DNA of 41,640 nucleotides from Oscillospiraceae bacterium. GTDB taxonomy: Bacteria; Bacillota; Clostridia; Oscillospirales; Ruminococcaceae. The stretch is taken from the NCBI GenBank assembly GCA_017547525.1, contig JAFYPL010000015.1, positions 1-41,640 of the forward strand, given 5' to 3'. Of the stretch, positions 1 through 41,640 are shown one piece after another. The notes beneath the pieces are model-generated. The model was not told where the DNA came from. It made no database searches and saw nothing but the letters and a program-made list of their open reading frames with translations. Position 1 is the first letter of the stretch. The number at the start of each line of letters is the position of its first letter. The position numbers were made by a program, and so were the translations under genes.

Positions 1-65
1 CAATCCATCATGCCGCAACCTGTGCGTTCACGAAGATCTTTTACATCTTTAGCTGTAAATGCCAT
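1..65 (-). CDS. tsf: Elongation factor Ts, N-terminal fragment
   Basis: The reverse strand begins ATG at 63-65 and reads MAFTAKDVKDLRERTGCGMM before leaving the window. This is the conserved UBA-like N-terminus of EF-Ts, which recycles EF-Tu by exchanging GDP for GTP. Only about 21 codons are visible. It lies 78 bases downstream of rpsB on the same strand, the usual rpsB-tsf operon of Bacteria, and an AGG-rich ribosome site precedes its start. The rest of the gene lies outside the window, so integrity cannot be judged. Confidence 0.93.
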   Translation of the reverse strand, partial: MAFTAKDVKDLRERTGCGMMD

Positions 66-143
66 AATTTTGTTCCTCCAACTATATTAGATTTCCTGTA
101 AAATAGTTTATAAATTATAATCTGTAACGATTTTAATTATTTA

Positions 144-863
144 TTATTCTGCAACTTCTTCTGTTGCTGCAACTGTCTGTTCGCCCTGACGGCCTTCGAT
201 GATAGCGTCAGCCATAGCGCCAGCGATCAGTTTAACTGCTCTGATAGCGTCGTCGTTGCCAGGAATTACATAGTCAACTTCGTCTGGATCACAGTTTGTG
301 TCAACGATAGCTACTACTGGGATACCCAGGTTTTTAGCTTCTGCAACTGCGATTTTTTCTTTTCTTGTATCAACAATGAACATAGCTTTTGGCAGTGTGC
401 CCATGTTTTTGATACCGCCCATGAATTTTTCCAGTTTTTCGATTTCCAGTTCGAGTTTGATAACTTCTTTTTTAGGCAGGAGATCGAATGTACCGTCTTC
501 TTTCATTTTGTTGAGCTGTTCAAGACGAGCAATTCTTTTCTGAATTGTTTTGTAGTTTGTGAGCATACCACCCAGCCATCTTGCGTTTACAAAGTGCATG
601 CCGCATCTTTCAGCTTCTTCTCTGATAGCTTCCTGAGCCTGTTTCTTTGTACCTACGAACAGGATTTCGCCGCCTTCAGCAGAAACTTCTTTGATGAAAT
701 CGTATGCAGTGTCCAGCATTTTTACTGTTTTCTGCAGGTCGATGATATAGATACCGTTTCTTTCTGTGAAGATGTATTTAGCCATTTTAGGGTTCCATCT
801 TCTTGTCTGGTGGCCGAAATGTACGCCGGCTTCGAGTAATTGTTTCATTGATACTGATGACAT
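144..863 (-). CDS. rpsB: 30S ribosomal protein S2
   Basis: The 239-residue product is a full-length S2. The N-terminus [20 protein letters not shown] carries the family signature, and the segments [22 protein letters not shown] and [20 protein letters not shown] follow in order. S2 binds the 30S subunit between head and body and is needed for initiation. A short Glu/Ala-rich tail ends the protein. Codon use is strongly biased, as expected of a highly expressed gene. It is the first gene of a tsf operon, driven by a consensus promoter at 976-1004 and preceded by a hairpin leader. The SD GGAGG sits at 873-877. Confidence 0.98.
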
Positions 864-894
864 AATTTTTTACCTCCGTTTGGTTATATCCTCC

Positions 895-955
895 GCTGTG
901 CTTTGCGAATTTTTACAGGACTATATTTCTATACACCACCTGTAAGGAACACAGC
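895..955 (-). promoter_or_regulatory. Structured rpsB leader hairpin
   Basis: On the minus-strand transcript an outer stem (950-955 with 895-900, GCTGTG/CACAGC) and an inner stem (939-945 with 913-919, TTACAGG/CCTGTAA) nest around a 19-base loop. They end directly beside a first GGAGG at 890-894, while the gene's own SD is 13 bases further on at 873-877. There is no U-run, so it is not a terminator. Ribosomal-protein operons are often autoregulated through such leaders, so S2 feedback control is an inference from position. Whether it belongs to a known leader family needs a covariance search. Confidence 0.45.
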
Positions 956-975
956 GTGCGTATTTGCGCCTAAAT

Positions 976-1004
976 ATTCTATCATGGACATATTGAAATG
1001 TCAA
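976..1004 (-). promoter_or_regulatory. Sigma-A promoter of rpsB-tsf
   Basis: Reading the minus strand, TTGACA (999-1004) is followed after exactly 17 bases by TAGAAT (976-981). This is a near-perfect housekeeping promoter. It lies about 110 bases upstream of the rpsB start, leaving room for the structured leader. Confidence 0.85.
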
Positions 1005-1043
1005 TATGAAATATGTAATTTTTGCCTATAAATAAACGTTTTT

Positions 1044-1325
1044 TTAGTCATAATCCACAGTAAATACACCTCTGCCAGCCACATCATCATTCGCTTGTGT
1101 TTTTATCAGTATTACATCGGTTCCCACAGTGATAACATCTGACCAAGGTATACGTATATCTTTTCTTCTACCTAAAATACCAAAAAATTTCGGTCTGCCA
1201 AAAACAATCAGGTTTTGTACAGATGATGTATTTTCATCAAATTCCAGATCGTCTGCACGCCCGATATTCCGCCCTGTAGAAATACTGATTATGTCTTTCC
1301 GGCACAAAATAGAAAGAGCCACCAT
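1044..1325 (-). CDS. ylmC: YlmC/YmxH family sporulation protein (PRC-barrel)
   Basis: This is a small PRC-barrel-type protein of 93 residues. The open frame runs further upstream, but a GGAGG seven bases before the third in-frame ATG fixes the start at 1325 (MVALSILCRKDIISISTGRN). The pattern D-I-I-S-I-S-T-G-x-x-I-G near the N-terminus and an RIPWSDV segment are typical of the YlmC/YmxH family, which sits next to sigG in many endospore formers. The family is sporulation-associated but its biochemical role is not established. It lies 54 bases downstream of sigG on the same strand and probably shares its transcript. Confidence 0.8.
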   Translation of the reverse strand: MVALSILCRKDIISISTGRNIGRADDLEFDENTSSVQNLIVFGRPKFFGILGRRKDIRIPWSDVITVGTDVILIKTQANDDVAGRGVFTVDYD

Positions 1326-1379
1326 AAATTCCACCTCCATATTCATTATATGAAAGCAGTATTTATAGTGTGCTCTGTG

Positions 1380-2159
1380 TTATTGCAGCATAAGCTGTTT
1401 TTTCATCATTTTCAGTACATTCTTTTCTATTCTGGAAACCTGAGCCTGACTTATTCCCACCATGTCAGCTACCTGAGTCTGTGTTTTACCCTGAATATAT
1501 CTCAAATTCAATATTCGTTTTTCCCTTTTCCGTAACCCGTGCAAGATATCCTGAATAATAATTTTAGATATAAACTCATCTTCAAAATTCTCTCCTTTTA
1601 TCTGGTCCAGAAGATATACGCCATCTTTTTCTTCACCAAATACAGGATCATATAACGATATTGCAGGAGATACCGCATCTATTGCACTGCGTATCCGGAA
1701 ACTAGTTGTTCCCAGTTCCTTTGCTATATCAGCAACCGCAGGTTCTGAATCATAATTACGTATATAATTTTCCTTGTAGCTTAACGCTCTATACGCCAGA
1801 TCTTTTGTGCTACGACTGACTTTTACAGTACTGTTATCCCTGATATACCTTTTTATTTCCCCCAGTATCATAACCACGCCATAGGTCGAAAACTGTACAT
1901 TTAAAGCTGTGTCAAAATTGTTCAGTGCCTTTATCAATCCTATACAACCTACCTGAAACAAATCATCCCGGTCTATGTTACGTGTGTTTACTTTCTGTAT
2001 GATACTTAATACCAGCTTAAGATTTGACATTACAAGAATATCTTTTGCTTTTTTGTCGCCATTTTTCATCTTTGTTATAAGAGTTTCTCTTTCGATATCT
2101 GTTAAAACCGGCAACAAAGAAGTATCTATGCCTGTAATCTCTACTTTTTTATAATACAG
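1380..2159 (-). CDS. sigG: RNA polymerase sporulation sigma factor SigG, probable CTG start
   Basis: The protein is sigma-G, which directs late transcription in the forespore. Region 2 (NLKLVLSIIQKVN, DLFQVGCIGLIKALNNFD), region 3 and the region 4 helix-turn-helix (GKTQTQVADMVGISQAQVSR) are all intact. The start is unusual. No ATG or GTG occurs in frame; the only upstream option, TTG at 2174, has no SD in front of it. CTG at 2157-2159 lies seven bases after GGGGAG and gives MYYKKVEITGIDTS, which aligns without a gap to the Bacillus N-terminus MSRNKVEICGVDTS and gives 259 residues against 260. I therefore choose CTG. It follows sigE on the same strand after a 75-base gap, as in Bacillus. Confidence 0.93.
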   Translation of the reverse strand: MYYKKVEITGIDTSLLPVLTDIERETLITKMKNGDKKAKDILVMSNLKLVLSIIQKVNTRNIDRDDLFQVGCIGLIKALNNFDTALNVQFSTYGVVMILGEIKRYIRDNSTVKVSRSTKDLAYRALSYKENYIRNYDSEPAVADIAKELGTTSFRIRSAIDAVSPAISLYDPVFGEEKDGVYLLDQIKGENFEDEFISKIIIQDILHGLRKREKRILNLRYIQGKTQTQVADMVGISQAQVSRIEKNVLKMMKKQLMLQ

Positions 2160-2234
2160 ATTATCACTCCCCAATTTTCTGTTATGGAGTAATTATCTGC
2201 AGTATAACACGTTATTATGTATGGCAAAAGCTGT

Positions 2235-2933
2235 CTAACCAATTTTTTCAATTTCTTTTTTCAGCTTTCTGAATATTCTTTTTTCCAATCTGGAAATATA
2301 TGACTGTGATATACCAATAATATCGGCTACTTCTTTTTGCGTTTTTTCTTCCTTACCATCCAGACCGAATCGCATTATCATTATCTCCCTTTCCCTTTCT
2401 GGCAAAGTTTCCAGTGATTTCCACACAGCCTGTCGGTCACTTTCTATTTCCATATCTTTGCTGATTTCATTCTCATCAGTAAACAACACATCTATCAGGT
2501 TCAGCTCATTTCCGTCTGAATCCGTAGAAAGCGCCTCATCCATACTTATGTCTATGTTTCTGTTTGACCGTTTGCGAAGGTACATAAGTATTTCATTTTC
2601 CACACACCTGGATGCATATGTGGCAAATTTTATATTTTTTGAGGGTATAAAATTATTTACAGCTTTTATAAGCCCCATAGTACCTATGGATGTGAGGTCG
2701 TCTACAGGCACTGATGTGTTCTCAAACTTTTTTGCTATGTAAACCACCAGACGAAGGTTATGTACAATAAGCATATTAGAGGCTTTTTTATCCTTTTTTT
2801 CCAATCCTTCAAAAACCTCTTTCTCCTGCTGAGGTGTAAGTGGTGGTGGCAACAGCTGGGGACCAGATATATAAAGAACTTTCTGTAAAGACGCCAAAAA
2901 TCCAACCAGTTTTTTCAGAATACTATAACCCAT
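2235..2933 (-). CDS. sigE: RNA polymerase sporulation sigma factor SigE (pro-sigma-E)
   Basis: This is the mother-cell sigma factor, made as an inactive membrane-associated precursor. A hydrophobic/basic pro-sequence (MGYSILKKLVGFLASLQKVL) precedes YISGPQLLPPPL, the position where SpoIIGA cuts in Bacillus. Region 2 (NLRLVVYIAKKFENT, SIGTMGLIKAVNNF, ATYASRCVENEILMYLR) and region 4 (EKTQKEVADIIGISQSYISR) are very conserved. The start at 2933 is chosen because GGGAG lies five bases upstream; an earlier in-frame ATG at 2954 would overlap spoIIGA. The ATG begins one base after the spoIIGA stop, so protease and substrate genes are translationally adjacent. The protein has 232 residues. Confidence 0.97.
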   Translation of the reverse strand: MGYSILKKLVGFLASLQKVLYISGPQLLPPPLTPQQEKEVFEGLEKKDKKASNMLIVHNLRLVVYIAKKFENTSVPVDDLTSIGTMGLIKAVNNFIPSKNIKFATYASRCVENEILMYLRKRSNRNIDISMDEALSTDSDGNELNLIDVLFTDENEISKDMEIESDRQAVWKSLETLPEREREIMIMRFGLDGKEEKTQKEVADIIGISQSYISRLEKRIFRKLKKEIEKIG

Positions 2934-2934
2934 A

Positions 2935-3777
2935 TTATCTCCCTGCCATATCAAAAATATCTTTTCCGAATATTACATCTGTATCTTTATCAAAAGATTG
3001 TTCCGTAAAAGCAATTAGTATATTTTCTATTCTATGATTGTTTATTACTACTCTGTCTGGAACGATTGCCGGCAATATACCACTACCGGAAATATCAGAA
3101 TAAAATATACACACTATATTTTTATCTCCTGTGATATTTCCAGATAAAAAATCTTTTAATTTTATGTATAGCTCCAACGGCATGACACCATTCACTGACT
3201 GCATACTGCACAGCATAACTGCCCTGTGCCCCAGAATATCTCGTACGGAAAAACCAGTATCATAAAATGCTGACAACAAAATTTTTCTGCCTTCAATTTC
3301 TATTTCACACTCCTGTTTTTCGCCCGAAACACTTTTTGAGTAAAGTATCCCATATATATTTATTACGACATATGCCAAAGTAATACACATAACCAGCAGG
3401 ACAGGATTTATATTTATATAACATAAAAAATTATTAAAATAAAACACTTCGCTTTTTTGTGACATATACAGGACTGTTCCACTGAAAAAAGCTGTGGAAA
3501 AGAACAATATCCCGGTATTTCTTATATAATTTTTCGTATTTATAAATCCATATGCTATATAACTGCACAGCAATAACGATACAGATCTTAAAACCAAAGA
3601 TATAACAGGATTCAATTCCAGAAAAATAAACGTAGCGAACAGTGCTCCGACCAGTGACGATAAAACCACCCTTTTATTGTTATAGGAAATTTTTCCCAGC
3701 CGGGAACTGATTTTCAGTAAAATATAATTCACCAATATATTTGTCACCAAGTGCACATCCAGATAAACAGTAATCAC
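2935..3777 (-). CDS. spoIIGA: Sigma-E processing membrane aspartic protease SpoIIGA
   Basis: The N-terminal half has several hydrophobic segments beginning MITVYLDVHLVTNILVNYIL, the membrane part of SpoIIGA. The C-terminal half carries FYDTGFS with the catalytic Asp at about residue 173, the D-T/S-G motif of dimeric aspartic proteases. In Bacillus SpoIIGA sits in the septal membrane and cleaves pro-sigma-E after a signal made under sigma-F. Length (280) fits the family. The start is GTG at 3775-3777, four bases after a GGGTGAT SD. It is the first gene of the sporulation block; the 66 bases before the MATE terminator should contain its promoter, but I could not place a convincing Spo0A box. 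Confidence 0.92.
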   Translation of the reverse strand: MITVYLDVHLVTNILVNYILLKISSRLGKISYNNKRVVLSSLVGALFATFIFLELNPVISLVLRSVSLLLCSYIAYGFINTKNYIRNTGILFFSTAFFSGTVLYMSQKSEVFYFNNFLCYININPVLLVMCITLAYVVINIYGILYSKSVSGEKQECEIEIEGRKILLSAFYDTGFSVRDILGHRAVMLCSMQSVNGVMPLELYIKLKDFLSGNITGDKNIVCIFYSDISGSGILPAIVPDRVVINNHRIENILIAFTEQSFDKDTDVIFGKDIFDMAGR

Positions 3778-3843
3778 TTTATCACCCGAAAAATATTTTA
3801 TAATATGACCAAAGAAAAAAATGTCCGATTAAGCAAAATAAAA

Positions 3844-3870
3844 ACGGGATAAAACCACGTTTTATCCCGT
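3844..3870 (-). terminator. Terminator of the MATE gene
   Basis: ACGGGATAAAAC (3844-3855) pairs perfectly with GTTTTATCCCGT (3859-3870), a 12-bp stem with a 3-base loop. It is followed on the minus strand by a T-rich run, 15 bases after the MATE stop codon. Confidence 0.9.
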
Positions 3871-3884
3871 ATATATTTATTCAA

Positions 3885-5264
3885 TTATGCTTCTACAGTT
3901 TTTTCTGTATCTGTAACACGTTTAGATACAAAAGCTTTACCTCTCCAGCCACCTGTGAGGTAACGGATAGTGTTGAGTGAAAGAACTGTACACCAACCGA
4001 TAACCATACCAGCCCAGATAGAAATTTCGCCCATCTGCAGTGAGTGAACCATGATATGTGTCACAGGTACACGCACAACTACCATACAGATACTTGCAAG
4101 CATAGCAAATTTAGTATCGCCAACACCACGATGGAACTGGTTGAGAGCCTGGAACAGACCGAAGATAAACAGGAATTTAGCTGCGAAACCAATACCCATT
4201 GAAGCCAGTTCAACAACCTTTACATCTTCTGCCAGACCGAAAAGGTTGATGATTGCAGGAGCAATTACAGGCAATACGAATGCCATTGTAAGGCCGAAAA
4301 TAAGCTGCATTGTAATAGTAGCTTTAACGCCTTCTTTAGCACGTTTTTCCTGACCTGCGCCGATATTCTGACCTGCAAACATGGAAAGAGCCATTGCAAA
4401 CTGCATCAGTGGCATTGTTACAAAGTTTTCAATTCTGTTGGACACACCGAAAGCTGCAGTCATATCCGCACCGAAGTAGTTTACGTAAGACTGAACAAAC
4501 ATCATACCTACAGAAACTACAGACTGCTGTACAGCTGATGGCAGACCATAGTTGATGATAGCTCCGATAATAGTTCTGTCAAATATCCATTCGCCTTTAC
4601 CAAGTTTAAAGATCTGTACTTTTTTACCTACGTAGAGGTGGCAAAGGAAACCAGACAGAGCCTGCGCAAGGAGTGTAGCCCATGCTACACCAGCTACGCC
4701 CATACCGAATGTTGCAACAAAAAGAATGTCCAGAATGATATTTGTAACTGCTGCAACAATCAGAAAATAGAGTGGTGTCTTACTGTCACCGATAGCACGC
4801 AGAACAGAAGCATACATATTGTACACAAACTGGAAAGGCATGCCCATAAACATGATTTTCAGATATCTTGCACTGTCTGGCATAATATTTGCCGGTGTTT
4901 TCAGCAAAACAAGAATAGGTTCTGCAATAACTGTACCAAAGATAGCGAGAACGATAGACAGGCAAGTAATAAAAATAAAACCTGTGGAAAACACACGTTT
5001 CATTCTTTCATAATCACGTGCACCGAAAACCTGTGAAACAACAACAGACATACCTGCTGTAAAACCAAAAGCAATCGCAACCAGCAAAAACTGGATACTG
5101 CCACTGGCGGAAACCGCAGCCAGTGCAGTGGCACCTTCATAGTTACCTACTATAATGGAGTCAACTGTACTGTACAGCTGCTGAAAAATATTGCCAAGAA
5201 GCATTGGAATAGCAAACATAAAAATAGTCTTCATAGGACTACCGGTTGTAAAATCTCTTGCCAA
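3885..5264 (-). CDS. MATE family efflux transporter
   Basis: This is a polytopic membrane antiporter of about 459 residues of the multi-antimicrobial extrusion family, exporting cationic drugs or metabolites against Na+ or H+. The N-terminus MARDFTTGSPMKTIFMFAIP and the segment NIFQQLYSTVDSIIVGNYEG are typical of the NorM/DinF-like clostridial group. The second half repeats the fold (GLPSAVQQSVVSVGMMFVQS). TTG at 5264 is preferred because family members begin MARDLT; a GTG at 5273 is also possible, and the SD is weak (GAGAG) in either case. It is monocistronic, with its own promoter (5381-5409), a leader hairpin and a terminator. Substrate is unknown. Confidence 0.92.
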   Translation of the reverse strand: MARDFTTGSPMKTIFMFAIPMLLGNIFQQLYSTVDSIIVGNYEGATALAAVSASGSIQFLLVAIAFGFTAGMSVVVSQVFGARDYERMKRVFSTGFIFITCLSIVLAIFGTVIAEPILVLLKTPANIMPDSARYLKIMFMGMPFQFVYNMYASVLRAIGDSKTPLYFLIVAAVTNIILDILFVATFGMGVAGVAWATLLAQALSGFLCHLYVGKKVQIFKLGKGEWIFDRTIIGAIINYGLPSAVQQSVVSVGMMFVQSYVNYFGADMTAAFGVSNRIENFVTMPLMQFAMALSMFAGQNIGAGQEKRAKEGVKATITMQLIFGLTMAFVLPVIAPAIINLFGLAEDVKVVELASMGIGFAAKFLFIFGLFQALNQFHRGVGDTKFAMLASICMVVVRVPVTHIMVHSLQMGEISIWAGMVIGWCTVLSLNTIRYLTGGWRGKAFVSKRVTDTEKTVEA

Positions 5265-5320
5265 AATAATCACTCTCTTTCTTCAAAAATAAATTTTATC
5301 TACTAAAACATTTCAATTTT

Positions 5321-5353
5321 AAAGATACTCACTGCCGGGCAGTGAGTATCTTT
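5321..5353 (-). promoter_or_regulatory. Strong leader hairpin, attenuator or mutS2 terminator
   Basis: AAAGATACTCACTGCC (5321-5336) is the exact reverse complement of 5338-5353, a 16-bp perfect inverted repeat around a single base. It lies downstream of mutS2 but also downstream of the consensus MATE promoter, inside the MATE leader and about 57 bases before the start codon. On the minus strand it is followed by TTTAAAATTG, a poor U-run. It may end mutS2 transcripts, attenuate MATE transcripts, or both. Confidence 0.6.
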
Positions 5354-5380
5354 ATGTAAAAAATATTAACTAACATAACA

Positions 5381-5409
5381 ATTATATAGATGTAAAATAT
5401 CAATGTCAA
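5381..5409 (-). promoter_or_regulatory. Consensus sigma-A promoter of the MATE gene
   Basis: On the minus strand TTGACA (5404-5409), a 17-base spacer and TATAAT (5381-5386) form a perfect match to the housekeeping consensus. It lies 41 bases downstream of the mutS2 stop and about 120 bases upstream of the MATE start. Confidence 0.88.
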
Positions 5410-5449
5410 GTGAACATTTACCATTTTATATAAAGTGTGCACAGACATA

Positions 5450-7828
5450 TTATTTCAATTCTACAACTGTTACACCGCTTTCGCCTTCACCATAAGTACC
5501 CAGACGGAAGGTGCGTACGTGCGGATGTCTTCTCAGGTGCTGATGTATACCACTGCGCAGCGCGCCTGTACCCTTACCATGAATAATGTACAGTACGTTA
5601 AGACGTTGCATTATACCATTATCCAGAAAACGGTCCACTTCCAGAATCGCATCATCCACAGTCATACCCAACAAGTTAATTTCTGTATTTGAGTCACGAC
5701 CATTTCCTTCGCGCTTTACTTTTGTCTGAACGTTTCGATACTGATTCTGTGGCTGTTTAGGTTTGGCTGTATCCATATAAAGGTCGCTGATATGCACCTT
5801 TGTTTTGATAATACCCGCAACAACATCAACCATACCGTTTGAATTTGCAGGCCCCTGTACAACAGCCGCTTTGTTAAGAGAGGCAATAATAACCTTGTCA
5901 CCTTTTTTAACACTTTCCAGCTGTGGGTGTTCTACAACAGCTTCCTCTTTTTCTTCCACCATAGAAATAAGTTTCTGTGACTGATTTCTGGCTATATCGC
6001 GGGCTTTCTGTAAACGCTGCTGTGCAGAAACGTTTTCCTGTTTCTGTAATACTTTAAGTTCATCAGAAAGTTTATAAGCTTCGTCCTGTACCTTCTGGGC
6101 ATTCTGTCTTGCGCGCCGTGTAAGCAGGTCAGCTTCCTGTTGTGCTTTCTGTATGATTTTGGCACTTTTTTCTTCAGCCTGACGCATCTTTGTGGCCTGA
6201 TAGTCCTTCAGTTCTTCTATTTCATCCTGACTGGCTTTCAGCTGTTTTCTCATGTCTTCCAGCTGTGAAAATACTTTATTCAGGTTTTTTTCATCGTTGG
6301 AAAGATGTGATTTTGCATTTTCTATAATTTCATCACTGATTCCCAGACGTTTACTGATATAGAAAGCATTTGATTTACCCGGCACACCCATAATAATACG
6401 GTATGTAGGACGCAGAGTTTCTGTGTCAAATTCACAGCTTGCGTTCTGCACACCAGGTGCTTCCAGTGCGTAGATTTTCAGTTCACCGTAATGGGTTGTA
6501 GCCATCACTCTTGCTCCCTGTTTTCTCAGTTGTTCAATAATACTGAGCGCCAGGGCTGCGCCTTCAGCAGGGTCGGTACCCGCACCAAGTTCGTCCATCA
6601 GAACAAGGCTGTTTCTGTCAGCCTGTTTAAGTATTTTGGCTATATTGGTCATATGGCCTGAGAAAGTTGACAGGCTCTGCTGAATTGACTGTTCATCGCC
6701 TATATCTACCAGAACACTGCCGAACAGACAAACTGAACTGCTTTCGTGAGCAGGAATAAGCAAACCACTGGCCGCCATAGTGCACAAAAGGCCTGCAGTT
6801 TTAAGTGAAACTGTTTTACCACCGGTGTTAGGACCGGTAATAATCATTGTATCGTAATCAAAGCCAAGAGAAATATCTGTAGGCACAACTTTGCCTTTTT
6901 CAATAAGCGGATGACGTGCTTTGTTCAGTCTGAATTTCAGTTCTTCGTTTATAGTCGGCATAACAGCATCCATACGGATTGCAAGCTTTGCGCGTGCCAC
7001 ATATTTATCAACATCCAGAAGTTTTTTGTAGCTGTCAATAAACAGGCCTGAATTTGATGAAACAACCTGTGAAAACTTCATCAGTATTTTGTTTATTTCT
7101 TCCTGTTCCTGATTGTACAACTGCATTATTTTTGCATTGAGGTCAGCAACTATGGCAGGTTCAATAAAATATGTGGAGCCGGATGCAGAAACATCGTGTA
7201 CTACGCCGCTGATTTCATTTTTGTGCTCTGCTTTTACGGGTACAACAAATTTATTCTGTCTTATAGTAACCACAGATTCCTGCAGGTATTTCTGATAAGT
7301 CTGGCTTTTAATAATATGGTCCAGTTTATCCCTCACACTGCTTTCAGTCTGTTTTATCTTTCTGCGAACATCATAAAGACCGTCGCTGGCAGTATCGGCA
7401 ACCTGATTTTCAGAAATAATCGCCTCTGTAATCGCCTTTTCCAGTTGTGGATTCTCTGTAATAGATGAAATCTGCCAGTCCAGTATACTGTCAGTTCTTT
7501 CATACGCAAAATACCATTTTTTGATTCTGTCAAAGTTTCGGTACATTCTGGCGACTGACAGCAATTCTGCACATGATAACATAGCGCCTTTTGTACTGTG
7601 GACAACAGCCTCGTATGCCCCCTGAGCAGAATCCAGACGAGGGTCTGAATATTTGTATATGTAGGCAGAGAGCACATCAGCCTTTAAAAGTTCCTCACGG
7701 ACAAATTCAATGTCTGTGGATGGTTTCAAATGCATTGCTTCCGCTTTATTGTCTTTGAACACACACAGTTCGCTTAACATGGACAGAATCTTGTCAAATT
7801 CTATCGCTTTCAAACTTTTATCTTTCAA
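5450..7828 (-). CDS. mutS2: Endonuclease MutS2
   Basis: The 792-residue protein has the MutS2 layout. An N-terminal MutS core/clamp is followed by an ABC ATPase with Walker A GPNTGGKT at residues 332-339 and Walker B LVLMDELGAGTDPAEG, then a long Gln/Lys/Glu-rich coiled coil, a KOW-like segment and a C-terminal Smr domain with HGKGTGALR. MutS2 lacks the mismatch-recognition domain; it is implicated in limiting recombination and, in Bacillus, in splitting collided ribosomes. The start is TTG at 7828, placed by an AGGAG eight bases upstream that overlaps the end of recO. It follows recO by two bases, so the two are co-transcribed. Confidence 0.97.
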   Translation of the reverse strand: MKDKSLKAIEFDKILSMLSELCVFKDNKAEAMHLKPSTDIEFVREELLKADVLSAYIYKYSDPRLDSAQGAYEAVVHSTKGAMLSCAELLSVARMYRNFDRIKKWYFAYERTDSILDWQISSITENPQLEKAITEAIISENQVADTASDGLYDVRRKIKQTESSVRDKLDHIIKSQTYQKYLQESVVTIRQNKFVVPVKAEHKNEISGVVHDVSASGSTYFIEPAIVADLNAKIMQLYNQEQEEINKILMKFSQVVSSNSGLFIDSYKKLLDVDKYVARAKLAIRMDAVMPTINEELKFRLNKARHPLIEKGKVVPTDISLGFDYDTMIITGPNTGGKTVSLKTAGLLCTMAASGLLIPAHESSSVCLFGSVLVDIGDEQSIQQSLSTFSGHMTNIAKILKQADRNSLVLMDELGAGTDPAEGAALALSIIEQLRKQGARVMATTHYGELKIYALEAPGVQNASCEFDTETLRPTYRIIMGVPGKSNAFYISKRLGISDEIIENAKSHLSNDEKNLNKVFSQLEDMRKQLKASQDEIEELKDYQATKMRQAEEKSAKIIQKAQQEADLLTRRARQNAQKVQDEAYKLSDELKVLQKQENVSAQQRLQKARDIARNQSQKLISMVEEKEEAVVEHPQLESVKKGDKVIIASLNKAAVVQGPANSNGMVDVVAGIIKTKVHISDLYMDTAKPKQPQNQYRNVQTKVKREGNGRDSNTEINLLGMTVDDAILEVDRFLDNGIMQRLNVLYIIHGKGTGALRSGIHQHLRRHPHVRTFRLGTYGEGESGVTVVELK

Positions 7829-7830
7829 TG

Positions 7831-8601
7831 TTACATCTCCTGTGATTGTACACTCTTTAAAAATTGTAATGTTTTATATTCTGGTTTGGTATGCCGCAGT
7901 ACATATGCTTCCCGCACCATTGACAGATGATTTGCAAAAAAGTCATTTACCGTAAACGAAAACATTTTCTCAAGATCTGCGTATGCAAAATAGCGCATCG
8001 CCAGTGCTGCAGGTTTTTCAAGAATCATTCTGTCCGCCTGATAGGACTTTATACAGTCGCAGCATACAATGTCACTATTGACCACATCTATGAAGAAAAT
8101 ATCTTTTTCATATTCACCGCAGGTTTTACACCCCAATAAATCGGGGCGAAAACCTGTATCACACATCAGTCGCATTTCAAATGCAGCTTTACATAACGAA
8201 ACCTGCCATTTACCTGTAGTAAGCATGTGAAGTATATTCAGATACAGACGAAGTATCTCATTATTCATGTCGTTAGGTACGCTCACTTCACATACAAGCT
8301 CTGACATGTACATTGCCAACGCCAGATACTCTACATTAGCAGATAATGCATGAAAAATGTGCTTTACCGACGCTTCATTCAACTGGTACAGGTCAGATGA
8401 TCGGGACCGGAAAATGACAAACTCACTGTATGTAAACAAACCAGTGGCGCTATGAAACCTGTTTTTCAACCTCATAGCACCTTTTACGTAAATATTGATA
8501 ACCCCAAGCTCTTTACTGAGAACAGTTATAATTTTATCACTTTCCTTGGTTTTTATCTCTTTTATTACTATTCCCGTTATTGTCTGTGTCTGTACGCTCA
8601 T
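7831..8601 (-). CDS. recO: DNA repair protein RecO
   Basis: RecO loads RecA onto SSB-coated DNA with RecR. The 256-residue protein starts with the OB-fold (TITGIVIKEIKTKESDKIIT, GVINIYVKGAMR) and ends with a helical domain holding a four-Cys zinc site (GCKTCG and CCDC). The length is normal. The ATG at 8601 lies inside the end of yqzL, with GGGGAT as SD, so 65 bases are read in two frames. The order era-yqzL-recO is typical of Bacillota, and mutS2 follows two bases later. Confidence 0.95.
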   Translation of the reverse strand: MSVQTQTITGIVIKEIKTKESDKIITVLSKELGVINIYVKGAMRLKNRFHSATGLFTYSEFVIFRSRSSDLYQLNEASVKHIFHALSANVEYLALAMYMSELVCEVSVPNDMNNEILRLYLNILHMLTTGKWQVSLCKAAFEMRLMCDTGFRPDLLGCKTCGEYEKDIFFIDVVNSDIVCCDCIKSYQADRMILEKPAALAMRYFAYADLEKMFSFTVNDFFANHLSMVREAYVLRHTKPEYKTLQFLKSVQSQEM

Positions 8602-8704
8602 CTTTATCCCCGTGTAAATGGGTATTATTTATGCTGTTACGGTATATCAGATAGTCTTCCACCCTACCGCTTTCGCAAAATTTTTGCCAGTAATCTGTTT
8701 TCAT
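8537..8704 (-). CDS. yqzL: YqzL-like small protein
   Basis: This 55-residue frame starts MKTDYWQKFCESGRVEDYLI and ends in a polar Lys/Asn/Asp-rich tail. The short W-x-x-F-x-x-[ST]-G-x-x-x-x-Y-L pattern and the location between era and recO match YqzL, a small protein of unknown function found in spore formers. The last 65 bases overlap the start of recO, and the tail is longer than I would expect for YqzL. The SD is GGGGG at 8713-8717, eight bases before the ATG and buried in the 3' arm of a hairpin. Identification rests on context plus a short motif. Confidence 0.75.
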   Translation of the reverse strand: MKTDYWQKFCESGRVEDYLIYRNSINNTHLHGDKDERTDTDNNGNSNKRDKNQGK

Positions 8705-8713
8705 TTTTTTAGC

Positions 8714-8748
8714 CCCCGTAATTTATAAATTTAGTATAAATCACGGGG
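8714..8748 (-). promoter_or_regulatory. Hairpin sequestering the yqzL ribosome site
   Basis: On the minus-strand RNA bases 8748-8735 (CCCCGTGATTTATA) pair with 8727-8714 (TATAAATTACGGGG) over 14 positions, with one G-U pair and a seven-base loop. The 3' arm contains most of the GGGGG SD of yqzL, and no U-run follows (AAAAAAATG comes next), so this is not an ordinary era terminator. It may damp yqzL-recO translation or stabilise the upstream mRNA end. Confidence 0.6.
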
Positions 8749-8779
8749 ACAGAATTATTAATGGAAATTAAAACCGGAA

Positions 8780-9676
8780 CTATTCGTCTTTGAATCCGAA
8801 ATCGTTGAGGATGTAGTTGGAATCTCTCCAGTCTTCTTTTACTTTCACCCAGCACTGCATGTTTACTTTTGCAGAGAGGAAATCTTCAATATCTGCTCTT
8901 GCCTGTGAGCCGATTTTTTTCAGCATAGCACCCTGTTTGCCGATAATCATACCTTTGTGGCTTTTCTTTTCACAGTAAATAACCACGCTGATATCTATCA
9001 TGTTTTTGCCATTTCTTTCTTTGAACTGTTCCACTTCCACGTTTGTGCCGTGTGGAATTTCATCACGCATATTCAGCAGAAGTTTTTCACGTACTATTTC
9101 TGCCACGATTACTTTTTCAGGAATATTTGTAACTGCATCATCTTCAAAGTAATGTGGACCTTCCATAGCATAGCTGTCAATTTTTTCCATAAGGTAATCA
9201 ACGTTGTTGTTTTCTTTTGCAGAAATCAGTATTACCTCGTCAAATACACCCAGTTCTCTGATTTTTTCAGCCTGTTCCTCGGCATCTTTTTCTTTCTTCA
9301 GAGTATCTTTTTTATTGATAACCGCAAGAGCTGGCAGTCTGGATTTTTTGATGCTTTCAACCAGCGCCAATTCTGCTTCATTAAAGTCTCCGTATGGCTC
9401 AAACAGCATTACTGCCAGATCTGTATCGGCAATTGTTTTATGGCTTGTCTTTACCATTCTTTCGCCTAATTTTGTTTTAGGTGAATGAATACCAGGTGTG
9501 TCCATAAATACAAACTGTGTAATACCTTTTGTAAGGATACCTGTTATGCTTGTACGTGTTGTCTGTGGTTTCTGTGTTACAATGGCAATTTTTTCGCCCA
9601 GAATAAGGTTCATCAGTGAAGATTTACCTACGTTTGGTTTACCTACGATTGCCACAAAAATTGATTTGGATTCCAT
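8780..9676 (-). CDS. era: GTPase Era
   Basis: Era is an essential GTPase that binds 16S rRNA and assists 30S maturation. The 298-residue protein shows G1 GKPNVGKSS, G2 region TTRTSITG, G3 DTPGIH, G4 NKKD and the SAKE G5 motif. A C-terminal KH domain follows, with the GMIIGKQGAMLKKIG RNA-binding loop. The SD AAGGAAAA lies just before the ATG. Its start abuts the dgkA stop, so the genes are one transcript. Length and motifs are normal. Confidence 0.98.
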   Translation of the reverse strand: MESKSIFVAIVGKPNVGKSSLMNLILGEKIAIVTQKPQTTRTSITGILTKGITQFVFMDTPGIHSPKTKLGERMVKTSHKTIADTDLAVMLFEPYGDFNEAELALVESIKKSRLPALAVINKKDTLKKEKDAEEQAEKIRELGVFDEVILISAKENNNVDYLMEKIDSYAMEGPHYFEDDAVTNIPEKVIVAEIVREKLLLNMRDEIPHGTNVEVEQFKERNGKNMIDISVVIYCEKKSHKGMIIGKQGAMLKKIGSQARADIEDFLSAKVNMQCWVKVKEDWRDSNYILNDFGFKDE

Positions 9677-10153
9677 TTATTTTTCCTTTTTATTGTAATT
9701 GTCTATTGTTATAAAGAAATACGACGCAATTATATACGCCAGAAGACCTGCAGGTGCCAGGACACCTGATGTATAGTGTGCGATTATGTTAGATATACCC
9801 TGTGGGTCAAAAAAAATAATGAACGCTATTACAACTACACCAATTGTCATAATAAGCACTGCACCTGCAGCAGTGTCTTTTGCATCACCGGCAGGCATCC
9901 AATGTTCTGCATCCGGTTTATGCACTGCCCTTTCCACGGCAGTATTCATAAGTTCAAAAGCAGGGATAAGAAAAGTAACAAGTACTATAATTGCTGTTTC
10001 GCCACGGGTAAAATCATAAAACTGCATATGAAACCAGACAAACAGCATTGCAACAATGTCTATGCGCATATTACGTTCTTCTTTTATTCCCAGTTTTATA
10101 CCTTGCAAAGCATAGCCCATGCTTCTGAAAAATCTTTTAAATAAACTTATCAT
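9677..10153 (-). CDS. dgkA: Diacylglycerol/undecaprenol kinase family protein
   Basis: A 158-residue membrane protein of the DgkA family. In Gram-positives these enzymes usually phosphorylate undecaprenol rather than diacylglycerol, feeding the lipid carrier of wall synthesis. The amphipathic N-terminus (FRSMGYALQGIKLGIKEERN) and the catalytic/metal segment ELMNTAVERAV followed by HWMPAGDAKDTAAGAVL are clear. Further hydrophobic segments follow, giving a slightly longer C-terminus with an extra membrane helix. The start codon comes one base after the ybeY stop, and the gene's own stop touches era. The gene order ybeY-dgkA-era is standard. Confidence 0.93.
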   Translation of the reverse strand: MISLFKRFFRSMGYALQGIKLGIKEERNMRIDIVAMLFVWFHMQFYDFTRGETAIIVLVTFLIPAFELMNTAVERAVHKPDAEHWMPAGDAKDTAAGAVLIMTIGVVVIAFIIFFDPQGISNIIAHYTSGVLAPAGLLAYIIASYFFITIDNYNKKEK

Positions 10154-10154
10154 T

Positions 10155-10652
10155 TTATTCTTCTACCTGGATTGAAACTGTACGTGGTAAACCCATTTTT
10201 ACCAGTACCTCTTCTTCCTTGCGACGCATTGTTTTTTCTTCTTCGCCGCCGTTTTCATGGTCATAACCCAGCAGATGATGCATGGAATGTACAGTAAGAA
10301 AAGCTACCTCCCTTGCTGCTGAATGGCCAAACATTTCAGCCTGTTGCAGAGCTTTTTCCAGGGAGATAACTATATCACCCAGCATCATGGCACCTGTTTC
10401 AGGGTTTTCATCATAAATGCCATTTTCGCCCAACGGGAAGGATAATACATCTGTTTCCACAGGCTTATTACGGAACTGGCCATTCAAAACCGCAATATCA
10501 TCATTATCCACCAGTGTAACAGAAACTTCGCACGGTTCCAGTATGTCTTCGTTAACAAGAACACTGTTTACACTTTTTCTGATGAGGCGGCGCATAGATG
10601 GTGTAAATTCCACTATTTTCTGTTCGTTTTTAATCCATACTTTGTTTGCCAT
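10155..10652 (-). CDS. ybeY: Endoribonuclease YbeY
   Basis: YbeY is a metal-dependent RNase involved in 16S rRNA 3'-end maturation and 70S quality control. The zinc motif HSMHHLLGYDH near the C-terminus supplies the three His ligands, and VETDVLSFPLGE is the second conserved block. The start is set at 10652 (MANKVWIKNEQKIVEF), giving 165 residues and a 23-base overlap with phoH. A longer in-frame reading would only add sequence shared with phoH. The phoH-ybeY pair is conserved across Bacteria. Confidence 0.95.
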   Translation of the reverse strand: MANKVWIKNEQKIVEFTPSMRRLIRKSVNSVLVNEDILEPCEVSVTLVDNDDIAVLNGQFRNKPVETDVLSFPLGENGIYDENPETGAMMLGDIVISLEKALQQAEMFGHSAAREVAFLTVHSMHHLLGYDHENGGEEEKTMRRKEEEVLVKMGLPRTVSIQVEE

Positions 10653-11658
10653 AATATTTTTTACCTGTATATTTCCTTTCTGTGAATTTAGGGCGTTCTG
10701 CCGCAGTTTTTTCTGCAGCTTTTTCATAAGCTTTTACGATATCCTGAACCAGCTTGTGACGCACAACGTCTTTTTCTGTCAGTCGTACAATTGCTATGTC
10801 TTCTATACCTTTAAGTACCTGCATAGCGTCTTTCAGGCCGGATTTCTTTTCCCGTGGAAGGTCAATCTGTGTTATGTCACCTGTTACCACCACTTTTGAA
10901 CCCATACCCATACGTGTAAGAAACATTTTCATCTGTTCTTTGGTTGTGTTCTGTGCCTCGTCCAGAATAATGAAACTGTCGTCCAAAGTACGACCACGCA
11001 TATACGCCAAAGGCGCAACTTCTATCACACCTTTTTCCATAAGTTTCTGGAATGTTTCAGGTCCCATCATATCAAACAGGCCATCATAGAGCGGGCGCAG
11101 ATATGGGTCAACCTTTGTCTGAAGGTCACCTGGTAAAAAGCCCAGCTTTTCACCTGCTTCTACCGCAGGACGTGTAAGGATAATTCTTGATACATTACCG
11201 GCCTTGAAATTTTTAACGGCCATAGCTACAGCCAGATAAGTTTTACCAGTACCTGCAGGACCTACGCCAAATGTAATAGAATTTTTATCTATCTGGTTCA
11301 GATATTCTTTCTGCCCCAGTGTTTTTGCTCTGATAGGCTTACCTTTAGCTGTCAGGAGAACCAGATCACCAGTAAGTTCGCGTGCTTTACTGCCGTTGTT
11401 TTCAAATGCAAGTGTTGTGCAATAACGAACAGCCTGCTCATCCAGCTCTGTACCACGTTTATACAGATCTTCCATAGCTGTCAGAGCGCTGATAGTATTG
11501 TTTACACTGTCATCATCACCCGTTACTTTAAAAGACGTACCGCGGCATATAATAGCTGAATTCAATGTTTTTTCCATAAAGGATATATTGTTGTTGAAAG
11601 GGCCACAAATAGCCAGTGCTATATCGTTGTCCAGAACCTCAAAAATTTTCTCTGCCAA
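10630..11658 (-). CDS. phoH: PhoH-like ATPase
   Basis: The 342-residue protein has a P-loop NTPase domain with Walker A GPAGTGKT at residues 133-140 and Walker B FIILDEAQNTT, plus RGRTLDDSFIILDE and GDITQIDLPR motifs resembling SF1 helicases. The family is linked to RNA metabolism through conserved pairing with ybeY. The first hundred residues form the small KH-like N-terminal part seen in this subfamily, and a basic tail rich in Lys and Tyr ends the protein. The start is TTG at 11658 behind a strong TGAGGTGA SD. Its own promoter lies at 11690-11718. Confidence 0.95.
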   Translation of the reverse strand: MAEKIFEVLDNDIALAICGPFNNNISFMEKTLNSAIICRGTSFKVTGDDDSVNNTISALTAMEDLYKRGTELDEQAVRYCTTLAFENNGSKARELTGDLVLLTAKGKPIRAKTLGQKEYLNQIDKNSITFGVGPAGTGKTYLAVAMAVKNFKAGNVSRIILTRPAVEAGEKLGFLPGDLQTKVDPYLRPLYDGLFDMMGPETFQKLMEKGVIEVAPLAYMRGRTLDDSFIILDEAQNTTKEQMKMFLTRMGMGSKVVVTGDITQIDLPREKKSGLKDAMQVLKGIEDIAIVRLTEKDVVRHKLVQDIVKAYEKAAEKTAAERPKFTERKYTGKKYYGKQSMD

Positions 11659-11689
11659 AGTTTCACCTCATAAGTTTTCTTAATGATTA

Positions 11690-11718
11690 AGTATAGCATA
11701 TTTATATAAATAAGTAAA
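11690..11718 (-). promoter_or_regulatory. Candidate sigma-A promoter of phoH
   Basis: TTTACT (11713-11718), 17 bases, then TATACT (11690-11695) preceded by TGC, an extended -10. It lies 32 bases upstream of the phoH TTG start, in the 67-base gap after yqfD, so housekeeping genes downstream need not depend on the sporulation genes upstream. Confidence 0.65.
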
Positions 11719-11725
11719 CAATACA

Positions 11726-12859
11726 CTATGTCATAATATACAGCCCATCCACTGTACATACAGCCGATATCCCATCTGTTTCCAGTCTATAATCATAGTT
11801 TCTATAAAACTCTTTTTCCAGTTTTCTGTCATTTATAATCATGTTGTTCAGTTGTGTTTGCGCTATATTCCGTATTTCGGGTAACTCCGTGGAAATTTGC
11901 ACATACTCCATAACACTATATGTCACTTTCTTCACTGTAAAAGGAAGTATAAATCCACCAAAATTCCCCGTGGTTATCGAAGACTGCTTTGTACACATAG
12001 ATAAATTTGTTATCTCGTTAGGTTTTATATTAAACTCTTTACCGAGAAAATTTACAGTTTCTTCGCTGTACTGCTGTCCCGTATATACGGCAACCTTTTT
12101 GTCGTACGGAATAAAAACCGAATATTTTTTCTCACATTCTCCGGCTATGTATGCCGCTGTCTGTGACTCATAATACCTGTTTTTACTGTCTGTTTCATTG
12201 TACCTGACAAGGATATCCCCAGCCGAGACAGGCTGACCTGGTTGCACATTGGAAAATCCCCGGTACACTCTCACATCCCTGACTACACCAGTAAGCTGAG
12301 AAACAATATCTCTATATTCGTATGTGTTTTTTTCATCTTTCTTTTCATCCCGTTTATACACCTCACAAGTAAGTATACCTTTGTAAAAATTCAACGTTAC
12401 ATAACCTAAATCTTTGTTTTCCAACATCAGTAACCGCTGAGCATCGGTAAGTTTATCTTTAGTGCATATATTACCCCGATATATTCCCTGATTATACAAA
12501 CTACAGGCAATTTTATTTTTAATAACATCATCAGTTGTTTTTATATCTATCTTCCATATAACACAGCCGTAAAAACAACACAATACTGGAAGCAATAACC
12601 GTGAAAGAATAAGACCTTTTCGTTTGATGTATGGTTTTAACAGGAAATACATCCCCTTTTTACGCACTATTTTTGTTCGGCATTGAAATCCTGCAGCCAT
12701 ACGTGAAATTTTTATATAATCTTCAGCATAACAACATGCTGTAAAACCATATTCCGCCTGCTGAACATTCTCTAATGTTATCTCCTGATTCAATATTTCA
12801 TTCAGAAAATCGCTGTAATAACCATAACGCACAGTAAAAATCACCCTGGCAAACATCAT
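11726..12859 (-). CDS. yqfD: Sporulation protein YqfD
   Basis: A 377-residue single-pass membrane protein matching YqfD. A cysteine-bearing N-terminal domain with FTACCYAEDYIKISRM is followed by a membrane segment (residues about 84-104, LSRLLLPVLCCFYGCVIW) and a large domain that includes DVRVYRGFSNVQPGQPVSAG, the hallmark of the family. In Bacillus yqfC and yqfD are sigma-E dependent and needed for late spore development, with unknown chemistry. It overlaps the yqfC stop by four bases (ATGA), so the two are translationally coupled. Confidence 0.9.
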   Translation of the reverse strand: MMFARVIFTVRYGYYSDFLNEILNQEITLENVQQAEYGFTACCYAEDYIKISRMAAGFQCRTKIVRKKGMYFLLKPYIKRKGLILSRLLLPVLCCFYGCVIWKIDIKTTDDVIKNKIACSLYNQGIYRGNICTKDKLTDAQRLLMLENKDLGYVTLNFYKGILTCEVYKRDEKKDEKNTYEYRDIVSQLTGVVRDVRVYRGFSNVQPGQPVSAGDILVRYNETDSKNRYYESQTAAYIAGECEKKYSVFIPYDKKVAVYTGQQYSEETVNFLGKEFNIKPNEITNLSMCTKQSSITTGNFGGFILPFTVKKVTYSVMEYVQISTELPEIRNIAQTQLNNMIINDRKLEKEFYRNYDYRLETDGISAVCTVDGLYIMT

Positions 12860-13134
12860 TTTCCCCTTTCAAATTCAATCCGCTCAACATTTCCCGAAAT
12901 ATGCAGCAAGCCTTTCCGACAAGCTGTAAGAACCAGATTTTTACCAGTTATAATTAACCTGTCGTCATTTAGCAGAAGAATTATATGTTCCCGGTTATAT
13001 TCGTATATTTTATTTACGCCCTCTACTGACATTATTCCCGATACATCCAAAGACAAAATCGTACGCGAAACACTGAATTCATCTTCAGTGATACCTCTGA
13101 CCAGATTTTGCATATACTCTTTCATCATTTTCAT
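12856..13134 (-). CDS. yqfC: Sporulation protein YqfC
   Basis: A 92-residue protein of the YqfC/YabP-like family, a small beta-rich domain with repeated short strands (ILSLDVSGIMSVEGVNKIYE, LLHISGNVERIEFERG). The ATG at 13134 is chosen because AGGTGA lies five bases upstream; a GTG at 13143 would overlap that SD. Co-occurrence and coupling with yqfD mark it as a mother-cell sporulation gene. It is divergent from the YlbJ-like gene; the 56-base spacer must hold promoters for both. Confidence 0.88.
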   Translation of the reverse strand: MKMMKEYMQNLVRGITEDEFSVSRTILSLDVSGIMSVEGVNKIYEYNREHIILLLNDDRLIITGKNLVLTACRKGLLHISGNVERIEFERGK

Positions 13135-13190
13135 ATTATTCACCTAGAAGAATCTTTTACAATATATATATTTATTGCTGAGGTGTGTAT

Positions 13191-14237
13191 ATGATAGCCA
13201 GAAAATATTATTCCTTTGTTTTGTGTGCCATGGGCATATTGGTAGCCCTTTATGATCCGCAATTTATAATATCATCTGTGAAGAGTGGTATGTATCTTTG
13301 CTACAACACTGTTATTCCATCACTTTTCGTACTTATGGTGCTTACTTTATATATGGGGCAGCATCATTTCATACCCATTTTATCTTTGCCATTAATGTGG
13401 TATAGCCGACTGCTGAAAATAAATGACAAAAAATTCCCGGCATATCTGCTTTTATCATTACTTGGCGGTTTTGCAAACGGCGCTATTTTTCTTAACGAAC
13501 TTAAAAAATCCGGATATACAGAAAATACTCTTAAAACCATAAGTCCGGTCATGATAAACAACTCCTTTGCTTTCTGTATATTTGCAGTAGGCGCCGGTAT
13601 GTTGGACAACGTTTATACGGGTTATCTGCTATATATTTCTCTAATTACATCTTCTCTCATAACTTCTTTCTTTTTGTCTTTTATTCACAAGTACAACATT
13701 GTTTCAAAAACAACAAACAGTTTATATAAACCAAAAAGTCTGGTTGAATGTATAAATCAGGCCGTAAACAGCATTATTTCAATATGCGGGTTTGTAATTA
13801 TTTTCTTCGTGATATGTAAAGCAATAAACCTTTACATATCATCAAAAATGTTTAAAAGCCTATTGTTTATCTTCTCTGAAGTCACCATTGGATGTACGGA
13901 AATCGCCTTAACTACTGGGGAAAATCAACTTTTCATATGTATTGCCCTGAGTATTTTCCCTGTTTGCACATTGTGTCAAGTATATAACTTTACACATGAT
14001 AAAAACATTATTTATGCGCTCATTTCTTCCCGCATAGTACATACACCTATTGCCATGGCATTATTCAATCTTTTGTGCAATATTTTCCCAGTGGTTTCCA
14101 GTACAGCAACCACATCTCATGTGGTAGTAAGGTATTTTTATAACTGTTCTGAAATATCTTCCGTTCTGTTTCTTCTGGTTTTAGCATTTGCTTTTTCCTT
14201 TGATAAAAACAAACTGTTTACTAAAATCGAAAAATAA
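13191..14237 (+). CDS. YlbJ-like sporulation integral membrane protein
   Basis: A 348-residue polytopic membrane protein. Segments VKSGMYLCYNTVIPSLFVLM, LLSLLGGFANGAIFLNELKK and ISPVMINNSFAFCIFAVGAG follow the YlbJ pattern (nucleoside-recognition/Gate fold, with the small-residue loop usually written GYPxGA and the N-N-S/CNN motif). YlbJ is sigma-E dependent in Bacillus and required for heat-resistant spores. This copy is diverged, with GGFANGA in place of GYPxGA. The start at 13191 follows a GAGGTG SD. Position opposite yqfC supports a sporulation role. Confidence 0.7.
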   Translation: MIARKYYSFVLCAMGILVALYDPQFIISSVKSGMYLCYNTVIPSLFVLMVLTLYMGQHHFIPILSLPLMWYSRLLKINDKKFPAYLLLSLLGGFANGAIFLNELKKSGYTENTLKTISPVMINNSFAFCIFAVGAGMLDNVYTGYLLYISLITSSLITSFFLSFIHKYNIVSKTTNSLYKPKSLVECINQAVNSIISICGFVIIFFVICKAINLYISSKMFKSLLFIFSEVTIGCTEIALTTGENQLFICIALSIFPVCTLCQVYNFTHDKNIIYALISSRIVHTPIAMALFNLLCNIFPVVSSTATTSHVVVRYFYNCSEISSVLFLLVLAFAFSFDKNKLFTKIEK

Positions 14238-14265
14238 TATATAATCGTACTAGGCAGGTGATTAT

Positions 14266-14496
14266 ATGGCATTATTTAAAAATTCAAAGAAGTTATTCGG
14301 AAATAATATTTCTCCGGCATGCGAATACTGTGAATACGGCAATCGTTCAAGCGACAACGCTATGATATTGTGTAGCCGTAAAGGGGTTGTATCCCCATAT
14401 TATTCCTGCAATAAATTTATTTATATGCCAACAAAACGTATTCCTAAACGCCGCCCTAATCTGCCTGAATTCACTTCAGATGATTTTTCATTGTAA
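14266..14496 (+). CDS. Small four-cysteine conserved protein
   Basis: A 76-residue soluble protein beginning MALFKNSKKLFGNN. Four cysteines lie in CEYCEYG, ILCSRKG and YYSCNKF, a spacing able to bind zinc, and the C-terminus is basic then acidic (KRIPKRRPNLPEF). I recall similar unnamed proteins in many Clostridia, but no function. It follows the YlbJ-like gene by 28 bases with an AGGTGA SD, so the two form an operon ended by the hairpin at 14509-14537. Confidence 0.8.
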   Translation: MALFKNSKKLFGNNISPACEYCEYGNRSSDNAMILCSRKGVVSPYYSCNKFIYMPTKRIPKRRPNLPEFTSDDFSL

Positions 14497-14508
14497 TAAA
14501 AAATAAAC

Positions 14509-14537
14509 AAAACGACCTGTTATTCACAGGTCGTTTT
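14509..14537. terminator. Bidirectional terminator between convergent genes
   Basis: AAAACGACCTGT (14509-14520) pairs with ACAGGTCGTTTT (14526-14537), a 12-bp stem with A/T tracts on both sides. It serves the plus-strand four-cysteine gene and contains the last codons and stop of the minus-strand glycosyltransferase. Confidence 0.9.
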
Positions 14538-15663
14538 CTATTTCATATAAATTGTTAAAGTAGTCAATTATCATATCTGCCCCACCATTATTACCAGGTG
14601 ATGCTTTTATAAAATTCTGTATATTACTGATATTTTTTCTTATAACATCATTATTAATCACATGTTCTACTGCACTTTTAAGACTTTCTTTTTCTACAGA
14701 TGAGGAGTCCAGTACTGTTGCTACACCAAGTTTCTCCATGGTGCGTGCATTTACTGGCTGATCAGATGCAAAAGGAATGATTACCATAGGTGTACCCGAT
14801 ACCAAAGCTTCCGATACACTGTTCATGCCGCCATGTGTTACAAATACATCTGCCATCTTCAAAACATCAATTTGCGGAACAGAGCTGTAAAAATGAATAT
14901 TGGACGGAATATTTTTAATCCTACCTGTATCAAATCTGTCACCACATGAAATTATCACATCATAGTTTTCATTTCTGAATGTTTCCACGCATGTCCTGAA
15001 AAAAGTTCTGGCCTCTTTAATGATTGTACCAAAAGATATGTATATCACAGGATTATTTCCTTTTTTAAAGTCAAAAGCCTGTGATTTTCTGTTATACACT
15101 GACGGTCCAATAAATCGATACAATTTATCAGAAAATTCATCTTCATATGGTTGATATTGTCGTAATGTATACACAAGATTCAGATCAGGTGGATTATATA
15201 TAATCTCATCCAACCAGTTATCAGTTTTCAAAGGTATATTTTTAGCTATATCTTTTGTAAACGCTTTGTTTATCCACTTATTTTTAAAGATTCTCAAAGG
15301 ACCTGATCTTATGAACTCTTCCATCATTTTCCGGTTAGTAACCGGCGCAGTAAAAATCCTGACAACCGGTTTGTTGTGTTTTTCTGCAAGATGTTTACCT
15401 AAAAAGAAAAATTGTTCATAAACTATAATATCAAATTCATCTATGATTTTTTCAGCTGCAGCATAAGCATTTTTTATCTGCTCTGCCAGCTGACTGTGGT
15501 TCTTGTATCCGATAAAACCCGCACCACTTTCTTCTATTCTGTCTTTCCAGTCATAAGGCATAAGATATGTGACTTCACAGCCTTTTCGGATGAGTTCCTG
15601 CACGAGTCCTATTGTAGGTACAACATGACCATAATAAGGCAAGTTTATAAATAATATTTTCAT
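14524..15663 (-). CDS. GT1 family (UGT/MGT-like) glycosyltransferase
   Basis: A 379-residue GT-B fold enzyme. The N-terminus MKILFINLPYYGHVVPTIGL is the acceptor domain start of UGT/macrolide glycosyltransferases. The donor domain carries FVTHGGMNSVSEALVSGTPM and IPFASDQPVNARTMEKLGV, the diagnostic HGG...E and D-Q motif for the nucleotide sugar. Such enzymes glycosylate small lipophilic acceptors such as antibiotics or sterol- and flavonoid-like compounds; the acceptor here is unknown. No biosynthetic genes are nearby. An SD GGAGGT precedes the ATG, and the stop lies inside the terminator hairpin. Confidence 0.88.
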   Translation of the reverse strand: MKILFINLPYYGHVVPTIGLVQELIRKGCEVTYLMPYDWKDRIEESGAGFIGYKNHSQLAEQIKNAYAAAEKIIDEFDIIVYEQFFFLGKHLAEKHNKPVVRIFTAPVTNRKMMEEFIRSGPLRIFKNKWINKAFTKDIAKNIPLKTDNWLDEIIYNPPDLNLVYTLRQYQPYEDEFSDKLYRFIGPSVYNRKSQAFDFKKGNNPVIYISFGTIIKEARTFFRTCVETFRNENYDVIISCGDRFDTGRIKNIPSNIHFYSSVPQIDVLKMADVFVTHGGMNSVSEALVSGTPMVIIPFASDQPVNARTMEKLGVATVLDSSSVEKESLKSAVEHVINNDVIRKNISNIQNFIKASPGNNGGADMIIDYFNNLYEIENDL

Positions 15664-15698
15664 TATACCTCCTGCCAGCAGACTATTACTTTACATAA

Positions 15699-15727
15699 AG
15701 TATACCATGGTATTATTGACTGCACAA
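15699..15727 (-). promoter_or_regulatory. Candidate promoter of the glycosyltransferase
   Basis: TATACT (15699-15704) lies 17 bases after TTGTGC (15722-15727) on the minus strand. The -10 is good and the -35 only half matches. It would give the glycosyltransferase a start independent of the small gene upstream. Confidence 0.45.
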
Positions 15728-15755
15728 TAAATGTTATTGAATCTATAACAGCATT

Positions 15756-15902
15756 TTATAAATCATCAGCATCCTGTACAGGCTCTTCATTTTCGTTTTC
15801 AGGCTTTCCCGTATAACTGCCATCAGGATCTGTTTCGCTTGCTTTCTGATGTATTATAGACTGTATCACAGAGTCTTTCTCGATATTGTATTTTCGCTTC
15901 AT
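15756..15902 (-). CDS. Small acidic conserved-looking protein, 48 residues
   Basis: This frame reads MKRKYNIEKDSVIQSIIHQK then a hydrophilic part with DPDGSYTG and a C-terminal PVQDADDL. A GGGGTG SD lies about eight bases before the ATG. The basic N-terminus, the D-x-x-G-S-Y-T-G motif and the acidic end resemble a family of unnamed short proteins I recall from Clostridia, but I cannot assign a role. It is on the same strand as the glycosyltransferase, 92 bases upstream, and could be co-transcribed. Apart from this gene and the flanking promoters, the 475-base gap 15664-16138 holds only AT-rich sequence. Confidence 0.65.
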   Translation of the reverse strand: MKRKYNIEKDSVIQSIIHQKASETDPDGSYTGKPENENEEPVQDADDL

Positions 15903-16084
15903 GTAGATTTCACCCCGACATAATATTATTCGCTATTTCAGCCATCTTTTTTTTATTTGTAATGTCTTAATATTTTTTTATAAAGTTATAATCGTCTCCG
16001 GTATCATATTATTTGATTTATATATGCTTTTATTCACAAAATCATATATTAAAAAATAACAAAATATATGGATTTTTGTTGATT

Positions 16085-16113
16085 TTTACATTCAAATAGT
16101 ATATTATTATATT
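16085..16113 (+). promoter_or_regulatory. Candidate promoter of the AraC operon
   Basis: TTTACA (16085-16090), 17 bases, TATATT (16108-16113), each one mismatch from consensus, 25 bases before the start codon of the AraC regulator, whose SD is TTGGAGGT. Confidence 0.65.
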
Positions 16114-16138
16114 TAATGCGATTTATTGGAGGTATAAA

Positions 16139-16984
16139 ATGACAAATCCATACAAACAATCCTATAAGCAGAATCTTATTGACAATGTAAGTCTAGCTAT
16201 TTTTAATTGTGGCCTCCAGAGTTGTGCACCAGAACATTCATGGGGCCCTGGTGTAAGGGACCATTTTCTCATACATTTTGTTATTTCCGGAAAAGGTAAA
16301 TATACCTGTGGTGGTAAAACATATCAGTTGAAAGCCGGTGATATGTTCCTTATAAAACCATCTCAGATTGTTACATACATTGCGGACGAAAACGACCCTT
16401 GGGAATACTATTGGGTAGGCTTTAACGGTACATACGCACAGAAAGCTGTATCTTCACTGCCTTTTAAAGATTCCTCTCCTGTTTACACTCCAAAAGATTA
16501 TGATAATTGTAAAGAACTGCTGTATCAGATTTACGCTCATAGCGGCAATACAATCAGTCATTCTACAGCAATGATAGGTTATCTGTACCTTTTCCTTGCA
16601 AAACTTATTGAAGAAAGTAGCCTGATTTCACCTACACCGTCAGTAACACAGTCCAGCTATGTTATTGAAGCTATCAAATACATTCAGTGCAACTATTCCA
16701 CAAATATAAGCGTGGATGATATTGCCAATGCTGTAGGCATCAGCCGCAGCCATCTGTATCGTGTATTTGTTTCCAATCTGGAACAGTCACCTATAGATTA
16801 TCTTACTGAATACCGTATAAATGAAGCATGTAACCTGATCAAAAATACCAACCTGTCTATATCGCAAATTGCGGTATCTGTAGGCTTTTTTGACCAGTTT
16901 TATTTCTCCAGAGTATTCAAAAAAATCAAAAATATGCCACCAAGCAAATATCTTCAGAGTATAGAAAACCAAGGAGAAGTATGA
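16139..16984 (+). CDS. AraC family transcriptional regulator
   Basis: A 281-residue regulator with the two-domain plan. The N-terminal cupin-like ligand domain has DHFLIHFVISGKGKYTCGGK, LKAGDMFLIKPSQIVTY and EYYWVGFNG, as in sugar-responsive AraC proteins. The C-terminal hundred residues hold two helix-turn-helix motifs (ISVDDIANAVGISRSHLYRV and ISQIAVSVGFFDQFYFSRVF followed by PSKYL). These proteins usually sense a sugar and activate transport or hydrolase genes. Its stop overlaps the next start by four bases (ATGA), so it is coupled to a sugar-binding-like lipoprotein. No transporter or glycosidase lies nearby. Confidence 0.93.
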   Translation: MTNPYKQSYKQNLIDNVSLAIFNCGLQSCAPEHSWGPGVRDHFLIHFVISGKGKYTCGGKTYQLKAGDMFLIKPSQIVTYIADENDPWEYYWVGFNGTYAQKAVSSLPFKDSSPVYTPKDYDNCKELLYQIYAHSGNTISHSTAMIGYLYLFLAKLIEESSLISPTPSVTQSSYVIEAIKYIQCNYSTNISVDDIANAVGISRSHLYRVFVSNLEQSPIDYLTEYRINEACNLIKNTNLSISQIAVSVGFFDQFYFSRVFKKIKNMPPSKYLQSIENQGEV

Positions 16985-17895
16985 GAGTAATTAAAGTTTT
17001 ATTATCTTTAATGATCTGCGCATTCATTTTCACCGGATGTATACAGGAAAAAGAAGAAATACCCGAATATCATCTGAACATAATAGCAGAATCATTCCAA
17101 TCTGCATATGATTACTACAAACCTTCAGAACGTGAAGATGTAAAATATCTTTTACAGTCAGCCGATACTTATTCTGAGTTTCTGACAGAAGAAACTGCAG
17201 AATACATCCTCAGTGTTACAGTCTGCGATGCCAATATATCTACAGAAACTGCACAGTCTATAGCTGATATCTGCAAAACTGAAAATATACCTGTATTTTT
17301 CCTTATGAATGATATAGATAAATCTGTTCTGGACAGCTATGACAAATGCTATTGTATCAGTGCAGACTACGCGTATATCGGTGAACAGTTTGCAAGAAAA
17401 ATAAACGAACTCTGGGAAAATGAAATAATCGATAAAAACGGAGACCGTATATTTACATTCTCTGTTGTAAAGCCAGAAATTCTCAGTAATATTTATCAGA
17501 ATTTCTACGATGCTTTTCTGCTTAATATCGAATTACTGGGTATACCATTGCAGCAACTGGATGAAATATTCCTTACTAAAGGCGATGTACTGGATTATTG
17601 CAACAGCAATAAAACCAAAAATGAAACTTTCATCATACTTGAAAGTGACTATCTCAACCTTTTCCCTGAAAACTATCAGCCACACCGAGAAGGCGTGGAA
17701 ATAATCGGTATGAACTTTAATGCCATTGACAATTATCGGGCGTATCCTTATATGAGACTGTGTTTTATCGACTACACAAAATATTTTGATGCAAGAGACC
17801 GGATAATCAATAATATCAACAATAAAGTTTATCCATTTGAAAATCTCGAATACAACATTATAGATAAATACATTTACATTAAACCTACAATTTAA
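16981..17895 (+). CDS. Lipoprotein, diverged MglB-like periplasmic sugar-binding fold
   Basis: The 304-residue protein has a lipoprotein signal peptide (MRVIKVLLSLMICAFIFTGC, lipobox FTGC). The rest resembles the type 1 periplasmic-binding fold of galactose-binding MglB proteins: FLMNDIDKSVLDSYDKCYCI and a DKNGDR segment correspond to the region around the MglB calcium loop, in the same order. It is shorter than MglB and lacks an obvious N-terminal sugar-binding motif, so binding may be altered. It begins within the AraC stop codon and has no permease or ATPase partner, so a surface sensor or sequestering role tied to the AraC regulator is an inference. Confidence 0.65.
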   Translation: MRVIKVLLSLMICAFIFTGCIQEKEEIPEYHLNIIAESFQSAYDYYKPSEREDVKYLLQSADTYSEFLTEETAEYILSVTVCDANISTETAQSIADICKTENIPVFFLMNDIDKSVLDSYDKCYCISADYAYIGEQFARKINELWENEIIDKNGDRIFTFSVVKPEILSNIYQNFYDAFLLNIELLGIPLQQLDEIFLTKGDVLDYCNSNKTKNETFIILESDYLNLFPENYQPHREGVEIIGMNFNAIDNYRAYPYMRLCFIDYTKYFDARDRIINNINNKVYPFENLEYNIIDKYIYIKPTI

Positions 17896-17903
17896 AGAAA
17901 ATA

Positions 17904-19256
17904 ATGCTGAAAAAGAACGATATAATTACAACTGAAATCATAGATTACTCCAGCGACGGTAATGGTGTGGCTAAATATAACAATATGGTTATTTTTGTAC
18001 CATTTACAGCTGTGGGTGACCTGTGCGAAATAAAAATAGTAAAAGTCCTGTCCGGATATAGCTTTGGCAGATGCGAAAAAATTATAACTGCATCATCTGA
18101 CAGGGTTACACCCGCATGCCCTATCTCCCGTACATGCGGTGGTTGCGATTTCCAGCACATCAGTTATGAAGCAGAGAAAAAAGCAAAACACAATTTTGTA
18201 AAATCTGTTTTTGAAAGAATTGCAAAACTCGACTGTGAAATACGCCCTACTATGTCCTGTGATGAACCTGCAAGATACAGAAACAAAGCTCAGTTTCCTG
18301 TAGGTTGCGATGAAAAAGGCAAAGCTGTAACAGGTTTCTATGCACAGCGCAGTCATAGGGTTATTCCATGTGAAGACTGTCTTTTACAGCCTGTAGAGTT
18401 AAATGAAATAGCACAACGAACTGTTCAGCTTATGAACGAAATGAAAATCAAGGCCTATGACGAAGAAAAACGCTCCGGTGTTATCCGTCATATTTATCTG
18501 CGTAAAGCATGGGTTACAGGACAGATAATGCTGTGCCTGGTATGCACAAAATCTGATTTTAAAAACAAAGACCAGCTTTGTGTAGCTTTAAAATCAGAGT
18601 TCCCGGATATATCAACAATAGTTATCAATGTAAATAACAAAAACACAAACGTTATTCTGGGCGATAAAAACTATACTATACTGGGAGATGGCAAAATCAA
18701 AGACACTCTGTGCGGTGTAGAAGTTGAAATCAGCCCTCACTCTTTCTATCAGGTTAACCATGATGGTGCAGAACAGTTGTACACAATAGCTAAAGATGCA
18801 CTGGAACTGAAAGGCGATGAAATACTTCTGGACATGTACTGCGGTGCGGGTTCAATCGGCCTGTCTATGGCAGATAAAGTAAAATCGCTGGTTGGCGTGG
18901 AAATTATCCCTCAGGCCGTAGAAAACGCCCGAATAAACGCAAGAAAAATGGGACTGAACAATGCACGATTTATATGTGCAGATGCCAAAGATGCGGCAAA
19001 AATGCTGCTGGAAGAAAACTTCCTGCCTGATGTCGTTGTTGTTGACCCACCTAGAAAAGGCTGTGATGAAGATACACTGAATGCTATTATTTCTATGAAC
19101 GTACCTAAAATCGCTATGATCAGTTGCAATCATGCCACAGCTGCACGTGACTGCAAATACCTGAGCGAACATGGATATAAAGTACACTTTGTTCAGCCTT
19201 ATGATATGTTCCCTCGCACAAAGCATGTAGAGTGCGTAATTCTCTTAACCAAATAA
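17904..19256 (+). CDS. rlmD: 23S rRNA (uracil-C5)-methyltransferase RlmD/RlmCD
   Basis: A 450-residue SAM-dependent RNA m5U methyltransferase. It has an N-terminal TRAM domain (residues 1-60), an iron-sulfur site (ACPISRTCGGC plus the later CEDC), the SAM motif LDMYCGAGSIGLSMA, VVVDPPRKGCDE and the catalytic-Cys region MISCNHATAARD. In Gram-positives one enzyme often modifies U747 and U1939; which sites this one uses cannot be told from sequence. It begins eight bases after the lipoprotein stop with a weak SD, so it may ride on the same transcript. Confidence 0.93.
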   Translation: MLKKNDIITTEIIDYSSDGNGVAKYNNMVIFVPFTAVGDLCEIKIVKVLSGYSFGRCEKIITASSDRVTPACPISRTCGGCDFQHISYEAEKKAKHNFVKSVFERIAKLDCEIRPTMSCDEPARYRNKAQFPVGCDEKGKAVTGFYAQRSHRVIPCEDCLLQPVELNEIAQRTVQLMNEMKIKAYDEEKRSGVIRHIYLRKAWVTGQIMLCLVCTKSDFKNKDQLCVALKSEFPDISTIVINVNNKNTNVILGDKNYTILGDGKIKDTLCGVEVEISPHSFYQVNHDGAEQLYTIAKDALELKGDEILLDMYCGAGSIGLSMADKVKSLVGVEIIPQAVENARINARKMGLNNARFICADAKDAAKMLLEENFLPDVVVVDPPRKGCDEDTLNAIISMNVPKIAMISCNHATAARDCKYLSEHGYKVHFVQPYDMFPRTKHVECVILLTK

Positions 19257-19260
19257 TACT

Positions 19261-19728
19261 ATGATAAACAAAGTAGATTTATTTTTCGAAAATGCAGAAC
19301 TGATTTCAGAAAAACTCGGTATTGTTCCCCTGCTGTATGGCTCGCTGGGGCTTGAATATCTTACAGGGTACAACCTTAATGCAGATGATATAGATATACT
19401 TATTCCAAAAATCTATGTCAGAGAAAAATGGCCGATATTTAAATCTCTTCTTGAAGAAAACGGCTATGTACTCATTGATGAAAACGAGCACGAATTCGTA
19501 AAATACAATATCTGTTATGCATTTTCCTATATCGAAGATCTCCAACCATTTGCAGGTATCTGTATAGACGAAATTCCTGTTTTAAGCAAAAACAATGTAC
19601 AGTTCAGACTTTTATCTCTGACACAGTACCTAAAAGTTTATACTGCTTCATCAAAAGATGGTTACAGGATAAATACAAGAGAGAAAAAAGATATAGAAAA
19701 AATTTCTTTTATAAAAAATCTTCTCTAA
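19261..19728 (+). CDS. Nucleotidyltransferase-like protein
   Basis: A 155-residue protein with the polymerase-beta-type start LLYGSLGLEYLTG followed by NADDIDILIPK, the G-S...D-x-D pattern of minimal nucleotidyltransferases. The conserved G-S is embedded in a longer loop than in MNT/HEPN antitoxins, and no HEPN partner is adjacent. Homologs are sometimes labelled phosphoribosylanthranilate isomerase in databases, a name this sequence does not support. It begins four bases after the rlmD stop and ends at the shared terminator 19749-19774. Substrate unknown. Confidence 0.6.
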   Translation: MINKVDLFFENAELISEKLGIVPLLYGSLGLEYLTGYNLNADDIDILIPKIYVREKWPIFKSLLEENGYVLIDENEHEFVKYNICYAFSYIEDLQPFAGICIDEIPVLSKNNVQFRLLSLTQYLKVYTASSKDGYRINTREKKDIEKISFIKNLL

Positions 19729-19748
19729 AATATTTAGTACACAATAAA

Positions 19749-19774
19749 AAAAGCAGGGCTTCTGCCCTGCTTTT
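19749..19774. terminator. Bidirectional terminator
   Basis: AAAAGCAGGGC (19749-19759) pairs with GCCCTGCTTTT (19764-19774) around TTCT. It ends the plus-strand AraC-rlmD group and the minus-strand gene that stops at 19775. Confidence 0.92.
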
Positions 19775-20347
19775 CTATTTGTTTTCTTCTATATATTTTC
19801 GCCATACTTCAGGAAATTTTTCTCTTACAAATTTTGCATATGAGCAATCCGGTGTGTTTATCATTTCCTTTTCTCTTACATATGCGCCAACCATACCATG
19901 CCAGTTTTCAATCCGTTTCTCACTTTTATCTTCAAAACGGCCTATTTTCATTTTACCTTCTTTTACGTACTGCCGAAACAACTGATATGCATCATCTACT
20001 TTTGTCACTCCTGTAACTTTCATTGGTGTTGTGCCCAGTCTGGCACATGGTATATTTTTAAAAGGCAGTACATCTTCTTCACTGACTTCTACTTCGTAAA
20101 TATATCCGCTTACCCCCTGTGATACTTCTTTCAAAGCATCCGGATAGAGTTCGTGATATACAGGCACACCTGTTTCTTTATCAAATCCGTACGGAAACCA
20201 GTAATATGGTCTTTCCACAGCATTACAAAGATAAAATGCTGCAACTACGTCAATTGTAGACATATAGATATATGGGCGGTCGTGGTCTGCCTGATGCGGT
20301 ATCAAAGTCTCTATCTCTGCCGTGTTACTTCCGTGAAAAAGAATCAT
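19775..20347 (-). CDS. Unknown protein with ADP-ribosyltransferase-like pattern
   Basis: A 190-residue soluble protein, MILFHGSNTAEIETLIPHQA at the start. LFHGS, then IYMSTIDVVAAFYL, then SGYIYEVEV follow the order H-G, Y-x-T with AA, and I-Y-x-V-E seen in small ADP-ribosyltransferases of the Arr type, but the overall similarity is weak and I do not recognise the family. The ATG has an AGGAG SD, and a good promoter lies at 20381-20408. It stands alone between two terminators. It could equally be an unrelated clostridial orphan family. Confidence 0.6.
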   Translation of the reverse strand: MILFHGSNTAEIETLIPHQADHDRPYIYMSTIDVVAAFYLCNAVERPYYWFPYGFDKETGVPVYHELYPDALKEVSQGVSGYIYEVEVSEEDVLPFKNIPCARLGTTPMKVTGVTKVDDAYQLFRQYVKEGKMKIGRFEDKSEKRIENWHGMVGAYVREKEMINTPDCSYAKFVREKFPEVWRKYIEENK

Positions 20348-20380
20348 TTTATTGCTCCTGTAATTTCTTTATTTTCTATG

Positions 20381-20408
20381 ATTATAAATGTCCAGTACTA
20401 TAAATCAA
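20381..20408 (-). promoter_or_regulatory. Promoter of the ADP-ribosyltransferase-like gene
   Basis: TTGATT (20403-20408), 16 bases, TATAAT (20381-20386) on the minus strand, 33 bases before the start codon. Confidence 0.65.
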
Positions 20409-20448
20409 GAATTGAAATATATAGCCTGAAATGATATAATATGTACAC

Positions 20449-20479
20449 AAAGACAGATACTCTGTGAGTATCTGTCTTT
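20449..20479 (-). terminator. Terminator of the M42 peptidase gene
   Basis: AAAGACAGATACTC (20449-20462) pairs perfectly with GAGTATCTGTCTTT (20466-20479), loop TGT, just after the peptidase stop. The following T-run on the minus strand is short. Confidence 0.8.
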
Positions 20480-20483
20480 TATT

Positions 20484-21512
20484 TTATTTCAGGTATTCAG
20501 CCAGCAGTCTGTATGTATTTGTCAGACCATCAACATGGCTTCTTTCGTAGCCATGGGAAGCATAAACGCCAGGGCCGATAAGACCGTGACGAATATCAAA
20601 ACCAGCCTTAAGTGTAACATCTACGTCTGAACCGTAGAATGGGTAAATATCAATTGCATAATCCACTTCTGCAGATTTTGCGCTGGAAACAAGATCATTC
20701 ACAACATCATAATTGTATGGACCGGCTGAGTCTTTTGAACAGATAGAAACCTGTGTTTCTTTGCAATTAAGACCTGCACCAACACAGCCCATATCCACGC
20801 TGATCATATCTTTTACATCTGCAGGGATACCGGCAGCAGCACCATGACCTACTTCTTCATATACTGTGAACATAAGGTATACTTTTCTATTCAGTTCCAT
20901 TCCTTCTTTAACTGCTTTTGCAAGTGTCAGCAGAATTGCAGCTGATGCTTTGTCATCAAGGAAGCGGCTCTTGATAAAACCACTTTCTGTAATAGTAAAT
21001 CTTGGGTTTACTGCTACAAAATCACCTGTTTCGATACCCAGTTTTTTAGTGTCATCTCTTGAATAAACTTTTTCATCCAGCAGAAGTTCCAGATTGCCAT
21101 CGAAACTTCTAGGAGCAGTACCTGCTTCGCGATTTACATGCGTGGATGCATTTTCAATCTGGAAAGTGCCTTCGTATTTCTTGCCATCACGTGTAATAAC
21201 CCATGCAGTTTCTGTTTCCACATTAGCAGCAGTAAGGCCCCCCAGTGGTGTAACCATAAGGGCACCATTACCCTTCACTGTTTTCACCATTGCTCCCAAT
21301 GTGTCTACGTGTGCAGCCAGCATAAGGGCATTTTCGCCTTCATTCAGTGCGCAGATAACACCACCCTTATGCAGGGAATATGGTTTGTAACCCATATTTT
21401 CAAGTTCTGACGTAAGGTATGCGCATACTTCCTTTGTATAACCTGTAGGACTAGGAATAGACAGCAATTTTTCCAGCTGTACCAGCATATATTCTTTAAG
21501 ATTCTGTTTCAT
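20484..21512 (-). CDS. M42 family metallopeptidase
   Basis: A 342-residue dinuclear-zinc aminopeptidase of the M42 (glutamyl aminopeptidase/endoglucanase-M-like) group. Metal and catalytic motifs appear in order: AAHVDTLG, FLDDKASAA, FTVYEEVGHG, ISVDMGCVG and the final SHGYERSHVDG. These enzymes form large tetrahedral cytosolic particles that trim peptides. The insert between the first His and the Asp-Asp corresponds to the usual dimerisation domain. A consensus promoter (21542-21570) and an AGGAGAG SD precede the gene, and a hairpin follows. It is monocistronic. Confidence 0.93.
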   Translation of the reverse strand: MKQNLKEYMLVQLEKLLSIPSPTGYTKEVCAYLTSELENMGYKPYSLHKGGVICALNEGENALMLAAHVDTLGAMVKTVKGNGALMVTPLGGLTAANVETETAWVITRDGKKYEGTFQIENASTHVNREAGTAPRSFDGNLELLLDEKVYSRDDTKKLGIETGDFVAVNPRFTITESGFIKSRFLDDKASAAILLTLAKAVKEGMELNRKVYLMFTVYEEVGHGAAAGIPADVKDMISVDMGCVGAGLNCKETQVSICSKDSAGPYNYDVVNDLVSSAKSAEVDYAIDIYPFYGSDVDVTLKAGFDIRHGLIGPGVYASHGYERSHVDGLTNTYRLLAEYLK

Positions 21513-21541
21513 AAAACTCTCCTGTATTATTATTTATGTTT

Positions 21542-21570
21542 ATTATATTATTACCATAGATTCTTTGCAA
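21542..21570 (-). promoter_or_regulatory. Promoter of the M42 peptidase gene
   Basis: TTGCAA (21565-21570), 17 bases, TATAAT (21542-21547) on the minus strand. Just upstream of the -35 lies an inverted repeat AACAAA-N4-TTTGTT (21578-21593), a possible operator. Confidence 0.75.
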
Positions 21571-21647
21571 TACTATTAACAAACATATTTGTTATTTCAA
21601 GTATTACTGTTTCACTTACATTTTACATACATTTCACCTTGCATGAA

Positions 21648-21676
21648 TAGAAACTTTACATATCCGATGATATAAT
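21648..21676 (+). promoter_or_regulatory. Extended -10 promoter of the Na/Pi cotransporter
   Basis: TGATATAAT gives an extended -10 with TATAAT at 21671-21676. The -35 (TAGAAA, 21648-21653, 17-base spacer) is poor, which is common for extended -10 promoters. Confidence 0.55.
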
Positions 21677-21734
21677 TCAAATCGTGTGAAAGTACACAAT
21701 CAATCAAGACATGTATTTATTTTTAGGAGTATTT

Positions 21735-23486
21735 ATGAGTATATTCAACTTATTTTCCCTGATGGGTGGCCTGGCTTTGTTTATGTATGGTATGGACGTT
21801 ATGGGAAAAGCTTTGGAAAAGGCTGCTGGCAGTAAACTCAGTTCTATTCTGAGCAAAATGACATCAAATCCGCTGAAAGGGTTTCTTCTGGGTCTTGGCG
21901 TTACAGCTGTTATACAGTCATCATCAGCCACAACTGTTATGGTTGTTGGTTTTGTAAACTCTGGTATTATGAGTCTGAAACAGGCTATTGGTATCATTAT
22001 GGGTGCCAATGTTGGCACCACAGTAACAGCCTGGATTCTTTCTCTTACCGGTCTGCAGGGTGACAGCTTTATTATAAAAATGCTGAAACCTTCTTCATTT
22101 GCACCAATACTGGCATTCATCGGTCTGCTGTTGTATATGAGTAGCAAAAGAGATAAAAAGAAAAATATGGGTACTATACTTTTAGGCTTTACTATATTGA
22201 TGACAGGTATGGATATGATGTCCGCAGCTGTAAAACCACTTAGTACCATTCCACAGTTTCAGCAACTGTTTGTAAAATTCCAGAATCCAATTTTGGGTGT
22301 ACTGGTAGGTGCAATTGTAACAGCTATCATACAGTCTTCTTCTGCATCTGTGGGTATCCTGCAGGCCCTGTCTTCAACAGGAGCTATTACATTTGGTAGT
22401 GCACTCCCTATTATTATGGGGCAGAATATCGGTACATGTATTACCGCTATCCTTTCTTCTTTCGGTACAACAAAAAACGCCAAAAGAACTGCTGCCGTTC
22501 ATCTGTATTTCAACATTACCGGTGTTATAGTGTGCATGATTCTATTCTACAGTCTCAATTCGATTTTCAGCTTCGAGTTTGTAAATGGAGTTGCTGACCA
22601 GAGAGGCATTGCCATTGTACATACTGCATTCAATATCATTACTACTGCTATACTGCTGCCATGTGCAGGTATCTTAGAAAAAGTGGCAATTGCTTCTATC
22701 AAAGATGATGAAGAAAAAGAAGAATTTGCACTGCTGGATGAACGTCTGTTGCTGACACCTTCTGTAGCCGTTGAAAGAAGTAAAACAGTTGTAAATGACA
22801 TGGCCGACATTGCTTTGAAAGGCTTTGAAAAAGCTACATCTGCAATCGTTTCTTATACAGATGAGCTGTACGATGAAATACGTGATATGGAAAAACAGGT
22901 AGATAAATATGAAGATAAACTCGGCTCTTACCTGGTACAACTTTCACAGTACAATATGAGTACAGCTGATAACCATGAAGTAAGCAAAATACTGCATGTT
23001 ATCAATGACTTTGAACGTATAAGCGACTATTCTGTAAACGCAACACATGCTGCAAAAGAAATGCAGGAAAAATCCATTACTTTCTCTGATGAGGCCATGA
23101 AAGAAATCGATGTTCTAAAAAATGCAACAGTGGAACTAACTAATATTACTACAGTGGCTTTCAAAGAAAACAATATGTCTGCTGCTGGTGAAATTGAACC
23201 TTTACAGCATATAATTAATGAATTGATAATGGAAATCAAAAATAACCATATCAGTCGTCTAAAAAACAAAGAATGTACTATCGAACTCGGTTTTGTTCTT
23301 TCTGATGTACTTAATGCATATGAAAGATGTGCAGCACACTGTGCAAACATTGGTATATCCGTTATCGAAGCTTCAAAAGAAAGCTTTGCACCACACGAAT
23401 CCTCCAGAAACTATCGCAAAGATACACATTCTGCGTATCAGATGAATTATAGAAAATATAAAGAGAAATACTCAATTTTGATGTAA
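21735..23486 (+). CDS. Na+/phosphate cotransporter family protein with PhoU-like tail
   Basis: A 583-residue protein of the NptA type. Two inverted membrane repeats carry the duplicated QSSSATTVMVVGFVN and QSSSASVGILQALSS motifs that bind Na+ and phosphate. After the last membrane segment (about residue 320) comes a helical PhoU-like domain of paired coiled coils. The start at 21735 is chosen for its AGGAG SD; an ATG eight codons earlier lacks one. It probably imports phosphate at high supply. It is monocistronic with its own promoter and a terminator shared with gpsA. Confidence 0.92.
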   Translation: MSIFNLFSLMGGLALFMYGMDVMGKALEKAAGSKLSSILSKMTSNPLKGFLLGLGVTAVIQSSSATTVMVVGFVNSGIMSLKQAIGIIMGANVGTTVTAWILSLTGLQGDSFIIKMLKPSSFAPILAFIGLLLYMSSKRDKKKNMGTILLGFTILMTGMDMMSAAVKPLSTIPQFQQLFVKFQNPILGVLVGAIVTAIIQSSSASVGILQALSSTGAITFGSALPIIMGQNIGTCITAILSSFGTTKNAKRTAAVHLYFNITGVIVCMILFYSLNSIFSFEFVNGVADQRGIAIVHTAFNIITTAILLPCAGILEKVAIASIKDDEEKEEFALLDERLLLTPSVAVERSKTVVNDMADIALKGFEKATSAIVSYTDELYDEIRDMEKQVDKYEDKLGSYLVQLSQYNMSTADNHEVSKILHVINDFERISDYSVNATHAAKEMQEKSITFSDEAMKEIDVLKNATVELTNITTVAFKENNMSAAGEIEPLQHIINELIMEIKNNHISRLKNKECTIELGFVLSDVLNAYERCAAHCANIGISVIEASKESFAPHESSRNYRKDTHSAYQMNYRKYKEKYSILM

Positions 23487-23489
23487 AAA

Positions 23490-23517
23490 AAACACACCCT
23501 TTTACAAGGGTGTGTTT
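23490..23517. terminator. Bidirectional terminator
   Basis: AAACACACCCTT (23490-23501) pairs with AAGGGTGTGTTT (23506-23517), followed by CTTTTT on the plus strand and A-rich sequence on the other side. It serves the cotransporter and gpsA. Confidence 0.9.
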
Positions 23518-23524
23518 CTTTTTA

Positions 23525-24493
23525 TCAGTAAGTATTTTCAAATTCCTGTTTTACATCTCTGGAGAACAGCTGTGAGAGGGCTTCTCTGGCTTCTGCACCA
23601 TTGTAAAGAACATCATATACCAATTTTGATATAGGCATTTCTACGTTATATTCGGCAGAAAGTTTCATAAGAGCTTTAACAGTAGCTGCACCTTCAGCCA
23701 GTTTAGCGTACGGCTGTTGAGTAATAAACTTCTCACCGAACATTCTGTTCTGGCTGTGTGGTGAGAACAGAGTAGCTTCATAGTCACCAAGATGAGAAAG
23801 ACCATATGCAGACAGCTCGTTACCGCCCATTGCATTTATCAGACGTGATACTTCTCTGGCACCACGAGCCATAAGTGCACCTTTAAGACTGGAGAGACCT
23901 TCACCATCCAGCATACCTGCAGCAATACCGATAACATTTTTTGCAGCTGCGCCAATTTCAGTACCGATGATATCATCCCCCAGATAAAGTCTGATAAGGT
24001 CAGTGGAGAATTTACTTACAACATCATTGATAACAGCCTTATCTTCACTGTCCACAACCATACAGTTAGGAATACCAGCCATAAAGTCCTGCACATGACC
24101 AGGGCCTACCCACACGCATATATTGATATACTGGCGGATAGTTTCTTTTACAATTGTGGACAGGCGCTCACCTGTTTCACTTTCAATGCCTTTCATACAC
24201 AGGATAAATGTTTTACCGTGTACATTATACTGGTTGATTCTTTCACAGAAACTGCGCAGATGCTGTGCGCTGATAGAAATTACTATATAATCTGCTCGAT
24301 CGAGTGCTTTACTAAGATCTGGCTCAAGCACAAGATTATCAGGCAGTTCCAGATAGGAGTTTTTTCTTTCTTTAAGAAGCTGTTCGTAGTCAGGGCTGCC
24401 TTCAAGGCCCCACAGGGCTACATTATTTTTACGGCTGTGATATACAGCCAGAAAAGTACCCCAACGGCCTGAGCCTAAAACTGTAACATTCAT
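23525..24493 (-). CDS. gpsA: Glycerol-3-phosphate dehydrogenase [NAD(P)+]
   Basis: A 322-residue enzyme reducing dihydroxyacetone phosphate to sn-glycerol-3-phosphate for phospholipids. The Rossmann motif is VLGSGRWGTFLA, the GPGHVQDFMAGIPN block replaces the more usual GPSHAEE, and the catalytic Lys sits in GAAAKNVIGIAAGMLDG. GARE...LSHLGDYEAT and SQNRMFGE complete the substrate site. The variant residues mark a diverged subfamily, but no key residue is missing. It starts 18 bases after the SGNH gene stop and is likely co-transcribed with it. Confidence 0.88.
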   Translation of the reverse strand: MNVTVLGSGRWGTFLAVYHSRKNNVALWGLEGSPDYEQLLKERKNSYLELPDNLVLEPDLSKALDRADYIVISISAQHLRSFCERINQYNVHGKTFILCMKGIESETGERLSTIVKETIRQYINICVWVGPGHVQDFMAGIPNCMVVDSEDKAVINDVVSKFSTDLIRLYLGDDIIGTEIGAAAKNVIGIAAGMLDGEGLSSLKGALMARGAREVSRLINAMGGNELSAYGLSHLGDYEATLFSPHSQNRMFGEKFITQQPYAKLAEGAATVKALMKLSAEYNVEMPISKLVYDVLYNGAEAREALSQLFSRDVKQEFENTY

Positions 24494-24511
24494 AAATTAC
24501 CTCATTTAAAA

Positions 24512-26065
24512 TTATTCATTTACCGGTGTGTCAACTGATGTGGTATACACACTGCCACATGCCGGACATGTACCATCAACAGTATGGCCTACATCGCCAC
24601 ATGTTGGCGGTGGTGTGTATGTAGTGCCGCATGCCGGACATGTACCTTCTGCTGTATGGCCCACATCACCACAAACTGGCGGTGGTGTATATATACTGCC
24701 ACATGCTGGGCATGTGCCTGCTGTTGTATGGCCTACATCACCGCAAACCGGCGCTGTGTACACATTGCCACAAACAGGGCATGTGCCATTTTCTGTATGT
24801 CCTAATGTGCCGCAGGTTGCCCGTGGTGTAGGTGTTACTTCAGGTGTAGGTTCCGGAGTAGGTGTAGGTGTTACTTCAGGTGATGGAGACACTGTAGCTT
24901 CTGGAGAAGGAGAAGGTGTAGGTGTAGGTGTCGGAGTCCGTGTAGGTGTCGCACTTGGTGATAGACTAGGTGACAAGCTTGGTGATGGGCTTGGACTCAA
25001 TGATGGAGATGGACTAGGTGACAAGCTTGGTGATGGACTTGGACTAGGAGATGGTGATGGAGATGGACTTGGTGATGGTGATGGAGTAGGTGTAGGTGTA
25101 GGTGTTGCTGTAGCTACCGGTGCTTTTCTTCTTGTAGGAACAGTACCTTTGGATGGACGTTTATCCTCTGTAACGTGTTTGTGGTTCTGCACATATTCAA
25201 TATATGCCCGATAACCTTTATCGCTCAGATGAATACCATCACTTAAGAAATATTCTGCTTTACCAAAACCATCTTCATCATTTTTAAACACTTCTGCTGT
25301 GTTCATAAACACGTAACCTTCATCACGGCACATTTCAGCCAGTGCAAGGTTGAATTCGTCGATATCCTGCATTGTGATATTAGGATAGTTACGTTCTTTT
25401 GCAACCGGAAGAACAGCTGCAACGATGATATCTGTATATGGTACTTTTGCTTTTATTGCATCCAGTGCTTTTTTATACATTTCAATAAAGCTGTCTGGAT
25501 TTGTGCCGCCCGCATTGTTTGTACCGAAGTTGATAATAATTCTGCGTGGTTGCATCATTCCCAGAGCTTCAGGGATAGTAAAGCCTTCGTTATAACCTAC
25601 AAACCAGATGGATTTGCTGGTAGTAACTGTGTTAATAGGCATACCTGTTACACCCATTGTGTACTGCAGTGAAAGATGACCATAAACAGAAAGGCCTTCT
25701 GTATTGGAATCGCCTACAAATATAGTTTCACGGAAATAGTTTCTGTCTTCTATATCTGTAGCAGGGATAATTATATCTTCATATTCTTTGATTTTTTTAG
25801 TGTAAGCATCTTCATACTTTTTATCTGCCATAGGATCATAAGAGCCGGATATCACCATGGAATTTTCTGACTGGCCTGATGATTCACCTTTATCTGAACC
25901 ACCAAGTAAGGCTCCTGCCGCTGCCAAAAGGATAATAACCAGCAGCGCTCCTATTGCACCTACCTGAATTTTTTCTTTTTTATCAAGTTTTGAAAAAACT
26001 TTAACTAATTTATTCAGGTTTATTTTCTTTTTTGTTTTCTTCTTTTTAGGATTATTATTTGCCAT
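24512..26065 (-). CDS. Membrane-anchored SGNH hydrolase with P/S/T stalk and four zinc-ribbon-like repeats
   Basis: A 517-residue exported protein. A Lys-rich cytoplasmic N-terminus and one membrane helix (about residues 34-56) precede an SGNH/GDSL hydrolase domain with VGDSN (117-121), the GTNN block (181-184) and DGIH (276-279), which supply Ser, Asn and Asp-His. Residues about 317-420 are almost pure Pro, Ser and Thr in PS/PT repeats, a wall-spanning stalk. The C-terminus holds four copies of about 25 residues, each C-G-x-x-G-H-T-x-x-G-T-C-P-x-C-G. GAGG six bases before ATG 26065 sets the start. A deacetylase or esterase acting on a wall polysaccharide is likely; the end domain is unusual. 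Confidence 0.88.
24964..25059. repeat. 48-bp tandem repeat coding for the Pro/Ser stalk
   Basis: Two 48-base units (24964-25011 and 25012-25059) start with the same 25 bases and stay similar throughout. Shorter 6- and 12-base repeats of the same Pro-Ser codons flank them from about 24840 to 25110. The repeat keeps the reading frame, so copy-number change would only alter stalk length. Confidence 0.75.
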
Positions 26066-26077
26066 TTTATGCCTCAT

Positions 26078-26713
26078 TTATTCAAGAATTTCCAGCAGGC
26101 CGCATATATTATCTATAAGGGCAATACTGTCATAACCGCTAAGTTCTTCATGACTTCCAAAGCCATACAGAACACCTACAGCGTCCATACCGAATTCCGC
26201 TGCGCCGGCAAGGTCATACATTCTGTCCCCGACCATAAGTACTTCTTCCGGTTTGAAACCTGTTTCTGCCAGTACTATATCTATTACATCTTCTTTTTTG
26301 CTGATGCGGCCATCCATTGTAGCGCCACCAACAAAATCAAAATATTTTTTCAAGTCAAAATGATCAAGTATAGTATCTACAAAGTTCTGTGGTTTACTGC
26401 TGGCAGTGCACAGTATATATCCTTTTTCTTTAAGTGTTTCCAGTACCTGAGGAACACCCGGATAAACTTCATTTTCATAAATTCCTATAGGTGCAAAACG
26501 TTCACGGTATTTTGCTACTGCTTCATCTGCACTTTCATCATTTATCAGTTCCACAAAAGTATCTCTTAATGGTGGACCTATATATTTCACAAGGTCTTCT
26601 CTTTTTGTTTTTACGCCGAAATATTCCGCTGCATACCGGATGCAGTTTGTTATACCCAGTTCTGGATTGGTAAGTGTACCATCAAGGTCAAAAAATATTG
26701 CTTTATATTTCAT
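26078..26713 (-). CDS. HAD family hydrolase, phosphoglycolate-phosphatase-like
   Basis: A 211-residue HAD phosphatase. Motif I is FFDLDGTLTN near residue 7, motif II is the TASSKPQ stretch, the lysine of motif III lies in ISKKEDVID, and motif IV is MVGDRMYDLAGA. A helical cap lies between motifs I and II, the Gph/PgmB-type arrangement. Substrate cannot be told. The ATG at 26713 is preferred because GGTGA precedes it and FFDLDGT then lies at the usual distance; the frame is open further upstream. It stops 12 bases before the SGNH start, so HAD, SGNH and gpsA probably form one operon. Confidence 0.9.
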   Translation of the reverse strand: MKYKAIFFDLDGTLTNPELGITNCIRYAAEYFGVKTKREDLVKYIGPPLRDTFVELINDESADEAVAKYRERFAPIGIYENEVYPGVPQVLETLKEKGYILCTASSKPQNFVDTILDHFDLKKYFDFVGGATMDGRISKKEDVIDIVLAETGFKPEEVLMVGDRMYDLAGAAEFGMDAVGVLYGFGSHEELSGYDSIALIDNICGLLEILE

Positions 26714-26854
26714 AACTTTGTCACCGCCTTCATTTAAGTATACCATTTATAACACAAAGTAACAAGCATAAATATATTTCTATGTTCACATTTGGACATA
26801 TCATTGAATAATATAACCATAAGCGGTAGCTGAATAATACAAACGGAGGTTTCT

Positions 26855-27559
26855 ATGACTATAGACAGCTGTACCAAAAAGGAATATCTGATGAAAAACA
26901 GGGCAGGATTTGGCATTATAGAAAATATAAACAACGAAGAATATCTCAATATTGTAGTACAGAATGTACGTGCAATAGCCACTAAAAATATTCGAGCAAA
27001 CATTCCTTTACCAAGTGTAAACGGTATACTGAATAACTGCCGTGGCATTATCAACTATCCCGGTGAGATAGACACTTCATTCGCCAGTTTCAGAGTAACC
27101 GGCGCAAAAGAAGAACTGGTACACTGCGAAAGTGATACTCCTGCAGTAAGAGTAACAATACAGGGACAGATTGTAATACGTTCTATTACTGCAAATGAAT
27201 GCTGTCCACCTACATATATTGCTATCCCTGTACAGGTGGTTGATGAAGAACTGACACATTTCTATTCAACAAAAGATGGCCAACCTGTAACAGACCTGAA
27301 AAATGAACTGGCATATATTGATGGTAGTTGTATGACAGTACAGTTAAACTGCAGCATATACAAAGACACCTCAAGCGCATGCCCAAGATATATGGCAAGA
27401 ATCAGAGGTAACATTGTTGATAAACTTTGGAAACGCGACACTATGTGGATTGAAGGCATCAGACCATATCCGGCAAATGCACTGACATTCTGCGATAGTT
27501 TTGAATCAGATTGTGCAGCTGCCTTCACAAGCGAACCTGATTGTGGTTGTGAAGGTTAA
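26855..27559 (+). CDS. Cysteine-rich protein of unknown function
   Basis: A 234-residue soluble protein with 12 cysteines, including NECCPP, SACPRY and a terminal DCGCEG. There is no signal peptide or membrane segment. Repeated beta-like stretches such as VRVTIQGQIVIRS and YIAIPVQVVDEELTHFY recall spore-coat or exosporium assembly proteins (SPOCS-like), and cysteine richness fits a cross-linked coat, but I cannot assign a family. It has a strong GGAGG SD eight bases before the ATG, stands alone on the plus strand and ends at a clear terminator. No sporulation promoter could be assigned with confidence. Confidence 0.65.
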   Translation: MTIDSCTKKEYLMKNRAGFGIIENINNEEYLNIVVQNVRAIATKNIRANIPLPSVNGILNNCRGIINYPGEIDTSFASFRVTGAKEELVHCESDTPAVRVTIQGQIVIRSITANECCPPTYIAIPVQVVDEELTHFYSTKDGQPVTDLKNELAYIDGSCMTVQLNCSIYKDTSSACPRYMARIRGNIVDKLWKRDTMWIEGIRPYPANALTFCDSFESDCAAAFTSEPDCGCEG

Positions 27560-27563
27560 CAGA

Positions 27564-27595
27564 AAAAACGGAAAGGATTATTCCTTTCCGTTTTT
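27564..27595. terminator. Bidirectional terminator
   Basis: AAAAACGGAAAGGA (27564-27577) pairs with TCCTTTCCGTTTTT (27582-27595). The stop of the minus-strand 67-residue gene sits in its loop. Confidence 0.92.
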
Positions 27596-27781
27596 ATTTA
27601 TTATCCGTATTATGAAATCAAGTTTTTCATTTATCTGCTCGAGAATTCTGATTTTATCTTTGTTATCTTCTCGCCATAAGTTTGTCTGACTGAATTCAAA
27701 ACCAAAATCTTCTTTGTCTGCCTGTGACAGGTTTGGTAAATCTTCATTGTTTAAAGCAATAATAAATGGTTCTTTCTTCAT
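27578..27781 (-). CDS. Small hypothetical protein, 67 residues
   Basis: The frame starts MKKEPFIIALNNEDLPNLSQ behind a strong AGAGGTGA SD at the right distance, and ends in a Lys/Ile-rich amphipathic helix (EQINEKLDFIIRIINKNGKE). It lies 38 bases downstream of the GTPase-nuclease fusion on the same strand, before a terminator, so it is probably its operon partner. Composition suggests a short helical adaptor. I do not recognise it. Confidence 0.65.
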   Translation of the reverse strand: MKKEPFIIALNNEDLPNLSQADKEDFGFEFSQTNLWREDNKDKIRILEQINEKLDFIIRIINKNGKE

Positions 27782-27819
27782 AGTTTCACCTCTGTAAATT
27801 GTATGCAGAGATGTCATTT

Positions 27820-30378
27820 TTATTGCAGAAACTCTCGGATTGCCTTTTCCACTTCTGTGACTTCTTCCAGCAATGCGTTTGCAGACATACGCATTGCACC
27901 ATGTCCCAGTATAATTATCTGTTCCAGACCGTCAGATGTTGCAACGCGCACACGATGGTTTCTGGCTATCTGATGAGTTACTTTTTCTATATACATATCA
28001 GCTGTTTCTGCTTCTTTTGTATATACAATAGTAATGTTATGATATTTTGATATTTCACCTACATTGCCTTTTACCTTATAGGCATCAAACACCAGAATTA
28101 CTTCGCAATGTTTAAAACCTTGATAATTACAAAGTGTGTTTGCCAGTTTATGGCGAGCATCTTCAATATCCTCTTCGGCTATTTTTTTGAGATGTTCCCA
28201 TGCAAAAATAATATTATATCCATCCACCAACAGAAACTCCCTGTCATAAAAAACAGGGTTGACCGATTTATTTTTATCATTTTTAGGTGCGGATTTCAGA
28301 GCCAGATATTTGTCTGTTTTTATTTTGCCGTATGTTTGCTCAAAAATTTTCATTAATTCTTTGTCGGCTTCCAGTGATGAATAATACTGTTCTACCTGAC
28401 GTGGAGTAATTCGCACCGGGCGCACTTCTTGTTCCTTTTTGGCTTTAAGAAAACTTTCCAAATGCATTTTATTTTTAACATCATCCCATTTTACAACAAA
28501 GCCTGCCCCGTGTGTACAGAAAACACTGTCCGGTGTATTATCAAGGTCTGCTTCAGGATTATAATCATACTGCTGTATTACCCGATCAGAATTATGGCAT
28601 GGCAAATAGCCTTTGAATTGCAATACAATTCTGCCTTTGCCTCTGGTAAAGTTTATAATTTCGCTGCCATAAGAGTTAATTTCACTTACTGGCGCACTGC
28701 CGGTAAGCACAGATTTATCCCCATCTGTAAGAGGTGAATCAAACTCTCCGCTCATCTTCTGGATATCAGTCATTACGCGGCCTATATTTTCAGTAGGTAC
28801 TGTTATCTCAAAATCGTACCATGGCTCTAAAAGCACGCTTTCTGCCTGCATCAGCCCTTGCCTTACTGCACGATAGGTGGATTGACGGAAGTCACCGCCT
28901 TCTGTGTGTTTGAGATGTGCCCTGCCATTCACCAGAGTGATTTTCATATCTGTAATCGGTGAACCTGTCAGCACACCCAGATGTGTTTTCTCCTTTAAAT
29001 GGGTAAGTATGAGACGCTGCCAGTTTCTATCCAGTTTATCTTCGCTGAGCAGTGTATCAAACACAAGACCACTACCCGGTTTACCTGGTTCCATAAGCAG
29101 ATGAACTTCAGAATAGTGGCGCAATGGTTCGTAATGACCTACACCCTCAACTGTATTTGAGATAGTTTCCTTATACAATACACTGCCAGCATCAAAATCT
29201 ATTTCCATTCCAAAACGCTGGAAAAACAGGGTTTTAATAATCTCCAGCTGTATTTCGCCCATAAGGCTTAAATGTATTTCTTTCAGCTGCTCTTTCCATT
29301 CCACATGTAACTGTGGTTCTTCCTCTTCCAGCTGACGCAGTTTCTGCAGTACAGTTCTTACATCATATTTTTCATCAAACATAACTTTGTATGAAAAAAT
29401 TGCCTGAAGCACGGAATCCCGGCTGTTTTTTTCCATACCAAGCCCTTGCCCTGGATATGTGTGATTAAGCCCGGTAACAGCACAAACTGTGCCAGCAGCA
29501 ATTTCCTGCTCTGTTTTAAATTTTTCACCAGTATATAAGCGTATCCGGTTTACTTTTTCAGTATGACTTTCGCCAGTTTTATTTATCTGTGATACAGAAT
29601 CCTTTACTTTAAGACTGCCACCGGTAATCTTCATAAAAGTAAGACGGTCATTACCATCATAGGAAATTTTATAAACCTTTGCGCCAAATTTTTCGCCATA
29701 TTCTTTCTGTTGTGCATAACGGTTCACAGCAGAAATAAACTTTTCCAGACCTTCCATTTTAAGGGCTGAGCCAAAGAAACAAGGGAATACTTTTCTGGAA
29801 AATATCAGATGGGAGATATCTTCATCTGAGACACAGCCTGTTTCAAGGTACTTTTCCATAAGCACTTCATCAGTTGTGGCACATTCTTCCAGATACACAC
29901 TTTCATCATCTGTAAAGTCTATACATTCCGCTGACAGCTCTTTTTTAAGCTGTGCAATTACTGTTTGCTTATCCGCACCGGGCAGGTCCATTTTATTTAC
30001 AAAAATGAACGCAGGTACATTGTAGTTCTTCAAAAGATTCCATAATGTAATTGTATGATTCTGCACGCCATCCAGAGATGAAACAATAAGAACTGCGCAG
30101 TCCAGAACCTGCAAAGTACGCTCTGCCTCTGCACCGAAGTCAACATGGCCCGGTGTATCCAGCAGACACAGCTGCATGTCCTCATAATTTATCATGGCCT
30201 GTTTGGAAAACACAGTAATACCACGGCTTTTTTCTATTTCATTTGTATCAAGAGCAGTATTACCATGGTCAACACGACCGGCTTTTCTGATGCTACCGGT
30301 AAGGTAAAGCAATCCTTCTGACAGGGTAGTTTTACCGCTGTCTACATGGGCCAGAACACCCATAACAAGTTTTTTCAT
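27820..30378 (-). CDS. TetM/EF-G-like translational GTPase fused to a YacP/Rae1-type NYN nuclease
   Basis: An 852-residue two-part protein. Residues 1-640 follow the ribosome-protection GTPase plan: G1 AHVDSGKTT (10-18), G2 RGIT (52-55), G3 DTPGHVDF (74-81), G4 NKMD (128-131), then domains II-V with SVLYKETI and LLEPWYDFEI as in TetM. The TetM domain-IV tip (YYSPVSTPADFR) is replaced by a charged loop with KHTEGGDFRQ, so drug eviction is doubtful. After a linker, residues 716-852 form a NYN domain: LLVDGYNIIFAW, VFDAYKVKG, ETADMYIE and ATSDGLEQIIILGHGA, with acidic residues at about 719, 765, 794 and 816. YacP/Rae1 cuts mRNA in the A site, so the fusion suggests a rescue or surveillance factor. 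A tetracycline-resistance label would mislead. Confidence 0.9.
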   Translation of the reverse strand: MKKLVMGVLAHVDSGKTTLSEGLLYLTGSIRKAGRVDHGNTALDTNEIEKSRGITVFSKQAMINYEDMQLCLLDTPGHVDFGAEAERTLQVLDCAVLIVSSLDGVQNHTITLWNLLKNYNVPAFIFVNKMDLPGADKQTVIAQLKKELSAECIDFTDDESVYLEECATTDEVLMEKYLETGCVSDEDISHLIFSRKVFPCFFGSALKMEGLEKFISAVNRYAQQKEYGEKFGAKVYKISYDGNDRLTFMKITGGSLKVKDSVSQINKTGESHTEKVNRIRLYTGEKFKTEQEIAAGTVCAVTGLNHTYPGQGLGMEKNSRDSVLQAIFSYKVMFDEKYDVRTVLQKLRQLEEEEPQLHVEWKEQLKEIHLSLMGEIQLEIIKTLFFQRFGMEIDFDAGSVLYKETISNTVEGVGHYEPLRHYSEVHLLMEPGKPGSGLVFDTLLSEDKLDRNWQRLILTHLKEKTHLGVLTGSPITDMKITLVNGRAHLKHTEGGDFRQSTYRAVRQGLMQAESVLLEPWYDFEITVPTENIGRVMTDIQKMSGEFDSPLTDGDKSVLTGSAPVSEINSYGSEIINFTRGKGRIVLQFKGYLPCHNSDRVIQQYDYNPEADLDNTPDSVFCTHGAGFVVKWDDVKNKMHLESFLKAKKEQEVRPVRITPRQVEQYYSSLEADKELMKIFEQTYGKIKTDKYLALKSAPKNDKNKSVNPVFYDREFLLVDGYNIIFAWEHLKKIAEEDIEDARHKLANTLCNYQGFKHCEVILVFDAYKVKGNVGEISKYHNITIVYTKEAETADMYIEKVTHQIARNHRVRVATSDGLEQIIILGHGAMRMSANALLEEVTEVEKAIREFLQ

Positions 30379-30444
30379 ATATCAATATCCTGTTTCAGTT
30401 AATTTTACATAATATTTAATTATACCCTATATACGACAAAAATA

Positions 30445-30467
30445 AAAGCCGTTTATTCAACGGCTTT
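30445..30467 (-). terminator. Terminator of yaaA
   Basis: AAAGCCGTT (30445-30453) pairs with AACGGCTTT (30459-30467), followed on the minus strand by TATTTTTG. The last yaaA codons and stop lie in the hairpin. Confidence 0.8.
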
Positions 30468-31211
30468 GTTATATATAAATACAATATTGGTATCTGTGCT
30501 GTGTTCCGGCGAATAGGTATAATCCAGTCGATTGAAATATTTTATTTCATCAGCATCTTCTACATGGTTTTCTGCCATATATCGTACCATTTCACCACGG
30601 GCCATTTTGCACTTGGTACCTTTTTCCACTAATCTACCATTTATCAAATCAGCGAATGTAACAGTTACAAATTTCACTTTATCCGTAATATATTTTGAAA
30701 TCACCTTTGAATACTCTTCAGACGCAAGGTTTATCACAACATCACAGCCAGTGGTAACATAATCATAAATTTTATTACCCCAATAATCATACAGATTTTT
30801 AAAATCGTCTGTTTTTAATTTCGCCTGCATTTCAAGACGATAAGGTACAACACCATCAAAAGGACGCACCGCACCATAAAAACCGGATAGTATAAACAAA
30901 TGGTTCTGTATATATTCAAACTGATCATTATCAAAAACCGCAGGGGCCATATACTTAAAAGCTATACCGTCATAAGCAAGTATTGCCGGGGTTATGTTGC
31001 GGTGTAAGTCCATGGTATCCAGGCGCCGGCAGTTAAGTTCTGCTATACTGTCATTACATGCCCACAACTTTTTAAGTTCGGCATAATTTTTTGATTTAAG
31101 TATATTTTTAAGATACTCTGCTTTATCTACAAAATATGGCAGACCTGTACATTCCAGACTATCCGGGTCTGTTACCATCTTTTTGGCAGGTGAAATAATT
31201 ATTTTAAGCAT
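30453..31211 (-). CDS. yaaA: YaaA family peroxide stress protein
   Basis: A 252-residue protein with the DUF328/YaaA signature: ISPAKKM at the start, AILAYDGIAFKYM, HLFILSGFYGAVRPFDGV and YRLEMQAKL in the middle, and NLASEEYSKV, KGTKCKMARGEMVRYM towards the end. In E. coli YaaA is OxyR-controlled and limits free iron under peroxide stress; a DNA-binding role has been described for the fold. An SD (GGGGGA) precedes ATG 31211. Downstream it is separated from the GTPase fusion by a terminator. A monocistronic stress gene is the simplest reading. Confidence 0.92.
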   Translation of the reverse strand: MLKIIISPAKKMVTDPDSLECTGLPYFVDKAEYLKNILKSKNYAELKKLWACNDSIAELNCRRLDTMDLHRNITPAILAYDGIAFKYMAPAVFDNDQFEYIQNHLFILSGFYGAVRPFDGVVPYRLEMQAKLKTDDFKNLYDYWGNKIYDYVTTGCDVVINLASEEYSKVISKYITDKVKFVTVTFADLINGRLVEKGTKCKMARGEMVRYMAENHVEDADEIKYFNRLDYTYSPEHSTDTNIVFIYNKAVE

Positions 31212-31281
31212 ATATGTCCCCCAGAAACATTTTATGAATATATTGTAATGTGAACAGACTGTAAAATCAATAGCGCAGATG

Positions 31282-31334
31282 TTGACAATTTTCTTCTACA
31301 GTTGTAGAATAAAATCAAACCACTACAAATGTAG
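31282..31334 (+). promoter_or_regulatory. blaI promoter with two BlaI-type operators
   Basis: TTGACA (31282-31287), 17 bases, TAGAAT (31305-31310) is a strong promoter. TTCTACA-GT-TGTAGAA (31294-31309) overlaps the spacer and -10, and CTACA-AA-TGTAG (31323-31334) lies between the start site and the SD. Both contain TACA-N2-TGTA, the BlaI/MecI operator core, so autorepression is expected. Confidence 0.88.
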
Positions 31335-31346
31335 GAGATTTGAGAT

Positions 31347-31727
31347 ATGAATAAAAAAGTAAAAAAACTACCTGAAACTGAACTGGAAATAATGCTGTGC
31401 CTGTGGGACGCAGGAGAAAGTGTACAGCGCAGTTATTTCAATACAAAATTTGCCGATAAAGGCTGGTCAGACAGTACAATACTCACCATGTTGTCCCGTT
31501 TGACTGAAAAAGGTTTTATTACCTTTACTAAAAACGGTAATAAAAATGTATATTCACCCGCTATAAGCAGAGAAGAATACATGCAGGTTGAAAATGCCAG
31601 TTTTTTAGGCAGGCTTCATAAAGGTTCTATAAAACATTTTGTGGCCAGCCTGGCAGAAGCTGATTCTTTGTCATCTGATGATATTGACGAACTGGAAAAT
31701 CTGCTTAAACAACTACGTGAAAAATAG
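31347..31727 (+). CDS. BlaI/MecI/CopY family repressor
   Basis: A 126-residue winged-helix repressor: LPETELEIMLCLWDAGESVQ at the start, DSTILTMLSRLTEKGFI as recognition helix and wing, and a helical dimerisation tail. BlaI-type repressors bind TACA-N2-TGTA operators and are removed by proteolysis triggered by a partner M56 sensor. Both operators lie just upstream and the M56 gene follows 11 bases later. No beta-lactamase or penicillin-binding gene is adjacent, so the regulon beyond the pair itself is unknown. Confidence 0.94.
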   Translation: MNKKVKKLPETELEIMLCLWDAGESVQRSYFNTKFADKGWSDSTILTMLSRLTEKGFITFTKNGNKNVYSPAISREEYMQVENASFLGRLHKGSIKHFVASLAEADSLSSDDIDELENLLKQLREK

Positions 31728-31738
31728 GAGGTAAATTT

Positions 31739-34408
31739 ATGTTTTTTGATTTGGATATTCTTACCCCTTACATAGAAATAATTCTGCCTGTTTCAGTTAT
31801 AATAGCCATTATGCTTGCACTGGTACCATTTATGGGCAAAAAATATGTAGCCAGAGCCAGATATTTTATATGGCTGATAATCGCTTTGAGATTGATATTT
31901 CCTTTCGATATCAACTTAAGTAAAAAGCCTACTCGCCTGATACACGCTACTGTGCCAGATAAGGTAATTATACGAGATAACAATTTCCATAATACCACAC
32001 CAGGCAACATTGACAGCAGCGATACAGTCGGAAACCATACTGAATCACCGATTGATTATAACAATAATTACAATACAGAAAATAATAACATTGATAATAC
32101 CATCGTTGATGTTCCACCCGGGGCCGAAGTAACATATACTGAAAGCGGAAATGTGATTGTTAAAAATAATCGTTGGGAAAATCCAGTAGATTTTTCAAAA
32201 TTTCTGCTTAGTACATTCCCGGTAATACGTATCAGCACTGTAATTGCAAATCTGTGGATTTATACTGCGGTTTTACTTATGATATATCACATTTTGCAGT
32301 ATTTTACAGTCAGAATCACGCTGAACAAAAATTCTGCACCTGATTCGATGGCTCAACAGCATCTTGATTATTTATCTGAAAAACTCGGTATCCGTAAAGC
32401 AATGAAAGTGTATCGTACTTCCAGTACTGGCACTGCAATGATAGTAGGTTTACTTTCACCTGCTATTTTCATACCGGATATTGATTACAGTACAGATGTG
32501 CTGGACATGGTGCTGTATCACGAACTTATGCACCATAAACGCAAAGATATATTGTATAAGTTCATTCTGCTGGTTGCATGCTGTATTCACTGGTACAATC
32601 CACTGGTCTGGCTGATGGATAGACAAGCTCAGAAAGATATAGAAATTGCTTGTGACGAAGATGTTATAAAAAATCGTAGTCAGGAGTTCAAAGACGCATA
32701 CAGCAGCAGTATCATCAGCATGATAAAAATGAACTCTAGTAAAAGACTGGCTTTCTCTACTGGTTTTTCTAATGACAAAAAAACTCTGGCAACCCGTTTT
32801 AAAAATATATATGATAACAGTATTAAACGTAGTGGTAAGTCTGCCATAGCTTTAATAATAGCACTGTGTATATTAAGTACCAGCCTTATTTCCTGTGCAC
32901 CAGAAAAGGCTGAGGAAGCCTTTCAGGTACCAGATCAAGCTATGGATTTTATACAGACATACTGTGAATATGAGCGTAGCTATGACTACTGGGATTACGA
33001 GAATTTCGGCATGGGTTTCTGGTATTTATACCGAAACAATATGATAAAAGATGAACATATATATCACTATGACGATACAAAGACAGCCGGTTATTACTCT
33101 GTACCTTGGGAACAGATGATGGATATATACCAATTTATGTTTGCACGGGAAATGCCTGCAGAGTGGTGGAGCATGTCTGACCAGGTCATCAGCACAAACT
33201 GGGCACTGGTACAATATGACCCACGAACACATCTGACTGTACTGGAAACAGAAAAAATTGATGAAAACACATTTACAGTAATTGTAGCCAGAGAAGCTGA
33301 TGGTGTACCTTTACATCACCTGCAGTTTGAAATGAGCAAACAAATCATAGACTATATACCGGAATATCTGACCGACAGATTTACAGCCGGTGAAGAAATA
33401 TGGCGTATAAAAAATGTGGTGCAGATAGAAAATATACTGAATCCCAATCCACAAACAGTGGAAATAAACAATATTGATGATTTCCTGTTGTTTGTCGATA
33501 ATGTAAACACAAACGGTTATTATATCAAAGGTAACACATATCTGCTTAACTGTGACCTTGATTTAGCTGGTATTGAAATTGACCCTATCGGCAGTCTGTC
33601 AGGTGTTTATTCCACTTCTGAAAAATACACTGATGCGTCCGGTGGTTTCTGTGCCACATTTGATGGGCAGGGGCATACTATAAGCAATCTGGAAATAATA
33701 TATGACGGCACTGATAACAGCAAATATAATGGCGGCATAGGTTTATTTACAAATATTGCCAGTGAGGGTGTAGTAAAAAACCTAAATATAGTAAATGCAA
33801 ATATAGTTTCCGTCAGTGATAAACCTTATGAAGACCATGGCAATAATATAGGCATACTTGCAGGTTATTGCACTGGCACTGTAATAAACTGTCATGTAAG
33901 TGGTAATGTACAGGGGTATGCCGGTGTAGGCGGAATGTTTGGGTATATCGGCGGACTTTCCACTACAGGAGATGGTGGCCATCGTGTAAATGGCTATGTA
34001 GAAAACTGTACATCCAACGCCACTGTAACAGGCTGTCAGGAAACTGCTCCTTTTGCAGGTATAATTCATTATGCAAAAATAGTGAACTGTTCTGCATCTG
34101 GCACATCAACAGGCATAGCCAACCCTTACGATGGTATCTATGATACACAGAAACCATGGCGCATAGCCGGCTTTGGTGGCACTGTAATATGCAGTGAACT
34201 GGAAAACTGCCACGCCGATACGAATCTGGTACTGAAAAACACCGCAAGAATTGTAGGTGCATTCTGCGCCACAAGAGAAACATCCTCTTTCAAAGACTGT
34301 ACTTATAACCCGGTCAAAGCAGGTAATTGGAAAGTTATAGGTTATGAATTTCATAACGGCTGGACCGGTACAGAAAATATAGGCGATGTAAAACCAATAA
34401 AACAGTAA
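31739..34408 (+). CDS. M56 (BlaR1-like) sensor metallopeptidase with GLUG-like ectodomain
   Basis: An 889-residue membrane protein. The N-terminal part has membrane helices and a zinc protease site HELMHH (from residue 261) with the third ligand in EIACDE (from 302), as in BlaR1/MecR1. Another helix ends in LISCAPE (Cys386), which looks like a lipobox, followed by an aromatic-rich domain (about 400-575). Residues about 600-870 are beta-helix-like with GLUG-type units (GGIGLFTNIASEGVVKNLNI, GNNIGILAGYCTGTVINCHV, GVGGMFGYIGG). The penicillin-binding sensor of BlaR1 is missing. It presumably senses an extracellular ligand and triggers BlaI loss. Confidence 0.85.
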   Translation: MFFDLDILTPYIEIILPVSVIIAIMLALVPFMGKKYVARARYFIWLIIALRLIFPFDINLSKKPTRLIHATVPDKVIIRDNNFHNTTPGNIDSSDTVGNHTESPIDYNNNYNTENNNIDNTIVDVPPGAEVTYTESGNVIVKNNRWENPVDFSKFLLSTFPVIRISTVIANLWIYTAVLLMIYHILQYFTVRITLNKNSAPDSMAQQHLDYLSEKLGIRKAMKVYRTSSTGTAMIVGLLSPAIFIPDIDYSTDVLDMVLYHELMHHKRKDILYKFILLVACCIHWYNPLVWLMDRQAQKDIEIACDEDVIKNRSQEFKDAYSSSIISMIKMNSSKRLAFSTGFSNDKKTLATRFKNIYDNSIKRSGKSAIALIIALCILSTSLISCAPEKAEEAFQVPDQAMDFIQTYCEYERSYDYWDYENFGMGFWYLYRNNMIKDEHIYHYDDTKTAGYYSVPWEQMMDIYQFMFAREMPAEWWSMSDQVISTNWALVQYDPRTHLTVLETEKIDENTFTVIVAREADGVPLHHLQFEMSKQIIDYIPEYLTDRFTAGEEIWRIKNVVQIENILNPNPQTVEINNIDDFLLFVDNVNTNGYYIKGNTYLLNCDLDLAGIEIDPIGSLSGVYSTSEKYTDASGGFCATFDGQGHTISNLEIIYDGTDNSKYNGGIGLFTNIASEGVVKNLNIVNANIVSVSDKPYEDHGNNIGILAGYCTGTVINCHVSGNVQGYAGVGGMFGYIGGLSTTGDGGHRVNGYVENCTSNATVTGCQETAPFAGIIHYAKIVNCSASGTSTGIANPYDGIYDTQKPWRIAGFGGTVICSELENCHADTNLVLKNTARIVGAFCATRETSSFKDCTYNPVKAGNWKVIGYEFHNGWTGTENIGDVKPIKQ

Positions 34409-34432
34409 AATGTGAGATATATGTAAAGGAAC

Positions 34433-34466
34433 GGAAAAGGCACGGTGTAAAAACCGTGCCTTTTCC
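34433..34466 (+). terminator. Terminator of the blaI-M56 operon
   Basis: GGAAAAGGCACGGT (34433-34446) pairs with ACCGTGCCTTTTCC (34453-34466), a 14-bp perfect stem 24 bases after the stop. The U-run is interrupted. Beyond it, to 34632, I see only AT-rich spacer. Confidence 0.82.
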
Positions 34467-34632
34467 CAAAGTATAAATTAATCAGAAGTGGAACAATCCT
34501 GTTGATCACATAAAGTTTTACAACATATATATAATATTAAACCTACACTGCTGATCATTGATTACACTTACTATACACCAAAACCACCAATACAATCAAG
34601 TAAAAATTAAAAACTTTTATATATTTCTCACA

Positions 34633-34661
34633 AAAGAGGCATAATTAAACTATGGCTCTTT
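34633..34661 (-). terminator. Terminator of the downstream C69 peptidase gene
   Basis: AAAGAG (34633-34638) pairs with CTCTTT (34656-34661) and, after one mismatch, CATA with TATG. On the minus strand it follows the C69 stop by 14 bases and runs into TTTTG. Imperfect but in the right place. Confidence 0.55.
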
Positions 34662-34675
34662 CAAACAGTTATATT

Positions 34676-36208
34676 TTATTTTACGTAGTATGTAAGAACG
34701 TTATCAGGAACACCCAATTTTTCAATCCATACATTTACGTTTTCCTGAATTTTGCCTTCACCGATAGTTCTTATCAACTTATTAGCCCATTTCCATGCTT
34801 CTTTTGCATATCTGTCAGTTGTATCTGCCAGTACTTTTTTAGCTTCTGCTTCGCCTATTTCTTTCATCACTGCATAAGCTTTTTCTACTGCAGCTTTTTC
34901 CTGTTCCCACTTGGCTTCCAGCACTGCTTTTGCCTGTCTTACGCCAGGTGCTGTGTTTTTGTAGTCAAACTCTGTAAGGAACTGGACTGTTCTGAAGGCC
35001 CACCATGCTTTTGCTGGGTCATATTCAAATTCTTCATCATCAACAAAGAAGTGGGATGCCTGTGCAGCCTGATAGCCCATCCATTCGTAACCTTCAGGAG
35101 CTTTTGTCATGGCCACAGGATAGAATGGCACGTAAGGCATCATACAACCTTTAGGGAATGCACGCAGCAGTCTTGTAAGATTTACATCTTCATTGAATTC
35201 TACAACGGAACTTTCGATAGTAGATTCATTACAGATAGTTGATGTAGGATAACGATGTGGATGAATTACACAGTTATCAGACAGGTCGTCTACCAAGCCT
35301 TCATTATGGGATGTGATAACCCGTTTTACATCATCAACAGTGTATTTCTTTGTTGCTTTCATTGTAAATGGTTTCAGTCCATCTGCAGGCAGGTCAGCGC
35401 CTGTAAGCAGCTTCCATGCTGTTCTGGAACGAGGTGGGTTCCACATCATGTCTGCATACTGATATGCTTTTGCAAAGTCAAAGTCAGACCAGTCGCCTTC
35501 CACTGCAGGTGTATACCAACCCCGGTTTATAGCATTCTGCACCAGATCTGGAGATGCATAGTAGTTTTCTTTGTCTTCAAAATCAATTTCATGAATTGTG
35601 AACCAGTTGGACATATAGTAAACTTCATCATCACCGATTCTTCTTGCAGCTACATTAAAACCTTTTGGAATCTGTACTGCCCATGCTTCGTTCTTATCAG
35701 CTACCTGATAGGAACGCGCAGAAATATATCCATATTTTTCTACCAGTTCAGCAATAATCTGTACTGCTTCTCTGGCTGTTTTAGCTCTTTCAGGCACCAG
35801 ACGACGAATAGCATAACCAAGACCATAATCTTCAGTATTATTTGCAAACGCAATTTCATCAGGTTTCTGATTTATATCTTTAGAAGGACCACAGGCATTT
35901 GTCATAACCGCTACACCAAATTCGTTTACTGCGCAGTCAGCAAATGAAATACCGCCCGGACAACGTACTTCTGACCAGAAATAACCATATGTTTCTTCTG
36001 GCTGTGGCACAACAGCTTTGCCGTCAGCAAAAGTAATCACTTCTCCAGCTTTGTGTTTTACTCTAGGTACAACATGAAGCTGAACAATAGCATCAGTATC
36101 ATCCTCATTATGCCCCATGATTACTTTACCTGTTGCTGATGCATTTTTACCGATAATAACTGTACTGCAGTTTGCTCTGTCGATAAATTTCTTCAACCTA
36201 TTTTCCAT
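34676..36208 (-). CDS. C69 family dipeptidase, copy B
   Basis: A 510-residue N-terminal-nucleophile hydrolase of the PepD/C69 family. Cys14 in ANCSTVIIGKNAS would become the nucleophile after removal of a short propeptide; MGHNEDDTD and YWSEVRCPGGISFADCAVNEFGVAV follow as in other C69 enzymes. No secretion signal is present, so it is probably cytosolic and cleaves dipeptides. ATG 36208 is chosen for its AAGGAGG SD; an in-frame ATG at 36259 has none. It is a paralog of the next gene, alignable along its whole length, and both share the same SD-to-ATG sequence GGAGGTCGTTTTATGGAAAA. Confidence 0.9.
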   Translation of the reverse strand: MENRLKKFIDRANCSTVIIGKNASATGKVIMGHNEDDTDAIVQLHVVPRVKHKAGEVITFADGKAVVPQPEETYGYFWSEVRCPGGISFADCAVNEFGVAVMTNACGPSKDINQKPDEIAFANNTEDYGLGYAIRRLVPERAKTAREAVQIIAELVEKYGYISARSYQVADKNEAWAVQIPKGFNVAARRIGDDEVYYMSNWFTIHEIDFEDKENYYASPDLVQNAINRGWYTPAVEGDWSDFDFAKAYQYADMMWNPPRSRTAWKLLTGADLPADGLKPFTMKATKKYTVDDVKRVITSHNEGLVDDLSDNCVIHPHRYPTSTICNESTIESSVVEFNEDVNLTRLLRAFPKGCMMPYVPFYPVAMTKAPEGYEWMGYQAAQASHFFVDDEEFEYDPAKAWWAFRTVQFLTEFDYKNTAPGVRQAKAVLEAKWEQEKAAVEKAYAVMKEIGEAEAKKVLADTTDRYAKEAWKWANKLIRTIGEGKIQENVNVWIEKLGVPDNVLTYYVK

Positions 36209-36257
36209 AAAACGACCTCCTTGAAAAACATTACTATTAATTTTAATATATCGTATC

Positions 36258-36286
36258 ATTTTAATTAAAGCAAGCTATTTTGACAA
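36258..36286 (-). promoter_or_regulatory. Promoter of C69 copy B
   Basis: TTGTCA (36281-36286), 17 bases, TAAAAT (36258-36263), each one mismatch from consensus, 49 bases before the start codon. Confidence 0.7.
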
Positions 36287-36307
36287 ATAACAATTTTTTG
36301 TTAATAA

Positions 36308-36334
36308 AAAAGTACGGCTTTTAGCCGTACTTTT
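36308..36334 (-). terminator. Terminator of C69 copy A
   Basis: AAAAGTACGGCT (36308-36319) pairs with AGCCGTACTTTT (36323-36334); on the minus strand a T-run follows. It separates the two peptidase genes into independent units. Confidence 0.9.
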
Positions 36335-36341
36335 AATATTG

Positions 36342-37850
36342 TTAATTTCTGAATTCTGGGTCGTCATCGTAAGCTTTGCAGTTTTCAAGAGCTTTTGCTT
36401 CGCCCAGTACAGTAACCATATAATTTGCCCAATCCCAAGCCTTCTGTGCCTGTGCGCATGTGTACTGTGTCAGGTATTCTTTTGCAGCAGCTTCATCAAC
36501 AGCTTTCAGTGCTTTGTATGCACCTTCAATAGCGTCTTTTTCCAGTTCCCAGCCAGCTTCCAGTTTAGCCATGCCTTCTTCGATTTTTTCATGTGTACCT
36601 TTGAAATCGAAGTCTGTAAAGTACTGTAACAGCTTAAATGCCCAGTATGCTTTAGTTGGGTCATAAACCAGTTCAGCATCATCTACAAAGAAATGTGCAG
36701 CCTGTGAAGCCATTGGAGTCATCCAGCTGTAGCCTTTTGGAACTCTGTTAAGAGCCGCTGGGTACCAAGGTGTATATGGACATACACATCCTCTTGGTGC
36801 AGCGCGCAGCATTCTTGTAAGGTTAGGGTCTTCGTTGAATTCCACTACCAGACTTTCAACTGTCATTGGGTTACAGATTGTTGTTGGCCAGTAGTAACCA
36901 CGGTGTGGGTTCTTTGTCAGGCCTTCTGTAAGGTCATCAGCTGTGCCAATATAATGTGCACGCATAACCTGTTTAAGGTCAGCAGCAGAGTATTTTTTTT
37001 CAGCTTTTCTGGAGAATACTTTCAGTTCCTCACCTTCAAGTTCCAGACCCTGCAGGATTCTCCATGCATTTCTTGCACGTGTGATATTATGTGGTTCCAT
37101 TTCGCCTTCCTGATATGCTTTAGCAAAATCAAAGTCAGACCAATCACCTTCAACAGCAGGAGTATACCACCCCTGTTCAATTGCATGTGTAACAAGGTTT
37201 GGAGATGCATAATAGTTATCTGCATCATTAAAATCTACTTCGTGAATTGTGTACCAGTTAGGAATATAGTAAACATGGTCATCAGGAACACGTTTTGCAA
37301 CGATATTAAAGCCTTTTGGAATCTGAACTACCCATGCTTCGTCCTTGTCAGCAATCTGATAAGAACGGGATGAGAAGTAGCCAAATTCTTCAACAAGTTG
37401 TGCAATAACCTGTACGCCTTCTCTTGCTGTTTTTGCTCTTTCTGCAACCAGACGACGAATAGCATAACCTACACCATAAGCTTCACGGTTATCTGTATGG
37501 CTGCCTGTAGCATCTTTACTTGGACGGCAAGCATTGGAAACAACTGCTACGCCCCATTCGTTTGCAAAACCGTCAGCAAAAGAAATGCCGCCTGGGCAAC
37601 GTACTTCTGACCAGTAGTACGCATAAGTTTCTTCAACCTGTGGAATCTGTGCTTTACCGTCAGCAAATGTAATAAAAGTACCTGGGTTATGCTTAACTCT
37701 TGGCACAACATGAGTCTGTACAACAGCGTCAGAGTCATCTTCGTTATGTGCAAGAAGAACTTTACCAGTTACAGATGCATTTTTACCTACAAGAGCTGTA
37801 GAACAGTTACCTTTATCTGTACCCATAAATTCATAAACTAATTTTTCCAT
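36342..37850 (-). CDS. C69 family dipeptidase, copy A
   Basis: A 502-residue paralog of the gene at 34676, with nucleophile Cys16 in GNCSTALVGKNAS, then LLAHNEDDSD, YWSEVRCPGGISFADGFANEWG and SYQIADKDEAWVVQIPKGFN. The two copies keep order and spacing of every motif but differ at many positions, so the duplication is old. It has its own promoter and terminator. Substrate preference may differ; the copies diverge most in the region after residue 100 and at the C-terminus. Confidence 0.92.
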   Translation of the reverse strand: MEKLVYEFMGTDKGNCSTALVGKNASVTGKVLLAHNEDDSDAVVQTHVVPRVKHNPGTFITFADGKAQIPQVEETYAYYWSEVRCPGGISFADGFANEWGVAVVSNACRPSKDATGSHTDNREAYGVGYAIRRLVAERAKTAREGVQVIAQLVEEFGYFSSRSYQIADKDEAWVVQIPKGFNIVAKRVPDDHVYYIPNWYTIHEVDFNDADNYYASPNLVTHAIEQGWYTPAVEGDWSDFDFAKAYQEGEMEPHNITRARNAWRILQGLELEGEELKVFSRKAEKKYSAADLKQVMRAHYIGTADDLTEGLTKNPHRGYYWPTTICNPMTVESLVVEFNEDPNLTRMLRAAPRGCVCPYTPWYPAALNRVPKGYSWMTPMASQAAHFFVDDAELVYDPTKAYWAFKLLQYFTDFDFKGTHEKIEEGMAKLEAGWELEKDAIEGAYKALKAVDEAAAKEYLTQYTCAQAQKAWDWANYMVTVLGEAKALENCKAYDDDPEFRN

Positions 37851-37894
37851 AAAACGACCTCCGTTGATATATACTAATATATCTTTATGATTTT

Positions 37895-37923
37895 AATATA
37901 TCATTTATCATAAATAAAATCAA
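37895..37923 (-). promoter_or_regulatory. Promoter of C69 copy A
   Basis: TTGATT (37918-37923), 17 bases, TATATT (37895-37900) on the minus strand, about 45 bases before the ATG. Confidence 0.6.
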
Positions 37924-37964
37924 CAAATTGGAATAAATTTTATTAATTATTAACAAATACATAC

Positions 37965-37995
37965 TTTATACAGTATAAACAAAACTTTATAAAGT
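37965..37995. promoter_or_regulatory. Two adjacent palindromes, candidate operators
   Basis: TTTATAC-A-GTATAAA (37965-37979) and ACTTTATAAAGT (37984-37995) are perfect palindromes five bases apart. They lie about 40 bases upstream of the C69 copy A -35 and a similar distance upstream of the divergent tRNA promoter. In AT-rich spacer chance palindromes occur, so a regulator site is only suggested. Confidence 0.35.
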
Positions 37996-38035
37996 TGAAC
38001 TGTTTATATACAAAAGTAAAAAACAAAATAAATAC

Positions 38036-38064
38036 TTGCATTTTTATAAAGGATGTGGTATTAT
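38036..38064 (+). promoter_or_regulatory. Promoter of tRNA-Ala
   Basis: TTGCAT (38036-38041), 17 bases, TATTAT (38059-38064), 20 bases before the mature tRNA 5' end. Confidence 0.75.
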
Positions 38065-38084
38065 GATCTAGCAATAAATTATGT

Positions 38085-38159
<75 letters not shown>

Positions 38160-38160
<1 letters not shown>

Positions 38161-38190
38161 AAGACCGGTTGTATAATCGGTCTTTTTTTG
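38160..38190 (+). terminator. Terminator of tRNA-Ala
   Basis: AAAGACCG (38160-38167) pairs with CGGTCTTT (38178-38185), followed by a run of T, immediately after the encoded CCA. Confidence 0.88.
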
Positions 38191-38197
38191 TACATAA

Positions 38198-38221
38198 AAA
38201 AGCTGCCTTACGGCAGCTTTT
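38198..38221 (-). terminator. Terminator of the MBL-fold gene pair
   Basis: AAAAGCTGCC (38198-38207) pairs with GGCAGCTTTT (38212-38221) around TTAC; a T-rich stretch follows on the minus strand, four bases after the stop codon of MBL copy A. Confidence 0.9.
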
Positions 38222-38224
38222 ATT

Positions 38225-39085
38225 TTATTCTTCAATTTCGATTATTGTACCCGCTGATACTTTGCTGAAACATTTTACACCGCGGGAAAAATCCGGGATA
38301 GCCGGGCCGGTACAATGGCACACACCAATGTGTTCAATACCGCTTTCGTTAAAATATTTTATTGTTTCTTCTACTCTTTGCTTGTTGTAAGGGGTCATAT
38401 GTGTACCGCCATACACAGCATGCACTTTTTCGCCCGGAAAGTGCTTTTTAACGGTTTCAATAATATTCATGATACCATTATGGGCACAGCCTGAAAGAAT
38501 AACCAGGCCATGTACTGTACGGATAACACATACCTGTTCGTCGCGGGCTTCATCCACTACATAATCTCCGGATGGGGTTTCCATACGCAGGTTTGGTGAT
38601 ATTGCTTCGATACCTCTTTGCACCGGGAAATTGCTTACAAGATAAATATCATCTGTAACCTTGTACAAATCATCTTCTATTACACGCATATTGTATTTGC
38701 CGTTTACAAAAAACCATTCCAGCGACATGCCTGGGCCGTTCATTTCCAGATACTTTGTTTTAGGGTCAGTATCTCCGTCAAAGCGGTGGTCCCAGTATTT
38801 TCTTACCGGAAAACCTTTGTGCAACAGAATCGGGCAGTCTGCGCTGATAAGGTCGTTTATTGTAGCAAAACCGGCAGAATGGTCATTGTGATTATGACTG
38901 AAGGCAACTACATTTACTTTTGTAAGGTCCACACCCAACTGATTTGCATTATGCCTTATGGCACCACGAAGACCGGTATCAAAAAGCAATGTTATATCGC
39001 CTTTTTCCACGTATACTGACATACCATGTTCAGCTATAAGATTATCTGAAAGAACCGAATTATCGGTTAAAAACACAAGTTTCAT
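38225..39085 (-). CDS. MBL-fold metallohydrolase, copy A
   Basis: A 286-residue metallo-beta-lactamase-fold protein. FSHNHNDHSAG is the H-x-H-x-D-H metal motif; later ligands lie in LSGCAHNGIMNI and GVCHCTGPA. The sequence belongs with the group often annotated as dihydropterin-ribofuranosylaminobenzene phosphate synthase (Mj0301-like), an annotation of doubtful value outside Archaea. It ends at the terminator 38198-38221 and starts 53 bases after the stop of its paralog, so the two probably share a transcript. Substrate unknown. Confidence 0.9.
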   Translation of the reverse strand: MKLVFLTDNSVLSDNLIAEHGMSVYVEKGDITLLFDTGLRGAIRHNANQLGVDLTKVNVVAFSHNHNDHSAGFATINDLISADCPILLHKGFPVRKYWDHRFDGDTDPKTKYLEMNGPGMSLEWFFVNGKYNMRVIEDDLYKVTDDIYLVSNFPVQRGIEAISPNLRMETPSGDYVVDEARDEQVCVIRTVHGLVILSGCAHNGIMNIIETVKKHFPGEKVHAVYGGTHMTPYNKQRVEETIKYFNESGIEHIGVCHCTGPAIPDFSRGVKCFSKVSAGTIIEIEE

Positions 39086-39138
39086 ATAATATTCCCTGCT
39101 ATAACTTAAAATAATACAAAGCTTTAATAAATCAGATT

Positions 39139-40002
39139 TTAATCATCAATTTCTATTGTAAGACCAGCACCAGTTTTGATATAACAATTTACTTTGTTTG
39201 CAAAATCAGCTATTGCAGGGCCTGTACAGTGGCATACTCCAGCGTATTTTATATCACTTTCATTAAAATATTTCACTGTTTCTTCCACCCTTTGCGGATT
39301 ATATGGCACCAGGTGAGTGCCACCGAACACACCATAAATTTTTTCATCTGGAAAATGTTTTCTAACGGTTTCAGTAATATTCATTATGCCGTTATGAGCA
39401 CAACCAGAAAGAATAACAAGCCCTTCTTTTGTTCTGATTACACATACTTGTTCATCACGGAATTCATCCAACACATAATCTCCGGATGGAGTTTCCATAC
39501 GGGATGACTGCCATATCCGTTCAATTCCCCTCTGTACTGGAAAATTACCTACAAGGTACATTCCATCAGCTATTTCATACAAGTCATCTTCTATAATGCG
39601 CATATTGTACTTTCCGTTTACAAAAAACCATTCCAACGACATGGCAGGGCCAACCATTTCCAGATTTTTTGCAGCTGTAGGGTCGGTATCCGGGTCAAAA
39701 CGATGATCCCAATATTTGCGTACATGAAACCCTTTATGCACTAAAATCGGGCAATCGGCGTCAATAAGGTCATTTATATGCAAAAATCCACCTGCATGGT
39801 CTACATGGTTATGGCTGAAAGCCACAGCATTGACTTTTGTCAAATCAATGCCCAAATGCTGTGCATTATCTCTTATGACACCAAAATAACCGGCATCAAA
39901 CAGAAGTTTTGTATCTCCTTTTTCAACATATACAGACATACCATGTTCTGGTGTAAGATTATCTTTAAGAACTGTATTTTCAGTTATAAATGTTAGTTTC
40001 AT
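39139..40002 (-). CDS. MBL-fold metallohydrolase, copy B
   Basis: A 287-residue paralog of the preceding gene, with FSHNHVDHAGG, LSGCAHNGIMNI and GVCHCTGPA at the same positions. The blocks MSLEWFFVNGKYNMR and ETPSGDYV are identical in both, so the duplication kept most of the fold intact. ATG 40002 follows a GAGGTC SD, and the promoter lies at 40032-40061. Metal ligands are complete in both copies, so each should be an active enzyme. Confidence 0.9.
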   Translation of the reverse strand: MKLTFITENTVLKDNLTPEHGMSVYVEKGDTKLLFDAGYFGVIRDNAQHLGIDLTKVNAVAFSHNHVDHAGGFLHINDLIDADCPILVHKGFHVRKYWDHRFDPDTDPTAAKNLEMVGPAMSLEWFFVNGKYNMRIIEDDLYEIADGMYLVGNFPVQRGIERIWQSSRMETPSGDYVLDEFRDEQVCVIRTKEGLVILSGCAHNGIMNITETVRKHFPDEKIYGVFGGTHLVPYNPQRVEETVKYFNESDIKYAGVCHCTGPAIADFANKVNCYIKTGAGLTIEIDD

Positions 40003-40031
40003 ATAATTGACCTCATATATTTTATACAGTC

Positions 40032-40061
40032 ATTATATAATTTAAATCATTGACAAGTCAA
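40032..40061 (-). promoter_or_regulatory. Promoter of the MBL gene pair with palindrome at -35
   Basis: TTGACT (40056-40061), 18 bases, TATAAT (40032-40037) on the minus strand. The perfect palindrome TTGAC-N2-GTCAA (40050-40061) covers the -35, a natural place for a repressor. Confidence 0.65.
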
Positions 40062-40076
40062 CGTATAAAAAAATAA

Positions 40077-40106
40077 AAAAGACTGTCTTTTTCAAGACAG
40101 TCTTTT
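40077..40106 (-). terminator. Terminator of hppA
   Basis: AAAAGACTGTCTT (40077-40089) pairs with AAGACAGTCTTTT (40094-40106); T-rich sequence follows on the minus strand, 23 bases after the hppA stop. Confidence 0.9.
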
Positions 40107-40128
40107 AAAATGCATTATAACATCAGTA

Positions 40129-41640
40129 TTACAGCAGGATACCTACGAATACATTGCAGAATACCAGAGCAACGATTGTCATCAGTTTGATGAGGATGTT
40201 GATAGCTGGACCGGATGTATCTTTGAATGGGTCACCAACTGTGTCACCAACAACTGCAGCTTTGTGAGCTTCGGAGCCTTTGCCACCGTGGTTGCCGTTT
40301 TCGATGTATTTTTTAGCGTTGTCCCATGCACCACCAGCGTTGGACATGAAGATAGCCATCAGAACACCTGTTACCAGGGAACCAGCCAGCATACCGCCAA
40401 CAGCTTCTGTACCAAGGAGAACACCAACAGCCAGAGGAGCAGCAACTGCCAGAACACCTGGAACGATCATTTCTCTCAGGGAAGCTTTTGTGGAGATGTC
40501 AACACATGCTGCGTAGTCAGGTTTGCCTGTACCTTCCATAATACCTGGAATTGTACGGAACTGACGACGAACTTCTTCGATCATGTAGAATGCAGCTTTA
40601 GAAACAGATTCCATTGTGAATGCGGAGAAGAAGAATGGCAGCATACCACCGATCATCAGACCGATGATTGTTGTGTGTGAAAGGATGTTGATTGCTTCGA
40701 GACCTACAGCTTCTGCGTAAGATACGAACAGAGCCAGAGATGTCAGAGCAGCGGAACCGATAGCGAAACCTTTACCCATAGCAGCTGTTGTGTTACCTAC
40801 AGCGTCGAGGGAGTCTGTGATTTCACGAACAGATTCGTCCAGACCGGACATTTCTGCGATACCACCAGCGTTGTCAGCGATTGGGCCGTAAGCGTCAACA
40901 GCAACTGTGATACCTGTTGTAGACAGCATACCAACAGCAGCCAGAGCGATACCATAAAGGCCACATACAGCGTAAGAGATGTAGATACCCACACAGATCA
41001 GCAGAACTGGTACAGCTGTAGATGTCATACCAACAGCCAGACCGGAGATAATTGTTGTAGCAGCACCTGTTTCGGACTGTTTAGCAATTTTCTGAACTGA
41101 TTTGTAGTCGCCGGATGTGTACATTTCTGTAACAACACCAATGAGCAGACCAACGATAAGACCAGCAATGATAGCTGCAGCTGGCATGAAGTTGCCAAAG
41201 AATACTTTGGACAGAGCGATAGCACCTGCAACAACGATAGCGTCAGCTGTGTATTCACCAGAATTGAGAGCTTTCTGTGGAGATGTACCTTCTTTACATT
41301 TAACGAATGTAGAACCGATAACAGAAGCGATGATGCCCAGAGCAGAAAGAACTACTGGGAAGATTGCAGCGCCGTTTTCGATAACAACTGCGTTAGAGTT
41401 CTGCCATACAAGACCAAGTGTGATAGCAGAGATGATAGAACCTACATAAGATTCGAACAGGTCAGCACCCATACCTGCAACGTCACCAACGTTGTCACCA
41501 ACGTTGTCAGCGATAACTGCAGGGTTACGTGGGTCGTCTTCTGGGATACCAGCTTCAACTTTACCAACAAGGTCAGCACCAACGTCAGCAGCTTTCGTGT
41601 AGATACCGCCACCAACACGAGCAAACAGAGCGATAGAAGA
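40129..41640 (-). CDS. hppA: Membrane-bound pyrophosphatase (H+ or Na+ pumping), 5' end outside window
   Basis: The frame is open to the window edge; 503 C-terminal residues are visible. It reads [20 protein letters not shown] and [20 protein letters not shown], the PPi- and Mg-binding core of membrane pyrophosphatases, then many membrane helices and the second acidic cluster ([20 protein letters not shown]). The residue after NTT in [15 protein letters not shown] is Ala, the state typical of K+-dependent enzymes. Whether it pumps H+, Na+ or both cannot be read with certainty. Codon use is highly biased, so the gene is strongly expressed, as expected of an anaerobe using PPi energy. Confidence 0.96.

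Follow-up and report, generated by a model that had tools for sequence, protein, structure and literature searches.

A single gene in the genome of a gut bacterium of the Oscillospiraceae was found to encode an EF-G/Tet-like translational GTPase joined to a NYN nuclease domain of the YacP (Rae1) type, and is read here, with slightly better than even confidence, as the Rae1 of its lineage, that is, a ribosome-associated mRNA endonuclease in which the NYN domain was moved to the C-terminus of a dedicated EF-G/Tet-like GTPase. No Rae1-type nuclease other than the NYN domain of this fused gene was detected in the host bacterium, and the same holds for many related bacteria. The DNA analysed, hereafter the window, is a stretch of 41,640 nucleotides of contig JAFYPL010000015.1.

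Domain organization of the fused gene

The sequence-only reading had placed the gene correctly at 27820..30378; its open reading frame lies on the minus strand, and the overlapping frames listed on the plus strand across this interval encode just 82-102 aa. The features of the gene are as follows.

27820..30378, minus strand: whole gene, ORF from ATG, Tet-like GTPase-NYN fusion of 852 aa
29710..30366, minus strand: G domain, residues 5-223, with all five G motifs (Pfam GTP_EFTU, E 8.6e-49)
29461..29682, minus strand: EF-G domain II, residues 233-306 (Pfam EF-G_D2)
29194..29403, minus strand: EF-G domain III, residues 326-395 (Pfam EFG_III)
28843..29187, minus strand: domain IV, residues 398-512, with the family motif GHYEPLRHY (Pfam EFG_IV)
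28885..28911, minus strand: domain-IV tip loop KHTEGGDFR, residues 490-498, the counterpart in TetM being SPVSTPADFR (alignment)
28588..28836, minus strand: EF-G domain V, residues 515-597 (Pfam EFG_C)
28459..28587, minus strand: C-terminal extension of the GTPase, residues 598-640, NTPDSVFCTHGAGFVVKW..MH (alignment)
28240..28458, minus strand: linker, residues 641-713; motif around DKELMKIFEQTYGKIK conserved (alignment)
27823..28239, minus strand: NYN_YacP nuclease domain, residues 714-852 (Pfam match 716-849, E 2e-49)
28222..28224, minus strand: D719, equivalent to Rae1 D7 (alignment)
28084..28086, minus strand: D765, equivalent to Rae1 D53 (alignment)
27997..27999, minus strand: D794, equivalent to Rae1 D81 (alignment)
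27931..27933, minus strand: D816, equivalent to Rae1 D104 (alignment)

Every Pfam match on the 852-aa protein exceeds its curated cut-off, NYN_YacP reaching 168.2 bits against a cut-off of 24.6, and the domain search bears out the combination of an EF-G/TetM-like GTPase and a YacP/NYN domain in one ORF that had been proposed from the letters. The G motifs, claimed there to be intact, were all five read from the sequence (AHVDSGKT, RGIT, DTPGHVDF, NKMD and GSALK), and the four acidic residues of the NYN domain, also claimed to be in place, align with D7, D53, D81 and D104 of Rae1. The assignment of residues 1-640 as EF-G/TetM-like stood for the five domains up to residue 597 but not for residues 598-640, which form a conserved extension unlike TetM. 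Within the linker, E674 and I678 are nearly invariant, and the motif around DKELMKIFEQTYGKIK is more divergent in some fused families.

The NYN domain and standalone Rae1

D719, D765, D794 and D816 were paired with their counterparts in the YacP chains 5mq8/5mq9 (E 2e-26). These chains are presumably B. subtilis Rae1, and the four aligned acidic residues are taken here to be the catalytic residues of its NYN domain. None of the four is lost in any of the 81 fused rows or the 27 standalone rows (Rae1 itself among the latter), a count for which 14 of 122 matches were removed as duplicate loci, one genome is still counted twice and the contig-end row L046 is assumed to be fused.

The NYN domain of B. 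subtilis Rae1 can be aligned to the fused protein across 135 residues with the four acidic residues in common, but Rae1 stands alone, carries a C-terminal tail and has no GTPase domain, whereas the window protein has the GTPase and no tail. The profile match of the fused protein stops at position 140 of the 172-position standalone-YacP profile, and the tail of Rae1 is missing from the window protein as judged by this match and by the R166 motif. A motif [LF]Ex[ILW]R close to the C-terminus was found in 22 of 26 standalone rows and in none of 90 fused rows, the pattern having been tuned after the data were seen (its initial version gave 21/26 standalone and 1/90 fused, L099) and the 90 fused rows including repeats of the same gene after removal of five duplicate loci. 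The tail region (profile positions 166-171) does occur in 11 of 91 fused rows, yet without the motif. By position check, R166 of Rae1 falls within this motif, and in the available text of PMC6613710 the R166P substitution is a suppressor allele, taken by its authors as loss of function. As a separate observation, the NYN domain of locus L076 (genome G265) clusters with the fused NYN domains though its tail has LEKIR; it could be a fused domain that later separated, or could lie close to the donor.

An alternative concerns the substrate, which might be rRNA or tRNA instead of mRNA, the protein then being a ribosome-assembly or -degradation factor whose GTPase senses the state of the subunits. 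In its favour, a role of NYN domains in rRNA and tRNA maturation has been proposed (cited in the accessible part of PMC4342817), standalone yacP adjoins the rRNA methylase gene rlmB, sitting between rlmB and sigH in the three loci checked (L061, L067 and L177), and mutations of yacO and rae1 in B. subtilis are described as not additive (PMC6613710, available portion). The B. subtilis homologue is, however, described as an A-site mRNA endonuclease in the portions available of PMC6613710 and PMC12320835, and a stable-RNA substrate is considered unlikely.

Near-exclusivity of the fused gene and standalone Rae1

Among the matches listed for the class sample (393 genomes), 150 genomes have a NYN domain, with a frame of 220 aa or less in 65, of more than 800 aa in 80 and of intermediate length in five, these five being broken frames or frames at a contig end; the fused set contains no genome of the 65 with a standalone-size frame. 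By GTPase frame, 129 genomes of the class sample are fused and all 129 have a NYN match; more than one such match was found in five of them, with a real standalone copy in G339 only. In the phylum sample, 18 of the 149 NYN genomes listed are fused and none of these 18 has a standalone copy too, a NYN match being present in 145 of 281 unfused genomes; both samples count genomes related by descent, and the number of independent losses is much smaller. Because a separate copy is rare in fused genomes, the view that the fused NYN domain does the job of Rae1 is strengthened. Gene position also counts in favour: in the window genome, which is 78.6% complete, an ORF other than yacP comes after rlmB (L178), whereas the three standalone copies checked lie between rlmB and sigH. 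Against the main reading, no NYN domain was found in 30 of 61 genomes across genus, family and order, three of the 30 being contig cuts, and since the domain is missing from many of these genomes the function is dispensable. Genome G027 carries a copy interrupted by a mobile element.

A split form is also present: 19 of the 65 listed standalone-NYN genomes carry a separate GTPase of the same family (42-48% identity) and two further ones a separate Tet-like GTPase (35-37% identity), while 44 gave no GTPase match at E <= 1e-80. All three unfused-GTPase genomes of the phylum sample (E <= 1e-150) have a separate NYN gene, and no NYN match was found in the unfused-GTPase genomes G113, G127, G234 and G343. 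Thus the GTPase occurs without NYN and NYN without the GTPase, and neither half is strictly dependent on the other. Such genomes, of either kind, favour the view that the halves are independent, an ordinary Rae1 NYN domain and an unrelated translation factor GTPase, with the fusion serving co-expression only; it is also favoured by a Ligilactobacillus megaplasmid GTPase that lacks NYN and groups inside the fused clade, its placement being poorly resolved. Retention of the fusion across many families, the conserved motif in the linker and the lack of the standalone Rae1 C-terminal motif in fused rows argue against it, and full independence of the halves is given a low probability.

The GTPase half and the tetracycline-resistance label

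The fused protein shares with Tet(M), Tet(O) and Tet(S) the five-domain EF-G-like GTPase with intact G motifs, but is 28-29% identical to them, has the extra C-terminal extension and lacks the TetM tip. The replacement of this tip, noticed already in the sequence-only reading, is general: HTxGGDF is present in 57 of 57 fused proteins, whereas the TetM-type tip is found in four of four Tet rows of the alignment and in none of 57 fused proteins or 17 unfused relatives. The domain-IV motif GH[FY]EPL is present in 57/57 fused and 17/17 unfused proteins but in 0/4 Tet and 0/2 EF-G rows, and the C-terminal extension in 56/57 fused and 16/17 unfused proteins but in none of the same four Tet and two EF-G rows. 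The unfused relatives (about 640-670 aa, from Clostridia and from Ligilactobacillus salivarius megaplasmids) have no NYN domain, share tip and extension with the fused proteins in 16 of 17 cases, and, for three that were compared, are 47-51% identical across the GTPase. In the trees, the fused GTPases appear as a clade of their own, outside the three Tet rows included (Tet(M), Tet(S) and one resembling Otr(A); TetB(P), Tet(T), Tet(Q) and others are absent), with a long-branch warning on this placement. In public records, a Monoglobus relative is annotated merely as a "translation factor GTPase family protein".

The fusion was already known. That its architecture might already be in databases had been anticipated, and it is in print too: in the available text of Atkinson 2015 (PMC4342817), a fusion of a Tet-subfamily GTPase with a YacP-like NYN domain is noted in ten clostridial species, filed in the Tet subfamily and suggested to confer RNase-assisted resistance. 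A Condon paper on Rae1 distribution may mention the fusion as well. The Clostridiales fusions of Atkinson 2015, as presented in the part available, are likened to the window gene by their identical architecture; in difference from that account, the fused proteins here group apart from the Tet rows sampled and have a tip and extension of their own, and near-exclusivity with standalone Rae1 is added.

Under the resistance reading (Atkinson 2015), the protein would be a tetracycline-resistance ribosomal protection protein that gained an RNase, the drug being ejected and the RNase providing a second resistance action. The overall EF-G/Tet make-up fits this reading, as do tet_protect as the best NCBIfam match and the annotation of a relative on an Agathobacter plasmid as TetM/TetW/TetO/TetS; the changed tip is not decisive, given that loop III of Tet(M) is tolerant, S508A and a triple mutant staying active in the available text of PMC4750697. 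The tet_protect match, however, scores 412.8 bits, below the cut-off of 775 (a Tet(M) control gave 879.8), no fused protein has the TetM-type tip, the clade is separate from the sampled Tet rows, the gene occurs in every one of the 16 genomes searched from the genus and lies among shared neighbours in the four compared, and viral contigs gave no relative in a close-relative scan. Resistance as the function appears improbable, and the resistance label sometimes given to such GTPase-NYN proteins is probably wrong; the doubt raised earlier about this label is supported. Genes of this kind that are labelled TetM/TetW/TetO/TetS, of which the Agathobacter record is one case, may be housekeeping translation factors miscounted as resistance.

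Selection and history of the fusion

Full-length homologues show 38-89% identity, and dN/dS against the nearest relative was 0.013 for the NYN domain and 0.049 for the GTPase; the three computable relatives gave 0.013, 0.037 and 0.052 for NYN and 0.049, 0.090 and 0.086 for the GTPase. Purifying selection is strongest on the NYN domain. A chance ORF or pseudogene is excluded by these homologues together with the low dN/dS.

Trees were built from 68 of 80 and 50 of 80 GTPase rows and from 92 of 109 NYN rows. In the NYN tree, which is based on few columns, the fused domains do not form one clade, at least two changes being required and none of 200 bootstrap trees showing one, so that the case for a single fusion comes from the GTPase trees alone.

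Proposed mode of action

Docking on the ribosome, timing by GTP, mRNA as the substrate and rescue are steps that we infer for the lineage's presumed Rae1. With GTP bound, the GTPase would dock on a paused ribosome at its factor-binding centre, where domain IV and the C-terminal extension may probe or clear the decoding region; once GTP is hydrolysed or the factor is partly released, the A site would be empty, and the NYN domain on its linker of about 70 residues could reach and cut the mRNA there or next to it; tmRNA, which is present in the window's genome (171.6 bits), would then free the ribosome. In TetM and EF-G, the A-site region is filled by domain IV itself, and for this reason the NYN domain is likely to work either alongside domain IV or subsequent to it. 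Since the A site cannot hold domain IV and the NYN domain together, a sequential step must be assumed.

The tether to a GTPase, the lack of the Rae1 C-terminal motif and the displacement of the standalone gene together point to GTPase-aided access. A more specific reading, a GTP-gated A-site mRNA endonuclease in which the EF-G/Tet cycle places and times the Rae1 nuclease and which took the place of standalone Rae1 in a wide range of Clostridia, is offered tentatively, as a possibility short of even confidence. If true, a single protein would both sense the pause and do the cleaving, which would set it apart from the resistance GTPases and from RelE- and SmrB-type nucleases. By hard-wiring the nuclease to a translational GTPase, the fused protein is a ready test system for recruitment of Rae1 to paused ribosomes.

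Gene neighbourhood and transcription signals

Three features flank the gene.

27578..27781, minus strand: small ORF of 67 aa following the gene, conserved at this place in close relatives
27564..27595, no strand assigned: terminator-like hairpin past the small ORF (consensus match only)
30445..30467, no strand assigned: terminator-like hairpin between yaaA and the fusion gene (consensus match only)

No neighbour gene is widely shared across the 27 fused and 16 unfused loci compared; apart from the gene and the ORFs on its opposite strand, the largest clusters cover 7 of 43 loci. No conserved operon partner was detected beyond the 67-aa ORF, and that in close relatives only. A mobile or viral origin was rejected on the empty scan of viral contigs for close relatives and the lack of widely shared neighbours. 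The hairpin at 30445..30467, as a motif match, suggests that yaaA and the fusion gene are transcribed separately.

Domain organization of the fused protein

The open reading frame proposed in the sequence-only reading was confirmed, and a small frame was located on its 3' side:

27820-30378, minus strand: fused gene, 852 codons, ATG start
27578-27781, minus strand: 67-aa ORF directly 3' of the fused gene, conserved there in close relatives (46-65% identity)

Pfam search of the protein identified a complete EF-G-like GTPase at residues 5-597 and NYN_YacP at residues 716-849 (E 2e-49), both as first read. Among solved structures, the YacP chains 5mq8 and 5mq9, which we take to be B. subtilis Rae1, were the sole matches of the C-terminal domain below E 0.5, and the alignment with these chains over 135 residues placed the four expected acidic residues, D719, D765, D794 and D816, on Rae1 D7, D53, D81 and D104. 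Every one of 81 fused and 27 standalone proteins (Rae1 among the 27) keeps all four. Against the nearest relative (locus L008, 89% identical), the NYN domain has a dN/dS of 0.013 and the GTPase one of 0.049, with 0.130 in the extension (residues 598-640) and 0.039 in the linker (641-713); the NYN value was also below that of the GTPase against L011 and L010, and synonymous sites were saturated against L012, all figures being rough since 0.56-0.97 of synonymous sites differ. The guess that such a fusion was already on record proved right: a Tet-like GTPase fused to a YacP-like NYN domain is described in PMC4342817. No experimental study of the fusion was found in the literature listings searched.

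Near-exclusive occurrence of fused and separate NYN genes

In a class sample of 393 genomes, including the window's own (the rest requested at ≥90% completeness), NYN_YacP matches were detected in 250, and the best 150 of these 250 lie in 65 frames of 220 aa or less, 80 of more than 800 aa and five between. The GTPase search gave 172 genomes at E ≤ 1e-80, and 129 of the 149 tabulated out of these 172 have a frame of 780 aa or more, regarded as fused. All 129 have an NYN match: the NYN frame exceeds 800 aa in 80, the match falls outside the best 150 of 250 in 48, and the frame is 734 aa in G121, where the gene is split. None of the 65 standalone genomes among the best 150 NYN matches belongs to these 129 fused genomes. 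More than one NYN match was found in five of the 129, the extras in four being fragments of 26.5 bits or less, and genome G339 is the only one with a true standalone copy beside the fused gene.

A phylum sample of 299 genomes, eight of which among the matches listed are also in the class sample, gave NYN matches in 163 genomes (161 above cut-off), the best 149 comprising 18 fused and 131 unfused. Among these 149 of 163, no genome has both a fused and a separate NYN gene; G646 has two unfused copies. A second NYN copy is absent from 18 of 18 fused genomes, versus an NYN match in 145 of 281 unfused ones, counts that are weaker than they appear because the genomes share ancestry. Both states are present, in different genomes, in three families (f42, f43 and f48). 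These observations altogether suggest that the fused gene stands in for Rae1 in genomes carrying the fusion.

The standalone yacP locus and the Rae1 tail

The order rlmB-yacP-sigH was observed at loci L061, L067 and L177, the last being where G339 has its standalone copy; for L069 the check covered rlmB alone. This placement agrees with the adjoining yacO and rae1 of B. subtilis (PMC6613710). In the window's genome (assembly 78.6% complete) the fused gene is the sole NYN match, and on contig C6 the ORF that comes next after rlmB on its strand is not yacP. This ORF (L178 1986-3428) gave no NCBIfam match at E 1e-10.

A basic motif, [LF]Ex[ILW]R, closes 22 of the 26 standalone proteins, the remaining four having a near variant, and it occurs in 0 of 90 fused proteins. 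Among 91 proteins outside the standalone set, the profile match stops at position 140-147 of 172 in 62 and reaches 166-171 in 11, which thus have a partial tail with the motif absent. By alignment, R166 of B. subtilis Rae1 falls within the motif; R166P is a suppressor classed by its authors as loss of function (PMC6613710). We read this pattern as the GTPase having taken over a targeting role of the Rae1 tail, a role that we infer for the tail.

Difference of the GTPase from the sampled Tet proteins

The GTPase alignment included 57 fused proteins, 17 unfused relatives lacking NYN, four Tet and two EF-G proteins. The domain-IV tip is altered, as the first reading had it: the TetM-type tip is present in 4/4 Tet, 0/57 fused, 0/17 unfused and 0/2 EF-G proteins, and the motif HTxGGDF in 57/57 fused, 16/17 unfused, 0/4 Tet and 0/2 EF-G. 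The C-terminal extension (SVFCxxG...W) is likewise found in 56/57, 16/17, 0/4 and 0/2, respectively. Tet(M) is 29% identical to the window protein, and three unfused relatives are 47-51% identical. The tet_protect cut-off of 775 bits was missed by the window protein (412.8), four more family members (308.7-457.4) and a Ligilactobacillus protein (381.2); the Tet(M) control scored 879.8. In GTPase trees, fused and unfused proteins form one clade separate from three Tet proteins, the trees having few Tet rows and long branches that meet, with TetB(P), Tet(T) and Tet(Q) left out. The GTPase of the fused family thus differs from the Tet proteins sampled. Since Tet(M) keeps its function with some loop changes (PMC4750697), the changed tip alone does not exclude drug protection. 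In two divergent fused proteins (L126 and L127, about 40% identity) the P-loop region is altered to ASAD[TA]GKTT, and their NYN scores (78 and 80 bits) are the lowest in the set.

Number of fusion events

The fused proteins form one group in the GTPase trees with the Ligilactobacillus megaplasmid protein, which lacks NYN, inside it, consistent with a single fusion and later loss of NYN in the Ligilactobacillus line. The NYN tree requires at least two changes for the fused domains, which form one group in 0 of 200 bootstrap trees; this tree, weak with 139 columns, unsettled bootstrap and L076 as its pivot, hints at a misfit with a single fusion. The megaplasmid relative (L048, Ligilactobacillus salivarius) lies beside rpsN in one record.

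Possible mode of action

On the ribosome, EF-G and TetM occupy the factor centre, and their domain IV lies in the A-site region. Rae1 is reported to cut mRNA within the ribosomal A site, and tmRNA can act after mRNA is cleaved in an A site that is occupied (PMC6613710 and PMC12320835). tmRNA is present in the window's genome. From the Rae1 reports, the binding of EF-G and TetM and the present data, the likeliest cycle is that the fused protein with GTP would dock on the ribosome, the decoding region would be probed or cleared, and domain IV would withdraw so that the tethered nuclease may enter. What the data show is the parts and how they are coupled in evolution; docking, GTP gating, substrate and rescue we infer. 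Against this proposal, each half is found alone in class-sample genomes (GTPase without nuclease, nuclease without GTPase), many relatives among 61 genomes of the genus, family and order lack the gene, and it is naturally interrupted in the relative G027.

Distribution and neighbourhood

Each of the 16 genomes searched in the genus has the gene, 13 copies with the NYN domain and three ending at a contig edge within the GTPase or linker; an NYN match was detected in 31 of the 61 genomes. Neighbours are common mainly within the genus. Upstream of the fused gene lies yaaA, with a terminator-like hairpin in between. The interruption in G027 (locus L175, G027:C33:9500-26500) is as follows:

L175 about 3400-14500: insertion of ~11 kb, breaking the fused gene after domain V

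The insert carries genes for a serine recombinase, a relaxase, NikA-like, RepA_N and IstB proteins and a TetM/TetW-family protein (1293.3 bits; curated cut-off 1100), and is a putative resistance element lodged within a Tet-like gene. In the window, a protein encoded at 24512-26077 on the minus strand resembles, by eye, SGNH hydrolases; it contains a long Pro/Ser/Thr-rich stretch, and CGxxGHTxxGTCPxCG-like motifs recur close to its end.
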